From the NCBI GenBank assembly GCA_002067755.1, contig MVQH01000098.1, forward strand, positions 1 through 59,732: DNA of 59,732 nucleotides, read 5' to 3'. The stretch's first letter is position 1. Every line of letters begins with the position of its first letter. Origin of the DNA: Methanosaeta sp. PtaB.Bin018 (lineage in GTDB: Archaea > Halobacteriota > Methanosarcinia > Methanotrichales > Methanotrichaceae). Positions 1-59,732 of this stretch are shown here, piece after piece. The notes below the pieces were generated by a model, which was not told the DNA's origin, made no database searches, and was given only the letters and a program-made list of their open reading frames with translations. A program made the translations under genes and the position numbers.

Positions 1-12
1 TTGAAAATGAGA

Positions 13-84
13 AGCCAAGGTCCGGATTCGAACCGGAGTGGTAATGCTCTGCAGGCATTTGCGTAGCCGCTCCGCCACCTTGGC
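13..84 (-). tRNA. tRNA-Cys (GCA)
   Basis: Read on the minus strand the segment folds as a complete cloverleaf. The 7-bp acceptor stem is GCCAAGG paired with CCTTGGC, the T-arm carries GGTTCGAATCC, and the anticodon loop CTGCAGA puts GCA at positions 34-36. The base after the acceptor stem is U, the discriminator expected for cysteine tRNAs. No CCA is encoded, as is common in archaea. There is no intron in the anticodon loop. Confidence 0.95.
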
Positions 85-214
85 ATTGTTCTTTTGCGTC
101 TCAGACTAACTCAACTCAATCCTTAAACCTTTTACGGTCAGGGCCACTCACCAGTTCAGATTGAGCGCCAAAAAAGCTAAGGTCGAAGCCACAATGAGAA
201 AATAGAGATAAACC

Positions 215-1228
215 TCACAGGATTATCTCTATGTCAAGCTCCTCTGCCAGCTCTTTGTAGCGGTTCCTGATGGTGACTTCAGTCACTCCCGCGACATCTG
301 CCACCTCCCTCTGGGTGCGCCGGTCTCCGCATAGGATTGATGCGATGTAGATTGCGGCTGCAGCCACGCCCGTTGGGCCACGGCCAGAGGTCAGCTCTTT
401 TTCAGCTGCCTGCCTCAAGATCTCTATCCCCTTTGCCTGCACCTCCCCTTTCAGGTTCAGGCCAGAGCAAAACCTGGGAATGTAGTCGATAGGGCTCGTG
501 GGCATGAGCTTCAGTGCCAGCTCACGCGAGACGAACCTGTATGTCCTGCCGATCTCCTTTCTTGAGACCCTGGAGACTTCTGCGATCTCATCCAGCGTTC
601 GAGGAACATTGCACTGACGGCATGCCGCATACAGTGCAGCCGCAGCAACGCCTTCAATGCTCCTCCCACGAATGAGGTTCTTGTCCACAGCTTTGCGGTA
701 GACGACTGCGGCCGTCTCCCGAACGTTTCTGGAAAGACCCAGGGCTGAGGCCATCCTGTCCAGCTCCGAGAGTGCGAAGGCAAGGTTGCGCTCAGTGGCA
801 TTGCTGACCCGGATACGCCGCTGCCATTTCCTCAGCCTGTATAGCTGAGCTCTATTCTTTGAGGAGATGGTCTTGCCATACGAATCTCTGTTTCTCCAGT
901 CGATCATGGTCGAAAGGCCCTTATCATGGATGGTGTAAGTCATGGGCGCACCGACCCTGGACCTCTTCATGCGCTGGTCATGATCAAAGGCCCGCCACTC
1001 TGGCCCCTGGTCGATGAAGTTCTCGTCGATAACAAGACCGCAATCTGAACAGACAAGCTCCGCTCGTTCATAGTCGCGTACCAGGGTGTGGCTCCCGCAC
1101 TCTGGGCACTCCACAGTGAACTTCTCAAACTCGTCTACTTTCTCTTTCTCTCGCTTGAGCCGGGTCCTCTCCTTGAGCTTCTCCGGCTCCACCCTTTCTA
1201 TCTCTCTCAGCTTCTCAATCTCTTCCAC
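215..1228 (-). CDS. tfb: Transcription initiation factor IIB (TFB)
   Basis: This 337-residue protein is the archaeal TFIIB homologue that bridges TBP on the promoter and RNA polymerase. A basic, coiled N-terminal stretch (about residues 1-35) precedes a zinc ribbon whose cysteine pairs begin CPECG at residue 41 and CSDCG near 60. The B-reader/linker follows, then two cyclin-like repeats (about 130-230 and 230-330) containing [12 protein letters not shown] and [12 protein letters not shown]. The length is normal for the family apart from the slightly extended N-terminus. The start overlaps the end of gar1 by 22 bases, so the two are translationally linked. A gar1-tfb pair is a recurring arrangement in euryarchaea. 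Confidence 0.97.
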
Positions 1229-1491
1229 TTGCTATCTCTCCCCGACGCCTCGTCGACGTAGAGCTTCTTTCCGACGTGGGCAGCGGCATCTAATCCTCTA
1301 ATTGGTCGAACGATGATGTACGGATGTAAAATTGGGCCGAATATATCGAAAACCTTTCCAACCCTGGTTCTCTTCTGATCCACAACCCAGGAATTCATTC
1401 TGGGGATGCTGGCCTCGCTTCCATCAATTTGTTCGCCGCGAACAATCAGCCTCTTCTGCACTACATGAAGCGCGGTGCCTAATCTCTTCAA
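1207..1491 (-). CDS. gar1: H/ACA ribonucleoprotein subunit Gar1
   Basis: This small basic protein of 94 residues matches the Gar1/Naf1 beta-barrel. The conserved core is the run around [20 protein letters not shown] followed by [12 protein letters not shown]. Gar1 binds the Cbf5 catalytic subunit of H/ACA guide RNPs and promotes substrate turnover in RNA pseudouridylation. The start is TTG at 1491, chosen because GAGGTGG lies about 8 bases upstream and because it gives the usual Gar1 N-terminus. It is the first gene of the operon leading into tfb. Confidence 0.9.
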
Positions 1492-1611
1492 CAGGCCACC
1501 TCATCTATATAGATATGGAGGTACTATTTAAGCCTTCCGAAAACATTTTATTTATCAACTATCCCAACGCTGCCTAAAGGTTTATCTGCCATTGCCGGTA
1601 ACTTATGGTCG
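1492..1611. promoter_or_regulatory. Divergent promoter region between gar1-tfb and the NOG1-like gene
   Basis: On the minus strand a good TATA element (GGCTTAAATAG) at about 1523-1535 precedes gar1 by some 35-40 bases. On the plus strand ATTTTATTTATC at about 1547-1558 is a TATA candidate for the gene starting at 1612. The palindrome TCTATATAGA lies between them near 1505. The TATA assignments are read by eye. Confidence 0.55.
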
Positions 1612-2517
1612 ATGTTTGAGCAGCTTCCCACGGTGCCCACCTCTCAGGAGCTTTTGGACAAGGCATTCAGGCGTGCCTCTCGAGCTGAGGACAACGAGTC
1701 GATGGTCCGGAATGCTGGCAATATAATCTCCGACAATCTCTCCAATCTGGTGCGGAAATTTCCATCGTTCGAGAGCTTGCCGCCGTTCTACAGGGAGATG
1801 GCAGACATAATTGTGGGCGTCGATGCCATGAGGATCAGCCTCTCTCGTCTGGCCTGGGCATCGAAGCAAGCCAGACAAATTACCAGGGACTCTGTGGGCA
1901 AGATGAAGCGCTCAAAGGCCCAGGACAGCACCCCACTCAGGAAGGCGGCCTTCGGGCGCCTCTCTTCCGTCATGAAGTCCATTGAGAAAGACCTGGCATT
2001 CCTGAATGATGCCAGAAATATGCTCCGCAAGATGCCGACCATAGATCCTGCGCTGCCAACAGTCCTCATAGCCGGATACCCCAACGTCGGCAAGTCGAGC
2101 TTCATCGCCAAAGTCACCGGCGCACGACCCGAGATCGCCAGCTATCCCTTCACTACTCGAGGGATTTATGTGGGCCACTTTTATAGAGATGATCAGAAAT
2201 ATCAGGTTGTGGATACGCCAGGGCTGCTTGACCGCCCAATGGATGAGCGAAATGAGATAGAACGCCAGACAATGGCTGCGCTGAACCATCTGCAAGGAGT
2301 TGTGCTCTACATTCTCGACCCAAGCGAGCACTGCGGCTATCCTCTGCAATCCCAGCTTCGGCTGGCTGAAGATCTTAAGAGTTCGCTTGAGCTTCCGATC
2401 GTAATGGTAGCCAATAAAGCAGATATTCTGAGATACGAAAGCATTCCAGGGATGTCCACTGAAACGGGCCAGGGCGTGAATGATGTATTGGAGATGCTCG
2501 TCTCTCTGCTGAAATGA
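1612..2517 (+). CDS. NOG1/Obg-family GTPase
   Basis: This 301-residue TRAFAC GTPase is of the archaeal NOG1-like type. The helical N-terminal domain (about 1-145) includes the conserved stretch around LPPFYREMADIIV. The G domain shows G1 GYPNVGKSS at 155-163, G2 with FTTRGI, G3 DTPG at 201-204 and G4 NKAD at 268-271. Eukaryotic Nog1 acts in 60S ribosome assembly, and a ribosome-assembly role here is inferred from family membership. It lacks the long C-terminal extension of eukaryotic Nog1. The gene is monocistronic and divergent from gar1-tfb. Confidence 0.88.
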   Translation: MFEQLPTVPTSQELLDKAFRRASRAEDNESMVRNAGNIISDNLSNLVRKFPSFESLPPFYREMADIIVGVDAMRISLSRLAWASKQARQITRDSVGKMKRSKAQDSTPLRKAAFGRLSSVMKSIEKDLAFLNDARNMLRKMPTIDPALPTVLIAGYPNVGKSSFIAKVTGARPEIASYPFTTRGIYVGHFYRDDQKYQVVDTPGLLDRPMDERNEIERQTMAALNHLQGVVLYILDPSEHCGYPLQSQLRLAEDLKSSLELPIVMVANKADILRYESIPGMSTETGQGVNDVLEMLVSLLK

Positions 2518-2565
2518 GCAAAAAGCCAGACAAACCTTGATAAATGCCTGAGCATATATTTCGCC

Positions 2566-2967
2566 CTAAGATCTCTGCTTGACGAGATACTTTACCAGCT
2601 CTGGAGATAGCTTGCTCTCTCTTGAGATGGTGATGGCAATCTCATTGTCACTGGCACCACCTGCGCTAAGGGCCGATATCTTCTCCAAAATAGTTTCATC
2701 GATGCTGTAATACTCATCGATGTCCTTTCTGTGTCCCCAGACGTCCCCTTCTATGAGTTCAACGCCTTGAAGCGCCAAGAACATCTCGCAGGCCTTGGAA
2801 AGAGTCTTGCGGTACGATGATGGAACCTGAACCGCTTTGATGCGAGGACAGTTCTGAACAAGCTTGAATATATCGGTGTTTGCGGCTCTGAATGCCAGAT
2901 GAATCATTTGCTCGTTCCTGTTGAGATCATTTATCTCTCTCTTAGAGCTGACGATCCTAATTCTCAT
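2566..2967 (-). CDS. DUF1699 family protein
   Basis: This 133-residue protein resembles the DUF1699 family known mainly from methanogenic archaea. The N-terminal half is alpha/beta (IRIVSS, IHLAFRAANTDIFKLV, IKAVQVPSSY), and the C-terminal half is helical with an HTH-like look (DNEIAITISRESKLSPELVKYL). No catalytic residues are evident and its function is unknown. The ATG at 2967 is preceded by AAGGTGATG, a good Shine-Dalgarno site. A TATA-like CCTTATATG lies near 3024-3033 on the same strand. Confidence 0.75.
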   Translation of the reverse strand: MRIRIVSSKREINDLNRNEQMIHLAFRAANTDIFKLVQNCPRIKAVQVPSSYRKTLSKACEMFLALQGVELIEGDVWGHRKDIDEYYSIDETILEKISALSAGGASDNEIAITISRESKLSPELVKYLVKQRS

Positions 2968-3154
2968 AATTCATCACCTTCATGTACTCTTCAAACACTG
3001 TCGCAAGGCTCGCTCTATCTTCATACATATAAGGCTATGCGTTGAGAGCAATAATGCTCAATTCAAGCAATGAGGATTTTATCTGGCCAATGATTGCGAT
3101 TCTCTAACTTGCAATCCAAATTTACAATGAATTTTGGAAGTAAATTGCTTCGAT

Positions 3155-3730
3155 TCAGCGACTGTGCGCGACCTCAAGCCTGAGCACATGAAGCTGTTCG
3201 AAGAAGAACCGATGTCTTGCAACATCTCGAACATCAAGCCCCTCTGCCTCTGCCATGCCCCGCACCTCATGCAATCCCGTCAGGCTGGATACCAGGAGAA
3301 GCGCTCTTCCCCCTGGACGGAGATGGCCCGAGAGTCCTTTCAAAAATCTGCGAATTGTCTTTCGCCCGTCATCGCCTCCATCGAGCGCAAAGTCGATCCA
3401 CTGATCTGTCCTCTCCAGATCAGTCGTGGGGAGGTAAGGCGGATTGAAGAGGATCAGGTCGAACTTCCCTCGCAGGCCCGAGAACAGGTCGGATCTAACG
3501 ACCTCAAGGCCCTTCTCCTTCGCCATCCTGGCGGCATGAGGGTTTATGTCGGTTGCCAGGATGCTTTTTACCCTTGGCGCCACCTCCTGGGAGATAAGAC
3601 CACAGCCACAGCCAATTTCGAGCGCCACGTCGTCGGCCCTCGCCTCTTTTAGGGAAGCTCTGAGCAGGAGGTAGGTATCTTCTCTTGGAGGATATACCTC
3701 ATCAATTTGATGCTCGAAGGTCATCGACAA
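3155..3730 (-). CDS. HemK2/PrmC-like class I methyltransferase
   Basis: This 191-residue SAM-dependent methyltransferase has the SAM-binding motif LEIGCGCGL at 37-45, an acidic residue in ATDINP at 59-64, and the catalytic NPPY tetrapeptide at 96-99, which marks enzymes that methylate glutamine or adenine amides. The short form without the PrmC N-terminal helical domain matches archaeal/eukaryotic HEMK2 (Mtq2), so release factor aRF1 is the probable target by family knowledge. The gene overlaps the end of the upstream PLD gene by 29 bases. The next in-frame Met (residue 3) is an equally plausible start. Confidence 0.83.
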   Translation of the reverse strand: MSMTFEHQIDEVYPPREDTYLLLRASLKEARADDVALEIGCGCGLISQEVAPRVKSILATDINPHAARMAKEKGLEVVRSDLFSGLRGKFDLILFNPPYLPTTDLERTDQWIDFALDGGDDGRKTIRRFLKGLSGHLRPGGRALLLVSSLTGLHEVRGMAEAEGLDVRDVARHRFFFEQLHVLRLEVAHSR

Positions 3731-4484
3731 AGGCGCATATCTCCTTGATAATTGCAGGGTCCTTCAACCAGATGCCTGCTTCATAGTTGTCATCGACGCC
3801 GCCTTTGGTGAGGTTGGCTGAGGTTATGATGGCCTCCCTGCGGTCTACCAGATAGATCTTGGCATGGAGCTTCCCTACCGGTATGATCTCTCCGCCAAGG
3901 ATGGCGACCTCTTCGCGAATATCATCGCTCATGCCATTGCTATAATCTATCTCACAGTCGCGCATAAATACCTTCAGCCTTCCTCCTCGACGGGAGAACT
4001 TGTGCAAAGGAGCTTTTATGCGGTTCCAGGTCTGCATCTTAATCCAGGGAGATACTATGATTATTTCAAACTCTGCCCGCTCCAGCATATGAAGGAGACT
4101 GTCTTCAAATGTGTGTACACCTCGTGAGGGAACAGTGACAAGGAAGCTGGAATTCGGGCTTATCTTTTGGGATGAGATGCAGTCCTCCAGGAACTGCAGC
4201 CGCTGAGCTGAAAAGTATCTTTCTCTCTGCTTTGCTGCCCTAAGTTCCTTCTCCAGCTCCATGGCCCGATCTCTCCATTTTAGCAATTGAGCAAAGTCGT
4301 GCTGGAGACGATCCAGGCTCTCCGTTCGATCTCTCAGATCGTCATGCAGCCTTTGAGCCTCGATCTGCATTTGGTGGCGATCTATTTTCAGCCTTCTGTT
4401 GCGGCTGATCTGGAGCTGTATGATGCTGAGAGACACTATCGCAAGCGCCATGAAAGCCAGCCATATCTGATAACTCTCCATCAC
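3702..4484 (-). CDS. Membrane-anchored phospholipase D-fold protein
   Basis: This 260-residue protein has an N-terminal transmembrane helix (about residues 7-25), a coiled-coil stretch (about 30-95) and a C-terminal phospholipase D-like domain. One complete HKD motif is visible: H207, K209 and D214 in HAKIYLVD, followed by SANLTKGG. The first half of the domain (FEIIIVSPWI) lacks a second HKD, so an active enzyme would need a homodimer, as in Nuc-type nucleases. Substrate (DNA, RNA or phospholipid) cannot be told. It is probably co-transcribed with the HemK-like gene. Confidence 0.75.
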   Translation of the reverse strand: MMESYQIWLAFMALAIVSLSIIQLQISRNRRLKIDRHQMQIEAQRLHDDLRDRTESLDRLQHDFAQLLKWRDRAMELEKELRAAKQRERYFSAQRLQFLEDCISSQKISPNSSFLVTVPSRGVHTFEDSLLHMLERAEFEIIIVSPWIKMQTWNRIKAPLHKFSRRGGRLKVFMRDCEIDYSNGMSDDIREEVAILGGEIIPVGKLHAKIYLVDRREAIITSANLTKGGVDDNYEAGIWLKDPAIIKEICAFVDDLRASN

Positions 4485-4552
4485 ACCATCCCTTCGGTGA
4501 AATGCGCCAAAAAAACTAAAAAAAGATAGAGGTGAGAGCTTGCCCGAGCTCT

Positions 4553-6232
4553 TCAGTACATTCCTGGCATTCCCATGCCAGGCATTCCCATGCCACCCAT
4601 TCCAGGCATGCCGCCCATGCCGCCGGGCATTCCGCCTGCACCTGGTGCCCTTTCTGGAGGCTTTTTGGTCGATGAGAGCACATCGTCGATGCGCAGAATC
4701 AGAGATGCAGCGTCCGTTGCCGACTGGATCGCCTGGACCTTGACCCGCAGTGGTTCCACCACGCCCAAAGCGTACATGTCCCCTATCTCGCCAGTGTAGG
4801 AATTGAAGCCTGCGTTCTTGTCCTTTTCGTGCCTATTCTTCAGCTCTGCAAGCTTATCGATGGCATCGAAGCCTGCGTTATCGGCCAGAGTCTTGGGAAT
4901 GACCTCCAATGCCTCAGCGAACTTGATGACAGCCAGTTGCTCACGGCCCTTGAGAGTTGCTGCATAATCCCTAAGTCGCATTGAAAGCTCAATCTCAGGA
5001 GCACCGCCGCCCGCCACCATCTTTCCATCCTCGATCGCATCGGCAACTGCGTGCAGAGCATCGTCGAGCGCCCTCTCCAGCTCGTTTAGGACCTGCTGGG
5101 TTCCGCCCCGGAGCAGCAACGTCGCTGCGTAGTTCTTTGTGCCTGTGATGAATGTCATGATGCCATTTCCTACATTTCTCTCCTCGACCAAGGCTGCAGT
5201 CCCAAGATCGCTTGGTCGGAGTTCATCGAGGCTTGTGACTATATTGGCGCCCGTCGCCACAGAGAGCTTGTCCAGATCCTTCTTTATCACGCGTCTGAGG
5301 GCAAGCACTCCGGCATTGGCCAGATAGTGCTGGGCGAGATCGTCGATGCCCTTCTGACAAAAGACCACATTAGCGCCGCTGGCGATCACTTTATCTGCAG
5401 CCTCCTTGACCTTCTTCTTCTCGTGCTCCATGAAGAGCTGGAACTGAGTCGATGAGGTGATCTGCAACTCGGCCTTGGTCTCGGTATCCTTAGCCTCGAT
5501 GGGCGTGGAGAGCAGAGCGATCTTGGCGTTTTCGACCTTGCGGGGCATGTTCTGGTGTACGATCTCCTTGTCGATGACAACGCCCTGGACCATCTCCGAA
5601 TCTATGGTGCTCTCCCCGACTTTCTTTTCAACGTTGACCTTGTCCATGTCAAACTTAATTTTTCCGTTGTAGTCCTCTGTTGCATTGAGGGCCAAGTCCA
5701 CCGCGTACTTGGCGATCTTGTTGTCTGGGGAGTCGGCCAGCTTGCCGGTCATGGCAGTCTCGGCGATCTTCTGCAGGAGGTCTTTATCCTTCATAGATAC
5801 ATCAAGGGATGTGGCCTTCAAGATCTCGATGGCCTTCTCGGCGGCCATTCTGTAGCCCTGCACTATCACTGTTGGGTGTACCTTCTGTTCCAAGAGGGCC
5901 TCGGCCTTTTTGAGAAGCTCCCCTGCCAAAACTGCCACTGTGGTGGTGCCGTCGCCAACCTCCTTGTCCTGGGTCTTGGCGGCCTCGATGAGCATCTTCG
6001 CTGCTGGATGCTGCACGTCCATCTCCTTGAGGATGGTCACGCCGTCGTTGGTAATAGTCACATCTCCAATGGAGTCAACCAGCAGCTTGTCCATGCCCTT
6101 GGGGCCTAAGGTACTGCGCACAGCGTTGGCCACTGCCCGGGCAGCCATGATGTTGTTCGAGATGGCGTCTTTCCCTGTCTCTCTGCGGGTGTCCTTTAGA
6201 ATTATAACTGGTGTTCCGCCCATTCCTGCCAT
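4553..6232 (-). CDS. thsA: Thermosome subunit (group II chaperonin)
   Basis: This 559-residue group II chaperonin subunit folds proteins in an ATP-driven double ring. Visible family signatures are the N-terminal [14 protein letters not shown] and [14 protein letters not shown], the ATP-binding GDGTTT near residue 93, and [10 protein letters not shown] near 410. The C-terminus is a flexible Gly/Met-rich tail (repeats of GGMPG and GMGMPGM). It starts at the ATG at 6232, preceded by GGAGGATC. Its TATA element is at about 6286-6296. Methanosarcinales usually carry several paralogues; only one is in this window. Confidence 0.97.
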
Positions 6233-6285
6233 ATGATGATCCTCCGATAAGATACGTGAATTCTCAGGTTCACAGTATTTGAGCT

Positions 6286-6296
6286 TCTATAAAACA
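6286..6296 (-). promoter_or_regulatory. TATA box of the thermosome gene
   Basis: The minus strand reads GTTTTATAGAA, about 55-65 bases before the thermosome ATG, with a Shine-Dalgarno motif (GGAGGA) at about 6239-6244. This gives a 5' leader of roughly 30 bases. No heat-shock operator was recognised. Confidence 0.5.
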
Positions 6297-6502
6297 ATTT
6301 CCCTAGCTGGCCCCGTTTAATCCTAAGGTGACGGCCTTGTGAAAACGTAATGGAGCGACAACGCATATTTTGCATCACCACATGATTCAACAGTACAAAA
6401 ACTCCATAACGTCGGCGCAAAGGGAGCCCTCTGCTTTCAGCAGATCTGATAGCAGTAGGCAGTCTGCCAACCAGCCAATAGCAGCGAGCCAATCACCAGC
6501 TA

Positions 6503-6534
6503 CAAGCCCCTCCATTCAGGGAGGGGTAGTTGAC
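6503..6534 (+). repeat. IS200/IS605-type end hairpin (omega-RNA-like)
   Basis: This 32-base element begins CAAGCC, forms a hairpin of CCCCTCC with GGGAGGGG around a TTCA loop, and ends TAGTTGAC. The same frame (CAAGCC, stem, TTCAGG, stem, TAGTTGAC) occurs inverted at 59656-59687 with different but still pairing stem bases. Such a hairpin followed by TTGAC is typical of the right end of IS605/IS1341-type elements, where the TnpB guide RNA scaffold lies. No tnpB or tnpA gene is adjacent. The stop codon of the neighbouring winged-helix gene lies inside it. Confidence 0.55.
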
Positions 6535-6803
6535 GCACATGTATAAAAATTGCCTATGTCCCTTTGAAACCTCTCGAACCGCTCTTTAAGATCCATCCCC
6601 TTTGGCGTAGTTTTGTAAATAATTCTGGAACCCTCGGGCATAGACTCGATGCAACCATTTTTTATTAAATTATCTAGATATGGGCCTACTGTCATGAAGT
6701 TCATGTTAGCCTGATACACAATCCTTGTCTTGCTCGCACCGTGGATGCATATTTTCAAGATTTGCGATACAATCACATCGTTGGATCTTCTTTTCGATTG
6801 CAT
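6516..6803 (-). CDS. Small winged-helix transcriptional regulator (HTH_45-like)
   Basis: This 95-residue winged-helix protein resembles the archaeal HTH_45 family. The recognition region is KTRIVYQANMNFMTVGPYL (about 30-48), followed by a wing around SRIIYKTTPKG and a C-terminal helix (LKERFERFQRDIG). Members are presumed DNA-binding regulators. The last eight residues and the TGA stop are encoded by an IS605-type hairpin (6503-6534), so the original C-terminus may have been replaced by an insertion. The target is unknown. The next gene, on the opposite strand at 7360, shares the upstream region but is over 500 bases away. Confidence 0.72.
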   Translation of the reverse strand: MQSKRRSNDVIVSQILKICIHGASKTRIVYQANMNFMTVGPYLDNLIKNGCIESMPEGSRIIYKTTPKGMDLKERFERFQRDIGNFYTCASTTPP

Positions 6804-7359
6804 TATACGTCCCGTCCGTTAGCAACTTTGATCTTCTACGTCGCATATTCCCGTTTTTTTTCGCAGTTAGAGGGATGAGTTTTGTAACAATGAAGAATGC
6901 CAGGTCCAAAGAACCCATGCGAATATCTCAATTGCGAACTGAGGGTACTTGACCCATCCCATAGATCCTAAATAAACTCCTTTGGGATCATATAGACGAT
7001 TACGTATAGACCTGACCCAAATGCTGGACAGATCCCATCGAAACTATTTTGCTTAATTATGATCAGCACTATCTGCAGTTGGTTTTACGAGTGCTTAAAG
7101 GAGATGTTATGTGAAGGCGACTTTGGGACTGTATCGGGCATCGGTGTGGCAGGCTCAAGTCGCGAAGAAGCTTTAGGAGATATGCGCTGAAGGATCTGCG
7201 AGACTCAGCTGGCATCGACATCTAGAATCGAGGCTACCACCTCACAGAGGAATTTCATAATATCCGGCTCATGTTATTCGACGATTGATGTGATGCAATA
7301 ACATTATATCTTACTATTTTACATAAAGATATGATTAAATCAGATAGAGGTGGATAGAT
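6804..7359. other. Gene-free region upstream of the dockerin-BtuF gene
   Basis: I see no convincing coding sequence here. A short frame at about 7111-7176 (beginning KATLGLYRAS after a GTG) has weak coding character and no recognised homology. The last 50 bases are AT-rich and hold TATA candidates (CATTATATCTTAC near 7301 and TTTTACATAAAG near 7317) plus the Shine-Dalgarno AGAGGTGG at 7346-7353 that serves the gene at 7360. Confidence 0.5.
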
Positions 7360-8607
7360 ATGAAGCTGCTAGCATTGATGCTGGTGATAATTGCATGCGC
7401 GCCGCAGGCTGCACTGACTGCGTGCGCGATGGACTATACGCTGGGCATCTTCGGGAATGCAAATATGGACAGCACAATAAACGAGAAGGACGTTGGCTAT
7501 GTAGAGGGAGTAATCGCGGGGACGAACCCCGCCACCAATCTCAGCGATGCAAATTATGATGGCGTCGTAGATCGCTTGGATGTGGAACAGATCGAGAAGA
7601 TCATGCGGGGTGAGGAGACAGAGCTCGTCCTTCTGGACTCTTCTGGCGAGGTTGTGAAGGTCAAAATGCCTGTAGAGAGGATCATCCCCGTCAACAGGAA
7701 TGCAGCAGAAGCCTTGAGGACGATCAAAGCCACAGACAAGATCGTTGGAGTCAGCGATACGGCTTTGAACGATAAATCCTATTTCCCTGAATTACAGAAG
7801 GTTCAAAGTGTTGGATCTGGAAAGACGCCGGATATTGAGAGGGTGCTCAAACAAAATCCAGATCTGATAGTCTATTACGGGACACAGTGGGCTACAGACT
7901 ACAAGAACATTAATGATACCCTCAAGAAGGCAAATCCTGATATCTCTGTGATAGGCCTTGACTGCTACAAGCCAGAGACATATGCAGAAGACGTCATGAA
8001 GCTAGGGTATATCGTCAGAAGAGTTCAGGATGCTGAAGAGTTCGTGGATTGGTACAACGAGAAGATCGATAAAATAAACGATGTGCTTTTGGATTTGCCC
8101 GAAAGTGAAAGGCCAAGGGTATACGAAGGTGGTCGAAGCGACTTTTATAATACCGGTGGCGTTGGATCTACTTCACACAATACAATCGTCATGGCTGGTG
8201 GAAAGAATATATTTGAAGATACAACAGGGGATGTCACAGTTGATCCAGAAGCACTGGTGCAGAGAGATCCTCAATTCATCGTCTGGAAGATCAGCAATAT
8301 CGGTGGTTATTCTCTGGATAAAGATAATACAACCCAATTTGAAAAAAAACAGAAAGAGATCATGGACCGTCCTGAGCTGGCCAAAGTCTCGGCGATCAAG
8401 GATGGCAATGTCTATATTCAATCGGCAGATGTTTTCTTCGGAGGGCGGTACTTCCTGAGCATAGTCTATATGGCAAAGTGGTTCCACCCGGATCTCTTCA
8501 AGGACCTGGATCCACAAAAGATCCATCAGGAATATCTAACAAAGTTCCAGGGGTTGAACTATGATCTGGACAAGCATGGTGTGTTTGTCTATCCAGAGGC
8601 AAGCTGA
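7360..8607 (+). CDS. Secreted dockerin - ABC substrate-binding (BtuF/FepB-like) fusion protein
   Basis: This 415-residue exported protein has a signal peptide (about 1-23) and a type I dockerin-like module with two EF-hand-like calcium loops (residues 33-44, NANMDSTINEKD, and 63-74, DANYDGVVDRLD). From about residue 85 a helical-backbone (class III) binding protein follows, of the iron-siderophore/cobalamin type: VKMPVERIIPVN, ATDKIVGVSD, KTPDIERVLKQNPDLIV. No permease or ATPase gene is adjacent, so its transporter must lie elsewhere. The dockerin suggests docking to a cohesin or simply a calcium-stabilised surface module. The ATG is preceded by AGAGGTGG. Confidence 0.85.
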   Translation: MKLLALMLVIIACAPQAALTACAMDYTLGIFGNANMDSTINEKDVGYVEGVIAGTNPATNLSDANYDGVVDRLDVEQIEKIMRGEETELVLLDSSGEVVKVKMPVERIIPVNRNAAEALRTIKATDKIVGVSDTALNDKSYFPELQKVQSVGSGKTPDIERVLKQNPDLIVYYGTQWATDYKNINDTLKKANPDISVIGLDCYKPETYAEDVMKLGYIVRRVQDAEEFVDWYNEKIDKINDVLLDLPESERPRVYEGGRSDFYNTGGVGSTSHNTIVMAGGKNIFEDTTGDVTVDPEALVQRDPQFIVWKISNIGGYSLDKDNTTQFEKKQKEIMDRPELAKVSAIKDGNVYIQSADVFFGGRYFLSIVYMAKWFHPDLFKDLDPQKIHQEYLTKFQGLNYDLDKHGVFVYPEAS

Positions 8608-8635
8608 ATGAGAATATGTGTTACGGCATTGCAGA

Positions 8636-8671
8636 TTTTTTTTGGGGGTCCGAATCCCCCTTTGATTTTGC
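8636..8671 (+). terminator. Probable transcription terminator
   Basis: A run of eight T residues (8636-8643) lies 28 bases after the stop codon of the binding-protein gene. It is followed by a GGGGG/CCCCC hairpin (8644-8660) and further T-rich sequence. Oligo-T tracts alone can terminate archaeal polymerase. Confidence 0.5.
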
Positions 8672-8768
8672 CCTAGCAGAGCTCGCACATCCCCCAAAAG
8701 GCTTACAAACCAGTTCAATTATCAGCAATATCAGAGGATGAGGTGAAAGAGCGTCTCAAGACAACGTC

Positions 8769-10013
8769 GTGGTGGTTTCTTTGGATTTCAAAGATAAAAA
8801 TGTATTAATAACAGGAATAAGCGGGTTTGTAGGCTCGCGAATGGCCAGAGTGCTGGTGGATCGGGGTGCTGTAGTCTTCGGTCTGTTGCGTCGCAGGGCG
8901 GACGGCAAAGCTCCGCATAACCTGATGCGCCTCGGACTTGGAAAAGAGGTCCGACTCATTGAGGGCGACCTGGAGAGCATATCCAGCATCGGAAGCGCAA
9001 TCACCGTCAGTGAACCTGATATCGTATTCCATTTGGCAGCCCAATCATTCGTTCCAAGATCATTTGTCGATCCCAATGAGACAATGCTCTGCAACAGCTG
9101 GGGAACCTCGAATCTTTTAGAGGCCATCAGGGTCAAGGATGTAGACCCGGTGGTGGTTTTCGCAGGGAGCAGCGAGGAGTACGGCCTGGTGCTGTCCTCT
9201 GAAGAGCAGTACAAGAGAGCATTGGAGAAATATGGAGCCATCTTCCCCATGCCAGAGCATATGCCTGAAGTGCCAATCTCTGAGACAAATCCCCTCCGGC
9301 CCATGTCACCGTATGCGGTGAGCAAGGTATATGGCGACTATCTGATGAGGAATTACTATTACTCATATGGGATACCAACGGTGATATCCAGGGCATTCAA
9401 CCACGAAGGGGCTGGCAGGGGAAACATGTTCGTTACGTCTGTCGCCACCAGCCAGGTGATGAAGCTGAAGTTCGGAGAGGCCGATGCCATCACCATTGGA
9501 AACGTAAACGCCTTCAGGGACTGGAGCCATGTGGATGATATAATCGAGGGCTATTTGCTCTTGGCAGAGAAGGGCAAGCGGGGCGATGTTTACAATCAGG
9601 GCTCGATGAGGACGAATTCCGTTATGAGCTATTTGCTGATGAGCCTTGAGGAGTCAGGATATCCGATCAGCAAGATCGAGACGTTCAAGGGCGAAAAAGT
9701 TGTTGATGATCCAAATGAGCCAGATCGGACGCCGATCTTCGGCCTGGATTTTGAGAAGACAAAGCTCGACGGCATGATGCTCAGAGGCGAGCTGGAGTTC
9801 AGGGCAGAGGACGCGGGTGTGATCGCGCATACTGGTGAAAAGAAGCTAAAGATCATCTTCGATCCGGAGAGGTTCAGGCCTGCTGAGGTGCCCTTGCTCC
9901 TTTCGGACACGAAGAAGATCGAGGCACTCGGCTTCAAGAGAGAGCATACGGTGCAAGACATCATAAGAGATCAGCTCGATCATTACCTGGATGAGAGGGA
10001 GCGCAAGGGATAA
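8769..10013 (+). CDS. GDP-mannose 4,6-dehydratase-like SDR enzyme
   Basis: This 414-residue extended short-chain dehydrogenase has the NAD(P)-binding TGISGFVGS near residue 15, FHLAAQSFV near 90, a Ser/Glu pair in AGSSEEYG, and the catalytic Tyr/Lys in YAVSK (Y182, K186). [14 protein letters not shown] is typical of GDP-mannose 4,6-dehydratases and related nucleotide-sugar dehydratases. It is about 60-70 residues longer than the bacterial Gmd. GTG at 8769 is the predicted start. It is followed after two bases by a GT4 gene, so it probably supplies an activated deoxysugar to the polysaccharide built here. The exact sugar product is not determined by the sequence. Confidence 0.8.
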
Positions 10014-10015
10014 AA

Positions 10016-11098
10016 TTGAGGATTGCCATCTTCCTGGATTACATCGGGGCCATTGGAGGGGGCGAGCGGGTCGCGTTGATGCTCGCTCGTGACCTCAAAG
10101 CAGATATCATAACCACGGATGTAAGCCTGGAAGCGGTAAAGCGGCTGGGCTACGGAGATGTCAGGATAAGGAGCCTTGGGCGGACAGTGAAGATCCCGCC
10201 CTTTAAACAGATCTCCGCATCGATCTTATTTGCTACCTGCGATGTCTCAAAGGATTACGATTTCTTCATCTTTTCTGGAAACTGGTCGCATTATGCAGCC
10301 TGGAGGCATCACCCAAATCTGTGGTACTGCTACACACCCGTGAGGGCCTTCTATGATCTGAGAGGGTCCATGATTTCCAGGCAGCCCAATGCAATCTTGA
10401 AAATTTTGGCCGCTTTGTGGATAGGAGTCCATAGTCGGTTTGACCAGCGCTCGGTACGTAGCCTGGACAGGGTAGTGGCGATCAGCAAGACTGTGCAGGA
10501 GCGCATAAAGAAGTATCACAACAGATCCTCGGAAGTGATTTATCCGCCAGTGGATTTCACCAGGTTCAGGTTCGAGGAGTATGGCGACTTCTGGCTATCA
10601 GTGAACAGGATATATCCAGAGAAGAGAATAGATCTTCAGTTCGCGGTTTTCAGGGGGCTGCCGGAAGAGAGACTTGTGATGGTAGGTGGATATGCAGAGG
10701 GGGATCACGCTTCCAAATATTATGAGAAGCTGGCACGAGATATTCCGGATAATGTCGAGATGCTTGGCGCGGTCTCTGAGGATGAGTTGATAGACCTTTA
10801 TGCAAGATGCAAAGGTTTAATATGCACTGCGCTGGATGAGGATTTCGGGCTGACGCCCCTGGAGGCCATGGCCAGCGGCAAGCCTGTTGTGGCCGTGAAT
10901 GAGGGCGGTTTCAGGGAGACGGTGGTGCACGGAAAAACTGGGCTGCTTGTGGATGCTGATCGGGATGAGCTCGCAATGGCGGTCGAGGAGATAGCCAAAG
11001 ATCCAGAGAGATACAAAGATGCCTGCATAAAGCGCGCCAAGGAGTTCGACATCTCTGTATTCCTGGATGAAATTCACAGTTTAATCCCGCACAACTAA
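10016..11098 (+). CDS. GT4-family glycosyltransferase
   Basis: This 360-residue GT-B fold glycosyltransferase has the donor-side motif [19 protein letters not shown] (the E-x7-E of GT4 enzymes, near residue 285) and an N-terminal acceptor domain beginning [16 protein letters not shown]. The TTG start at 10016 lies two bases after the stop of the dehydratase gene. The next two genes encode a polysaccharide ABC exporter, so it is likely a chain-building enzyme of a surface glycan. Donor and linkage are unknown. Confidence 0.85.
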
Positions 11099-11123
11099 CC
11101 ATAATAGTAATAGGAGTATTTGA

Positions 11124-11906
11124 TTGCTGACCTCAAGTCATCTTCATGAGCTGTGGAGCTATAGGGACCTGATAATTCGACTGGCCTGGAGCGATTTCAA
11201 GCTGCGCTACAAAAGCTCTGCCCTGGGGTTCTTCTGGTCGCTCCTGGAGCCATTGCTCATGCTGCTGGTCCTTTATGTGGTGTTCAGCAACCTCATGCGC
11301 ATTCAGGTGGAGCACTATCAGCTCTTCCTGCTGCTGGGAATCATCCTCTGGAACTTCCTGGACAGAGGAACGTCCATGAGCATCTGGGGCATCGTGGGAA
11401 AGCCGAGCCTCGTGCAGAAGGTCTACTTTCCCAGGGATATTCTGGTGATATCCACATGCACAACAGCGCTGATGATGACTGCGCTGGAGTTCGTAGTATT
11501 CGTGATATTTATGGCGGTCTTTCGAGTGCTGCCGGGATTAACCTTAGCGTACTTTCCGGTTTTATTCGTATGCGAATTTCTTATGATCCTGGGATTGTCG
11601 CTGGCGTTGTCTGCACTCAACGTCTATTTCAGGGACGTGCAGTTCATCTGGCGGCTAGTAGTGCAGGTAGGCTTCTTTGCCACGCCAATTTTATATCCCA
11701 TAACTATATTTCCTGAAAAGTTGCGATGGATTGTGATGCTGAACCCGATGGCCCAGATCATAACAATGATGCGAGACTGCACATTGTACAGGATATCGCC
11801 TGAGCCTTTGAACCTGGCATACGTTGCTGTATCCACGCTGATAGTTCTCCTGCTTGGCTACCTTATCTTTGAACATCTGGAACCTAAGTTTGCCGAGGCG
11901 ATCTGA
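11124..11906 (+). CDS. Polysaccharide ABC transporter permease (Wzm-like, ABC-2 type)
   Basis: This 260-residue membrane protein has about six hydrophobic helices. It opens with ELWSYRDLIIRLAWSDFKLRYKSS-type sequence, characteristic of the ABC-2 export permeases for O-antigen, capsule and teichoic acid. The amphipathic gate helix and RDVQFIWRLVVQVGFF match the family. It starts at TTG (11124) and its TGA overlaps the ATG of the ATPase gene by one base, showing translational coupling. With the ATPase it should export a lipid-linked glycan across the cytoplasmic membrane. Confidence 0.88.
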   Translation: MLTSSHLHELWSYRDLIIRLAWSDFKLRYKSSALGFFWSLLEPLLMLLVLYVVFSNLMRIQVEHYQLFLLLGIILWNFLDRGTSMSIWGIVGKPSLVQKVYFPRDILVISTCTTALMMTALEFVVFVIFMAVFRVLPGLTLAYFPVLFVCEFLMILGLSLALSALNVYFRDVQFIWRLVVQVGFFATPILYPITIFPEKLRWIVMLNPMAQIITMMRDCTLYRISPEPLNLAYVAVSTLIVLLLGYLIFEHLEPKFAEAI

Positions 11907-13099
11907 TGGTCGTGAAGGTTGAGCACCTCTGGAAGACCTTCCAGATTCCCCATGAGAGGCGTACGACGCTCTTTGAGAACCTGATGGGCCTGATGAGGCC
12001 CAACCAGTATGAGACGTTCACGGTGCTGAAGGACGTGAGCTTCGAGGTGAATGAGGGCGAGTGCGTTGGCATAATAGGGGACAACGGCTCGGGCAAGAGC
12101 ACGCTGCTCAAGATCATAGCCAATATCCTCAGGCCATCCAGGGGAACGGTGAGGGTTGAAGGCAAGATGACGCCGTTTCTGGAGCTGGGGGTGGGATTTC
12201 AGCCGGATCTCACGGTGCGAGAGAACATAGGCGTTTATGGCACGGTTATGGGCCTTCCCAGGAAAGAGATCCGAGATAGAACTGATGATGTGATAGAATT
12301 CGCAGGGCTGCACAGGTTCGAGGACACCAAGCTCAAGAACCTCTCTTCTGGCATGCAGGTCAGGCTGGCCTTTTCTACGGCCATACAGACCAACCCGGAT
12401 GTCCTTTTGGTAGATGAAGTGCTGGCCGTGGGGGACCTGGAGTTCCAGCAGAAGTGCTTCGACGTGTTCAACCGATACAGGAAGGATGGTGTGACCATAC
12501 TTTTCGTCTCACATGATCTGGGGGCAGTTAGGCGCTTTTGCGACAGGACGCTGCTTCTTGGCGGTGGGGCACAGAGGGTTTTTGGAGAGACGGAGGATGT
12601 ATTAGATAGATATGTCTATTGTAGATCCAGCAACGGAAATAGCCCGGATAATTCCAATAATGGGCCGGATAGCTCAAATAGGTGGGGAAATAAGAAGGTA
12701 ACCATAACCGATGTGGATCTTTTAGATAAATTTGGTATCAGATGTAAGAGATTCAATTCAATGGACCCGATGACAATACGAATAAACTACCATGCAGTTG
12801 AGGATTTATCAGATATAACATTTGGCATTGCAATTCACGCGGATGATGGCCGTCACATCTTTGGAACAAACACCAAGATAAAAGGAGTACCACAAAGAGT
12901 ATTAGCAGGTGACGGACATATAAATCTAAAGATAGAGCATATACCAATGCTTTCAGGAAAGTATCTTTTAAGTCCAGCAGCTCAGAGCTTAGACTATGGA
13001 ATCACTTATGATTGGATAGATAAGCAGTACTCCTTTGAAGTGATACCTACAAGTGGGGATGCGGGTACAGTCGCCATACCATGCAGCTGGGATAAGTAA
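11906..13099 (+). CDS. Polysaccharide ABC transporter ATPase with C-terminal carbohydrate-binding domain (Wzt-like)
   Basis: This 397-residue protein pairs with the upstream permease. The ATPase shows Walker A GDNGSGKST at 58-66, the signature LSSGM at 146-150, Walker B VLLVDE at 166-171 and an H-loop in LFVSHDLG. After a low-complexity Asn/Ser linker (about 242-262), a C-terminal beta-sandwich of about 130 residues resembles the Wzt carbohydrate-binding domain that recognises the finished or capped chain. This predicts a specific export substrate. The coding sequence becomes AT-richer over the C-terminal domain, suggesting separate ancestry of that module. Confidence 0.88.
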   Translation: MVVKVEHLWKTFQIPHERRTTLFENLMGLMRPNQYETFTVLKDVSFEVNEGECVGIIGDNGSGKSTLLKIIANILRPSRGTVRVEGKMTPFLELGVGFQPDLTVRENIGVYGTVMGLPRKEIRDRTDDVIEFAGLHRFEDTKLKNLSSGMQVRLAFSTAIQTNPDVLLVDEVLAVGDLEFQQKCFDVFNRYRKDGVTILFVSHDLGAVRRFCDRTLLLGGGAQRVFGETEDVLDRYVYCRSSNGNSPDNSNNGPDSSNRWGNKKVTITDVDLLDKFGIRCKRFNSMDPMTIRINYHAVEDLSDITFGIAIHADDGRHIFGTNTKIKGVPQRVLAGDGHINLKIEHIPMLSGKYLLSPAAQSLDYGITYDWIDKQYSFEVIPTSGDAGTVAIPCSWDK

Positions 13100-13150
13100 G
13101 TAGGTTTAGAATTTTTTATTTTATAATTACTAAATCGATTTTCTGCTGAA

Positions 13151-14173
13151 TCAGCATCTTCGCCAGTATTGGCAGCCATCTAATGTCGTCATTCCGGTTA
13201 TTGTCGGTGCATCAGAGTGCCAATCGACTATACATGGTTTCTCTCTATGCAAATACCAACCGTTGTCATAGAGCAATTCAATAAGTTTTCCTTCAATAAC
13301 ACGACTATGCGTGGCAATCATCATGCCGTCAACGCGTTCGGTAAGCAATGCCAAATTCGCGGCTATTATCTCATATTCAGAGCCTTGAATATCTATGTGC
13401 AGATAATCTACCGTCTCAACATCCACTAATATCTCGCGAATTGTGTATGCTTTTACTTTAATGTTCTTGGTTTGAAACCCTCGATAATCTACTTGACAAT
13501 TCTCAATCGAAGTCGCCGGTCCCATATCGGTAACCGGGACATCCGGGAAATACAACCATTCTAATTCAATTCCAGCAGCGCCTTCAAAAAGTTTACAATG
13601 AATATTATCTAAAAGAGTATCGTTATCTTTAGAATCTGGTCGAAGCTTGTTAAAAGCTAATTGCCTCCTCATGAGTTCAAACCGAGATGGTGAAGCTTCG
13701 ACGCCAACCAAGCGGATTTTAGATAAATTTTTTTTGCGAGCCAAAACCCCTGCTAATGAAATCCATGGCGCCCAACCTGCCCCCAGCTCTACCGCACAAA
13801 AAGAATCTCCTGCACGTTGAATTGAATCGATCAATGCTATATACTCCAACGCCTCCGCGTGAAAACCGTCATCCGGCACAGGTAGAGTTAGACGATCTAA
13901 ATCGAATTTGGATGCAAAGGGTACGCACTCCAAAAGCGTACGCTGACCAAAACCGTCCACGAAGAAGCTCTCGAATATTTGGGCTTTTTCAGATACATAT
14001 TTGCGTAACATCTCAATATCAATATCATAATAACCGCGATATATTTGCTGGGTGCTTGGCTTTAACAATTCATCCTGTATTTTACTACTTTTAGGTACAT
14101 TCGATTTTGGCTTTCTTACAGTCGGTACAAACCCTAAAATTTTTTGTATTAGTGCCATGACATTGATCTCCAT
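13151..14173 (-). CDS. FkbM-family SAM-dependent methyltransferase
   Basis: The protein of about 335-340 residues has a SAM-binding region (AVELGAGWAPWISLAG near 118; VGVEASPSRFELMRRQL) and the FkbM hallmark VDYLHIDIQGSEYEII near residue 265. Such enzymes O-methylate sugars in surface glycans and natural products. The ATG at 14158 has a GGAG motif 9 bases upstream and may be the true start, rather than 14173. The gene is AT-richer than its neighbours, and it follows the double glycosyltransferase by 6 bases, so the three minus-strand genes form one operon. The acceptor sugar is unknown. Confidence 0.82.
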   Translation of the reverse strand: MEINVMALIQKILGFVPTVRKPKSNVPKSSKIQDELLKPSTQQIYRGYYDIDIEMLRKYVSEKAQIFESFFVDGFGQRTLLECVPFASKFDLDRLTLPVPDDGFHAEALEYIALIDSIQRAGDSFCAVELGAGWAPWISLAGVLARKKNLSKIRLVGVEASPSRFELMRRQLAFNKLRPDSKDNDTLLDNIHCKLFEGAAGIELEWLYFPDVPVTDMGPATSIENCQVDYRGFQTKNIKVKAYTIREILVDVETVDYLHIDIQGSEYEIIAANLALLTERVDGMMIATHSRVIEGKLIELLYDNGWYLHREKPCIVDWHSDAPTITGMTTLDGCQYWRRC

Positions 14174-14179
14174 CAGCGG

Positions 14180-16717
14180 CTAATGTGATCCATCCAACTC
14201 CATTTGCCACTTCCCTGCTATGATTATATCCAGAAGCTGGCTTGCGCTCTCATTCCAGGTTAGCCATGGCATGTCGTCCGACTTCGGATGCTGGCCTGAG
14301 TGGTAAAGCTCCAGCCATTTTTGGACCGCCTTTGCTAGATCATCGGGCTCTTTGCCTTTGAAATAAAACGCGTGCTCGCCTGCTACCTCATGGAATACTG
14401 GGATGTCACGTGCAATGATCGGCAGCTTGTGCTGTGCAGCCTCGATCAGCGGTAGGCCGAAACCTTCGCCTTCGGAGGCGGCAATCAAGCAGGTGCAAGA
14501 TGCATAGACCTTCTCGAGATACTCGTCGCTGATGCCCTCAAGCCAGAAGAGACGGCATCCTAGCTCAGGATGACGGCGCAGCTTTTCTACCAGCTTTTCC
14601 ACCATCCATCCCTGCTTGCCGACAATGACGAGGTTTGCATCTACGCCCTGCATCCAGAGTTTTTCAAAGGCAGAGAGCGTCTGTGTATATCCTTTTCTAG
14701 GCTCTAATGTGCCAACCATCAGGAAGCCAGGCCTTCTTGAAAGCTGATCAAGGACGTGCTCTGAGTTGGATGGCAGGCCGCGAGTGGAAACGGAGTTTTC
14801 AATATCGGCGCCCAGGTGGAACCAGCCGATCTTTAGCGGACGGAGACGTTGAATGCCATTGGTCCTCAGCCATTTTGCATACTCGTCTGCGACTGCGCGA
14901 GAGACGCACAGCGTGCCATCGAACCGAGAAATTGCATCTAACCATCTAGCGTGAATTTCAGCCATACCTTTCGGAAAATCATGGGTCAACAAAATCGGCA
15001 GCAAGTCGTATACAACATGAATGACGCGAATGCCACGATTGCGCAGAGATTCAAGATAATCCAATTGCGCAATAACCACATGATGCTGCAAATCAAGACC
15101 CAAGAATATATCCCCTAATTGTGCATCAATCGGATCATCCTCTAGACTGCCGGATAAACCGCCCCTAAAACGCTGAGTGAAATTTCTAGCATGACGGTAA
15201 CCAGGCGTGTCGGTCGTCGCATAAACAGGTTTCACCTGATAACCTTGAGGTGGATTATTAAGCAGCTCTTTTAGGATACTTTTAGTAACCCGCTGGACAC
15301 CCGATCCAGCATCACGTTGTGCCAACTCCGAAACGTCAACAAAGAGCTGTCTTGACCGGCTTTCCGGGTGATTGAGAGAAATTGCCCATGCTGTAGCTAC
15401 AAGGTCATTATCGCTGAAAGTGGCATGCTTCATTGCAGCAATGCTCCCAATGAGCTTTCGATAAATGGATTCGTTTGCTCGAGTTCTTGCAACCGAACGA
15501 CAGATGCGTTCAATAGCAGCAATGGCACGCTTGGCGCTCTCATCCCATGAGAATTTTTTTGCCTGGCCGAGGCCGTGGTGGATAAGCTCGGAACGGAAAG
15601 CGTCATCCGTCAGAACTTCTTCGATCTTGGCGGCGATGGCATCGTCGGAGTGGGGGTCGAAGAGGGCATCATCTCGACCGATTACCTCCGGCAGACTGGA
15701 AGCGTTTGCAGCTATCACAGGAGCTCCGCACGCCATTGCCTCGAGTGGCGGGAGGCCAAAACCCTCATGCCAGGATGGATATATGAAAAGTCTGCAGAGG
15801 TTGTACAGCTTCAGGAGATCCTCATCTGTAACATATCCTGTAATTACAAGCTCGTCTTTTTCAAGATGAGCATCCCGCGCGATGTCATCCAGTTTCTTTT
15901 TATCTGCATAAGATATATTAGAGACTATGACAAGCTGATGGGCTCTTCTCAGATCATCTGGCAGAAAGGCAAAGGTGCGAATGAGTCTATCTAGATTCTT
16001 GCGCGGGTCTGTACCACCAGGTGCGCACATGATAAAAGGTCTGGATATCTTGTACTTGCTGAGCAGTTCAGCTTTATGATCATTGGGTATATCAATAGGC
16101 CTGAAGCGTTCGTCGCATGCTTCATATGTGGTGAATACGCGATCTGGCGGTATGCCCAGCGCTGTTACGGCTTCTCTGGCAGATGAATCCGATACAGCAA
16201 GCCAGGCATAAGCTCTTTTAAGATGATAGATCTTTCTCAAATAACACCGCTCGTAAGCTGGGTTTTCACGCAGGTAGTGATCTGGATTCAGCAATGGTAT
16301 GAGGTCATGCAGTGTAACCACGGTCGGCGTTCTGAGGTCGAAAACGCCGATGCTTGTGACCGCATCATCAACGAACCCCTCGAAGAGGCTGGTTACTAAC
16401 ACCACGTCCGGCTCCAGACTGGCGATAAAAGCCTCGCGTATGCGCTCTGCAGCCTCACGCCGCCAGGTATCTCCTGGCTGCCTCTCTCGAATTGGACCTG
16501 GTGCATACCAAATTCGGATGCTCTCCTGTGGCAAGATGCCATCAAACGCAGCGCGGATCGGCTCGATGGTCTCGGGAAAGAGACCATTCAATGCAATCAG
16601 GACCTCGTGATCGCCACGGTTGCGGACTATGGCTTTGGCAAGAGATAGGCCATAGCGACCGATGCCACGGAAACGGCTAGCGGTCTGCGTCCCTTGAAGA
16701 TCGATTATGATGCGCAT
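14180..16717 (-). CDS. Tandem GT4-GT4 glycosyltransferase
   Basis: This 845-residue protein carries two complete GT-B glycosyltransferases in one chain. The N-terminal unit (about 1-400) starts IIIDLQGTQTASRFRGIGRY and holds HEGFGLPPLEAMACGAPVIA. The C-terminal unit (about 455-830) holds EGEGFGLPLIEAAQHKLPII. Both therefore keep the E-x7-E donor motif and are probably active. The organisation resembles the double mannosyltransferases of ABC-exported O-antigens, by family knowledge. Its ATG overlaps the stop of the upstream methyltransferase by one base. It may alternate two linkages in a repeat unit, which is an inference. Confidence 0.85.
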   Translation of the reverse strand: MRIIIDLQGTQTASRFRGIGRYGLSLAKAIVRNRGDHEVLIALNGLFPETIEPIRAAFDGILPQESIRIWYAPGPIRERQPGDTWRREAAERIREAFIASLEPDVVLVTSLFEGFVDDAVTSIGVFDLRTPTVVTLHDLIPLLNPDHYLRENPAYERCYLRKIYHLKRAYAWLAVSDSSAREAVTALGIPPDRVFTTYEACDERFRPIDIPNDHKAELLSKYKISRPFIMCAPGGTDPRKNLDRLIRTFAFLPDDLRRAHQLVIVSNISYADKKKLDDIARDAHLEKDELVITGYVTDEDLLKLYNLCRLFIYPSWHEGFGLPPLEAMACGAPVIAANASSLPEVIGRDDALFDPHSDDAIAAKIEEVLTDDAFRSELIHHGLGQAKKFSWDESAKRAIAAIERICRSVARTRANESIYRKLIGSIAAMKHATFSDNDLVATAWAISLNHPESRSRQLFVDVSELAQRDAGSGVQRVTKSILKELLNNPPQGYQVKPVYATTDTPGYRHARNFTQRFRGGLSGSLEDDPIDAQLGDIFLGLDLQHHVVIAQLDYLESLRNRGIRVIHVVYDLLPILLTHDFPKGMAEIHARWLDAISRFDGTLCVSRAVADEYAKWLRTNGIQRLRPLKIGWFHLGADIENSVSTRGLPSNSEHVLDQLSRRPGFLMVGTLEPRKGYTQTLSAFEKLWMQGVDANLVIVGKQGWMVEKLVEKLRRHPELGCRLFWLEGISDEYLEKVYASCTCLIAASEGEGFGLPLIEAAQHKLPIIARDIPVFHEVAGEHAFYFKGKEPDDLAKAVQKWLELYHSGQHPKSDDMPWLTWNESASQLLDIIIAGKWQMELDGSH

Positions 16718-17883
16718 CAGTTGCTCCTCCTGTTCGTCTCAATCGCTGCCTTCAGTTCTGCATAGATGCGGCGAGCTTCTGGCGATAGGTCTGAAATCTG
16801 AGAAGGTATATGATTGGAACCCTGCCTGGGATTGCCACCGATAAATCCCCTCGACATGGCAAAGCCGTACAGCCATGAATCAAAGCGTGGATATCTACGG
16901 ACTGCTGCCATTGCCCGAGATTTCAGCGCTGGATGGGCTATGGCGAAGCAAATGATAATGGACAAGATTGGACTGATGACGGCTCCCATTTTGCGCCTGA
17001 TAACCTGAGCCATTCCTGCGATCTTCTTTTTCACTCTGAGAACCCAATCAAAGCCTAAGCGTAATGGCGCCGTGATTCGCCAGCATCGGCTGCGGTAAAC
17101 AGATTGGAGTTCATGCTCGGCTGCCATGAGTTGTTGGTTTCGTTTCTCATAGCGCAGAGCCAAATCATCCATAGTCAAACCATACTCCTTTTTAAAGGCT
17201 GAATCGAAAAGGCGGATGTGCCCATTCGGAGCATTCTTTTGAGCGACGACAGCATAATCTGGACTGACCCCTGTGAACAAGTCCATCAACCGGATATCTT
17301 CTGAATCGGAGATTGATGCCGATTCTTGGAGACGCAATAGTTTGACCCTTGAAAACCCACAATATTCAGCTAAAAAATATAATAATGATGGTGGTATTGG
17401 TCGCTGGTGGGTAGGATCCAGATAGAAGCTGGTTGTAGCAACAACCAGGTTTTCCGGATTTGGCGTTTCTAGAATCAAAAGTCCACCAGGCTTAAGGACA
17501 CGAAACGCTTCAGTAACAAGTTTTTGCAGATCAGCGAACGAGATGTGTTCTATTATATGAAAACCAGAGACTATCACTACGCTTTCGTCCTGCAGCTTCA
17601 TCAAATACTCTACAGCATCCTCTTTTGTGACCGATAACAGGGCTTTGTTACAGGCAGACAGCATACCTTCGTCGAGGTCGACGCCATAAGCCTCAAATCC
17701 TGCCTCTGCCATTAGCTCCAACCATTCGCCTCTGCCACATCCAAGATCTATAGCCTTGCACTCTTTGTGGATAACTTTCAGTGGTGCAATGAATGGCAGA
17801 TAAACACGCAGTCGAGATTTGATTAAATCTCGTGGGCCACGGAACCGATCCTCAAAGGCGCGATAAAATTCTTTATCAATCAA
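16717..17883 (-). CDS. Class I SAM methyltransferase, WbdD-like chain-modifying type
   Basis: This 388-residue protein has a Rossmann methyltransferase domain (motif I AIDLGCGRGEWLEL near 44, VYGVDLDEG, IIEHISFADL, LKPGGLLILETPNPEN) in the first 240 residues. A basic helical tail of about 130 residues with a hydrophobic segment follows. Homologous domains occur in polysaccharide loci next to multi-domain glycosyltransferases, and in WbdD such a domain caps chains to stop growth. No kinase domain is present here. It starts at TTG (17883), with GAGGGATC upstream. It heads the operon with the double GT4 and FkbM genes. Confidence 0.78.
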   Translation of the reverse strand: MIDKEFYRAFEDRFRGPRDLIKSRLRVYLPFIAPLKVIHKECKAIDLGCGRGEWLELMAEAGFEAYGVDLDEGMLSACNKALLSVTKEDAVEYLMKLQDESVVIVSGFHIIEHISFADLQKLVTEAFRVLKPGGLLILETPNPENLVVATTSFYLDPTHQRPIPPSLLYFLAEYCGFSRVKLLRLQESASISDSEDIRLMDLFTGVSPDYAVVAQKNAPNGHIRLFDSAFKKEYGLTMDDLALRYEKRNQQLMAAEHELQSVYRSRCWRITAPLRLGFDWVLRVKKKIAGMAQVIRRKMGAVISPILSIIICFAIAHPALKSRAMAAVRRYPRFDSWLYGFAMSRGFIGGNPRQGSNHIPSQISDLSPEARRIYAELKAAIETNRRSN

Positions 17884-18080
17884 GCGAGATCCCTCAACCC
17901 GATGAACATGTCAACGATTCTTTTTTTACCCTCGGCAAAGATCTCAAAGCATACGACTCCTGATTTTGGATTTATCCAAAGTTCCTAAGGTCTATCGCTG
18001 CTGACGATCCGGTTTTCCTGCAATCCACATGCACAATGTCACGGCCTAATATTATAATCGTTTTGCACATATGCTAATCC

Positions 18081-19112
18081 TGTTGAGTCCCGAATTTATT
18101 TCGCGTCCGTCCAGGTTTTATAGGATCTGATTTATTCATATAATTCTCACAACCCGAACAGACTATGACCTATTGCAAAATAGGCTTCCAGTGGCATTTT
18201 TCGCCTAAAAGCCTTTTCTGGAGTCTCAAGGCTTTGGAAATTTAAACTTCCATGGGGCCTATCGTTATACCAATTGATAAACTCGTCGAATGAAGAAAAA
18301 GCAGATATATGCTTTTTGTATTCTTGGAAAAACCGTTCCAGCTTTCCGTTAGTCTGAAGATGCTTTATTTCAGCCAATATTGGCTTGATACCGTATTTTT
18401 CCATGTGATCTTTGAATTCACTGTTCCAGCTGCCGTAATCATGGATTCTATGGGCTCCAAACTCACTACCATGATCCAGGGTCAGCTCTCTCATTGGATA
18501 TAGCCACCAATATTTGTCAACCACCTGATCGACTACACGCTTGCTGTTCTCTGTATTGATCTCATAGAACTCTCCGCCAGCCAGCACCATCCTGGATGCG
18601 TCATCCAGGATCACGCAGACCTTAATACTGGTCCCATCCCCTTCATGCCAGTCGATATTCCCAGCGGAAAGGCTGTGCTTTCGCTCGTAGCGAACCCACT
18701 TCCTGCGTCTCCGCTTCTTTTCGTCCTCCTGGGCCAGTTCCTGCTCCTTGAGATACATGTGTATGCGATTATGTGATATGCAGATTTTATATTGCTTCCT
18801 GATCACCGGCTCCAGCATCCGCGCTCCGAAGCGATAAGGAGTATAGGCTGCTCGTACTATCTCTGCCTCCCTCTTGTCATGGGGCTTAGAAGGGCTGCCA
18901 ACTTTTTCGCCCAACACAGGCTCCTGTCCGGTTCCTCTGTATCGCTTGATAATTTGCTGGACCCTGCGCTGAGACACCTTGATGTCCCGCGCAATGTCTT
19001 TTGTGGCCATTTGCTTGCGGTTTTGACGAAGGATGTAGCGAACCTTCGTCTTGTTCAATTCAGCACATCGTGTGATCCATTTATGAAGTTTTGAAACTTT
19101 CGAGACTACACA
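18081..19112 (-). mobile_element. IS481-like insertion sequence (about 1.03 kb)
   Basis: Both ends show imperfect terminal inverted repeats: TGTTGAGTCCCGAA reading in from 18081 and TGTGTAGTCTCGAA reading in from 19112 on the other strand (11 of 14 match). The single transposase gene fills the element. The right end cuts the coding sequence of a secreted protein. I see no target-site duplication, and the left flank has no similarity to the interrupted gene, so the insertion was probably followed by a deletion or recombination on that side. Confidence 0.75.
18147..19058 (-). CDS. IS481-family DDE transposase
   Basis: The protein has an N-terminal helix-turn-helix region (MATKDIARDIKVSQRRVQQI) followed by an rve-type integrase core. 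The catalytic triad can be placed as D in DWHEGD, D in LTLDHGSEFG and E in NGKLERFFQEY, the spacing of IS481/IS3-like DDE enzymes. It ends with the family's WYNDRPHGSLNF. The frame is open up to 19154, but codons beyond 19112 lie outside the element and read antisense repeat DNA of the interrupted gene. I therefore favour the internal TTG at 19058. The gene appears intact. Confidence 0.85.
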   Translation of the reverse strand: MNKTKVRYILRQNRKQMATKDIARDIKVSQRRVQQIIKRYRGTGQEPVLGEKVGSPSKPHDKREAEIVRAAYTPYRFGARMLEPVIRKQYKICISHNRIHMYLKEQELAQEDEKKRRRRKWVRYERKHSLSAGNIDWHEGDGTSIKVCVILDDASRMVLAGGEFYEINTENSKRVVDQVVDKYWWLYPMRELTLDHGSEFGAHRIHDYGSWNSEFKDHMEKYGIKPILAEIKHLQTNGKLERFFQEYKKHISAFSSFDEFINWYNDRPHGSLNFQSLETPEKAFRRKMPLEAYFAIGHSLFGL

Positions 19113-21010
19113 TACGTCTTGACCTGGAATGTGCCATCGCCGTTCGACAGCCAACTGTTGATCGATGTGCCCCCCCAGATATGTTCTAAGTCAGCCTTCC
19201 CATCGCCATTGATGTCCAGAACTTGCCACTGACCGAGTGAAGTGCCATAGCCGACCCACGGAGAATAGGACTTGACCTGGAATGTGCCATCGCCGTTCGA
19301 CAGCCAACTGTTGACCGATGTGCCCCCCCAGATATGTTCTAAGTCAGCCTTCCCATCGCCATTGATGTCCAGAACTTGCCACTGACCGAGTGAAGTGCCA
19401 TAGCCGGCCCACGGAGAATAGGACTTGACCTGGAATGTGCCATCGCCGTTCGACAACAGCACATCAATATTATCACCACCATTCAACTCGATCAGGTCAG
19501 TCTTACCATCTCCATTGAAATCTCCGTGCAACCAGCTTAAAGCACTATACCGGTTTGTAGCACCATACAGTTTCTGCGCCCCTGCCTTATCCCCATTCCC
19601 GAGCGTCCTCTGCGGCGCATCGTAGACGTCCATGACCTGCTCCAGGTCCGTCGTCTTAACGTTTCCAGAGGAGTCCATTGAGTAGAGGTCCCCCAAGCCT
19701 ATGGTGTGCCCCAGCTCGTGCAGTGATACAGACTGCAGGTCGAAGATCCTCGGCGATGCGTGATTGTTGTTCACAGCCGTCTGCAGGTCGGTGGTCCAGC
19801 TCACGCCCGTGTTATAGACCACGTCCGAATCATAGATGGAGGAGTACCCATCCACTGTCGGCCCACCGTACTTGGTGGAGGTCTGGCCGAGGATTCCGCT
19901 GGGAAGAGAGCCGAACAGATGAACGTTAAATCCGTCATTGGGATTGGACGTGGCGGCCGTGTCCAATACCAAAGAAGTGTCCGCAAAGAGATTCTGAGAC
20001 ACGGCGTCGTCCCAGGTATTGGCAGCCGCAGCTATGCTGCTCTTGACAGAGTCCTTGTTCAGGTTGGAGGGCTGGCCTGCGGAGTTGTAGTAAAGCTGAA
20101 TTTGCGGGTTGTTCTGGTTCCAGCGCCTGCCGTTTAGCACAAAAGACGAATACGAGCCGCCGCCCAGATTTTCCACTGCCAGGGCATTGCTCTTGTCGAG
20201 GCCGCCAAAGGACTCGCGGCCCATGTTCACGGCGTTGACCTCTACCGATCCGGGGCCCCCTGGCAGATCCCTCAGGCCCTGCACACAGATGCCCCTCTCG
20301 CCCTCGGATACCGACTGGAAGGTCGAGCCGTCCAGCCACGTCACCCCGTCCAAAGAGGCCTGTCCGCTCGCCTGCGGCTGCATCTTTTCGCTTGCAACCG
20401 CGCTCATCTGCGCCTGCATCAGGCCTGCGCCCGAGAAGGTCCCTGTGGCCAGCATTGCCCTGTCCTCTGAGAACGCACCCGTGCCGACGTACCCAGCCAC
20501 GCCCGCCATCTGGGTGCTCTGGCCGGCTGAGACGCCCGCCGTCACGGACAGGCTCTGCACGCTTGCAAGCGCACCGCCTGCGACGCTCGCCTCCTGCCCG
20601 GCCTCTGCGGACCCCTGCACGCCCTTCAAATCAAGGCTCATGCTGCCAGTCCCTGCGACGCCCTGGGCGATGGACGCCTCAGAAGAGCTGGCATAGGTCG
20701 ATGTTGAGGCGCTGATGGCCCCCTGGCTCTCGATGCTATTTTGCAGACTGAAATCATCTCCCGTGACCGACTGCATGAGGCTGTTCTTTCCCGAGCCGCT
20801 CACCTGGCGGCTCTGGCTGAAAGAGCCTAGGCCCAATGTTACTCCCTCCTGCAAAGATGTGAAATCATCCAGATCTAACCTCTCGGAAGAGGACGCGGAC
20901 CCTGCACCACCTCCCGATGAGTAGCTAACTGAGATGCACCACACAGGAGCTGTAAATGCAAATGAGACTAGAAGGAAAGCAAAGATCATACACAAATATC
21001 TGCAGGCCAT
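19106..21010 (-). CDS. Secreted metzincin-type protease with FG-GAP repeats, 3' end cut by an IS
   Basis: This protein of about 634 residues has a signal peptide (MACRYLCMIF to about residue 27) and a Ser/Gly/Ala-rich N-terminal domain of about 230 residues with repeated GSG/SLxxS motifs. A zinc-protease domain with HELGHTIGLGDLY (HExxHxxGxxD, the snapalysin/matrixin pattern) and a Met-turn-like EQVMDVYD follows. The C-terminus has FG-GAP/VCBS-type repeats with DINGDGKADL calcium motifs. The stop codon lies within the IS481-like element, so the native C-terminus is lost. The ATG at 21010 is preferred over the TTG at 21034 because the paralogue at 22537-24075 begins at the equivalent position and GGGAAGGG precedes it. 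Confidence 0.75.
   Translation of the reverse strand: MACRYLCMIFAFLLVSFAFTAPVWCISVSYSSGGGAGSASSSERLDLDDFTSLQEGVTLGLGSFSQSRQVSGSGKNSLMQSVTGDDFSLQNSIESQGAISASTSTYASSSEASIAQGVAGTGSMSLDLKGVQGSAEAGQEASVAGGALASVQSLSVTAGVSAGQSTQMAGVAGYVGTGAFSEDRAMLATGTFSGAGLMQAQMSAVASEKMQPQASGQASLDGVTWLDGSTFQSVSEGERGICVQGLRDLPGGPGSVEVNAVNMGRESFGGLDKSNALAVENLGGGSYSSFVLNGRRWNQNNPQIQLYYNSAGQPSNLNKDSVKSSIAAAANTWDDAVSQNLFADTSLVLDTAATSNPNDGFNVHLFGSLPSGILGQTSTKYGGPTVDGYSSIYDSDVVYNTGVSWTTDLQTAVNNNHASPRIFDLQSVSLHELGHTIGLGDLYSMDSSGNVKTTDLEQVMDVYDAPQRTLGNGDKAGAQKLYGATNRYSALSWLHGDFNGDGKTDLIELNGGDNIDVLLSNGDGTFQVKSYSPWAGYGTSLGQWQVLDINGDGKADLEHIWGGTSVNSWLSNGDGTFQVKSYSPWVGYGTSLGQWQVLDINGDGKADLEHIWGGTSINSWLSNGDGTFQVKTYV
19118..19423 (-). 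repeat. 153-bp tandem repeats encoding FG-GAP units
   Basis: Two full 153-bp units (19118-19270 and 19271-19423) repeat almost exactly, and a third partial, more diverged unit continues upstream. Each encodes 51 residues including WQVLDINGDGKADLEHIWGG and a YSPW motif. Near identity suggests recent unit duplication or gene conversion. Confidence 0.9.
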
Positions 21011-21103
21011 AGGAACCCTTCCCCATCGACGCAATTCAGGCTTTGAGATAAGGTATTAATCATACTACTAAAAACTTCCGAGACCATTTTACAGTGAATG
21101 CGT
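20892..21103. repeat. 212-bp direct repeat, copy A (protease 5' end and promoter)
   Basis: This block covers the upstream region, signal peptide and first mature residues of the metzincin gene. It recurs in the same orientation at 22325-22536 with only about two mismatches (at 20897 and in GGAGCTG/GGGGCTG). Similarity stops abruptly at both edges. Confidence 0.92.
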
Positions 21104-21115
21104 CTTACTTTTGGA

Positions 21116-21176
21116 AGCGAAGCCACTCCCCAGATTACTTTCGATCTGTGCACTAGCCATATATCCCATAACAGCC
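21116..21176. repeat. Dispersed ~60-bp repeat, copy 1
   Basis: The segment starting AGCGAAGCC and containing ATTACTTTCG, CTCTGTGCA-like and TAGCCATATAT blocks is closely similar to 43992-44051. At the second site it sits beside an IS605-like hairpin, so both are probably decayed ends of the same transposon family. Confidence 0.6.
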
Positions 21177-21195
21177 TCTTCTACTTCAAGAACTC

Positions 21196-21336
21196 ATGGA
21201 CTTCTCGGAATTGAAGCGCTTCGAGAACATGAAGCTGAGGAACCTCTCCTCTGGAATGCACGTGCTGCCGATCTCGATGGAGGAGACGGATAGCATGCTG
21301 GCTGAGTACGAGAGGATGATGAATGGTGGCCGATAA
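21196..21336 (+). pseudogene. Relic of a polysaccharide ABC ATPase (Wzt-like) gene
   Basis: A 46-codon open frame begins MDFSELKRFENMKLRNLSSG. This matches the region around the ABC signature of the complete Wzt-like protein at 11906-13099 (HRFEDTKLKNLSSGMQV). After the signature the similarity stops and an unrelated tail (EETDSMLAEYERMMNGG) follows. No Shine-Dalgarno motif precedes it, so it is more likely a fragment than a working gene. It ends three bases before the HEPN gene. Confidence 0.5.
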
Positions 21337-21338
21337 GA

Positions 21339-21845
21339 ATGAAGAGCATTCAAAAGACGAAGGACTGGCTGGAGATGGCACTGGATGATATGGATGATGC
21401 CGTTTCAGACCTGGGCGAGGGGAGGTATCCAAGCAGCGTCTTTCACGCCCAGCAATGCACAGAAAAGATTCTTAAATCGGTGTTGTATTTCTTCGGAGTA
21501 GTGCAAGGAAAGACGCATTTCCCATCGGATATACTTGTGGGAGATGTCCTAAACAATCCAGAGACTTTGCGCGAGCTGACACTCTCTAAAGACGCCATTG
21601 GATTTCTGCTGTCCATGGCAGATAACGCCGCATACATCGAAAAGCAACGAAGCATGCCGAGATACGGATGGGAGACCAGGGATAGAATCATAAAGCCATC
21701 AGAGATATATGACGAAGAAAAGGCAGAGGAGATAATAGGCCGGTCAAGAACTGTCATGTCTGCTGCACACGACTTCTTTGCGGCATTTGGCATAGTGGAT
21801 CTGGAGGCCGTGCTGGAGAGGATGGGGCGATGTTTGAAGAGATGA
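21339..21845 (+). CDS. HEPN-domain protein (toxin of a HEPN/MNT pair)
   Basis: This 168-residue all-helical protein has the HEPN active-site pattern R-x6-H in RYPSSVFH (about 29-36) followed by AQQCTEKILKSVLYF. HEPN toxins are usually metal-independent RNases, inhibited by a partner minimal nucleotidyltransferase. The downstream nucleotidyltransferase gene overlaps its end by 16 bases, the classic arrangement of a type II/VII toxin-antitoxin operon. The pair sits between two 212-bp direct repeats and beside transposon relics, consistent with a mobile module. Confidence 0.82.
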   Translation: MKSIQKTKDWLEMALDDMDDAVSDLGEGRYPSSVFHAQQCTEKILKSVLYFFGVVQGKTHFPSDILVGDVLNNPETLRELTLSKDAIGFLLSMADNAAYIEKQRSMPRYGWETRDRIIKPSEIYDEEKAEEIIGRSRTVMSAAHDFFAAFGIVDLEAVLERMGRCLKR

Positions 21846-22255
21846 TTGCCGATTATCTGGCCAAGCTCAGAGGGCATTGCCCCAATGTGAAGAGTGTAAT
21901 TTTATTCGGCTCAGTGGCCAGGGGAGAGGCGCATAGGGACAGCGATGTTGATCTCATCGTCGTGGCCACCGGCCTGCCGGAACTGAAAGAGCGGCATGAA
22001 CTGCCGCCATTCTCGAAGCCCGCCCGCATTCAAGACATCTGGATGACGCAGGAAGAGCTCGAAGATATGGTGGCGGCGAAGACTGGGTTCGTGATGGATG
22101 CACTGCTAGAGGGGAAGGTATTGCAAGATGACGGGACGGCGGCAAGGGCCCGAGAGAAGCTAGTGGGATCGCTAAAGAGGCTGAAGGCGAGAAGGCTGAA
22201 AGAAGGATGGCTGATACCAGGGGATGACTTGAGGAGAGGGATTGCGTTTGATTGA
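21830..22255 (+). CDS. MNT-type nucleotidyltransferase antitoxin
   Basis: This 141-residue minimal nucleotidyltransferase shows the pol-beta signature ILFGSVARGEAHRDSDVDLI (about 24-43), with the GS and D-x-D metal ligands intact. MntA-type antitoxins can neutralise the HEPN toxin by AMPylating it; whether this one does is an inference from the intact catalytic residues. The basic C-terminal tail (KLVGSLKRLKARRLKEGW) is unusual in charge. It overlaps the HEPN gene. Confidence 0.83.
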   Translation: MFEEMIADYLAKLRGHCPNVKSVILFGSVARGEAHRDSDVDLIVVATGLPELKERHELPPFSKPARIQDIWMTQEELEDMVAAKTGFVMDALLEGKVLQDDGTAARAREKLVGSLKRLKARRLKEGWLIPGDDLRRGIAFD

Positions 22256-22272
22256 GGATAGGGCTTTGATGC

Positions 22273-22292
22273 CTCGAGAACATGAAGCTGAG
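22273..22292 (+). repeat. Second copy of the Wzt-relic segment
   Basis: TCGAGAACATGAAGCTGAG at 22274-22292 is identical to 21221-21239 within the Wzt-like relic. The two copies bracket the HEPN/MNT genes in direct orientation. Only about 20 bases are shared. Confidence 0.6.
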
Positions 22293-22324
22293 AGACGCTC
22301 GCCCGAAGTGTATGTGAGGCTAGC

Positions 22325-22443
22325 GACGCTGACCCTGCACCACCTCCCGATGAGTAGCTAACTGAGATGCACCACACAGGGGCTGTAAATGCAAATGAGA
22401 CTAGAAGGAAAGCAAAGATCATACACAAATATCTGCAGGCCAT
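22325..22443 (-). pseudogene. Decapitated 5' fragment of a third metzincin-type gene
   Basis: This fragment encodes the same start and signal peptide as the protease at 19106-21010 (MACRYLCMIF to GGGAGSAS) and then breaks off at the edge of the 212-bp repeat. Beyond that point the frame continues into antisense of the nucleotidyltransferase gene with no protease similarity. It therefore represents a promoter plus signal peptide without a mature protein. Confidence 0.75.
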
Positions 22444-22536
22444 AGGAACCCTTCCCCATCGACGCAATTCAGGCTTTGAGATAAGGTATTAATCATACTA
22501 CTAAAAACTTCCGAGACCATTTTACAGTGAATGCGT
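22325..22536. repeat. 212-bp direct repeat, copy B
   Basis: This copy of 20892-21103 abuts the stop codon of the downstream paralogue at 22537. The two copies bracket 1.2 kb containing the HEPN/MNT pair, and recombination between them could delete that segment. Confidence 0.92.
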
Positions 22537-24075
22537 TTACACAAACGGATAGCTTGATACGTACAGATACATGCCCTCTTCCAGAGGGGTGCCGTACAGC
22601 TTCTGCACCCCAGTCCTGTCTCCATTCCCAAGTGCCCGCTGCGGTCCATCATAGACGTTCATCACCTGCTCGAAGTCGCTTGTGCGCGGATCGCTGGATG
22701 GCAGCGTCCCGCCATAGGCTGTGGAGTAAATATCCCCCATGCCTATGCTGTGACCCAGCTCATGGGTTGCAACGCTTTGAAGATCATATACAAATCCATT
22801 GCCGACTGCAGTGTTCCAATCCACGGTCCACTGTTTGTCCTTGTTATACCAGATATCGGCTTCAGTAATGGAATAATATCCATCGGACAACTGACCATTG
22901 CTCCACCAGCGAGCTATCCCCAGGTAGCTGCTCCCCAGGCCCCACCAGCCGTTCACGCTGTAGCCGTCGCTCACGGGAGTGCTGGTGAAAGGATTGTCCA
23001 CCTGCAAACTATTATCGACCTTAACTGCATCTCCGTCTGCAAAGATGTTCTGGGCAGCGGCATCATCCCATGCATTGGCAGCCGCAGCAATGGCATCCCT
23101 GACAGATTCTTCCGTCAAGCCCGACGGCGTATTTTTCGAGTTCAGATAAAGCTGTAACTGCGCATCCTTCCGGTTCAGCCGATAGCCTGTGAGCGAATAG
23201 GAGCTATCATACCCCCCGCCACCAGAAGACGCGCCAGATGGGCTGGTCGCGCCAGGAGATACTGCACCGCCCTGCTGCTCCCCTCTCAGCTCTAAATTGA
23301 GGACTCTTACCTCAAAAAAACCCAGCCCCATGCCGGCGTCCCGGAGGCCTGACACGCCCATGCCCAAACTCCCGGAGGATATCGCCCTGAAAGATCCATC
23401 ATTCAGCCAGTTTACTCCATCCACAGCAGCAGCTCCGCCGACTGAAGCGCTCTCTGCAGCCGATGAGACGAACTCTGCGCTCAAAGCTCCAGGCCCAAAG
23501 AAACTGCCAGCTGCAGACATCACGTTCTCCTCCCCGGTGGCCTTCGCCACCACACAGCCCGATGTACCTGCCATCTGGGTGCTCTGGCCAGCTGAGACGC
23601 CCGCCGTCACGGACAGGCTCTGTGAGCTTGCAAGCGCACCGCCTGCGACGCTCGCCTCCTGGCCTGCCTGTGCGGACCCCTGGTTGCTCTGCACGGCGAA
23701 ATTCACGCTCCCAGAGCCAGCCAGCCCCTGGCTGAGGATCGCCATTTGTGCGGATGCAAAGGATGATCTAGACACCTTTAAAGAGCCCTGGCTGTCGATC
23801 TCATCTTGCAGAGAATATCCACTACCTGATACGGATTGAGCCATGTTGTTTGTCCCCGTGCCGCTCGCCTGAAGGCTTTGAGAGATTCCTCCAGAGCCAA
23901 TGGCAATGCCATTCTGCATAGATGTGGACCGGTCGAGATCGAATCTCTCTGAAGAGGAGACGAACCCCTCGCCTTCGCCGTAAGAGCAGCTTATCGAGAT
24001 GCCAAACGCAGGCAATGCTATGGCCCATAGGGCTACGAGGCACATCAGAGTAAAACCTAATGATCTCTGGACCAT
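22537..24075 (-). CDS. Secreted metzincin-type protease, paralogue without FG-GAP repeats
   Basis: This 512-residue exported protein has a signal peptide (MVQRSLGFTLMCLVALWAIA, cleaved near residue 25) and a Ser/Ala/Gly-rich N-terminal domain like that of its neighbour, including the shared QEASVAGGALAS and SVTAGVSAGQSTQMAG. The C-terminal domain has THELGHSIGMGDIY (HExxHxxGxxD) and EQVMNVYDGPQRALGNGD. The product should be a zinc protease acting outside the membrane, perhaps on surface proteins. The ATG is preceded by GAGGTCGTCCCT. A TATA element (CTTTTTATATACA) lies at about 24119-24131. Confidence 0.78.
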   Translation of the reverse strand: MVQRSLGFTLMCLVALWAIALPAFGISISCSYGEGEGFVSSSERFDLDRSTSMQNGIAIGSGGISQSLQASGTGTNNMAQSVSGSGYSLQDEIDSQGSLKVSRSSFASAQMAILSQGLAGSGSVNFAVQSNQGSAQAGQEASVAGGALASSQSLSVTAGVSAGQSTQMAGTSGCVVAKATGEENVMSAAGSFFGPGALSAEFVSSAAESASVGGAAAVDGVNWLNDGSFRAISSGSLGMGVSGLRDAGMGLGFFEVRVLNLELRGEQQGGAVSPGATSPSGASSGGGGYDSSYSLTGYRLNRKDAQLQLYLNSKNTPSGLTEESVRDAIAAAANAWDDAAAQNIFADGDAVKVDNSLQVDNPFTSTPVSDGYSVNGWWGLGSSYLGIARWWSNGQLSDGYYSITEADIWYNKDKQWTVDWNTAVGNGFVYDLQSVATHELGHSIGMGDIYSTAYGGTLPSSDPRTSDFEQVMNVYDGPQRALGNGDRTGVQKLYGTPLEEGMYLYVSSYPFV

Positions 24076-24118
24076 AGGGACGACCTCGAAGTGATGTATT
24101 ATAATTAATCAAAATAGT

Positions 24119-24131
24119 GTATATAAAAAGA
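24119..24131 (-). promoter_or_regulatory. TATA box of the 512-residue metzincin gene
   Basis: The minus strand reads CTTTTTATATACA some 45-55 bases ahead of the ATG at 24075, giving a leader of about 20-25 bases that includes the GAGGT motif. Confidence 0.5.
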
Positions 24132-24249
24132 TTTTGGAGGATATTCTTGTTGGAATTTTTTGGCGTGGGAATGATGGGTGTGTTCAAAGATAAGGAACCG
24201 GAAATTAGAAGTAGATCAACATAATAATAATGATTATCGAGGTGAAACT

Positions 24250-24474
24250 ATGGGACCTAGAATCCTGAAAATAGGTGAAAAGGTTTCTGGTCGGTACAGA
24301 GACATGGAGATGGGCAGGAGCAAGAAATCCTTCCTCGTCCGGCTGGACAACGAGGAGTTCTTGCTTCCCAAAGATGTGGGCAAATCTCTGATGGAGAGCC
24401 GCAGAAAGGGCTACGATGTCTTCACAATCCAGCGCCGTTTGGATGTTTACGAGATCAGGCCTGTTGTGAAATAA
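24250..24474 (+). CDS. Small uncharacterised basic protein (74 aa)
   Basis: The start is the ATG at 24250 because CGAGGTGA lies at 24238-24245. The frame is open to 24178 but has no ribosome site there. The product begins MGPRILKIGEKVSGRYRD and has a predicted beta-rich core (SFLVRLDNEEFLLP) with a Lys/Arg-rich second half. I do not recognise a family. The clear Shine-Dalgarno site and tight hairpin after the stop support it being expressed. Confidence 0.65.
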   Translation: MGPRILKIGEKVSGRYRDMEMGRSKKSFLVRLDNEEFLLPKDVGKSLMESRRKGYDVFTIQRRLDVYEIRPVVK

Positions 24475-24475
24475 G

Positions 24476-24517
24476 CAGGAGGATGGGGACGGCTCATTTC
24501 AAGAGACCATCCTCCTG
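24476..24517 (+). terminator. Hairpin directly after the 74-aa gene
   Basis: A perfect 11-bp stem (CAGGAGGATGG with CCATCCTCCTG) starts two bases after the TAA. There is no T-run after it, so it may act as an mRNA 3'-end stabiliser rather than a classical terminator. Confidence 0.4.
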
Positions 24518-24663
24518 ATCCAGAAGATCCCACAGGGATGAAAGAGAAAGTATCGCCCACCTTCGACCCGGCAGATGCTCTTCAAGGTCTGAATTATCCC
24601 TTCTTTAAGAAAGCGGGTGGTATATTCTTCCAATTCCACAGGTAATGAATATATACATTCAGT

Positions 24664-24719
24664 ATGAACTCAGGGCAGATCCCTGCCATTGAAATGGTGG
24701 GGATTAGCCCTGAGTTCAT
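24664..24719. repeat. 56-bp near-perfect palindrome
   Basis: Outer arms ATGAACTCAGGGC and GCCCTGAGTTCAT (13 bp) are perfect. The inner arms also pair, with T-G and G-T wobbles, around a 2-base loop. It lies between convergent genes and could terminate both. The arm sequence GA(A/G)CTCAGGGCT is also found at 35926 after another gene, suggesting a dispersed palindromic element. Confidence 0.65.
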
Positions 24720-24740
24720 CCTAAAATTCTTCAGTCGATC

Positions 24741-24974
24741 CTAGTCGCTCTCGCCTTCATACTTGAAAGAGAGCCGGACCTTGGCCCTGTATTCCGCGAT
24801 CCTTCCGTTCTCAAGCCTAACGTCCAGCTCCTTGACCTCAGCGATGCGCAGGTCTCTGAGGGTCTTGGTGGCTCTTTCGACCACTGTCTTGACAGCATCT
24901 TCCCAGCTCGTAGTGGACGTCCCGACCAGCTCAATTATTTTGTATACATCTCCGTCGACCATACGATTATCCAC
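24741..24974 (-). CDS. Dodecin family flavin-binding protein
   Basis: This 77-residue protein has the compact beta-alpha-beta-beta fold of dodecins: DVYKIIELVGTSTTSWEDAVKT, a helix with TLRDLRIAEVKELDV, and a final strand RAKVRLSFKYEG. Tryptophan in TSWEDAV is the residue that stacks on flavin in known dodecins. Family members form dodecamers that store or buffer riboflavin, FMN or related compounds. It stands alone between a palindrome and the HMG-CoA synthase gene. Confidence 0.85.
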   Translation of the reverse strand: MDNRMVDGDVYKIIELVGTSTTSWEDAVKTVVERATKTLRDLRIAEVKELDVRLENGRIAEYRAKVRLSFKYEGESD

Positions 24975-25114
24975 TCCTAAAATTCAATTTACTATTGGGT
25001 TTTATCATTGATATAATTTGCTAAGTGAACTGATCTTGGGAATGGAAGCAAAATTTTGAAATAACATACTATCTCCTTCTGCCTGAAGTCATGGTTTGAG
25101 GAGATGTATCGATC

Positions 25115-26455
25115 TTGACCAGTGCTGTGGGAATTGATGAGCTATCGGTGTACGTGCCCAGACTCTTCCTGCCTGCCGCAGGAGAGTTTTCCACCTCGCG
25201 GGGTATCGATCCTGCCAAGTTGATCCATGGGATCGGCATAGAGAAAATGGCCATTCCAGATGCACATGAAGACGCTGCGACCATGGCGGCCATGTCGCTC
25301 CTGGATCTCATGCGGCGCGCTAGCATTCGTCCCGAGGATATCGGCAAGATCTATGTAGGAACTGAATCAGCAGTCGATGAAGCCAAGGCCATTGGGACAT
25401 ATGTAATAGGCATGCTCGAGCAAATATACGGCAAGGGCTCCTTTCAGGATTGCTCAACAGTGGAGTTCAAATCAGCGTGTATCGGCACCACCCAGGCGCT
25501 TGAAGCCCTGAGCTACAGCGTAGCAGCAGACGAGGACGGAAGAGCAGGCATAGCAATTGCCTCAGACGTGGCCAAGTATCCCCTCCGCTCCTCGGGAGAG
25601 TACACCCAGGGCGCAGGATCTGTATCTCTCCTGATCAAAAAGAACCCCCGGCTCGTCGCCCTTGAGCAGATCTATGGAACATTCACCCGGGATGAGAACG
25701 ACTTCTTCAGGCCAATAGGAGATGTCACAGCCGTAGTAAACGGGAAGCACAGCAACCAGTGCTACCTGGACGCCATGCAGGGCGCCTTTGATGCCTTTGC
25801 AAGAAAGGCCAGGCAAAAAGGCATCATAAAGCTGGAGGAGGGGCATTGCGTCACCGACTTTTGTGATCATCTCCTATTTCATATTCCTTATCCAAGGATG
25901 GTAGAGTACGCATCAGCTGCCATATTCAGGCACGACTGGAGAGGTCTGCCCCGCTGGAAGGATATCGAAGCAGAGATAGGACCCGAACCTCAGGCTGGAG
26001 CCTGTGGGTCTGCTGGGCAATTCCTGGGAGAAGATGCCGATTTTGGGAAGCGATTTGCCAGGTCGAAGCAATTCTTGCAGGCCTTCAGCACCAAAGTCAA
26101 GGACACGACCATCATATCCCGCCAGGTTGGAAACATTTACACTGGCTCCATCTACCTGGGCCTGGCAAGCCTGATTGAGAGCCGGAAGATCTTGCCTGGA
26201 GAGCGGTTGTGCTTTGGCGCCTATGGAAGCGGATGCTCAGCCCTCGTCTTCTCTGGAATGGTCCAGAGCAGCGCGACCCTTCTTCCTCTGAGGCAAATTT
26301 GCAAGATGCTGGAGGAGAGAGTGCAAATATCGCTGCAGGATTACGAGAAGCTGCATGAAGGAAAAATGGAGAAGAGCATCATCGCTCCCTCCAGAGAGTT
26401 TGCGCTGGTGAAAATAGATAACCAGGGATACAGGCATTATGAATACGCAAACTAG
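25115..26455 (+). CDS. mvaS: Hydroxymethylglutaryl-CoA synthase (long, halophile/bacterial-like form)
   Basis: This 446-residue thiolase-fold enzyme would condense acetoacetyl-CoA with acetyl-CoA at the entry to the mevalonate pathway for archaeal lipids. The catalytic set is visible: Glu in GTESAVDE (near 88), Cys in FKSACIGT (near 122) and His in LFHIPYPRM (near 252). The C-terminal QVGNIYTGSIYLGLASL also matches. It is about 100 residues longer than the roughly 350-residue type usual in methanogens and resembles the haloarchaeal/bacterial form, so it may be a second or transferred enzyme. The start is TTG at 25115. It overlaps the convergent gene by four bases. Confidence 0.85.
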   Translation: MTSAVGIDELSVYVPRLFLPAAGEFSTSRGIDPAKLIHGIGIEKMAIPDAHEDAATMAAMSLLDLMRRASIRPEDIGKIYVGTESAVDEAKAIGTYVIGMLEQIYGKGSFQDCSTVEFKSACIGTTQALEALSYSVAADEDGRAGIAIASDVAKYPLRSSGEYTQGAGSVSLLIKKNPRLVALEQIYGTFTRDENDFFRPIGDVTAVVNGKHSNQCYLDAMQGAFDAFARKARQKGIIKLEEGHCVTDFCDHLLFHIPYPRMVEYASAAIFRHDWRGLPRWKDIEAEIGPEPQAGACGSAGQFLGEDADFGKRFARSKQFLQAFSTKVKDTTIISRQVGNIYTGSIYLGLASLIESRKILPGERLCFGAYGSGCSALVFSGMVQSSATLLPLRQICKMLEERVQISLQDYEKLHEGKMEKSIIAPSREFALVKIDNQGYRHYEYAN

Positions 26456-27060
26456 AAGCTCAGCGCGCCTTTAGGGCATGCCTCAACGCAACGCCCGCAT
26501 TTGATGCAGTCGGGCATCTCTTGGATTTCTTTCACAGGCAGCTGCATGGGGCAGACCTTCTGGCACTTGCCGCATTTGATGCACTTCTGCCTATCTACCA
26601 CAAGCGGGTGTTTGCTTCCTCCAATGGCTCTTTGAAGAGTTCCCATTGGGCAAAAGGAGCACCACGCCCTGGGTGCGAACGCCACTCCGAAAAGGATTGA
26701 GACCGACGTGGTAAGGATGCACATGGTGACGAAGACCATTCCAACTTTATCCACAACGCCCTGCGTCTGAATTATGCGAAAGACCATGAATCCCATCAGG
26801 GCCACGAAGATGGGGGTCCGAATCCACATGCTTCTAAAAGTCGGCGGGATCTTGGCTTTGCGGCTGATTGGGGCGATCCAGAAGTCGGCGAAGCTTCCTC
26901 TGGGGCAGAGGTTGCCGCAAAACCACCTGCCCCGAAAGGGAGCAATGATCATCAAGCTGGCAAAAACGAGCAAGAGAAAATAGCCAAGCTTGGGATAGAA
27001 GACCCCGCCGATGGAGACTATCAGGACTATGATTCCGAGGTATGGTGTAATTTTGAGCAT
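26452..27060 (-). CDS. Membrane 4Fe-4S protein, NapH/NosR-like
   Basis: This 202-residue protein has about four transmembrane helices (near 5-45, 82-98 and 108-128), two CxxxCP motifs on loops (CGNLCPRGSF and CSFCPMGTLQ), and a C-terminal pair of 4Fe-4S clusters in CIKCGKCQKVCP and CIKCGRCVEACP. The arrangement is that of NapH/NosR/CcoG-type membrane ferredoxins that move electrons between the membrane and soluble partners. No nitrate or nitrous oxide reductase gene is present, so the partner is unknown. Confidence 0.8.
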   Translation of the reverse strand: MLKITPYLGIIVLIVSIGGVFYPKLGYFLLLVFASLMIIAPFRGRWFCGNLCPRGSFADFWIAPISRKAKIPPTFRSMWIRTPIFVALMGFMVFRIIQTQGVVDKVGMVFVTMCILTTSVSILFGVAFAPRAWCSFCPMGTLQRAIGGSKHPLVVDRQKCIKCGKCQKVCPMQLPVKEIQEMPDCIKCGRCVEACPKGALSF

Positions 27061-27072
27061 ATCACAAGATCC

Positions 27073-28032
27073 TCACTGATGGCTGCCAGAGACTTCTCCT
27101 AAGCTCTCTTCCTCCAGCTCCCACCCAAGTCTCTCTCTTATTATCAAGTAGCTCATCTCCGGCGGTATGGCCCCCGCCTCTGTGCAGATCAGATCTATGT
27201 ACTGGTGGGGCGTGACGTCGAACGCAGGGTTTCGCACCTTCACGTGCTTGTATTTGGAGATATCAGGCAAGACCTCCTCGGGCTCTCGCTCTTCGATTGT
27301 GACCAGCTCTCCCAGGATGGTCTTGGGGCTGAACTTGTAAGTTTCTGCTGCCACCATGAAGCTCGTTCTGGCCTCTCGGGCAGAGAGGGCTATCTGGGCG
27401 GTGCCGATTTTATTGACCAGTGTACCATTGGCGGTGATCACATCCGCACCCACCACCACCAGGTCGACCTCATTCATGACGCTTCTAACAGCCGAGTCGA
27501 CGATCAGCTCTGTCTCGACTCCGAGCTTGTCAAGCATTCCGATTGTGGTAATGCCCTGAAACCTGGGCCTCGACTCCGTTGCTATGACTTTGATCTTCTT
27601 TCCTGCCTTATGTGCAGTGCTTATGACTGAAAGAGCAGCCCGGGAGTTGCAGTGAGTCAGCACTGTATCACCGTCTCTAATCCTGCGGCTGCCGATCTGA
27701 CCTATCCTCTCCACAGCTTTCCTGGAGCTCTTAATGAAGCGATCGGCATTTTCTATCACTGCCTGGCGAGCGGATTCCAGGTCGCTGGCTTGATATTTTG
27801 TAACCATCCGTATGGCGTTGGAGAGGGAAACTGCTGTGGGCCTGGTTTTAAAAAGCACATCGGCAGCCCACTGAATCTCTGAGTTGAACTCTTCGAGGCT
27901 CTGGACTTGCAGACCGAGGGAAAAATCCCTCAAAGAGGCAGCCGCTGCAGTGGCAATCCTGCCGGCTCCTCTGATTTGCATGCTGCGGATCTTTTCTGCT
28001 GTTTCCAGCACCTGGTCCATTGAATTCATCAT
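27073..28032 (-). CDS. Ribose-1,5-bisphosphate isomerase (eIF2B alpha-like family)
   Basis: This protein of about 319 residues belongs to the eIF2B-alpha/MTNA superfamily. Key motifs are MQIRGAGRIATAAA near the N-terminus, the catalytic-Cys region THCNSRAALSV, and VVGADVITANGTLVNKIGT with the acid residue. In archaea such proteins convert ribose-1,5-bisphosphate to ribulose-1,5-bisphosphate, feeding type III RubisCO in AMP recycling. Annotation as a translation factor is a common mistake for this family. The open frame extends to 28095 but the Met cluster at 28032-28020 begins the family alignment. Confidence 0.82.
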   Translation of the reverse strand: MMNSMDQVLETAEKIRSMQIRGAGRIATAAAASLRDFSLGLQVQSLEEFNSEIQWAADVLFKTRPTAVSLSNAIRMVTKYQASDLESARQAVIENADRFIKSSRKAVERIGQIGSRRIRDGDTVLTHCNSRAALSVISTAHKAGKKIKVIATESRPRFQGITTIGMLDKLGVETELIVDSAVRSVMNEVDLVVVGADVITANGTLVNKIGTAQIALSAREARTSFMVAAETYKFSPKTILGELVTIEEREPEEVLPDISKYKHVKVRNPAFDVTPHQYIDLICTEAGAIPPEMSYLIIRERLGWELEEESLGEVSGSHQ

Positions 28033-28139
28033 CCCAGTCGTTTCAGTCGAATTAGGATAAATCCGTTTTCCATGTGCAAATAGAATAACAGACAAAAATT
28101 ATTAATATATCTGATGCATCCTTCTCATGGGAGCTGTCG

Positions 28140-28670
28140 ATGGAGGAGAACGACCAGGAATTCTTGCGCGCTCTGCATGAAGAGAAGATTCGCACCCAGA
28201 ATGAGCGAGCAGAGCTCGTCACCAGAAAGCTGGCCTTCATCACAGTCCTGTTCGGCCTGAGTTCAATAAACCCTAAAATTATAATCTCCGATATCTGTTG
28301 GCTTCTCTACTTCGTTCCACTCGTCGCGATCAGCTACGATCTTTACATCATGTCTGCTGATTCGAGAATAAAGCGCATAGGCATCTTCCTGGGGAAGCAT
28401 CCAATCTCCTCTGCTGGAGAGGCTGAGCGTGAATGGGAGCAATTCTGCACAGAGTACCGGGATGGCTTGGCTCCGTCTGCCAATATGCTCTTCTCCGCAA
28501 TAGTGACCATAGGTGCGGCAGTCTTCATCCGGTCTCAAATGACTGCGACCCTTGGATATTTCAAGCTGTGGTTTGCCTTCTGGCTGGTAGCATCGCTCGC
28601 GACCATCGTTATTTTATGGATCAGGCATAAAGAGCTGATAGAAAACATAGGAAAATATAAGGCAGCTTAA
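28140..28670 (+). CDS. Four-helix membrane protein of unknown function
   Basis: This 176-residue protein has a charged N-terminal helix (EENDQEFLRALHEEKIRTQNERAEL), two hydrophobic segments near 32-70 (LAFITVLFGLSS, WLLYFVPLVAISYDLYI), an acidic loop, and two more helices near 118-160. I do not recognise a family. It faces away from the R15P isomerase gene, with about 100 bases between starts. Confidence 0.6.
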   Translation: MEENDQEFLRALHEEKIRTQNERAELVTRKLAFITVLFGLSSINPKIIISDICWLLYFVPLVAISYDLYIMSADSRIKRIGIFLGKHPISSAGEAEREWEQFCTEYRDGLAPSANMLFSAIVTIGAAVFIRSQMTATLGYFKLWFAFWLVASLATIVILWIRHKELIENIGKYKAA

Positions 28671-28694
28671 GCCAATCAGGCCATTGAAATAAAA

Positions 28695-28722
28695 CATATC
28701 CAGGATGTTTTGCCTGGATATG
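28695..28722. terminator. Bidirectional terminator hairpin
   Basis: CATATCCAGG and CCTGGATATG form a 10-bp stem with an ATGTTTTG loop in the short gap between two convergent genes. Confidence 0.55.
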
Positions 28723-28742
28723 CTGCCCTGAAAGCTGTCGTT

Positions 28743-30503
28743 TTATGTCGTTGCATGGTCTGCCTGATAGGCCTGTTCGATGGTTGTGAACTGAATCTGG
28801 TCTCCTCCGGTGCTTATCATCCATTGGATCGCTGCCTCAAATGCGGCAGAGTCTTTCTGTTGTTGTTCAGTCTGATAGAAACCAACCCAATTGCCGTCCT
28901 CGTCATAAGGTCCTGAATAGAACGTATTTGGATGGATCTCAATCAGGAAATAGTTGTTGTTGGATGACAGAAACGCATTGAATGCCGGTTTAAATTCTGC
29001 ATCGACGTCATTGTACCCCAAGAACAGTCCATCGTCTGTCCAGTCCTCCCAATAGTAGCTAGGTACGAATTGCTCGATTGATGCGTCAGCTCCTGTGACA
29101 GCTTCGCCTGATATCGAATGGAAGCCCAGGGTTTTGGCTGCGAGAACGGTGTTCACATCGGCCTCATCATACGGAGGGACGAATGTATAAGGCCGCCAAT
29201 TGGGATTGGCACTCGATGCGGTTGCGCCTTGGGCGGTTGGGACAGATGTTCCAATCGCGGCTTTCAATATATCCATGCCAGTTTGCATATCGCCCAATTG
29301 CTGCGTATAAGTCTCTCCCTTAAATGACGTGTGCTGATATCCATGCTGGGCAATCTCGACATAATTTGGATCCAGATTCTGTAGCCAGTTGATGTAGTAT
29401 AGCTCCCAATTTGCCAGGTTCGATGCCTGAGTTGCATCTGGGACTGTGATTGGCACAACAGCAAATGTTGCTGCAAGCTTCGTTGAGCCCGTCTGAGAAG
29501 TTGCAATGCTCTTCATCCAGTCGAATCCCGCAGAACTCCACCAGGTGTCATCTGCCCTTATGATGACTTTCTTGACATTGCTAGCAGTCGGCGTAGTTGT
29601 AGCCGGTGGCACGTAGTTTGCCAAGTCCACAGAGCCCACGCCGCTCACTATGCCAGCCCTCCTGACCAGGTCGACGGTAGTGCTGGATGTAGATGCAAGC
29701 GTCACCGGAGTCGCACCTGATGCCGTCGAGGTGCTGCTATAAGTTCCCACGATATGGGCATCCTGCTCGAGCTGAGTATTATCCTGCTTCATCGCAGCGC
29801 CTTCAATTAGGCCAGTCACTGTGCCCTTGGCGGTGGTGCTTATGGATGCAATCGGCGAGTTGGCTAACTCTGCATTATTCAGGCTACTCTTGGTTCTTGA
29901 TACGGCGGCTGGCACCTGGCGGGCAGTTGAATCGAGCTTAATTGTGCCGGTGGCTCCGTCAAACGACTGGAAGGCACACACACCGCTTGCAGAAGCCTCA
30001 GCGAGATTGTGATATCCGAGAAGGTTTCCGTTAGTAACACTTGTGCTAACCCCCACATCGTATCCTGCTCCATTGCAGGCCTTTGCATACGCCTTGATGG
30101 ACTTCGCTGAATTGACATCCAAGGCTTCACCTGCGAGGACTGGATCGGTATTTGCTGCGAAGGAGGTGCCCTCCCCTGGATACAGGCTGTAGGTGTATGA
30201 ATATCCCTTTGCTCTCTGTATATTTACACCCACTTCGACGTAAGATCCTGCCTTGTTGCCGACACTGTGGCTATCTGTCAGGCTAACAGTTCCGGTTCCC
30301 TTTGCAGTGCTCGAAACCGAGTGCGTCAGGCCCCATTTATCGATGGTGGTAAAGCCTTTGACTACGTCATTCACACCCGCCCCAAGCTTCGTGGTATAGC
30401 TTCCTTTATCACTACTAACGGATAAAGTGACAGAGTAGGCGCATGGCGCAAGAAAGATTACCGCCAACATAATGCACGCGATCAATCGCGCTTTTTCTTT
30501 CAC
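28743..30503 (-). CDS. Secreted polysaccharide deacetylase-like protein (CE4/DUF2334) with unique N-terminal domain
   Basis: The start is GTG at 30503 because AGGAGGG lies at 30510-30516; it gives a clean signal peptide (KEKARLIACIMLAVIFLAPC). The 586-residue product has an N-terminal Ser/Thr/Gly-rich domain (about 25-310) with GTGTVSLTDSHS-type repeats. A deacetylase-like barrel follows: motif 1 in IIRADDTWW, motif 2 in AQHGYQH (the H-x3-H metal pair) and motif 3 in FVPPYDE. It may deacetylate or bind an N-acetylated surface glycan. Its presence next to the GT2/GH153-like cluster supports this. A TATA-like TTTATAAAT lies near 30570. Confidence 0.75.
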   Translation of the reverse strand: MKEKARLIACIMLAVIFLAPCAYSVTLSVSSDKGSYTTKLGAGVNDVVKGFTTIDKWGLTHSVSSTAKGTGTVSLTDSHSVGNKAGSYVEVGVNIQRAKGYSYTYSLYPGEGTSFAANTDPVLAGEALDVNSAKSIKAYAKACNGAGYDVGVSTSVTNGNLLGYHNLAEASASGVCAFQSFDGATGTIKLDSTARQVPAAVSRTKSSLNNAELANSPIASISTTAKGTVTGLIEGAAMKQDNTQLEQDAHIVGTYSSTSTASGATPVTLASTSSTTVDLVRRAGIVSGVGSVDLANYVPPATTTPTASNVKKVIIRADDTWWSSAGFDWMKSIATSQTGSTKLAATFAVVPITVPDATQASNLANWELYYINWLQNLDPNYVEIAQHGYQHTSFKGETYTQQLGDMQTGMDILKAAIGTSVPTAQGATASSANPNWRPYTFVPPYDEADVNTVLAAKTLGFHSISGEAVTGADASIEQFVPSYYWEDWTDDGLFLGYNDVDAEFKPAFNAFLSSNNNYFLIEIHPNTFYSGPYDEDGNWVGFYQTEQQQKDSAAFEAAIQWMISTGGDQIQFTTIEQAYQADHATT

Positions 30504-30643
30504 TAAAAACCCTCCTGTTATTAAAGGACGTATAAAGCGGTCCAAAGGTACACCATAATTTACGCACACAAAATTTATAAAGATCTAAGTGTATCCAGTT
30601 CGTATGCGCGATCCCTAATAGCATTACTGATGACTAGGATTGT

Positions 30644-30651
30644 AAAAAAAT
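30644..30651 (-). terminator. Oligo-T terminator after the secreted 155-aa gene
   Basis: The minus strand has a run of seven T within GGATTTTTTTACAATCC, about 30 bases past the stop at 30681. Flanking GGAT/ATCC can pair weakly. Confidence 0.4.
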
Positions 30652-30680
30652 CCAGTGAGCAGACAGCAGTTTTGTCCGCA

Positions 30681-31148
30681 TCACTGGGGAATCCAGGTGG
30701 CTGTCTCAAGCGTCCCAGTGCAGTATTGCTTCGTCGTAGAATTCTGGCATTTGATCCACAGCTCAACGAACCTTCCAAATACAACCAGCCCGTCTTCCGG
30801 CAAAATTTCACCTGCATACATCCAGTTCCTTTCTTTGGAGTCTGATGATAATGATACAACAGTGACATCCATATTGAGTTTCCCGTTATTTGTTATGCCT
30901 GCAACGACGAACGTTGGTATTCCTCCTGGACTGCTCCAGGCAATCTTAGTACTATTATTAACAAGTTTGATTGGGACTTTTATGACTACAGGGGAGGAAA
31001 ATTCGCCATCATTCGATATGTTCTCCTGCAGCTTAGCAGAGATAGCTGATGTCTGCCCTCCGCTCCTTGTCTCCTGGGCTTGTGCCATCGAGCCCATCAC
31101 AATCAAAGCTGATGCCGCCAATAATACCCAAAAATTTCTGCTGTTCAT
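30681..31148 (-). CDS. Secreted protein of unknown function (155 aa)
   Basis: The N-terminus is a signal peptide (MNSRNFWVLLAASALIVMGS, cleavage after AQA). The mature part of about 130 residues is beta-rich (VVIKVPIKLVNNSTKIAW, PTFVVAGITNNGKLNMDVTVV) and ends in a segment with two cysteines (WIKCQNSTTKQYCTGT) that may form a disulphide. It looks like a small surface or extracellular beta-sandwich. No family is recognised. It lies between the deacetylase gene and the GT2 gene. Confidence 0.6.
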   Translation of the reverse strand: MNSRNFWVLLAASALIVMGSMAQAQETRSGGQTSAISAKLQENISNDGEFSSPVVIKVPIKLVNNSTKIAWSSPGGIPTFVVAGITNNGKLNMDVTVVSLSSDSKERNWMYAGEILPEDGLVVFGRFVELWIKCQNSTTKQYCTGTLETATWIPQ

Positions 31149-31285
31149 CTCAACACCATTTTTTGTTTTTATCGTTGAAGGCTTTGGGCCTCGAGTATAT
31201 GAATAATCTGCTAATAATATGTAGGTGTTAAAAATAAGGACCTGCAGTAGATCGCTGAAAATTGTAAAAGCTTAACACTGGCAAA

Positions 31286-31297
31286 CATTTATAATCG
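31286..31297 (+). promoter_or_regulatory. TATA box for the GT2 gene; probably leaderless transcript
   Basis: CATTTATAATCG ends about 24 bases before the ATG at 31321, and no Shine-Dalgarno motif is present. Archaeal transcription starts about 25 bases after the TATA centre, so the mRNA should begin at or near the start codon. Confidence 0.5.
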
Positions 31298-31320
31298 ATA
31301 GGTTAAGGACTCATTTTAAT

Positions 31321-32718
31321 ATGGGCTTTCCAGTTGCCATCCCTGCCATAGGTTCCCAAGCATTATTGGGCGCATATGCAAAGCTGAAAAGAGATCCCGT
31401 TAAATACGAATGCCCAGCGAACTATATGCCAGAGGTGGACGTCGTCATACCTGCATTCGGTGCAGCTAAACGAATCCCATACGCTCTGACTTCATTAGCA
31501 GATCAAACCTACAGCAATATCGGAAAAATTACAATTGTCGATGATGGCTCTCCGGACAGGACTTCAGATGCTGCAAAGCTGTTTGGGGAAGAGCTTGGTT
31601 TGGACTTAGAGATCATAAGGAGGGAGAGGTCCCAAGGCAAGACACCTTCGATCAAGCAGATTGCAAGAAGGGGAGGGTCAGAAAAATTGTTCGTCTTCGA
31701 TGAAGATACGATCCTCGCGCCAAATTATATTGAAAGGGTGAGGGCACCTCACTACAACGAAAAGGTTGCCAGCTCCTTTGGAATTGTACGGCCTCTCACG
31801 AGGAAACAGAAATTTACATTCTACAGATCGCAGATCGAGCCACTCGTTATGCGATTGCAGAGCTCCTGCCCTCAGGATAAAAAATCTCTGCTAGACGAGC
31901 TTGATGTGAAGATGGGGTTTAAAGAGAGTTTGAGGTATTATTCCACCAGATGGCTCGTAGAGAAGTACCGCCATGGCCTGTACACCTCCGACCAGTACTT
32001 CATGCGAGACAGTCAGCTCAGACTGTTTGGAACAACGCTTTTTCCTGTCGGCTGTGGGGTCATGTATGACAGAGAGAAACTAAAAACGATCTTCGATGAT
32101 TTTGAGAGAGCCCTTGGAGATAACCTGACCACATCTGAGGATATCTTCGTGGGGTTTGGATTTTGTAACAAGGGTCTGGTAAATGCCCAGGTAAAGGATA
32201 CATTTATGGTCACAACAGAGCCTCACATCAAGCGCTTACCACATCAGTCAATACTGTGGGGCTCTTCCTTTATTCAGAGCGCATACTATTTTGGGAGTTT
32301 GACAAAGAGCTTTAGGAAAAAAGATCTCAGGCTAGCTGCACTTCCGCAATCCAAGGGGAGGTCAAAGGGAGAATACAAGGCAATTTCTTCATTTTCCCAC
32401 TCATCCTCAGAAAATAATCACAGGCAACCTCTTGGCTGGTGTATCGCACCGCCAATGCTCGAAAAAATAACCTATCCTTTGATTCTGATATATCTTGCTC
32501 TCCTTTTGCCTGAGTTTGCGATAGCGATGGTATTGGCTGAATTTGGGGTGTATTCGATTACCACGTATGCATCAGTGCCCGATGATGAAAAGGAAGGCCT
32601 CATCTCAAGCCTTTTTCTCTCAGAGATCATCAGACTGCTGAGCTTGTCTCTCGATATTTATATGTTAGGAAAGTTTGCCTACGACATTGCACGGGGTGAT
32701 CGGAATTGGAGAAAATAA
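31321..32718 (+). CDS. Processive-type GT2 glycosyltransferase, membrane-bound
   Basis: This 465-residue inverting glycosyltransferase has a GT-A domain with VDDGSPDRT (near 80), the metal-binding FDEDT (near 135), and TSEDIFVGF (near 265) as the catalytic acid motif. HQSILWGSSF follows where Q-x-x-R-W sits in hyaluronan/PNAG synthases. The C-terminus carries hydrophobic helices (YPLILIYLALLLPEFAIAM and others). It is therefore a candidate polymerase for the exopolysaccharide whose modifying enzymes follow. The substrate is not provable from sequence. Confidence 0.78.
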   Translation: MGFPVAIPAIGSQALLGAYAKLKRDPVKYECPANYMPEVDVVIPAFGAAKRIPYALTSLADQTYSNIGKITIVDDGSPDRTSDAAKLFGEELGLDLEIIRRERSQGKTPSIKQIARRGGSEKLFVFDEDTILAPNYIERVRAPHYNEKVASSFGIVRPLTRKQKFTFYRSQIEPLVMRLQSSCPQDKKSLLDELDVKMGFKESLRYYSTRWLVEKYRHGLYTSDQYFMRDSQLRLFGTTLFPVGCGVMYDREKLKTIFDDFERALGDNLTTSEDIFVGFGFCNKGLVNAQVKDTFMVTTEPHIKRLPHQSILWGSSFIQSAYYFGSLTKSFRKKDLRLAALPQSKGRSKGEYKAISSFSHSSSENNHRQPLGWCIAPPMLEKITYPLILIYLALLLPEFAIAMVLAEFGVYSITTYASVPDDEKEGLISSLFLSEIIRLLSLSLDIYMLGKFAYDIARGDRNWRK

Positions 32719-32803
32719 CAGCAACGTTCAGGTCTAGTGCTGGCTTTCGACAGACCTCTAAAGGTATTTATCCTTTGTAGAAGAAGCATATAGGCTGGTT
32801 ACA

Positions 32804-33742
32804 ATGGGCGAAAAAGTATTGATTACAGGTGGAGCAGGTTTCATAGGCTCGCACCTTGCTGAATGCTTATTGAAGCGCGGCGATGAGGTAGTGGTCTTCG
32901 ATGATTTTAGCGCTGGCAGGAAGTCCAATCTCACTGGCGTGATCGATCAGATAGAATGCTTTGAAGGAGACATACGTGATAGAAGGGCCATCGATAAATG
33001 CCTAGATGGGGTTGGCACAGTCTATCATATGGCGGCAATAGTCGGCGTCAATGTAGTCACTAAGTTGCCAGATAGCGAAACTGTGGATGTAGACCTGAAT
33101 GGAACCAAAAATTTGCTCGATGCATGTAAAGATTCTGGCGTTAGTAAATTATTTTTTGCTTCGAGCTCAGAGGTTTATGGCCACTATCAGCAGGAAAAAT
33201 TGCCTATGTCGGAGGATGACGATTTCTCATCAGATACCGAATATGGAAGAGCGAAGTTTCGCGCCGAGATGCTATGCAAGAGATATTATGAAGACTATGG
33301 ACTTAGGACCTCCTCTGCCAGGTATTTTAACGTTTACGGCCCACGACAGTCTTTAAATGGATATGCAATTCCTCATATGATCCATGCCGCACTAAGAAAT
33401 AAACCAATTGAAGTCCATGGCAACGGAAAGCAGATAAGAGATTTCACATATATAGACGATACAGTTGATGCAACCATCAGGATCTGCGACGGGGGATACG
33501 GCGGAGAGGTCTTCAACATAGGGACTGGAAGATCGATCAACATGAATGACTTGGCGAACCTTATTATCGGTCTATGTGATTCAAAATCAGAGATAGCATA
33601 TATTCCGAAAAGGAGACCGACGGATTTGCAGGATAAGTATTCTGACCCAAGCAAAATAAAGAAAATGCTTGGTTGGGAGCCCAGCGTTGGATTGGAAGAA
33701 GGGTTGATCAGGACGATCGAGTACTACAAAGCATGTCTGTAA
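32804..33742 (+). CDS. NAD-dependent nucleotide-sugar epimerase (GalE/WbpP-like)
   Basis: This 312-residue extended SDR has an N-terminal TGGAGFIGSHLAE (about 7-19), a serine in FFASSSEVYG, a YGRAKF motif supplying the catalytic Tyr and Lys (near 146-150), and RYFNVYGPRQ. These are typical of UDP-glucose/UDP-GlcNAc 4-epimerases. A TATA-like GTATTTATCC lies about 30-40 bases upstream. In this cluster it may make UDP-GalNAc or UDP-GlcNAc for the downstream polymer, an inference from position. Confidence 0.85.
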   Translation: MGEKVLITGGAGFIGSHLAECLLKRGDEVVVFDDFSAGRKSNLTGVIDQIECFEGDIRDRRAIDKCLDGVGTVYHMAAIVGVNVVTKLPDSETVDVDLNGTKNLLDACKDSGVSKLFFASSSEVYGHYQQEKLPMSEDDDFSSDTEYGRAKFRAEMLCKRYYEDYGLRTSSARYFNVYGPRQSLNGYAIPHMIHAALRNKPIEVHGNGKQIRDFTYIDDTVDATIRICDGGYGGEVFNIGTGRSINMNDLANLIIGLCDSKSEIAYIPKRRPTDLQDKYSDPSKIKKMLGWEPSVGLEEGLIRTIEYYKACL

Positions 33743-33774
33743 AATCTGCTTTTTAGCTGAAGAAAAAGGCGACA

Positions 33775-34884
33775 ATGACCATTGAACGAGTTCGGGTGAA
33801 AGAGAGGGTGAGAAGAGATCAAATGGTGATTTGTGGCCTTCTTATAATTTGTACTATTGCCGCAGGTCGTATAAATGTATGCAGCGCAGAGCCTTTTGCA
33901 AGGCCCGTCTATCTAGCACAGATCGATGCCCAGACGGTAATTGGCCATGGCAGCCAAGCCGTGATAGATGATCTGATCGAAGGAGGAATAAATACAGTTG
34001 CCTTGCAGGTCTTCCCGGACGAAGGAGAGGATGGAGTTTATTGGAACTCAAGCCTGGTGCCTACGAAGAGAGATCTGCTTGGCATGTTCATTGACAGAGC
34101 CCATGAAAAAAATCTCAGCGTCTGGGCGTGGATGGTTACGCTCGACATGCCCGTGGTTTATGAATCGCACCCTGAATGGAGGGTCAAGGCCTATATAAAT
34201 GGAAGATACACAGAGGACACAGGGTGGTACAGGAGGGTCAGCCCCTTCGTGGATGATAATAATGAGTTCATAAAAAGCCTGTACAAGGAGATCGCTCAAA
34301 GGTATCATGTAGACGGATTTTTATTGCAGGACGATCTATATCTAAGCTATGAGGAAGGCTTCGACAATGCATCCATGAGGGCATTTGAGCACTCTTTTGG
34401 AAAAAAATTGACAGGGGATATACTGCAATCGGATTCGGATGCAGCTATTTTTTGCGATTGGAAGGCAAAGCAGATAACTCATTTGGTCAGAGACATAACT
34501 GCAGAGGTCAAGGCCATAGATCCAAGAGTGGTGGTAGCCGTAAATGTGTATCCAGAGACTGTCACTCTGGAGCCTAGTAATGATATATGTAATAACTTCA
34601 ATGATATTGCAGATAGTGCAGACTATGTCGCTGTCATGGCATATCACAAACTAGATCCGATTCATCCAGTTGGCTGGGTTGGTATTGTGACAAAAGATGC
34701 CGTACAAAAGGTCGGTTCCGATAAGGTCATATTAAAAATACAGGGGACTGATTGGAACAATGATCACAAATTGAAAAATGACGAGGTAAATTTGGCTTTG
34801 AGTTTGGCAAGGGAGAACGGGGCCAAGAATCTCGGGATCTATCTCTACAACTATATGATGTCTGATTATGGATTGAAATTCTAA
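33775..34884 (+). CDS. Secreted glycoside hydrolase-like protein resembling the PgaB C-terminal (GH153) domain
   Basis: This 369-residue exported protein has a hydrophobic N-terminus (VICGLLIICTIAA) and a TIM-barrel-like body. The segment YHVDGFLLQDDLYLSYEE corresponds to the DD motif of PgaB-type hydrolases, and SVWAWMVTLDMP, VVVAVNVYPE and DYVAVMAYH fit the same barrel. In bacteria PgaB joins this domain to a deacetylase; here the deacetylase is the separate next gene. The likely role is trimming a beta-1,6-glucosamine-type polymer outside the cell. The true start may be the Met at residue 17. Confidence 0.65.
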   Translation: MTIERVRVKERVRRDQMVICGLLIICTIAAGRINVCSAEPFARPVYLAQIDAQTVIGHGSQAVIDDLIEGGINTVALQVFPDEGEDGVYWNSSLVPTKRDLLGMFIDRAHEKNLSVWAWMVTLDMPVVYESHPEWRVKAYINGRYTEDTGWYRRVSPFVDDNNEFIKSLYKEIAQRYHVDGFLLQDDLYLSYEEGFDNASMRAFEHSFGKKLTGDILQSDSDAAIFCDWKAKQITHLVRDITAEVKAIDPRVVVAVNVYPETVTLEPSNDICNNFNDIADSADYVAVMAYHKLDPIHPVGWVGIVTKDAVQKVGSDKVILKIQGTDWNNDHKLKNDEVNLALSLARENGAKNLGIYLYNYMMSDYGLKF

Positions 34885-34898
34885 TTAAATTTAAGTAT

Positions 34899-35927
34899 AT
34901 GGTGATTTATATTCACAGATCTAATAAATATGAAGTGAATGCATACGTTGACGCTGATATGCTTGCCCACAATCTGTGCAGTTTCCCAAACACTGGCAAA
35001 AACAAAGATAAATTGGGATTGAGATTGTTTATTTTACTTGCATTGGCTCTTCAAATATTAAATGTTTTTGCGACTGATGACGGCATAAATTATGGCTCTC
35101 AGAATAGATTGGATGGTGATGATCGCAACAGATACGTCAATGATGATCTGATTGGTGGCCGCCTTGAGGGCAATAAAGTCATCTTTCGGCTCGATGATGT
35201 ATCTGCGGCTAGATCGAGTCTGCCTGCAGTTCAGGAAATACTAGACCTTTTTGACAAGAGCGGGACGCCGTTAGATGTTGGTATTATTCCACACGAGATG
35301 GGTCAGGATTCGTACATGATACCATTTATAAAACCATATGTACAAGAGGGCCTCATCGGCCTGAGCATTCATGGCTATGATCACAAGATAAACGAGTTTG
35401 ATGCTAGTTATTCGAATAGAACTGAGAAAGAGCTCTCAGATGGGCTGAATGCATCCGTTATATTTATAGAAAAGTATTTTGGAAAGAGACCTATCTCATT
35501 TTCTGTGCCATATGACGTCTTCGATGAGGCTGGGTTCAACGCGGTTCGCGATTCGGGCATGAAGATATTTAGTTCCCAGAAGATGTCAGAACCACGCCCA
35601 TCGGTCGAACCAGTGGATTATTTGGGAGTCTCCGATCCAATTCGCGGCTTGTACAGGCTCCCTGCTGTCATCAGTGTAAATCTTTGGGATTCCAATAGCA
35701 GGAGCTACGATGGCATGCTGCCGATAAGCGTCTTCACAAATAATATCAATGTTGCATTTAACGATTGGGGGTTCGCTGTAGTGACCATCGAGCCTCAGAG
35801 CTTCATGAACGATGATGGCAGCGTAAAAAAGGACCAAATTGAGATACTAGGCGAGATGATTAAAATATCCAAGGAGAGGGGCAAACCAACGACCTTTGAA
35901 GAGCTCTATTGGAACGACTTAGGATGA
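34899..35927 (+). CDS. Secreted polysaccharide deacetylase-like protein (CE4/DUF2334)
   Basis: This 342-residue protein has a membrane anchor or late signal segment near residues 40-58 (LGLRLFILLALALQILNVFA). The NodB-like barrel has motif 1 VIFRLDDVSAA, motif 2 LSIHGYDH (H-x3-H) and motif 3 SFSVPYDVFDEAG. The catalytic Asp and His residues are present. It follows the GH153-like gene by 14 bases, forming the second half of a split PgaB-like function. It is also related to the deacetylase-like domain at 28743-30503. Confidence 0.72.
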   Translation: MVIYIHRSNKYEVNAYVDADMLAHNLCSFPNTGKNKDKLGLRLFILLALALQILNVFATDDGINYGSQNRLDGDDRNRYVNDDLIGGRLEGNKVIFRLDDVSAARSSLPAVQEILDLFDKSGTPLDVGIIPHEMGQDSYMIPFIKPYVQEGLIGLSIHGYDHKINEFDASYSNRTEKELSDGLNASVIFIEKYFGKRPISFSVPYDVFDEAGFNAVRDSGMKIFSSQKMSEPRPSVEPVDYLGVSDPIRGLYRLPAVISVNLWDSNSRSYDGMLPISVFTNNINVAFNDWGFAVVTIEPQSFMNDDGSVKKDQIEILGEMIKISKERGKPTTFEELYWNDLG

Positions 35928-35963
35928 GCTCAGGGCTGATTCCCGCCAGTACACCCTTCAATG
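35926..35963. repeat. Half-palindrome related to the element at 24664
   Basis: GAGCTCAGGGCTGATTCCCG follows the stop of the deacetylase gene. It matches one arm of the 24664-24719 hairpin (GAACTCAGGGCTAATCCCC), and TTCAATG recurs after it. The opposite arm is missing, so this is a decayed or partial copy. Confidence 0.45.
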
Positions 35964-36030
35964 CTTCCATGTCTTTGAGTATCTCATGCAGTGGCCTTAA
36001 GCCCAGCCCCTTCACACAGCCTCGCTCTGC

Positions 36031-37185
36031 TCAATCGCTCCATTTCTCTTGGAAGCCCAGGGCGAATGCCTGGTATACGAACTCCAGAAACGCGTTCTTG
36101 TCAAGGGACATCTGCGATGAGGAGAGGGCATTCATGTAGTCGCAAATTCTGTGGCTTTTGCCCGAAACTGCAGCCGAGATCTGTGCTCCGTAAAGGGCCA
36201 TGACCTCTGGGATGCAGCTCTTTGGGAGGACGCCCCATACGAACTTGTCACGCAGATGGACAAGGGCAGCGACTGCCGCTACCGTGAGTGGATCCTTGAT
36301 GATATTCGAGAAGCTCTTCTCGAAGAGATCGGCGTTGTCCCTGGATAGGAGCTTTGCAATTCCCTGGCACATCTGCTGCCCATCGATCCTGAACCTCTCA
36401 AGATGGGAGAGAGATGAGCACTGGCCAGCTGGCGTCAGCCCATTTTGGAGGGCGAGAGCCCCAAGGACTGCGTCATGCATCGTGCGCCCGATGAGCTCGC
36501 CCACCTTCGAATGCTTTCCGGCAAAAGAGATCGCCTTGCCCCCGAGTTTGGATGCCACTGCGATCTGGTCGGTTCCAGTTCCCGTCGCAATGCCCTCAGA
36601 ATACCGGGAGGGGACCTCCAGCTCCTGGAGGGCTGCACTCTTGGCCTCTGTCGCAGTGATGACTGCGGTGACCATGGCGCCGGGCGTCAGCTCTCTGTTG
36701 ATGAATATCATGGCGTTTATGGTGCCAGGTCGCAGGTCGCATTCATGCTCTTTTACTGCTCTATCATCTTGCGGCTCGTAGTAGGTGGCGGGATCTCCAG
36801 CTCTGCCTGCATTTCCCTCTACACCGCCTGTGCATACTGCCACGACCTCAAGGTCGCAGAACCTCTCGTGGCAGATTGTGGCGTTGTTCATGTTGGCCGC
36901 GGTTCCAAGCGTTGCGCACTTGCTGAAGGGGAGGCTGTGGCGGTCGGCTACCTCTCTCTTATATTCGTCAGGACTGTCTACTGCAAGACGGTAAATCCGG
37001 GCATTCATGTGACCTCCTGCAGGCTCGCATGATTGGTGGTTGAAGATGTACATGAGATCGTCATGCAGCCCGCCGGCGGAGCTGCGGCAGGTGGACAGGA
37101 CCCGATGAGGGGTCATGAGCCTGGCGTAGACTATCTTCTCCTCCCGGCATAGCTCAATGCCGCCATAAAACTCTGCAAGTCTCAT
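36031..37185 (-). CDS. cbiZ: Adenosylcobinamide amidohydrolase (CbiZ)
   Basis: This 384-residue protein belongs to the CbiZ family. CbiZ cleaves the amide bond of adenosylcobinamide to give adenosylcobyric acid, allowing archaea to salvage incomplete corrinoids. The family core is present near the N-terminus (RVLSTCRSSAGGLHDDLMYI, FNHQSCEP) and in ATLGTAANMNNATI, TGGVEGNAGRAGDPATYYE and ATGTGTDQIAVAS. The C-terminal extension (about 240-384) is longer than minimal CbiZ. It is preceded after 14 bases by a double-nitrilase gene, and both face the CobN operon, tying the locus to corrinoid handling. Confidence 0.85.
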   Translation of the reverse strand: MRLAEFYGGIELCREEKIVYARLMTPHRVLSTCRSSAGGLHDDLMYIFNHQSCEPAGGHMNARIYRLAVDSPDEYKREVADRHSLPFSKCATLGTAANMNNATICHERFCDLEVVAVCTGGVEGNAGRAGDPATYYEPQDDRAVKEHECDLRPGTINAMIFINRELTPGAMVTAVITATEAKSAALQELEVPSRYSEGIATGTGTDQIAVASKLGGKAISFAGKHSKVGELIGRTMHDAVLGALALQNGLTPAGQCSSLSHLERFRIDGQQMCQGIAKLLSRDNADLFEKSFSNIIKDPLTVAAVAALVHLRDKFVWGVLPKSCIPEVMALYGAQISAAVSGKSHRICDYMNALSSSQMSLDKNAFLEFVYQAFALGFQEKWSD

Positions 37186-37199
37186 TCTTCTGGCCTCCT

Positions 37200-38873
37200 T
37201 TACATAACAATTTTAAGATCGCTTAAATCAAGCAGCACTCCATAGTCTATGTTCTCCAGGAACCTCTTCTCTCTGGAGTCTTTCGTACCGAACTTTGCAA
37301 TATTGATGGCATCTTTATCTGGTGGAGATGACAGGCAAAAGATCCTTTCAGGATACCTGGAGTAACTGCACAGCAAGCTCTCTCCAATGGCATAAAGCCC
37401 TCTGCAGTCTCCCCATTGATTGGACACGGCCAGGTGCATCTGCTCGCCCAGCCTTGCCTCCCAGATGAACCTGGTTGTGGCATCGTCCCAGAGGGCAGGC
37501 ACACAGAGCATGTCTGCGCCAAGCTTTGCCAGAGAATCTGCGGCCTCAGGAAACATAAGGTCGTGGCCGAGGAGCATTCCTATCCTGGCGAAGGGAAGGT
37601 CAAAGGCCTCAAAACCGCAGTCTCCTAAACATGCCCATGTCTTATCACGCGGGGTGAGGTGAACTGCTCTGTACTTTCCCAGGACCCCATTGGGACCAAC
37701 CAGGACAGAGCTGTTATAGAGCCCCCTCTCGTCCCACTCAGCCATGCCAAAGACGATGAAGAGATCCTTTTCTTGCGCTTTTCTGGCAAAAAGGTCTGTC
37801 GTCTTCCCAGGTATCTCCTCCGAGCATATCTCCGCCTCCTCTGAGCTGAAAAGTGCTCCAGATGTGGAGAGCTCCGGCAGAACGACGAGGTTGACCTTCT
37901 GCTCGTCTCGGGCAGCTTTTTCCACTGCCTCGTCTATGAGCCTGAGGGCCCTCAACACATTGGCAGGCACATCCAGAGGCTCAGGGCATAACTGCAGGGT
38001 TGCTGCCGTAAAATTTGCAGCCTGCGGCAAACCTAGAAGGAACTCGATATTGATATGGGAGTATGGATCCAAAGTTATGTCTCCATAGAATTTAGGCCGC
38101 CTGCAGCTCAAGGCATTCTGCATCCTGATGCTGCTCGAGGGCAAAGCGCCGTAGATGATGGTCTCCTCAGGAGAGCCGATCTGCACCATCGCCTCTCCTC
38201 GAGGACCTACGATGAAGGATTGAGCACCATTGCAGTCCATGACCCTGTCCCTCCCTGTCCTGTTGCATGCCAGGATGTACATGCCGTTTTCTAGGGCTCT
38301 GGCCCGCCAAAATTTTTCGGGGTTGTGGTGCTCAGGAGGCCAGTTGGCCGGAACCAGCAGGATCCTAGCACCTTGAAGGGCCGCGATCCTCGCGGGCTTG
38401 TATGAGTAAGTGTCGGAGCAGATCAACATGCTGATCGGTCCAAACTCTGTCTGGACCACGCTAACTGGGATATTGCCCTTTGCAGCCCAGAGATTTTCCC
38501 TGAAGGCAGGAGACAGCTTGCGGTGTCTGGCCACGACGCATCCCGACGGTCCCAACAAGGCCGCTGAGTTATAGAAAATGTCAGTCCTTGGATCGCGCTC
38601 AGGCATGCCGATGCAGATGTAGCAGCAATGCTCCTTTGCGATCTGACCAAAGGCCTCAGTCGTCGGCCCAGGAATGCTCTCAGCAAGAGGAGCAATCTCC
38701 CTGCGGCTCTCAAAGGCGTAGCCGGTAGTGGCAAGCTCAGTATTCACGATTATTCGGGAGCCCACTTGAGCTGCCTCCTCATTTAAAGCTAATAGCCTGC
38801 CGATATTTTTATCCTTGTCCTTCCAGGAGATCGACGCGTGAACGAGTGCAACCTTCAGCTCTTCGCATGGCAT
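37200..38873 (-). CDS. Tandem double-nitrilase protein with one intact and one degenerate domain
   Basis: This protein of about 557 residues holds two nitrilase-superfamily domains. The first (about 1-265) keeps the Glu-Lys-Cys triad: E in NTELATTGY, K in RHRKLSP and C in MLICSDTY. The second (about 285-550) keeps Glu in VLPELSTSG. In it the Lys position reads A in KYRAVHL and the Cys position reads G in MLLGHDLMFPE, so it is probably non-catalytic. The start at 38873 is chosen because GAGGAG lies 9 bases upstream of that Met. It is co-directional with cbiZ. An amidase role on a corrinoid side chain is possible but unproven. Confidence 0.83.
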   Translation of the reverse strand: MPCEELKVALVHASISWKDKDKNIGRLLALNEEAAQVGSRIIVNTELATTGYAFESRREIAPLAESIPGPTTEAFGQIAKEHCCYICIGMPERDPRTDIFYNSAALLGPSGCVVARHRKLSPAFRENLWAAKGNIPVSVVQTEFGPISMLICSDTYSYKPARIAALQGARILLVPANWPPEHHNPEKFWRARALENGMYILACNRTGRDRVMDCNGAQSFIVGPRGEAMVQIGSPEETIIYGALPSSSIRMQNALSCRRPKFYGDITLDPYSHINIEFLLGLPQAANFTAATLQLCPEPLDVPANVLRALRLIDEAVEKAARDEQKVNLVVLPELSTSGALFSSEEAEICSEEIPGKTTDLFARKAQEKDLFIVFGMAEWDERGLYNSSVLVGPNGVLGKYRAVHLTPRDKTWACLGDCGFEAFDLPFARIGMLLGHDLMFPEAADSLAKLGADMLCVPALWDDATTRFIWEARLGEQMHLAVSNQWGDCRGLYAIGESLLCSYSRYPERIFCLSSPPDKDAINIAKFGTKDSREKRFLENIDYGVLLDLSDLKIVM

Positions 38874-38900
38874 ACTATCAGTCTCCTCGCTATAACCCAA

Positions 38901-39055
38901 AGAATCATTTGATCCATACTCGCCAGATCATACTCGCCAGATGATCTAGAATGCCCTCGAAAGCTTTATTTAATCAACTAAACTAGCATTAAATTAAAAA
39001 ATGTTTTGTTACATGAAGGTCAGCATGATCAAAGATAGCGGGATGGATTAATACG
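38901..39055. promoter_or_regulatory. Divergent promoter with 14-bp tandem repeat, between nitrilase-cbiZ and cobN operons
   Basis: The unit CATACTCGCCAGAT occurs twice head to tail (38915-38928 and 38929-38942), embedded in GATC-ended symmetry. AT-rich TATA candidates for cobN follow (TTTATTTAAT near 38964, ATTAAATTAAAAA near 38989). A tandem operator placed between two divergent operons would let one factor control both. Confidence 0.5.
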
Positions 39056-42000
39056 ATGAAGGTCAAGATTGCCTATGTCACAACACAGGAAGCAAGCGAC
39101 GTCTTCCCTCTCACATCAGCACTAAAAGAGCTGATCCGCCAGAAAGGGGAGGTGGCAGAGGTAGCAGTCAGATCCGGCGAGGACCTCAAGGATGCCGCCC
39201 AAATGGAGCAGTTTGTGCAGTTTGCCAGAGGCTGTCATCTGGTCATCTTCAATTTGCACGGCGGAAAGAAGAGCCTTCCCTCCTTCGACGAGCTGATCCA
39301 GAGGCTGCAAAACAGCGGCGCCTCGATCTTTGCCCAGTCAGCCTCAAACGAGCCCGAGGTCGATCTCATGAGGCTGTCGACCGTCGACGGCGAGGTCTAC
39401 AGGAGAGTCTCTCAATATCTCGACTATGGCGGACGGGAGAACTTCTACAACCTCCTCCTCTACCTGGCCAATCATCTCGCAGGAGCAGATTATGCTTTCT
39501 CCAAGCCCGTGAGGCCCACCTGGGAGGGCATCTATCATCCATCATTCGATCATGTTCCGACCCTGGATGAGTATCTGAAGAGCAAGTACGTAGCCGGTCG
39601 GCCTACGGTTGGCCTGTGGTTCTACCAGAGCCTCTGGCGTGCGGGAAACACTGCCTTCATCGACGGGCTGATCGCTGAGATCGAGGGGCAGGGCGCAAAT
39701 GTCATTCCAGTCTTCCTTCACGCCCAAAAAGACGTCGAGCGGGGAACGAAGGGTGCGGAGTGGGTGGTCGAAAATTTCTTCATGTTGGACGGACGGCCCC
39801 TCATCGACGTCCTGATCAGCACCCTCATGTTCTCGCTCTCCATCAAGCCTTGGGAGGGATCGGGCAGAGACGGGGCTGAGGAGGTCGCAAGATCTGAGCA
39901 GTGGTTCTTGAAGCGGCTGAATGTCCCAGTCCTGAAGGCCCCAGTGACCTACAACTCTCCCGCAGAGTGGATGCAGTCGCTTCAGGGCTTGAGCCCCCTG
40001 GACATCTCCATGGGTGTCGCCATGCCGGAGTTTGACGGAATGCTGATTGCAGTTCCTGTGGCAGCCAGGGAGAGATCAGACATAGATCCGCTGACTGGAG
40101 CGAGGATCATCAGGTTTGAGCCGCTGCCCGAGCGCATCTCCAAGATCGTGCGACTGAGCCTGAACTGGGCGAAGCTTCGGCATATTCCCAATTCCCAGAA
40201 GAAGGTGGCAATCATCTTTCACAACTACCCTCCCAGGGACGACCGCATAGGCTCGGCCTTCGGCCTGGACTCGCCCGTATCGGTCTTGAACATCATGAAG
40301 GCTATGAAGGACGCAGGATACACGATTGAGAGAATGCCCAAGAGCGGCCAGGCCCTGATCGAGGAGGTGAAGAGCGGGCTCACCCTTGACAGGCGCTGGA
40401 GGAGCCCCGACGAGCTGGCGAGGAGGGCGATCGACTCAGTACCTGAGGGGGAATATGAATCCTGGTTTGGGCAGCTCCCAGTGGCAGTGCAAGGGAAGAT
40501 GACCTCTGCCTGGGGAGAGCCGCCGGGAGAGCTTTTCGTTCATAAGAAGAGCCTGATAATTCCTGGGATCATCAACGGCAATATCTTCATAGGCCTTCAG
40601 CCCCCGCGCGGCTTTCTAGAGGACCCAGCAGCCATCTACCACAGCCCAGATCATCCCATTCCCCACCACTACTATGCATACTACCGCTGGATTCGGGATG
40701 TATTCCGGGCGGATGTCGTCATGCACATCGGAAAGCACGGATCTCTTGAATGGCTTCCTGGAAAGTCGGTGGGCCTCTCCCAGTTATGCTTCCCAGACAT
40801 CGCCATATCCGATCTTCCCAACATCTATCCCTACATCATAAACAATCCTGGCGAGGGAACTCAGGCCAAGAGGAGGAGCTACTGCTGCATCATCGATCAT
40901 CTGGTTCCAGCGATGCACAATGCCGATTCCTACGACGAGATGGCAGAGCTGGAGGTGATGCTTGCTGATTACTATCAGGCAGCCTCTGAGGACCCAACCA
41001 AGCTGCAGACGCAGAAGAGGATGATCTGGGAGAAGGTCTGCGAGGCCAAGCTGGACCATGACCTTGAGATCGATGAGAAGGCTGCGTTCTTGGATTTTGA
41101 CAAATTCCTGGAGATGCTTCACGAATATCTGCACGAGATGGCAGACACTCAGATCAGGGACGGGCTTCACATCCTGGGCGAGCCGCCTGAAGGCTCGCGC
41201 CTGGATGAGTTCCTGGTTGCGCTCACAAGGATTGCCAACGGCCCTGTGCCCTCTCTCCGCCAGTCGTTGGCAGAGGCCCTGGGCTACGATTACGACTATC
41301 TTCTGGCCAACAGGGGCAAGATCGCCCATGGATCGAAGACCTGTGGCCAGGTGATCGAGGATCTGGGCGCTCTCGCCCTTCGTCTGGTGTCAGGGCTTCA
41401 TGAGCAGGGCTTCGACAGAGCGCATATTCCTGCCCTGGAAGAGAAGATGCTGGGAAGGAGAAGTCCGAAGGTTGAATTGGTGCTGGACTACATAGCAGCC
41501 ACGCTTGTGCCAAACATCGATGCAACTGTGGACGAGCTTTCAGCCACCCTTTGTGCCTGTCAGGGCGGTTTTGTCTCGCCCGGGCCCTCCGGGGCTCCCA
41601 CACGTGGAATGGCAGACATACTTCCCACTGGAAGGAACTTCTACTCAGTCGATCCTCAGGCGATTCCCTCCCAGGCGGCCTGGAAGGTGGGCGTCGCCCA
41701 GGCAGAGGCGCTGCTCAAGCGTTATCTGGAGGATGAGGGACGCTATCCAGAGTCCATTGGAATCGTTATCTGGGGAAGTCCCACAATGCGAACCAAGGGC
41801 GATGACATAGCCGAGGTCCTATGCCTCATGGGCGTCCGGCCTGTCTGGGAGGTGAAGAGCGGCAGAGTTATCGGAATTGAGCTCATTCCCATGGAGGAGC
41901 TTCAGCGTCCACGCATAGACGTTATGCTGCGCATCAGCGGCTTCTTCCGGGATGCCTTTCCCAATATAGTTCATCTCGTAGACAGGGCCGTTGAGCTGGT

Positions 42001-42859
42001 GGCGCAGCAGAAGGAGCCGGCTGAGCAGAACTTCCTGGCAAAGCACGTATCCGCAGACATTTCTGAGAAGACGTCCGCAGGAATCGACAGGGAGCAGGCC
42101 AAAATCGAGGCATGCTACCGCATCTTTGGCTGCCGCCCCGGAGCCTACGGCGCCGGCGTCTCCGATGCCATTGATTCCAAAAACTGGAAGGATGAAAAAG
42201 ACCTGGCAGAGATCTACGTCAAGTGGGGAGGCTATGCCTATGGCCGCAAGGACTTCGGAGTGACGGTTCCCGATGAGTTCCGAAGGCGGCTCAGCAGACT
42301 CGACCTCACGGTCAAGAACGAGGACACTCGCGAGTACGATATGCTGGACGGCGATGATTTCTACTCCTATCACGGTGGCATGATCGCAGCCGTCAAGGCG
42401 CTGAAAGGCGAGCTTCCCCGTTCGTACTGCGGGGACAGCTCCGATCCTGACAGGGTGAAGACCAGGAGCACTGTTGAGGAGACAAAGCACATCTTCCGGG
42501 CCCGCATTCTCAACCCCAAGTGGATCGAGAGCATGAAGCGGCACGGCTACAAGGGCGCAGGTGATCTCTCCCGAATGGTCGACATCGCCTTCGGCTGGGA
42601 TGCGACCGCCGAGGTTTTGGAAGATTGGATGTATGAGGCTCTGGCTCGCAGATACGCCCTGGACAAGGATATGCAGGAGTGGCTAAAAGGTGTGAATCCC
42701 CATGCCCTGCAGAACATCGCCGAGAGGCTGCTCGAGGCAGTGGAGCGGGGGATGTGGCAGGCAACTGACGAGATGAAGCAGGAGCTTCGGGACGTTTACC
42801 TGGATATCGAGGGGTGGATCGAGGATGATCAACGAACGGATGATAATTCGAGGAGTTAG
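39056..42859 (+). CDS. cobN: CobN-like cobaltochelatase / Mg-chelatase H superfamily subunit
   Basis: This 1267-residue protein is the large tetrapyrrole-binding chelatase subunit, typical in length. The most diagnostic stretch is VVMHIGKHGSLEWLPGKSVG near residue 556. PNIYPYIINNPGEGTQAKRR and the late YAYGRKDFGV and YDMLDGDDFYSYHGGM also fit the family. CobN inserts cobalt into the corrin ring with ATPase partners (CobS/T or ChlI/D-like), none of which are in the window. Methanogens often have several CobN homologues of unclear metal or substrate. The radical SAM gene follows 17 bases later, indicating an operon. Confidence 0.88.
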   Translation: MKVKIAYVTTQEASDVFPLTSALKELIRQKGEVAEVAVRSGEDLKDAAQMEQFVQFARGCHLVIFNLHGGKKSLPSFDELIQRLQNSGASIFAQSASNEPEVDLMRLSTVDGEVYRRVSQYLDYGGRENFYNLLLYLANHLAGADYAFSKPVRPTWEGIYHPSFDHVPTLDEYLKSKYVAGRPTVGLWFYQSLWRAGNTAFIDGLIAEIEGQGANVIPVFLHAQKDVERGTKGAEWVVENFFMLDGRPLIDVLISTLMFSLSIKPWEGSGRDGAEEVARSEQWFLKRLNVPVLKAPVTYNSPAEWMQSLQGLSPLDISMGVAMPEFDGMLIAVPVAARERSDIDPLTGARIIRFEPLPERISKIVRLSLNWAKLRHIPNSQKKVAIIFHNYPPRDDRIGSAFGLDSPVSVLNIMKAMKDAGYTIERMPKSGQALIEEVKSGLTLDRRWRSPDELARRAIDSVPEGEYESWFGQLPVAVQGKMTSAWGEPPGELFVHKKSLIIPGIINGNIFIGLQPPRGFLEDPAAIYHSPDHPIPHHYYAYYRWIRDVFRADVVMHIGKHGSLEWLPGKSVGLSQLCFPDIAISDLPNIYPYIINNPGEGTQAKRRSYCCIIDHLVPAMHNADSYDEMAELEVMLADYYQAASEDPTKLQTQKRMIWEKVCEAKLDHDLEIDEKAAFLDFDKFLEMLHEYLHEMADTQIRDGLHILGEPPEGSRLDEFLVALTRIANGPVPSLRQSLAEALGYDYDYLLANRGKIAHGSKTCGQVIEDLGALALRLVSGLHEQGFDRAHIPALEEKMLGRRSPKVELVLDYIAATLVPNIDATVDELSATLCACQGGFVSPGPSGAPTRGMADILPTGRNFYSVDPQAIPSQAAWKVGVAQAEALLKRYLEDEGRYPESIGIVIWGSPTMRTKGDDIAEVLCLMGVRPVWEVKSGRVIGIELIPMEELQRPRIDVMLRISGFFRDAFPNIVHLVDRAVELVAQQKEPAEQNFLAKHVSADISEKTSAGIDREQAKIEACYRIFGCRPGAYGAGVSDAIDSKNWKDEKDLAEIYVKWGGYAYGRKDFGVTVPDEFRRRLSRLDLTVKNEDTREYDMLDGDDFYSYHGGMIAAVKALKGELPRSYCGDSSDPDRVKTRSTVEETKHIFRARILNPKWIESMKRHGYKGAGDLSRMVDIAFGWDATAEVLEDWMYEALARRYALDKDMQEWLKGVNPHALQNIAERLLEAVERGMWQATDEMKQELRDVYLDIEGWIEDDQRTDDNSRS

Positions 42860-42876
42860 GCATTGAGACATCTTCG

Positions 42877-43935
42877 ATGATCGAGGATAGCCCCGGCCTT
42901 CTGGCCTTGTCCGTGACAAGTGATTGCAACCTTCGCTGCCGCTACTGCTATGCCTGCGGCGGTGAGTCGAGCGCCTCGATGAGCTGGACCACCGCCAGGC
43001 GGGCCATCGATGTGATGGCGGAATGCTTTCGGAGCTTCAAGATCCAGTTCACCGGCGGCGAGCCGCTTCTCAATATGGATCTCATTGAGATGGCGGTGGC
43101 CTACATTGATGAGATAGGCCTGCAGGTTCCCTGCCAGGTTCAGACCAACGCCACACTCATAAATCATGATGTTGCCGAGGCTCTCCAGAGCCTCAGGATC
43201 GCAGTAGGCGTGAGCCTGGACGCCCCTCCTTTGGTGAACGACCATCTTCGGCCTTTTCCTGATGGCAGAGGCTCCACAGGGTCGGCACTGAAAGGGATTT
43301 TTGCCCTGCGAGAAGAAGGCATTCGAGTGGGCGCGACATGCGTTATCTCCAGCGCAAACGCAGGGGCGCTTGCGGGACTGGTGGACCTGCTGAGCTATCT
43401 TGGGAACGTGGAAGGAATCGCCATGGACTTCCTGCGGCCAGTTGGCAGAGCTAGCCGCTCGATGCAGCCAGACCCGAGCGCGGCCGCCGAAGGCATTGAA
43501 GCTGCCATAAAACGCGCCGATCGAATTGCTGAGATGGGCGGACGAAGGATAAGATTCAGGGAGATCGAGCGGATGAAGGGCGCACTGCGTCGTGACGAAA
43601 AGAGGACTCATCACTGCTATTTTGATTCATGCAGATCTCTGGTTGTGCTGGCCGATGGCAGATCTTACGTCTGCCCATCACTTCTCAATCAGAATCTTGG
43701 GTTGGGCGACATCAAGACACCTGACTTTGCAGATGGGCTCTTGGATCGAATGGCTGCAGCACGCTGCCTGGTGCAAGCCCCTCAAGTATGCCAGACCTGT
43801 CCTGATAGGTGGCTGTGCGGTGGGCCGTGTCTGGCCCATTATGTCGCTGGTTTGAATTTGGATATCGAGTGTCTCTCAAAGAAGGTCTTCATGAGATATG
43901 CCAGAAAAACGCCCACTACCCAAGGTCTGCAGTAG
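42877..43935 (+). CDS. Radical SAM protein with SPASM-like C-terminal domain
   Basis: This 352-residue protein has the radical SAM motif CNLRCRYC (C17, C21, C24) with a neighbouring Cys in YAC, the SAM-binding FTGGEPLL near 60-67, and a C-terminal Cys-rich region: CYFDSCRSLVVLADGRSYVC, then VCQTCPDRWLCGGPC. That pattern suggests one or two auxiliary 4Fe-4S clusters, as in peptide-maturing SPASM enzymes. No candidate precursor peptide was seen nearby. Its tight linkage to cobN suggests it acts in the same pathway or on that protein. The substrate is unknown. Confidence 0.82.
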   Translation: MIEDSPGLLALSVTSDCNLRCRYCYACGGESSASMSWTTARRAIDVMAECFRSFKIQFTGGEPLLNMDLIEMAVAYIDEIGLQVPCQVQTNATLINHDVAEALQSLRIAVGVSLDAPPLVNDHLRPFPDGRGSTGSALKGIFALREEGIRVGATCVISSANAGALAGLVDLLSYLGNVEGIAMDFLRPVGRASRSMQPDPSAAAEGIEAAIKRADRIAEMGGRRIRFREIERMKGALRRDEKRTHHCYFDSCRSLVVLADGRSYVCPSLLNQNLGLGDIKTPDFADGLLDRMAAARCLVQAPQVCQTCPDRWLCGGPCLAHYVAGLNLDIECLSKKVFMRYARKTPTTQGLQ

Positions 43936-43936
43936 T

Positions 43937-43965
43937 CTCCCGGACTTGCAAGTCCCCGGGGGAGG
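43937..43965 (+). terminator. Strong hairpin after the radical SAM gene
   Basis: Immediately past the TAG, CTCCCGGACTT pairs with AAGTCC and CCGGGGGAG, with one small bulge and a tight GC loop. It probably marks the 3' end of the cobN-radical SAM transcript, or an end of the adjoining transposon relic. Confidence 0.4.
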
Positions 43966-43991
43966 TGCGACGTCGGTCGCAACAGGATGAG

Positions 43992-44090
43992 AGCGAAGCC
44001 CTTCCCATGATTACTTTCGCTCTGTGCATTAGCCATATATCTCAAAACGACCTATTGTATTCCCACCCTTCAGGGCATGGGAGGAGTTCG
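43992..44090. repeat. IS605-like relic including dispersed repeat copy 2
   Basis: The first 60 bases (43992-44051) match 21116-21176. They are followed by a hairpin CCCACCC-TTCA-GGGCATGGG (44062-44081) and GAGGAGTTCG, which looks like a transposon end of the IS200/IS605 group. No transposase gene remains. Confidence 0.5.
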
Positions 44091-44106
44091 CTCTTGAGGG
44101 AGCATA

Positions 44107-44634
44107 ATGATGAAGCATATTCTCGTGGTCGCCTTGTCGGCCACAATAATGCTAATTTCAGCAGTTTGGGCTGAGGAGATTGCTATGAAGAGCATTAAGG
44201 TGAATCTTGGCTTTGAGAAGGTTCCAGATGTCCATACATGCGAAGGACAAGACATCTCGCCAAAGATTGAGGTTCTGGAGCTGAACGCCACATCTATGGC
44301 TGTGATAGTAGATGACCCGGATGCGCCGTCTGGCACCTTCACCCACTGGCTTATCTGGAACATCCCGCCTACAAACATTATACCTGAGGCGATTCCAAAC
44401 AATGCCACAATCAAGAAGCCCATTCAGGCAGTCCAGGGAACGAACAGCTTCGGAGAGATAGGGTATGCGGGCCCCTGTCCGCCTCCCGGAAAACCGCACA
44501 GGTACTTCTTCCGCGTCTTCGGGTTGGACTGCATGTTGAACCTGCGACCAGGGGCGACGCGCCAAGACCTGGAGACGGCCATGAAAGGCCACGTGCTGGC
44601 ACAGGGTGAGGCCATGGCGACCTATGGACGGTGA
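44107..44634 (+). CDS. Secreted PEBP/YbhB family protein
   Basis: This 175-residue phosphatidylethanolamine-binding-protein fold has an N-terminal signal peptide (KHILVVALSATIMLISAVWA). The ligand-site motifs are DDPDAPSGTFTHWLIWNIPP and GPCPPPGKPHRYFFRVF. Prokaryotic YbhB/YbcL-like proteins have no firmly known role. The export signal is a less common addition. Its 3' end overlaps that of the convergent cyclase gene by 13 bases. Confidence 0.85.
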   Translation: MMKHILVVALSATIMLISAVWAEEIAMKSIKVNLGFEKVPDVHTCEGQDISPKIEVLELNATSMAVIVDDPDAPSGTFTHWLIWNIPPTNIIPEAIPNNATIKKPIQAVQGTNSFGEIGYAGPCPPPGKPHRYFFRVFGLDCMLNLRPGATRQDLETAMKGHVLAQGEAMATYGR

Positions 44635-45359
44635 TTTTCTGGGCAATTCACCAAAACAGCTCTGACGGGAGAGGCTTCAGCATCCTTTACCTTGAGGGGG
44701 AGGCAGATGAGAGAATATCTTCCTGGAGAGACATCTGCAAGATCGATGCCTTCCAGGATGAGGACGTCATTTTCCAGGAGGATTCGATGGACTGGAGCAG
44801 AATCATCACCATATCTGTCCACAGAGAAGCAATCTATGCCCACCAGGCTGACGCCCATGGAGACACATACTTGGGCAGCGTCCTTTGAGAGATAAACGTA
44901 ATCTTTTGAGAATTTGGGGCTGTGTAATAGGCGACGAGAGGAGTTTTTCGTCTTGAAGAGCAGAGCTTCACCTCTAATTTTCTTGAGGCCGTTCAGAGCA
45001 GAGACGGGAATTGGACCGGCATCGTCTTTGCCATCAAAGAAGAGCACATGGGCTGGAACGATAAAGCGACCTGGTGGGTACATGTCCAAGGGCTTGCCAC
45101 CTTTGATAATATGAGATGGTGCATCAAGATGGGTGCCTGCATGCGAACTCATGCTAAGAGCCGAGAGGCTGTAGCCTGCACCATCCCCTGATCTTGCCAC
45201 CCACTCCTGGTTGAATTGTCTGTCACCAGGATATGTGGCCACACATCCCAGAGATATGCTGATGTCATAGGTCACCGTTTTGATTTTACAGGCGTCTGCA
45301 TCTTCGAGCGGATACATGTTTGCGTGGTACATGAGATCGATTATGCTATTTCTTATCAA
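44622..45359 (-). CDS. Cyclase / kynurenine formamidase-like metal hydrolase
   Basis: This protein of up to 245 residues carries the cyclase-family metal motif HAGTHLDAPSH (HxGTHxDxPxH), preceded by YDISISLG and followed by VGIDCFSVDRYGD. Such enzymes are Mn/Zn-dependent hydrolases of amides or lactones; kynurenine formamidase is the best known. No tryptophan-degradation genes are near. The open frame starts at 45359, but a downstream Met (residues 11 or 16) may be the real start. Confidence 0.78.
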   Translation of the reverse strand: MIRNSIIDLMYHANMYPLEDADACKIKTVTYDISISLGCVATYPGDRQFNQEWVARSGDGAGYSLSALSMSSHAGTHLDAPSHIIKGGKPLDMYPPGRFIVPAHVLFFDGKDDAGPIPVSALNGLKKIRGEALLFKTKNSSRRLLHSPKFSKDYVYLSKDAAQVCVSMGVSLVGIDCFSVDRYGDDSAPVHRILLENDVLILEGIDLADVSPGRYSLICLPLKVKDAEASPVRAVLVNCPENHRP

Positions 45360-45365
45360 GAACTT

Positions 45366-45572
45366 TTATGAGATGATCTCCTGCACCCTCCCAACATGGC
45401 CGTCCAGCAGCCTAACCTTTATGCCGTGCGGATGAAAGTTCGAGTTCGTCAAGATCTCTCTCACGATCCCTCGAGTCCTCTTGCCGGTGCGCTGGTCCTT
45501 CTTGAGGACTATGTCCACCACCAGACCAGGGCGGATGTCCTTGCGCTGCTGTCCGCTTCTGGCTTGTTGCAT
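45366..45572 (-). CDS. YwbE family protein (DUF2196)
   Basis: This short basic protein of 68 residues has the YwbE signature RKDIRPGLVVDIVLKKDQRT, then RGIVREILTNSNFHPHGIKV. The fold is predicted to be an SH3-like barrel of unknown function. The ATG at 45572 follows one base after the stop of the HD gene and has GGGGAT upstream, making it preferable to the longer open frame reaching 45602. Confidence 0.82.
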   Translation of the reverse strand: MQQARSGQQRKDIRPGLVVDIVLKKDQRTGKRTRGIVREILTNSNFHPHGIKVRLLDGHVGRVQEIIS

Positions 45573-45573
45573 C

Positions 45574-46230
45574 TCAGATCCCCGATGCATTAACCTCACC
45601 AATCTCTCTTTCCAGGTCCGAAAGATATCTCTTCAGCACCTCAGCCCTCTGGCTGGCAAGCTCTCTGGCAGTCCTGGTATGCATCCCTTCTTCAAGCTTC
45701 AGGAGCTTTTTGAAGAAATGATCCAGGTTCCACTTTCTGTCGTCAGGCTCTCTGGTCCTGCAAAAGGGGTCGTCAGGATTGTAAAGCGCCCTTCCAAGTG
45801 TCCCTCCAGTTGCGAAGACTCTGGCAATGCCTATAGCGCCCATGGCATCCAGCCGATCGGCGTCCTGAAGAACCTTGGCCTCCAGGGTGACAGGAACGAT
45901 GCCCTTGGAGAACCTGTGAGCATCCACAGCATAAAGCACTTTTTGTCTGACCTCCATTGAATGTCCGACCTTCATCAAGAAGTCATCGACAATTCTTGGG
46001 CGTTGTGATTCCGTCCTATCGGAGAGCTTTGGCCCTTCTCCTGCATCGTGCAAAAGAGCTGCCAGAAGCAGCACCTCCATGTCCGCGCCCTCTTTTTCTC
46101 CGATGATCTGAGCATTCTTGTAGACCCTCATGATATGGGAGAAGTCGTGGGCGGGGTCTGCTTCGTTATACATGGTCTGAACCTCGCTCAAAGCTGATTT
46201 AATATGGAAGCTATTCCTGGAAGACATCAA
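45574..46230 (-). CDS. HD-domain phosphohydrolase
   Basis: This 218-residue HD-superfamily hydrolase shows the metal-binding ladder H in DPAHDFSHIMRVY, HD in LLAALLHDAGEG, and the late D in VLQDADRLDAMGAIG. It is of the small YpgQ/uncharacterised type acting on nucleotides or phosphate esters. It is coupled to the YwbE gene one base later. The substrate is unknown. Confidence 0.82.
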   Translation of the reverse strand: MMSSRNSFHIKSALSEVQTMYNEADPAHDFSHIMRVYKNAQIIGEKEGADMEVLLLAALLHDAGEGPKLSDRTESQRPRIVDDFLMKVGHSMEVRQKVLYAVDAHRFSKGIVPVTLEAKVLQDADRLDAMGAIGIARVFATGGTLGRALYNPDDPFCRTREPDDRKWNLDHFFKKLLKLEEGMHTRTARELASQRAEVLKRYLSDLEREIGEVNASGI

Positions 46231-46447
46231 ACCAAGGGATCTTTAGCTCTGGAGATAAGAGAGTTTCGAAGATGGGCTCTTCGCTATTTACTATGCGCAC
46301 TTGAATCGCAAAATACCTCTGGCCTTCCACGCCTTTGTGGTGAAATGCGATGCGCTAACCCAACCACTGAGACACAGAAGCGCAGAGGAGATGACCTATG
46401 CCCGATCTCACCCATACAATTTAGAGAGGAGCCCAATTATATTTTTT

Positions 46448-46822
46448 TCACAAGTCCTCTGCAAGCCTGCAATGCTGACAACTGTGATGCCATTTAGGCT
46501 CGGCCAGGACCTGGACAGAGTTTTCGCTCTGGTAGCGGCCTGCGTTCATCTCCTGAATGAACCTTTTTACATCTGCGGCCTGCATGCCCATGGGCTTGAT
46601 CCTGCCCACCTCGTGGCCGTGAATGCCATGGTGGCCCTCAGTCTTGTCTATGGCAACGACTGCATATTCCGGTATGTCTTCGCTATCGCCGTCGCCAAGA
46701 TAGAGCAGTTTACCGTGATAGAAACTGTAACAAAGAGGCCATTTGTGGTTGGTCATTGCCTCCACCAGGTCATCCTCGCTCTCGATCTCCTTGAATGAAA
46801 ATATGCGATCAGGATGCTTCAT
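46448..46822 (-). CDS. Uncharacterised soluble protein (124 aa)
   Basis: The start is the ATG at 46822, with GTGAGG about 8 bases upstream. The product begins MKHPDRIFSFKEIESEDDLV. It has a mixed alpha/beta composition (WPLCYSFYHGKLLYLGDGDS, YAVVAIDKTEGHHGIHGHEV) and ends in a Cys/His-rich tail, HHSCQHCRLAEDL, that could bind metal. I recognise no family. The 217-base stretch on its 3' side (46231-46447) holds no gene. Confidence 0.6.
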   Translation of the reverse strand: MKHPDRIFSFKEIESEDDLVEAMTNHKWPLCYSFYHGKLLYLGDGDSEDIPEYAVVAIDKTEGHHGIHGHEVGRIKPMGMQAADVKRFIQEMNAGRYQSENSVQVLAEPKWHHSCQHCRLAEDL

Positions 46823-46983
46823 CGTCTTAACCTCACATAAGCTTAATTCTGTATGCGGGCAGGAATAAATAGCTAAGCCCCATAAACCAGCTATGCAAAA
46901 CATTTATCAACATTATGTTGAGATATGACCTACGGTTTTTAAAGCAGCAGCGTTCGTGAATCAGTTATTATCTAGAGGTCGAA

Positions 46984-49053
46984 ATGGCAGGACAAGCTAG
47001 GAAGGTTATGGATCAGGTGCTTGCATCTGGAAGGACCTACCTGATGGAGCACGAGAGCAAAGCCGTTCTGGAATCCTTGGGGATCTATACCACCGGTGCA
47101 GGTTTGGCAAGATCTGAAGACGAGGCCGTGAAACTGTTCCAGTCCCTCGCCTCCCCTGTGGCAATGAAGGTGCTCTCACCAGAGGTCGTCCATAAATCCG
47201 ACGCTGGCGGGGTCAAACTCAACCTCGAAGATGCGGATGCCGTGCGCAGGGCATACAGAGAAATCATCAGAGACTTTCATGATACGGGACTGGTGGGCGT
47301 ATCAGTGCAAAAGATGGCGAGGCCAGGACTAGAGATAATCGTCGGCGTTGCGAATGATGCCACTTTCGGGCCAGTGCTCATGTTTGGCCTTGGCGGCGTA
47401 TTCGTCGAGGTCCTCAAAGATGTCTCTTTCCGGTCCATTCCGATCACTGAGTCGGATGCACAAAGCATGATCGAGGAGATCAAAGGCCACGCCCTCCTCG
47501 AAGGATATCGAGGTCACTCGGCTGACATTGCAGCATTAAAGCAGCTTCTGCTGCAAATATCGGATTTCGTGATGAATAATCCTGACGTCTCAGAGATGGA
47601 TCTGAACCCCGTCTTCCTTTATCCGGAGGGATACACGGTAGTCGATGCCAGGATAATCCTGGGAGAGCCAAGGGCCGAGGCTCCTGCATCTGCCAGGCTT
47701 GATTTGCACGACCTATTCTATCCCAAGAGCATTGCGGTCATAGGAGCTTCTGGAACTCCGGGAAAGCTGGGATGGAATGTCTTCACCAATTTGGTCAGCC
47801 ACAAATTTCCAGGAGTGCTCTATCCCATCAATCCAAAGGCGAAGGATATCTGCGGCATCAAGGCCTATCCTAGAATCAGTGCCGTCCCTGCGCCTGTGGA
47901 TGTAGCCATCATCCTTGTGTCGGCAGGAATGACGCCAGATGTCGTCGAAGAGTGCTGCAAATGCGGTGTGCGCTTCATCGTCGTTGAGTCTGCAGGCTTT
48001 GCTGAGCTGGGCGCAGAAGGCAAAAAGATAGAACTTGAGATGAAGGAGATTGCAGACAGATACGGAGTGCGTCTGCTGGGGCCAAACTGCTCAGGCATCA
48101 TCAATACCCATTGCAGCATGGTCCAGTCCATCGGCTTGGTCGACGCTCTTGGCAAGGGCAACATCGGCCTCGTCTCCCAGGCGGGAGTGTGCGCTGCTGG
48201 AATGCTCTGGGGGCTGAGGCTCATAATGGACTTCGGCATCATAGCCACCATCGGCAACAAACTGGACATCAACGAGACCGATATCCTTGAGGCTGTGAGC
48301 AAGGACGAGAACATCGATGTCATCTGCATGTACCTGGAGTCTGTGAAGGGAGGCCGCAGGTTCATAGACGTGGCCAGGCAGATCACCCTTGAGAAGCCCA
48401 TTGTGGTGTTGAAGTCCGGGCGCACCGACGCGGGGAAAAAAGCAGTTGCATCTCATACAGCCTCTCTGGCAGGCAACGATCAGATCTTCAGCGCAGTCTT
48501 CAGGCAGTCCGGGATAATTCGCGCCAGAGACTACGAGCACATGTTCGGCCTGGCCCGCGCCATCTCCAAGCAGCCCTTCCCGGACCGGGAGGGCGTGTTC
48601 ATAATAACCTACGCAGGCTCGCTTGGTGTCATTGCCGCTGATGCCATTACAGACAACGGCATGCGGCTCTCGGAGCTTGAGCCCCATTTAAAGGAGCGTC
48701 TCAAGAGGCTCTTGCCGGATTATGTCTGCGGCATGAATCCCGTCGATTATACCTTCAGCCAGGATGCCGATATTGTTAAGAAGACGATAGAGATCGGAGT
48801 GGAGAGCAGCGATGTTGGCAGCTTCATCGTCGTGCTCCAGGCAGAGATCTTGGACAGCTATGTCGATGCCTTGAAGAGCATCGACTACAAGGGCAAGCCC
48901 ATAATCGCCTGCGTGGCAGGAAAGGAGTTTGCCATGCAAGATGTCATCAAAATGGAGAGCGCGGGAATTCCAGTCTTCTCCACGCCCGAGGAGGTGGCCG
49001 ATGCCCTGGCCATCATGTATCGGCACAATAAAAGGGTCAAGAGTGAGATGTGA
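46984..49053 (+). CDS. ADP-forming acyl/acetyl-CoA synthetase, fused beta-alpha
   Basis: This 689-residue enzyme of the NDP-forming acyl-CoA synthetase family makes ATP and acid from acyl-CoA, or the reverse. The N-terminal ATP-grasp half (about 1-230) has VAMKVLSPEVVHKSDAGGVK and EMDLNPVFLYPEG. The C-terminal half has the CoA-binding fold (SIAVIGASGTPGKLGWNV), RLLGPNCSGIIN, and the phospho-His loop VASHTASLAGND. Most fused versions run alpha then beta; this one runs beta then alpha. A Shine-Dalgarno AGAGGTC precedes the ATG. The acyl substrate cannot be read from sequence. Confidence 0.87.
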   Translation: MAGQARKVMDQVLASGRTYLMEHESKAVLESLGIYTTGAGLARSEDEAVKLFQSLASPVAMKVLSPEVVHKSDAGGVKLNLEDADAVRRAYREIIRDFHDTGLVGVSVQKMARPGLEIIVGVANDATFGPVLMFGLGGVFVEVLKDVSFRSIPITESDAQSMIEEIKGHALLEGYRGHSADIAALKQLLLQISDFVMNNPDVSEMDLNPVFLYPEGYTVVDARIILGEPRAEAPASARLDLHDLFYPKSIAVIGASGTPGKLGWNVFTNLVSHKFPGVLYPINPKAKDICGIKAYPRISAVPAPVDVAIILVSAGMTPDVVEECCKCGVRFIVVESAGFAELGAEGKKIELEMKEIADRYGVRLLGPNCSGIINTHCSMVQSIGLVDALGKGNIGLVSQAGVCAAGMLWGLRLIMDFGIIATIGNKLDINETDILEAVSKDENIDVICMYLESVKGGRRFIDVARQITLEKPIVVLKSGRTDAGKKAVASHTASLAGNDQIFSAVFRQSGIIRARDYEHMFGLARAISKQPFPDREGVFIITYAGSLGVIAADAITDNGMRLSELEPHLKERLKRLLPDYVCGMNPVDYTFSQDADIVKKTIEIGVESSDVGSFIVVLQAEILDSYVDALKSIDYKGKPIIACVAGKEFAMQDVIKMESAGIPVFSTPEEVADALAIMYRHNKRVKSEM

Positions 49054-49062
49054 TATTGGGCT

Positions 49063-50166
49063 TTATGCCTCAGCCTCGCCCATCAGCCTATCCACCAGCC
49101 AGTGAGGCTCGAACTTCACAAGGTCAGGATAGGTCTGGCCCACGCCCAAGAATAGCACTGGCTTGCCTGTGATGTAGGCGATCGAGATGGCCGAGCCACC
49201 CTTTGCATCCGCATCCGTCTTGGTCAGGATCGATCCGCCTATGGGCACAGACTCGTTGAAGAGGCGTGCCCTCTCCACAGCATCATTGCCAGCGATGGCC
49301 TCGTCGACGAAGATGAGCAGATCTGGCTTTGTGACCCGCACGATCTTGCGCATCTGGTCCATGAGGTTTATGTTGGTGTGCAGCCTGCCTGCGGTATCAG
49401 CTAAGACGACATCTTTGTTGTGAGCTTTGGCGTATTCGATTGCATCGAAGATCACAGCTGCAGGGTCGCCGCCTGTCTTGTGCTTGACCACCTTCAGCCC
49501 CAAGTTATCTCCGTGTACCTCCAATTGCTCAATGGCACCGGCGCGGAATGTATCGCCTGCAGCCAGAACCACAGAGTAATCGCGGTCCATCAAATATCTC
49601 GCAACTTTGGCAATGCTCGTCGTCTTTCCAGTGCCATTCACGCCCACGAAGAGGATCTTGACAGGCTTCTCTGCCTTTGCAATGTACTCGTCGAAGTCCA
49701 AATGGTTCCGAGAGAGCAGATTGACGAGCGCATTTCTCAGCGCATCCTCAGCCAGTCGCCCTGTATCCGCACCGATCTTCTTCTTCGCGCCTACAAGATC
49801 GGACTTGACCTCTTTGACTATCTCCTCTGCTACAGGCAGGGCAACGTCGCTCTCCAGCAAGGCCATCTCCAAAGCCCAGAGCGGCTCCTCCAGGTCCTTT
49901 TCCTCCAGGATTACCTCCTGCTCGAAGACAAGGCTCTTTGCCTTCTCCAGGAATGAGAATTTATTCTTGGGCTTTGCAGTCTGAATCTCGGCTTTGGGGG
50001 GCTCCAAAACAGTTTGTTGTGTCATCTCCGCTTTTTGCGCAACCCCATCGTCGGCTGGCGGCTCATTGGGCACATGGTTCTCCAACTTGGCTCCAACCTT
50101 CTCGATAACCTTCGCGGACAGTGCCTCTTTGAAGCCTGCGAGCTTCTCCTTGAACCGATTAAACAA
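49063..50166 (-). CDS. ftsY: Signal recognition particle receptor FtsY
   Basis: This 367-residue SRP-type GTPase docks SRP-ribosome complexes at the membrane. An acidic/charged N-terminal region (about 1-75) precedes the NG domain with G1 VGVNGTGKTTS, G3 DTAGRLHTN, G4 TKTDADAKGG and the closing FLGVGQTYPDL. The start overlaps the prefoldin alpha gene by eight bases. The order pfdA-ftsY after the small ribosomal genes is conserved in euryarchaea. Confidence 0.95.
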   Translation of the reverse strand: MFNRFKEKLAGFKEALSAKVIEKVGAKLENHVPNEPPADDGVAQKAEMTQQTVLEPPKAEIQTAKPKNKFSFLEKAKSLVFEQEVILEEKDLEEPLWALEMALLESDVALPVAEEIVKEVKSDLVGAKKKIGADTGRLAEDALRNALVNLLSRNHLDFDEYIAKAEKPVKILFVGVNGTGKTTSIAKVARYLMDRDYSVVLAAGDTFRAGAIEQLEVHGDNLGLKVVKHKTGGDPAAVIFDAIEYAKAHNKDVVLADTAGRLHTNINLMDQMRKIVRVTKPDLLIFVDEAIAGNDAVERARLFNESVPIGGSILTKTDADAKGGSAISIAYITGKPVLFLGVGQTYPDLVKFEPHWLVDRLMGEAEA

Positions 50167-50617
50167 TCCCTTCGCTCCCTTGACCCGGAAACTGCTGGCC
50201 CTCTTCGAACTTCTGCATCACGGCCTGGATCCTCTGCATCTCTTGATCGACCTTGGCTAGCACCTCGCTAAGCTTTTTCGATCCCTCAAGGACATCTGCC
50301 TTGCGGGCCTGCAAAATCTCCTTGGCCTCGGCTGCGGTCTTTTCGATGCTCACGCCTGCGCCTACGTTGAGAATGACCTTCTCCACAGAGGCGAGCTTGC
50401 CGTAGATGAATGATCCTGACCCGATGGGGACCAGCATCTCTTGTCCAACCTCTGCCTTATCCAGAGCTTCTACTGCGGCAACTGCGCGGTTGAGGCCTTC
50501 AGCCGTCAACTGCGTCAGATTTATCTGTTGTATGATGGATTCGGCCTGAGCCTGGTACTGCTGGTATGCAGCCAGCAGCCTTCTGATCTCCTCCTCGCCT
50601 CTAGGAGAGCTACTCAA
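50159..50617 (-). CDS. pfdA: Prefoldin alpha subunit
   Basis: This 152-residue protein has the prefoldin alpha layout: an N-terminal helix (EEIRRLLAAYQQYQAQAESI), a beta-hairpin core (EMLVPIGSGSFIYGKL, VILNVGAGVSIEK), and a C-terminal coiled-coil helix. With prefoldin beta it hands unfolded chains to the thermosome. It overlaps rpl18a by eight bases upstream and ftsY by eight downstream, indicating one tightly coupled operon. Confidence 0.93.
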   Translation of the reverse strand: MSSSPRGEEEIRRLLAAYQQYQAQAESIIQQINLTQLTAEGLNRAVAAVEALDKAEVGQEMLVPIGSGSFIYGKLASVEKVILNVGAGVSIEKTAAEAKEILQARKADVLEGSKKLSEVLAKVDQEMQRIQAVMQKFEEGQQFPGQGSEGIV

Positions 50618-50798
50618 TTGCCTTCACCTCGTCTATTTTGATGAGATCCCTCTTTAGGCCGTGTTCACTTCCCATTAGGGAATAGACCCACTCTCGAGCA
50701 TTCTTTTCGCTCTCGCTCTCCACGATCTTTGTAAAGGGCAGCCATGTCTTGCCGACAAGCCCACCCCTATACTGTCCTTTGATTTCGAATCTGCTCAT
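50610..50798 (-). CDS. rpl18a: Large-subunit ribosomal protein L18Ae (LX)
   Basis: This 62-residue protein matches archaeal LX: MSRFEIKGQYRGGLVGKTWL, PFTKIVESESEKNAREWVYS, LMGSEHGLKRDLIKI. It is a small euryarchaeal ribosomal protein. It lies in the operon between aif6 and prefoldin alpha. Confidence 0.93.
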   Translation of the reverse strand: MSRFEIKGQYRGGLVGKTWLPFTKIVESESEKNAREWVYSLMGSEHGLKRDLIKIDEVKAIE

Positions 50799-50827
50799 CG
50801 CTCCACCCTAACTCAGCCATTTTTTAA

Positions 50828-51499
50828 TTAAACCAGGAAACCCAATGAGTCTTCAATGCGACCTAGCTCTGGTCCCGAGGTATCCATGCCCGCAAAGTAT
50901 CCTTTGCTGTTGGCCAGCAGGCCTGATCCAACCAGCGGCGAGCCGAGGTTGACTGTGCCCACATCCACTGGCAGCTCGAAGAGCTTTTCCAGGACTGCGA
51001 TCTCCTCTGCAGAGACGCGCGGATGCACGAGCAAGCCCTTGTTGGTCGCGACGCCCGCCATGCCGACCGTCTTCAGGCCTCCAATGGTTCCCCTAACTAC
51101 CTTTACGCCCAGGGTCCTGGCTACCGTCTCGCAGGCCTTGGCGGAAAGTCCTGGGTGAACCAAGGCTGCGTGATCGTTTGCCAAAATCACATTGCCTGCC
51201 GCATTGATCTTAGAAGGCAGCCTGGCCACTCGTCCATGCTCGCGCAGGATGCTGATCTCCTCGTCGGCTGCATGATGGGTGATCACGAAGCCGAAGCTAT
51301 TGGCAGAGATCAAGGAGCCAACTACAGCGCTCCCTGCAGCCAGCAAGCTCACCGCATCGACCTTCAACCCTTCCTGCAGAGCCTTCAGGTCCTTTGGTGC
51401 AGCCCCATGTGCAAGGAGGACCACCTTCTCTGTCGCCCTGGCAAAGACTCCCAGAAGGCAGCTGCCTGCGATCTTCAGCTTTTTATCGCTCGCCTGCAA
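50828..51499 (-). CDS. eif6: Translation initiation factor aIF6
   Basis: This protein of about 223 residues has the five-fold pseudo-symmetric IF6 repeat: GVFARATEKVVLLAHGA, LISANSFGFVITHHA, VILANDHAALVHPGL, GVATNKGLLVHPRV and LLANSKGYFAGMDTSG. aIF6 binds the large subunit and prevents premature joining. The open frame extends upstream to 51592, but that part overlaps L31e. The best start is TTG at 51499 (or possibly CTG at 51478), since the family begins only a few residues before GSCLLGVFA. Confidence 0.9.
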   Translation of the reverse strand: MQASDKKLKIAGSCLLGVFARATEKVVLLAHGAAPKDLKALQEGLKVDAVSLLAAGSAVVGSLISANSFGFVITHHAADEEISILREHGRVARLPSKINAAGNVILANDHAALVHPGLSAKACETVARTLGVKVVRGTIGGLKTVGMAGVATNKGLLVHPRVSAEEIAVLEKLFELPVDVGTVNLGSPLVGSGLLANSKGYFAGMDTSGPELGRIEDSLGFLV

Positions 51500-51749
51500 A
51501 CTCTGCCTCAACCCCGCCGTCCTCGAACTTGACCGCCCGAACTCTGATGCGCAAGGGCGGCTTACTGTCGCCTCTTGCCCAGATTGCCGCATTCAGGCCT
51601 GGATCGATCTTGATATCCTCTGCGGGGGTCTTCATATGCCTGGCAAGGTACTTGCGCACCTCGGCCATGGCCCTGTTGGACCTTCTGTAAATTGGAACTG
51701 ACTTCACAACACCAAGGGGAATGGTGTAAACTCTCTCAGTCTCAGCCAT
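51483..51749 (-). CDS. rpl31e: Large-subunit ribosomal protein L31e
   Basis: This 88-residue protein has the L31e signature: ERVYTIPLGVVKSVPIYRRS, RAMAEVRKYLARHMK, IWARGDSKPPLRIRVRAV. The start is taken at the Met of MAETERVYT; another Met lies two codons earlier at 51755. It overlaps aif6 at its end and is followed in the operon by that gene. Confidence 0.93.
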   Translation of the reverse strand: MAETERVYTIPLGVVKSVPIYRRSNRAMAEVRKYLARHMKTPAEDIKIDPGLNAAIWARGDSKPPLRIRVRAVKFEDGGVEAEFAGER

Positions 51750-51751
51750 TA

Positions 51752-51904
51752 TCACGCCTCTAAAGTACTTCTTCTCCAGTGTCGTCTCTTGGGGTGCGTC
51801 ACAACGCGCCTCATGGTCTTAACGATGACCCAGGCAGGCACCCTACGATTCTGATTGAATGCCTTGGCAAGCCTGATCTTCTTGCCTAACAATTTCTTGG
51901 ACAA
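51752..51904 (-). CDS. rpl39e: Large-subunit ribosomal protein L39e
   Basis: This 50-residue basic protein contains the L39e core [19 protein letters not shown], then [14 protein letters not shown]. The start is TTG at 51904, chosen from GGAGG seven bases upstream and from the family's short N-terminus. The longer open frame to 51994 lies inside the preceding gene. It overlaps the 3' end of the PP-loop gene by 62 bases in another frame. Confidence 0.92.
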
Positions 51905-52502
51905 TTCTCTTCCTCCGAATAACTCTGGTGTGTGTATGATTGGAGGGAAATATTCTGTCGACTTCCCTCTGGCCGTGCCTCTCTTTGAGCGCATACCTCA
52001 GGCCCACCTCGAAGTCCGAGGCTGGGTACCTCGCGGATGGTTCCTCAGCGAAGTCAAAATAGCGTCGTGCCATAGCATTGATGGTCTTTTTTCCAAGGCC
52101 CGCCAGGGGCCTGAGGTATTGCATGTGGAATCTGTCCTCTAGGCTTCGGATTGCGCTAAAGCTCATTTTCGGCGCCCGATCATCTCGCCTAGTTCCATCC
52201 GCCACAAACTCATGGGTCTCGGCCATCGTCTCAACTGCAACCTGATGAACGTAATTTAGGGCATCGTTTGGGTAACCCGTAGATAGCAGCATCTCCAGGC
52301 TTCTTTCCAGAACACCATCCTCGAAGACAGCCCTCCTGTGAGGGTGGCCAATCTCAGATGCAGCGGCGGCTGCCACCTTCCATGCATCGTCACTGCCAAA
52401 GCTGAATGTGACAAGCTCGATCTCGTCGAAGAATGGTTCGAGGAGGAGCGTTGTCAGACCACTGTCCTTCCCGCCGGAAAACAGGACTGCAACATTCATC
52501 AA
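51843..52502 (-). CDS. PP-loop ATP pyrophosphatase (adenine nucleotide alpha-hydrolase family)
   Basis: This 219-residue protein has the PP-loop motif [20 protein letters not shown] at residues 4-23 and further family blocks [24 protein letters not shown] and [20 protein letters not shown]. Such enzymes adenylate a substrate during tRNA, cofactor or protein modification. This type is recurrently placed between PDCD5 and L39e in euryarchaea, hinting at a translation-related role, perhaps tRNA or ribosomal modification. The exact substrate is unknown. Confidence 0.8.
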
Positions 52503-52514
52503 ATGCCTTTGCCG

Positions 52515-52856
52515 CTACTTCCTGGTTATCGTGATGTCTCTCTTCTTGGGCTGGGCCTGCTTGAGGATTGCCTTGAGCTGCTCGTCGGTGATCGCACCTC
52601 GCAGCCTACCGCTCTGAGCGAGCATGATGAGCTGACCTTCGATCTGAGCGACGAACTCGGGCCTGGTCATGCGTATCGCATTCAGCCTCTCCCGGGCTTC
52701 GGGTGTGAGGATGGCCCTCATAACGGCAGCCTTTTTGGCCTCCAGCTCCTGCTGGGCCTGCTCTTGCTGAGCTGCCATCATCTGCGAATCCATCTGTTGC
52801 TTTTGGATCTGCTCCAGCCTCTTACGCCTTAATTCTGCAAGCTCATCATCAGCCAT
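52515..52856 (-). CDS. PDCD5-family DNA-binding protein
   Basis: This 113-residue protein matches the archaeal PDCD5/MTH1615 family: [61 protein letters not shown] long charged N-terminal helix precedes the three-helix core. The archaeal function is unclear; DNA binding has been reported for the family. It lies in the ribosomal operon directly after rps19e. Confidence 0.93.
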
Positions 52857-52877
52857 ATGACTTTACCTCTTTTATGC

Positions 52878-53339
52878 CTATTCTGCGACTGATTCAGCCG
52901 CGGACTGCGCCGGAGAGCTCTGTATTTTGCTCCTTATCTTATGAGCCATATCGTCCAGGAACGCCTGGCCTTCCGGCGTCATTTGGCGCCCTTTCTTGAT
53001 CTTCTTGACATAACCAGCCTTCTCAAGCTGCTGCAAAGCCTCCCTTACTACTGAGCCGCTGCCTTTGTTGAAGTGTCCTGTAGCCACGCCCTTGCGGTGC
53101 TTTCCACCGTAGAAGCTTCGCAGACGTGAGACGCCTACAGGGCCGTCGATGTATATTCTGCGCAGTACAGACGCGCACCGCACAAACCACCAGTCGGGGT
53201 TGGTGGGAGGCATCTCCTTGTTTACCCCTGTCTTGGCAAATTCAGCCCATGCGGGCGGCACAACTTTGCCTGCCGCCTTCAGCTCTTGGGCTACGGCAGC
53301 GATCAAGTCATGGGGAGGCACATCGTAAACAGTTGTCAA
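52878..53339 (-). CDS. rps19e: Small-subunit ribosomal protein S19e
   Basis: This 153-residue protein begins at TTG (53339) as MTTVYDVPPHDLIAAVAQEL, the standard archaeal S19e N-terminus, with GGAGG nine bases upstream. Core motifs include NPDWWFVRCASVLRRIYIDG, GVSRLRSFYGGKHRKG and the winged-helix end VREALQQLEKAGYVKKIKKG. A longer open frame reaches 53396 but adds no family sequence. It heads the run toward ftsY. Confidence 0.93.
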   Translation of the reverse strand: MTTVYDVPPHDLIAAVAQELKAAGKVVPPAWAEFAKTGVNKEMPPTNPDWWFVRCASVLRRIYIDGPVGVSRLRSFYGGKHRKGVATGHFNKGSGSVVREALQQLEKAGYVKKIKKGRQMTPEGQAFLDDMAHKIRSKIQSSPAQSAAESVAE

Positions 53340-53410
53340 ATCTTTCAATCCTCCAAAGATGATAAGTAACAAACCAGAACCCTTACGCCGAAACAAGTAT
53401 AAATGCTTTT

Positions 53411-54307
53411 TCAGATCTTGACTGCCAGCATCCTCTCAATCGACCTTCTCGCCCTTGATGCGATCTCTACTGGCACGCTCACACGTGGCTCCAGGGTCTG
53501 CAGTGCTCGCAGCACATTTTCCAGGTTGGTCTTTTTCATGTTTTGGCATATTGCCTTCTCACTGAGCGAATAGAACGCTTTTCCAGGATTCTCCTTCACA
53601 AGCCGGTAGATCATGCCCACTTCGGTGCCTATGATGAACTCTGGCGCCTCGCTCGATCGGACATGGCGTGCCATCCCTGCGGTGCTGTAGACGAAGTCTG
53701 CCCGGTCTATCACCTCCGGCCTGCACTCAGGATGCACAAGGACTTCAGCCTTGGGATGCAATGCACGGGCCGCCATTACCTCTTCGGATGTGAAGTTGTC
53801 ATGCACATAGCAATAACCATCCCATGGTATGATCTGCTTCCTAGTATGACGGGCAACATACGCAGCCAGATTCCTATCAGGAACGAAGATCACCTGGCTT
53901 TCTTTCAGCGAATTTACGACCTGCACCCCGTTTGCAGAGGTGCAGCAAATGTCGCTTTCCGCCTTGATCTCTGCAGTGGAGTTGACATAACAGACGACGG
54001 CTGCGTCCGGGTAGAGATCTTTCAACCCTCTGAGCTGCTCTGGGGTTATCATGTGAGCCATTGGACACCATGCGCCTCTCACTGGCAGAACCACAGTCTT
54101 TTGTGGCGATAGAATGGCTGCAGTCTCCGCCATGAAGTCAACTCCACAAAATACGATCACGTCTCCGGCCAGACTGGCTGCTGCGCGACTGAGCTCCAGG
54201 GAATCGCCTATTTTGTCTGCCACATCCTGCACACTCGGTACCTGGTAGTTGTGAGCCAGGATGACCGCATTGCGTTCCTTCTTTAAAGCAAGAATCTCAT
54301 CTATCAT
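53411..54307 (-). CDS. nadA: Quinolinate synthase NadA
   Basis: This 298-residue 4Fe-4S enzyme condenses iminoaspartate with dihydroxyacetone phosphate to quinolinate in NAD synthesis. It opens with VILAHNYQVPSVQDVADKIG and contains VVCYVNSTAEIKAESDICCT, EVLVHPECRPEV and FIIGTEVGMIYRL. The three cluster cysteines can be placed in VCYVN/ICCTSAN, PECRP and CQNMKK. No nadB or nadC gene is adjacent. The start ATG at 54307 follows an AT-rich promoter with a repeated 9-mer. Confidence 0.93.
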   Translation of the reverse strand: MIDEILALKKERNAVILAHNYQVPSVQDVADKIGDSLELSRAAASLAGDVIVFCGVDFMAETAAILSPQKTVVLPVRGAWCPMAHMITPEQLRGLKDLYPDAAVVCYVNSTAEIKAESDICCTSANGVQVVNSLKESQVIFVPDRNLAAYVARHTRKQIIPWDGYCYVHDNFTSEEVMAARALHPKAEVLVHPECRPEVIDRADFVYSTAGMARHVRSSEAPEFIIGTEVGMIYRLVKENPGKAFYSLSEKAICQNMKKTNLENVLRALQTLEPRVSVPVEIASRARRSIERMLAVKI

Positions 54308-54334
54308 AGTGATCGAGACGGCAAAATCTACATG

Positions 54335-54379
54335 ATACTATTATTTCAATCTATTTAATAGTTTTACTTAATACTATTA
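54335..54379 (-). promoter_or_regulatory. nadA promoter flanked by direct 9-bp repeats
   Basis: TAATAGTAT (minus strand) occurs at 54371-54379 and again at 54335-54343, spaced 36 bases apart. The TATA-like ACTATTAAATAG sits between them (about 54348-54359), so the repeats bracket TATA and the presumed transcription start. Confidence 0.5.
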
Positions 54380-54385
54380 GCTCAA

Positions 54386-55045
54386 TTAAACTTCAATTGA
54401 TTCATTTGCGATCGCCTTCACCATCAGCAAGGCTTTTATGGCATCCTCCATCTTGAAATCCCTGCGTTCAGTATTTATAAATTCACGGAACCGCTGCAGC
54501 ATTTCTGCAGCCACTCGGCCTTCTGCAGCCTGCATCATACGCTCGTAGGATCTCTCTGGAAAATAAAAGGACTCAGCACATCGGAAAAGCCTGTCTCTAG
54601 TAGTAGTATCGATTATGCCTCTCTGCCAAGCATTGTCAAGGTTGAACCTGATATTGACCAGCGGCTCGGAGAGAGGCTCCCAGGTGAAAGGTTCGAATAT
54701 GAGAGCCACTTCGTCATCAGATACGAGCCGCCCTCTCTTATAGGCTTGATAGATCTCACCCACGCCCTCCATGCCAAAAACATCCAGCTCGGAAGCTCGC
54801 AGAGCCCCCATGCTTGACGCGCCAATGACTCTTATCCCATGCTCAAGGGCGTAAAGGATCTCTTTGTGGGCCACTGAGCAGTCCTGGAAGAAGACGCCGT
54901 CAATCAGGCAAATTACGTCTGCACCATCCTTCGCAGCCTTGAAAAGATCACCGCGCTTGGCAGGTGGCCTGAAGTCCGCCTGCAGAATCTGCTCGGCTTT
55001 ATCGCGAGGAAGGCTTGGTCCTAAGAAGACGACGATTTCTGGCAT
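54386..55045 (-). CDS. tfuA: TfuA-like partner of YcaO
   Basis: This 219-residue TfuA-family protein begins MPEIVVFLGPSLPRDKAEQI and contains the family core around VIGASSMGALRASELDVFGM, followed by IYQAYKRGRLVSDDEVALIF. In methanogens TfuA works with YcaO to install thioglycine in the McrA subunit of methyl-coenzyme M reductase, TfuA probably supplying sulphur; this is established for related genes, not shown here. The Met at 55045 gives the usual N-terminus; the frame is open to 55093. It overlaps ycaO by 47 bases. Confidence 0.87.
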   Translation of the reverse strand: MPEIVVFLGPSLPRDKAEQILQADFRPPAKRGDLFKAAKDGADVICLIDGVFFQDCSVAHKEILYALEHGIRVIGASSMGALRASELDVFGMEGVGEIYQAYKRGRLVSDDEVALIFEPFTWEPLSEPLVNIRFNLDNAWQRGIIDTTTRDRLFRCAESFYFPERSYERMMQAAEGRVAAEMLQRFREFINTERRDFKMEDAIKALLMVKAIANESIEV

Positions 55046-56213
55046 CCTTGCATCTCTTGCCGACTCTTTCTCCGTCCACTGCTGCGATCTCAAGGCCCGG
55101 AACTATTACTCTTACGACTGGGATCCCGATCTCCTCTCTCGTCAGATCAACTACCACGACCCTGTCCAGCCCTGCTTCCTCGAGCTTGTGAAGCATGTAT
55201 TTTATGTCCAGCAGGAAGTCGTCGCTATCGAAGGATTCCATCTCGCAGTAGTCCTTCGTTTCGCAGGCCTCAAACCAGTGTGAATTGAGCCTCTTTGTCC
55301 TTTCGTAGCCTATCTGCTTGCGGAAATCCGCCAAAGTCGTGTCCTCACGAGCTCCGTGAATCTGTGTCAATCGACTTTGTGCTACCTCAGTCAGAGCCCG
55401 CAGCACAGCCACACTTGCGCAGGTATGAGTGCCCATGCCGGTCGTTAGCAGCGTCGGATCGCGCAGCTGCACATCATCGGCGACTGCAGCACATGTGGGA
55501 ACCCCGATATCGCTCGTGATATCTCGAAGATAAACATCGACCTTCGCGGCTGCGAACTTGTCCAGGAGAGACTTTGGCAGATCATCGTTGACGCCGTCAA
55601 TTAGCGGCCCGGTGTTGCGCGCAGCCTCAACTATGGCCCATGCATCTCTTTCGATGACCTCGGCCAGGCCATGAAATATGGCTTCTTCCATCTCATTTCC
55701 AGATGCAAGGCCGCTGGTGTTGGTCCTGAAGAGGCGTTTGTAATCGGATGAAAGAGGATGGAATACGGCGTTGGCAGGTACCATGATCTCTTCGTCATTC
55801 ATAATATCCCAGCCCAAGGTCCAGGGTATCTCAGCCTCTGCATCAGCATCAGCAGGCAAGATCAAGTCAGCTGGATTGAGGGCCATGCCCTCCACCTCAG
55901 AGAAGCGAGCAATTGTCAGCTTGCGGTCTCGAACCTCTGCAGAGTAGCGCTCCAGGCCCTCCATCATTGCCGAGACCCTGGCTTCGGTCGGGGTCGCTCC
56001 TTTGCCGTTGTAGACGGAGATCGCGCCGCGTTCTGCCATGGGCCGGATGGATGAAAAAACGGGTATGCCTATTCTGTCCAGGTTGGTTATGTCCGCCACC
56101 CTCGTTATGCCTGCCGCAGGCATCTTGGCTTCTGCGCGGGCCATCGTCTCCTCTGGAGGCAAGGCCCGATGGGTATCATCCCTGTATCTTTTAATGCAGG
56201 ACCGGAGTATCAT
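54999..56213 (-). CDS. ycaO: YcaO-domain enzyme, probable McrA thioglycine synthase
   Basis: This protein of about 404 residues is a YcaO ATP-dependent cyclodehydratase/thioamidase. Family motifs include GISVYNGKGATPTEARVSAM-like sequence, EGLERYSAE, FRTNTSGLASGNEMEEAIFH, GLAEVIERDAWAIVEAARN and the terminal VVRVIVPGLE. With tfuA directly downstream and overlapping, it matches the methanogen pair that thioamidates McrA. The TATA element ATTTATATTCC at about 56235-56247 predicts transcription starting near 56213, so the Met there (residue 5 of the longer frame to 56225) is the likely, leaderless start. Confidence 0.88.
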   Translation of the reverse strand: MILRSCIKRYRDDTHRALPPEETMARAEAKMPAAGITRVADITNLDRIGIPVFSSIRPMAERGAISVYNGKGATPTEARVSAMMEGLERYSAEVRDRKLTIARFSEVEGMALNPADLILPADADAEAEIPWTLGWDIMNDEEIMVPANAVFHPLSSDYKRLFRTNTSGLASGNEMEEAIFHGLAEVIERDAWAIVEAARNTGPLIDGVNDDLPKSLLDKFAAAKVDVYLRDITSDIGVPTCAAVADDVQLRDPTLLTTGMGTHTCASVAVLRALTEVAQSRLTQIHGAREDTTLADFRKQIGYERTKRLNSHWFEACETKDYCEMESFDSDDFLLDIKYMLHKLEEAGLDRVVVVDLTREEIGIPVVRVIVPGLEIAAVDGERVGKRCKDARNRRLLRTKPSSR

Positions 56214-56234
56214 TGCCCATCTCATGAGTGGCTA

Positions 56235-56247
56235 TGGAATATAAATC
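56235..56247 (-). promoter_or_regulatory. TATA box of ycaO-tfuA
   Basis: The minus strand reads GGATTTATATTCC, with its centre about 28 bases before the ATG at 56213. No Shine-Dalgarno motif lies between, pointing to a leaderless transcript. Confidence 0.5.
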
Positions 56248-56251
56248 CTAT

Positions 56252-56668
56252 TCAGAGGAAGGGCAGAGGGTCTTTTTTTCGGTAGGCCAGCGTCTGGCAG
56301 TTAGCGACCAATCTCCCGTCTTCCCCTGTGATCTGTATCTCGCAGGCCGAGATCCTTCGAGAACGACTCACCTCACGCCCCTTTGCAAGAAGCACCTCGC
56401 CAGAATTGACCGCGCTGAGGTAGTGGACATTCACTTCCAAGGCCACAGCTACGGTCCCATGTGAATTTACAGTCAATTCAAAGGCAGCGTCCAGTAGGGA
56501 GTAGATGGCTGCACCGTGAGTCGAGCCGAAGATGTTGTTCATGCTCTCTTGGGTCTTCATCTTCAGCGTAGCCTGGCCTGGTTCAAGCTTCACGACCTCT
56601 ATGCCGAGAGATCGCGCGTAGGGCTCCATGGAAAAACGTTCCTTCAGGGCCTGCAAAACATCGTTCAA
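56252..56668 (-). CDS. PaaI-family hotdog thioesterase
   Basis: This 138-residue hotdog-fold protein has the PaaI/YdiI signature: MNNIFGSTHGAAIYSLLDAA with the helix-cap Asp, followed by VAVALEVNVHYLSAVNSGEV. It begins LKERFSMEPYARSLGIEVVK, as in phenylacetyl-CoA thioesterases. The substrate acyl-CoA is unknown; no aromatic degradation genes are near. It stands upstream of ycaO on the same strand. Confidence 0.85.
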   Translation of the reverse strand: MNDVLQALKERFSMEPYARSLGIEVVKLEPGQATLKMKTQESMNNIFGSTHGAAIYSLLDAAFELTVNSHGTVAVALEVNVHYLSAVNSGEVLLAKGREVSRSRRISACEIQITGEDGRLVANCQTLAYRKKDPLPFL

Positions 56669-56735
56669 ACTTCATCCCTCTGCCTTGGGATTATCTTCGA
56701 AATGGTTATATTCGCTCCGCTTGATCTAAGCAAAT

Positions 56736-57239
56736 ATGCCCGGCACCCCTGGCAATAGGCCAGAGCCCATCTCCATAGAGATAAGCGGTTCTGCAGTCTC
56801 CATTATTCTCACCCAGGGTGCTATAAACATCTGGTTTGGAAGAAAATTCGACAAGTCCCTCATTGCAAGGATACTGATACTGATATCAAAAGTCGACTCG
56901 ACCACTGAGCACGAGAAAGAGGTGATATGCAGCTTCGAGGAGATCAGTGAGTTTGAGAACAACGGCTATATCCTCAGCTCTTATGCCCGGAAAAAAGACA
57001 AATACAGGGCCGTATTTGTCGTTCCATTCTCCAACTCCAGGGCGCTGGAGATGTTCATAGACTCAGTCTCTTCGGATACAGAGAGCGAGGATGTGAAGAT
57101 CACACTTTACTGGAGAGGTGGCCGAGTCATGATGAACATCATAAAGGAGGAGCTTAGCAGGTTCGATTGCTTCAGAATCCAAAATGTCGTATATAAGGAA
57201 GAGCAGAAGGGAGATGCAAAAGTGCGGGAGGAGCCATGA
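56736..57239 (+). CDS. Uncharacterised protein upstream of the aminotransferase (167 aa)
   Basis: The product has an N-terminal beta-rich half (PISIEISGSAVSIILTQGAI, NIWFGRKFDKSLIARILILI) and an alpha/beta C-terminal half (YILSSYARKKDKYRAVFVVP, DVKITLYWRGGRVMMNIIKE). I recognise no domain. Its TGA overlaps the ATG of the aminotransferase by four bases, so the two are translationally coupled and probably functionally linked. Confidence 0.65.
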   Translation: MPGTPGNRPEPISIEISGSAVSIILTQGAINIWFGRKFDKSLIARILILISKVDSTTEHEKEVICSFEEISEFENNGYILSSYARKKDKYRAVFVVPFSNSRALEMFIDSVSSDTESEDVKITLYWRGGRVMMNIIKEELSRFDCFRIQNVVYKEEQKGDAKVREEP

Positions 57240-58339
57240 GATTTGCAAGCTGCACAGGGAAAATAGAGATTTCAGGCATAAGAAAATGTTTCGAGGGAGC
57301 GCCTCCGGGATCCGTGAACCTGGGGCTGGGACAACCTGATTTCGACACGCCTATTCACATCAAGCAAGCTGCTATAAAAGCCATCGAAGAGGGATTGACG
57401 GGTTACACGCCAAACTGCGGTTTTCCACAGCTGCGCGCAGCATTGGCAGAGAAGTTCAGGGTTGAAAACGGGATCAAATGCACTCCAGAGGAGATAATGG
57501 TGACCAGTGGTGCCAGCGAGGCTCTCTTTCTGACAATCGCTGCACTGGTGGATAGGGGCGACGAGGTCTTGATGGGCGACCCTAGCTTTCTCTCCTACGC
57601 TGAGATGACCAAGCTGGTGGGCGGAAGGCCGGTGAGCGTGCCTCTCGATGAGGATCTCAGGCTTTCGCCCCAGACGATAGCTGCACATATCACCGATAAG
57701 ACCAGGTTGATAATAGTAAACTCTCCCTCCAACCCGACAGGGTCCGTTCAGACAGAAGAGCAGATGCGCTCCATCGCCGAGATCGCTGAAGACAAAGACA
57801 TTGCAGTCCTCTCAGACGAGGTCTACGAGCATTTCATCTACCGAGGATCGCATTTCAGCCCTGGGCAGTTCTCCGATAACGTCATCACAGTAAACGCCGT
57901 CTCAAAGACATATGCCATGACCGGCTGGAGGCTGGGGTATCTCGTGGCCAGGGGCTGTGCCCTTGAGCAGTTGCTCAAAATTCATCAATATGTTCAGGCC
58001 TGTGCCAGCTCAGTGTCTCAGATGGCAGCCCTGGCTGCAGTAACTGGGCCGCAGGACTGTGTCGCCCAGATGAGAGATGAGTTTCAAAGCAGGAGGGATT
58101 TGATGGTATCGGGCTTCCAGGAGATGGGCGTGGATCTTGTCGTCCCTGAAGGCGCTTTCTACCTATTTCCCCGTGTGGGTGACGGCGACGTCGTTGCCGC
58201 ACGCCTGAGCAGTGCAGGAGTTATTGTGGTTCCCGGATCTGCCTTCGGGCAGGGCGGAAGAGAGTACATACGTCTATCCTATGCTGCGGCACGTCCACAG
58301 CTTGAGGTGGCGCTAGCGCGTATGAAAGACATCCTTTAA
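57236..58339 (+). CDS. Class I/II PLP-dependent aminotransferase
   Basis: This 367-residue fold-type I aminotransferase resembles archaeal aspartate/aromatic aminotransferases. Motifs are VNLGLGQPDFDTPIHIKQAA, GYTPNCGFPQLRAAL, IIVNSPSNPTGSVQ, LSDEVYEHFIY with the PLP-pairing Asp, and VNAVSKTYAMTGWRLGY with the Schiff-base Lys. The C-terminal IRLSYAAA keeps the substrate-binding Arg. The amino-acid preference cannot be decided from sequence. Confidence 0.9.
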   Translation: MRFASCTGKIEISGIRKCFEGAPPGSVNLGLGQPDFDTPIHIKQAAIKAIEEGLTGYTPNCGFPQLRAALAEKFRVENGIKCTPEEIMVTSGASEALFLTIAALVDRGDEVLMGDPSFLSYAEMTKLVGGRPVSVPLDEDLRLSPQTIAAHITDKTRLIIVNSPSNPTGSVQTEEQMRSIAEIAEDKDIAVLSDEVYEHFIYRGSHFSPGQFSDNVITVNAVSKTYAMTGWRLGYLVARGCALEQLLKIHQYVQACASSVSQMAALAAVTGPQDCVAQMRDEFQSRRDLMVSGFQEMGVDLVVPEGAFYLFPRVGDGDVVAARLSSAGVIVVPGSAFGQGGREYIRLSYAAARPQLEVALARMKDIL

Positions 58340-58374
58340 ATAGGAGAGTTGCATTCGTCGCTAGGAGTGATGAA

Positions 58375-58758
58375 ATGAAGGAGCAGGTTGAGGTCAGAGA
58401 GCTGAAAGAGGGAAGATATGTAATCATCGATGAGGAGCCCTGTATTATCAAGAGCATATCCCATTCCAAACCAGGGAAGCACGGCTCAGCCAAGGCGAGG
58501 GTGGACGCCATAGGCATCTTCGACAACCAAAAAAGATCCATCGTCTCGCCGGTTACCACCAAGATCTATGTGCCCACTGTTGTGCGCAAGACTGGCCAGG
58601 TTCTATCCATTGGTGACACATCTGTGCAGCTTATGGACATGGGCGATTTCTCTACAGTAGATGTCCCCATCACCGAGGATCAGAAACCCAAGATCGAGGA
58701 AGGCAAGGAGGTCCCCTACCTCTTCGTTATGGGCAGGACGAAGCTGGACCTGCGCTAA
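58375..58758 (+). CDS. eif5A: Translation factor aIF5A
   Basis: This 127-residue protein has the IF5A N-terminal SH3-like domain with the hypusination loop SHSKPGKHGSAKAR, whose Lys in PGKHG is the modified residue, and a C-terminal OB domain (VQLMDMGDFSTVDVPI). It relieves ribosome stalling. It is followed closely by agmatinase, which makes the putrescine leading to the spermidine used in deoxyhypusine formation. Confidence 0.95.
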   Translation: MKEQVEVRELKEGRYVIIDEEPCIIKSISHSKPGKHGSAKARVDAIGIFDNQKRSIVSPVTTKIYVPTVVRKTGQVLSIGDTSVQLMDMGDFSTVDVPITEDQKPKIEEGKEVPYLFVMGRTKLDLR

Positions 58759-58776
58759 ATCCTTTTGTTCATTTGT

Positions 58777-59652
58777 ATGTTCCAGAAGTGCGGCTTCGCC
58801 GATGCATCTGGGGAGTTGGAGGGTGCAGATTATGTGGTGATAGGGTTGCCCTTCGACTCCACTACATCCTTTAGATCTGGATCAAGAGATGGCCCAAACG
58901 CCATCCGCCTCGCCTCTCTCAACTTTGAGAGCTACGAGCGCGACTGTGATGTGGATCTGGCGGACCTCAATATCTGCGACCTGGGCAACATGGAGCTGGG
59001 ATCCGATCCAGCATATGCCTGGGCGACCATAAAAGAGGGAATCGCCCTGCTGCCTGATAACGTTGTTCCTGTTTTCTTGGGTGGTGAGCACTCAATCGCG
59101 CCTCCGATCATCGGGGGATTGGTTCAAAAACGCCACTCTGAGCTGGGCGTGCTGGTGCTGGACGCTCACATGGATCTGCGGGAGGAATATGGATGCACGA
59201 GGTTTAGCCATGCTTGCACCAGCAGGAGGATCTTGGAGATAGAGGGCGCAAGATCCTATGCCTCAATCGGAATTCGCAGTGGTTCCAAAGAGGAGCATTC
59301 GTTTGCAGCGGAAAATGGGGCATGTCTCTTCACAAGTCGCGAGGTGAGGGAGATGGGGATTGATTCTGTGCTGGATGCTGCTTTGGAGAGCCTCAGCTGC
59401 GAGCAGCTGTATATCTCCCTCGATCTTGACGCCCTGGATCCTGCTTATGCTCCAGCAGTTGGCAACCCCGAGCCGTTTGGCCTGACCCCCTGGGACGTCA
59501 AGAGGGTGATAGAGCGCTTAGCCACGCGAGCTGTGGGTTTTGATATAAGCGAGCTTACGCCTGCCTACGACCGGGGAGAGACGGCCCTGATGGCTGCGAG
59601 CTTGGCTCGATGGTTTATCGCAGTAAAGGCAAGAGGCAACAAGGGCTACTGA
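58777..59652 (+). CDS. speB: Agmatinase
   Basis: This 291-residue ureohydrolase has its Mn ligands visible: H in FLGGEHSIA, D-x-H-x-D in VLDAHMDLREEYG, and D-x-D in SLDLDALDPAYAP. GFDISELTPAYDRGETALMA closes the family pattern. It converts agmatine to putrescine and urea. The ATG at 58777 is preferred over a TTG at 58765. The aif5A-speB pair is a meaningful neighbourhood, since polyamine is needed to modify aIF5A. Confidence 0.92.
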   Translation: MFQKCGFADASGELEGADYVVIGLPFDSTTSFRSGSRDGPNAIRLASLNFESYERDCDVDLADLNICDLGNMELGSDPAYAWATIKEGIALLPDNVVPVFLGGEHSIAPPIIGGLVQKRHSELGVLVLDAHMDLREEYGCTRFSHACTSRRILEIEGARSYASIGIRSGSKEEHSFAAENGACLFTSREVREMGIDSVLDAALESLSCEQLYISLDLDALDPAYAPAVGNPEPFGLTPWDVKRVIERLATRAVGFDISELTPAYDRGETALMAASLARWFIAVKARGNKGY

Positions 59653-59655
59653 TGG

Positions 59656-59687
59656 GTCAACTACCACTGCCTGAAGGCCGTGGCTTG
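59656..59687 (-). repeat. IS200/IS605-type end hairpin, second copy
   Basis: Read on the minus strand, CAAGCC is followed by a stem, TTCAGG, the pairing stem, and TAGTTGAC, the same 32-base frame as 6503-6534. An outer TACCACT/AGTGGTA pairing extends the structure to about 59699. It lies directly after the agmatinase stop codon. The rest of the element, including any tnpB, would be to the right of the window. Confidence 0.55.
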
Positions 59688-59732
59688 CAGCTAGTGGTAA
59701 GCCCGCTACGGTTGTTGACAGGCAGCCTGGCA

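Follow-up and report, generated by a model that had tools for sequence, protein, structure and literature searches.

A divergent CbiZ–nitrilase and CobN–radical SAM locus in Methanotrichaceae, a probable archaeal version of a module for salvaging and remodelling corrinoids

Results

The DNA under study comes from Methanosaeta sp. PtaB.Bin018 (assembly GCA_002067755.1, contig MVQH01000098.1), whose GTDB lineage is Archaea; Halobacteriota; Methanosarcinia; Methanotrichales; Methanotrichaceae, and whose genus is given here as Methanothrix. The window, that is the whole stretch analysed, is 59,732 nt long. A gene pair on the minus strand, encoding CbiZ and a tandem nitrilase, diverges from a pair on the plus strand, encoding CobN and a radical SAM/SPASM enzyme, and one intergenic region lies between the two pairs. 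The first-pass annotation had named these four genes; the open reading frames matched it exactly and profile searches agreed. CbiZ, an adenosylcobinamide amidohydrolase of 384 aa (36031..37185, minus strand), matched PF01955 with 209 bits over positions 2-191 of the 191 of the profile. The CbiZ domain is intact (about aa 23-240) and is followed by a helical C-terminal extension, which is common to CbiZ of Desulfobacterota and Bacillota and is missing in the ~245-aa CbiZ of Bathyarchaeota. The window CbiZ is 54% identical to that of Desulfacinum, and the motif residues showed no variation across 20 homologues. A PDB sequence search with CbiZ as the query gave no meaningful match.

The tandem nitrilase gene (37200..38900, minus strand; 566 aa as listed) contains two stretches matching PF00795 (CN_hydrolase). 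Translation may instead begin at an internal Met (38873), and the orthologue L069 begins MPCEEL. The N-terminal half (about aa 14-287; 38040..38861, minus strand) has Glu55, Lys128, Glu135 and Cys161, all invariant in an alignment of eight Methanotrichaceae orthologues; among homologues from three phyla, the Glu and Lys are present in 13/13 and the Cys in 12/13. In the C-terminal half (about aa 288-557; 37230..38039, minus strand), the catalytic Cys is replaced by Gly445 and the Lys site by Ala. This Cys site is Gly in 8/8 aligned Methanotrichaceae orthologues and is occupied by a residue other than Cys in 13/13 homologues from three phyla. From the sequence, the N-terminal half is predicted to be an active amidase and the C-terminal half a pseudo-enzyme. 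The earlier label "double nitrilase" was right about the two PF00795 stretches but is too strong because one half is degenerate: the second half has no catalytic Cys, so only the first looks active. An AlphaFold model of the protein had a mean pLDDT of 76. The N-terminal half shares its Glu-Lys-Cys active site with nitrilase superfamily amidases (PF00795; for example 3ivz, N-carbamoylputrescine amidase). Unlike these, the protein is a tandem with an apparently dead second half and is linked to cobalamin riboswitches in bacteria. In the literature searched, the one paper that mentions both a nitrilase and a cobalamin riboswitch was unrelated.

The CobN-type class I chelatase large subunit (39056..42859, plus strand; 1267 aa) matched PF02514 with 1398 bits and the CobN equivalog TIGR02257 with 1088.5 bits, above the cut-off of 822; it also passed TIGR02025 (BchH), narrowly (844 vs 829). 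The active-site motif is HIGKHGSLEW (His561). This CobN falls in a multi-phylum clade, and a profile of the clade scored MtCobN (7c6o) at 1030 bits, ChlH at 617 and HmuS at 458. HmuS removes iron from heme in an NADH-dependent manner, and the hmu operon is similar in that a CobN-superfamily enzyme is encoded with a TonB/ABC tetrapyrrole importer (PMC12583661). The window CobN differs from HmuS: its scores place it much nearer to CobN, and it is without the HmuS axial His. In a manual alignment it has LDGDDFYSYHGG at the HmuS motif LSLDHxxEFMGG, and Asp1101 where HmuS has the second axial His. A heme de-chelatase of the HmuS type was therefore rejected for this protein. The window genome has eight CobN matches (six complete and two fragments at contig ends), so CobN alone is not distinctive there. 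The remark in the first-pass annotation that no CobS/T or ChlI/D genes are close holds at the window copy, which has neither ChlI/D nor importer genes beside it, but ChlI/D lies 3-5 kb from CobN of the corresponding locus in G029 (M. soehngenii-like) and G021. A ChlID-like gene is present elsewhere in the window genome (G000, C84), and CobT was not found in the six genomes searched. CobNST and CobN-ChlI/D hybrids (PMC7689651, PMC9227772) are similar in having a CobN above the TIGR02257 cut-off and a ChlI/D-type motor in the genome; CobNST inserts cobalt at a late stage of de novo synthesis, whereas the CobN studied here sits in salvage clusters.

The radical SAM/SPASM enzyme (42877..43935, plus strand; 352 aa; PF04055) has a CNLRCRYC motif and seven invariant cysteines in the SPASM region; C17, C21, C24, C247, C266, C305, C308, C314, C318 and C332 are invariant in 13 orthologues. 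All NCBIfam matches were far under cut-off (the best was PapB, 109 bits vs 340). The nearest-scoring families are peptide maturases, so the substrate may not be a corrinoid. The surroundings of the gene were searched out to 3.5 kb at 15 loci for ORFs of 18 codons or more, and no small precursor ORF proved to be conserved; ORFs of 173-206 aa that precede it in Desulfobacterota were rejected as RiPP precursors because they are CobA. In many loci the gene adjoins CobN or CobA, which speaks against a regular pairing with a precursor peptide instead of cobN; in several Methanotrichaceae it adjoins ABC-2 exporter genes. In a tree, the cluster enzymes fell on one side of six outgroups with weak support (78/16), which does not show a single origin.

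The single divergent promoter region proposed for both gene pairs is present and holds a conserved element of 55 bp (38957..39011, not assigned to a strand). Mean pairwise identity across seven loci is 85% inside the element, compared with 34-37% in its ungapped flanks. It contains a BRE/TATA-like sequence, CGAAAGCTTTATTTAA, on the plus strand and, in most relatives, a second box resembling CGAAAC/ATTTTTTAA on the minus strand. The element is also found upstream of CobN in G057, a genome without CbiZ and nitrilase. It occurs once in the genome when up to 3 mismatches are allowed, so that no regulon shared through it was found. An Rfam scan of the window returned tRNA as the sole match and no riboswitch. 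The cobalamin riboswitch RF00174 lies in or beside the related cluster in 11 of the 15 bacterial genomes examined; in Syntrophaceticus it is about 90 bp upstream of the nitrilase gene.

The full divergent four-gene order also occurs in G029, G025 and G021, which represent three genera. Tandem nitrilase was found in 10 of 50 Methanotrichaceae genomes, and CbiZ was present in 9 of these 10 and in 0 of the other 40 (Fisher p = 4e-9). The genome in which tandem nitrilase was found and CbiZ was not detected, G075, is 79% complete. CbiZ and nitrilase are missing from most Methanotrichaceae genomes, and seven relatives, for example G057 and G007, have CobN and the radical SAM enzyme without CbiZ or nitrilase. 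SBP/FecCD/ABC genes adjoin the locus in G029, and such genes are likewise present in the bacterial clusters.

Among the bacterial genomes searched, which were those behind 18 loci, CobN of this clade, CbiZ, the radical SAM enzyme and tandem nitrilase are clustered in Desulfobacterota and Bacillota. The families suggested by the first-pass annotation to act together are thus neighbours well outside the window, adjacent in three Methanotrichaceae genera and clustered in two bacterial phyla. Their companions in bacteria are B12-type (BtuFCD-like) importers, ChlI/D, CobA, CbiK and an ABC-2 exporter pair. Desulfatibacillum and Thermacetogenium have all four families in one cluster, accompanied by genes for importers and by ChlI/D or CbiK, and related clusters are found in Syntrophaceticus, Desulfacinum, Desulfogranum and Desulfobulbus. 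In three genomes CobA/BtuR lies directly before the radical SAM gene, which is followed by nitrilase or by CbiK and nitrilase. CbiK adjoins nitrilase in Desulfatibacillum and Desulfacinum.

Discussion

The association of these genes is kept in three phyla, cobalamin riboswitches accompany it in bacteria, and the catalytic residues of the first nitrilase half are retained. A role of the locus in corrinoid metabolism is very probable. The first-pass annotation had left the choice between a corrinoid and a related ring; the riboswitches, CbiZ, CobA, CbiK and the BtuFCD-like importers of the bacterial clusters point to the corrinoid and away from F430. We think it likely that the locus represents, in archaea, a module for salvaging and remodelling corrinoids that occurs in several phyla. 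In our best reading, this module is related to the published operon-2 of Dehalobacter restrictus, and tandem nitrilase and the radical SAM enzyme are two uncharacterised recurrent parts of it. Operon-2 consists of FepBCD, two CbiZ, CobN and Mg-chelatase subunits, and its transcripts rose 346-fold on corrinoid starvation (PMC4285132). Operon-2 and its counterpart in Acetobacterium woodii resemble the module in combining a FepBCD/Btu-type transporter with CbiZ, CobN and Mg-chelatase subunits. Operon-2 is bacterial and under a cobalamin riboswitch, and nitrilase and radical SAM enzymes are not mentioned in the text of that paper (PMC4285132). In contrast, the window locus is archaeal and divergent, and has no riboswitch and no ChlI/D or importer genes alongside. 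These absences speak against our reading, as do the seven relatives with CobN and the radical SAM enzyme but neither CbiZ nor nitrilase, and the tandem nitrilase without a detected CbiZ in G075. CbiK beside nitrilase may mean no more than that de novo synthesis is upregulated. No biochemistry on members of these clusters was found.

From this gene content we infer substrates, an order of steps, a direction for CobN and a role for the radical SAM enzyme. Corrinoids would be taken up from outside by BtuFCD/FecBCD-type importers, whose genes adjoin the module in relatives. CbiZ would then cleave the amide of the aminopropanol/nucleotide arm to give cobyric acid, the product of the CbiZ amidohydrolase of archaeal cobinamide salvage according to PMC8620254 (citing Woodson and Escalante-Semerena 2004). 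Unlike CbiZ of the salvage pathway as described there, the window CbiZ is extended at its C terminus and is associated with tandem nitrilase, CobN and the radical SAM enzyme. The N-terminal half of the nitrilase may hydrolyse amides of the corrinoid, most likely those of side chains, and we lean towards a corrinoid amide as its target; the dead C-terminal half might be structural or bind the substrate. CobN would introduce or swap the metal at the centre of the ring left by these steps, driven by a ChlI/ChlD motor that also serves other CobN paralogues. Insertion of cobalt, into corrinoids that have no metal or the wrong one, would be more likely than its removal; our assignment of metal insertion is tentative, and metal extraction is unlikely. 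The radical SAM/SPASM enzyme may further alter the corrinoid or a protein of the system.

The same enzymes could also run biosynthesis backwards to recover cobalt, with CbiZ, nitrilase and CobN reversing arm attachment, side-chain amidation and cobalt insertion. An ATP-driven CobN-ChlI/D would finally strip the cobalt from corrinoids of no use to the cell, CbiK would load the cobalt into sirohydrochlorin, and the ABC-2 exporter would expel the ring. The three enzyme classes fit a reversed pathway, CbiK adjoins nitrilase in two bacteria, the exporter pair is recurrent in the clusters, and the layout of importer and CobN homologue is like that of the hmu heme system, where HmuS removes iron (PMC12583661). 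However, cobalt corrins hardly lose cobalt without destruction of the ring (PMC6771967). Destruction of corrinoids under B12 scarcity is also counter-intuitive, this CobN is CobN-like and by manual reading has Asp1101 at the position of the HmuS second axial His, and CbiZ by itself suffices to yield cobyric acid that the cell can use. We regard cobalt recovery as rather improbable. We know of no earlier case of enzymatic cobalt removal from a corrin; if true, this would be the first, and the cobalt would be reusable. There is likewise only a small chance that CbiZ performs ordinary salvage by itself, and that CobN, the radical SAM enzyme and nitrilase serve separate purposes (for example other tetrapyrroles or general amide metabolism) and lie together because their regulation is shared. 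CbiZ alone is able to carry out cobinamide salvage, as reportedly found by Woodson and Escalante-Semerena, and the seven relatives with CobN and the radical SAM enzyme but without the other two genes fit such independence. The near-perfect co-occurrence of CbiZ and nitrilase in 50 genomes argues against it, as does their clustering with CobN and the radical SAM enzyme in two other phyla.

If the product of the radical SAM enzyme is a modified peptide, either a RiPP or a metallophore, the ABC-2 exporter might secrete it, SBP/FecCD re-import it with cobalt or a corrinoid, and CobN handle the cargo. The nearest family matches, although far under cut-off, are peptide maturases, and exporter genes adjoin the radical SAM gene in several Methanotrichaceae; the lack of a conserved small ORF up to 3.5 kb from the gene at 15 loci and the frequent neighbours CobN and CobA make this very unlikely. 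A locus that strips or remetallates F430, or recycles another nickel tetrapyrrole, would suit a methanogen host, in which F430 is an abundant tetrapyrrole, and the classical substrate of CobN, an a,c-diamide, resembles F430 precursors. Desulfobacterota and Bacillota make no F430, and yet the cluster occurs there linked to cobalamin riboswitches; CbiZ and nitrilase are, moreover, missing from most Methanotrichaceae genomes. F430 is therefore rejected as the main reading and is barely credible as an alternative to corrinoids, which the riboswitches and accompanying corrinoid genes of the bacterial clusters indicate.

The functions of archaeal CobN have been stated to be unclear (PMC12583661). 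Salvage and remodelling of corrinoids would give this long-puzzling archaeal "cobalt chelatase" a probable job. The CobN clade has links to CbiZ, CobA, CbiK, B12-type importers and cobalamin riboswitches, and its function can therefore be tested with defined substrates. Two uncharacterised enzymes, a half-dead tandem nitrilase and a radical SAM/SPASM enzyme, would join the B12 salvage toolbox of anaerobes whose methane formation, acetogenesis and other pathways need corrinoids, and cultured hosts can be named for tests.

Results

ORF calling and family profiles recovered the four genes exactly as the first-pass annotation had placed and named them. CbiZ (36031-37185) and the tandem nitrilase (37200-38900) lie on the minus strand, CobN (39056-42859) and the radical SAM/SPASM enzyme (42877-43935) on the plus strand, and the divergent starts are about 155 bp apart. 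ORFs were called mechanically, and neighbours were identified through their resemblance to a small reference set and, for representatives, through Pfam. The window is contig C98 of an assembly of 2.2 Mb in total, which holds eight CobN matches, six complete and two fragments at contig ends. Those outside the window lie on contigs C101, C55, C86, C77, C89, C84 and C73; several of the matches adjoin FecCD/SBP import genes, and one sits in a 1,776-aa frame. A separate polysaccharide region of the window (7360-21034) contains GDP-mannose dehydratase, glycosyltransferases and a Wzm/Wzt-like ABC-2 transporter, and one Peripla_BP_2 protein is found at its edge.

The four families were expected to be neighbours in related genomes, and the complete divergent order is present in three Methanotrichaceae genera, represented by G025, G021 and the M. 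soehngenii-like G029 (chromosome 3,008,626 bp), which belongs to the same genus as the window's genome. Partial versions occur in G047, G079, G083, G023 and G069; some stop at contig ends, and many genomes compared are draft MAGs with broken contigs. The tandem nitrilase was found in 10 of 50 Methanotrichaceae genomes, and CbiZ in nine of these and none of the other 40 (Fisher p = 4e-9, which counts species and not independent events, as the 50 genomes are related). Fifteen of the genomes have a radical SAM orthologue, and in eight of these 15 the tandem nitrilase is present too. Therefore, CobN and the radical SAM gene form the wider pair, to which CbiZ and the nitrilase are joined as a patchier module. 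In G023 a phage-type integrase gene adjoins the nitrilase at the expected CbiZ site (L071:3558-4484), and a second cluster carries CbiZ, CobN and radical SAM genes on one strand. Another corrinoid gene, CbiC, adjoins CbiZ and the nitrilase in G069 (L074:4933-5565), and two Methanotrichaceae loci (L083, L085) have an ABC-2 exporter pair.

The intergenic region of the divergent pairs contains a conserved 55-bp element (38957-39011) with a mean identity of 85% among seven relatives, compared with 34-37% for the ungapped flanks. We read in it two archaeal BRE/TATA-like boxes, one per strand. G057 retains the element upstream of CobN although CbiZ and the nitrilase are gone, so it serves CobN at least. 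This close relative, with CobN, the radical SAM gene and the element kept (L081), is a natural comparison strain. A near-copy search of the window's genome found no further copies beyond 38957-39011. Just outside the element is a perfect 14-bp tandem repeat (CATACTCGCCAGAT x2, 38915-38942), whose doubling was not seen in the relatives compared.

The description of the second gene as a double nitrilase stood in part. It has two halves and the N-half retains Glu55, Lys128, Glu135 and Cys161, but the Cys site of the C-half is Gly in 8/8 family orthologues and Cys in 0/13 homologues. In Desulfobacterota the C-half has degenerated at each of the three catalytic sites, and the homologue at L226 has lost the N-half Cys too. 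A search of the genomes behind 18 loci added tandem nitrilases from Syntrophaceticus, Desulfacinum, Desulfogranum and Desulfobulbus, among others; most adjoin CobN, CbiZ, CobA or the radical SAM gene. The Desulfobacterota proteins are distant, with 33-41% identity to the nearest reference, and it is chiefly their first half that can be recognised; length, context and the N-half motif are therefore the grounds for assigning them to one family. Two pyrrolysine insertion elements (mttB and mtbB type) lie near a second, more distant tandem nitrilase of Syntrophaceticus schinkii (L225:1030-3278).

CbiZ converts adenosylcobinamide to adenosylcobyric acid. Among the compared sequences from outside the family, the window CbiZ is nearest to those of Desulfobacterota (54%), with which it shares a C-terminal extension absent in Bathyarchaeota CbiZ; both features suggest, without proving, transfer between bacteria and Methanothrix. 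In the PDB, the AlphaFold model of CbiZ (domain at 36466-37119) matched NylC and ornithine acetyltransferase-type Ntn amidases (E ~1e-5, probability 1.0, but TM only ~0.3). The invariant Gly154-Thr155-Ile156-Asn157 comes after a disordered loop, which makes Thr155 a candidate for a self-cleaved N-terminal nucleophile.

The window CobN scored over the curated CobN cut-off, and profile comparison placed it far nearer to MtCobN than to either ChlH or HmuS. In an approximate tree its clade includes Bathyarchaeota, Methanomethylicota, Nitrososphaeria, Chloroflexota, Armatimonadota, Latescibacterota, Neomarinimicrobiota and Myxococcota, and Desulfobacterota CobN stand next to these. ChlID-like genes are encoded next to the locus in two relatives (G021, G029) and, in the window's genome, on C84; CobT was not found in six genomes searched. 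The radical SAM enzyme, whose tree is likewise approximate, has a CX3CX2C motif and seven invariant SPASM-region cysteines, and matches no assigned family among the profiles. No conserved small ORF fit as a precursor peptide was found near its gene.

When about 85,000 species genomes were scanned for the CobN clade, 79 loci came up. Recurrent neighbours were an SBP/FecCD/ABC importer, ChlI/ChlD, CbiZ, an ABC-2 exporter pair and a radical SAM gene, and several bacteria have two distinct CobN types within one cluster. By contrast, the CobN of SAR202-like Chloroflexota (43-45% identical) have ChlD as their main neighbour and in some cases cbi genes, but no CbiZ. Desulfatibacillum alkenivorans carries on one strand CcmC-like, ResB-like, SBP, FecCD, ABC, radical SAM, CobN, CbiZ, tandem nitrilase and CbiK genes, and the cluster of Thermacetogenium UBA4966 comprises ChlD, ChlI, exporter, ABC, nitrilase, SBP, FecCD, CobN, radical SAM and CbiZ. 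The exporter pair (ATPase and membrane protein) recurs in corrinoid clusters, including L123, L125, L142 and L179.

Of 15 bacterial genomes scanned with Rfam, 11 have a cobalamin riboswitch within or next to the cluster; the loci had been picked for the CobN clade or nitrilase and not for riboswitches. In six genomes a riboswitch precedes the nitrilase gene on its own strand: Desulfatibacillum, Thermacetogenium, Syntrophaceticus (about 90 bp upstream), Desulfogranum, Desulfobulbus rhabdoformis and Desulfacinum, the last after L144 and L218, which share a contig, had been joined by their coordinates. None was detected in the Dehalococcoidia, Latescibacterota, L126 and G214 loci or in the window.

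Discussion

After CbiZ, the nitrilase half would be well placed for side-chain amides, and CobN with ChlI/D would act on the metal. Known CobN chemistry is forward metal insertion (PMC7689651), and some purple sulfur bacteria make cobalt-free corrinoids (PMC6771967). Insertion seems more likely than extraction. If CobN instead extracted cobalt, CbiZ, the amidase and CobN would work as a reversed synthesis, and their set does mirror, in reverse, arm attachment, amidation and cobalt insertion. HmuS shows that the CobN superfamily is able to run backwards, on heme (PMC12583661), but cobalt corrins resist cobalt removal without ring destruction, removal being the harder direction (PMC6771967), and we consider extraction the less likely of the two.

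In Dehalobacter restrictus, corrinoid starvation strongly induces operon-2, a cobalamin-riboswitch operon that encodes transporters, two CbiZ, CobN and Mg-chelatase subunits (PMC4285132). The window locus has a core in common with it, but is archaeal and divergent. Three features appear to be new with respect to the open-licence literature: the recurrent half-dead tandem nitrilase, the radical SAM/SPASM enzyme as a partner, and the divergent form found in archaea. The locus in Methanosaeta probably works like Dehalobacter restrictus operon-2.
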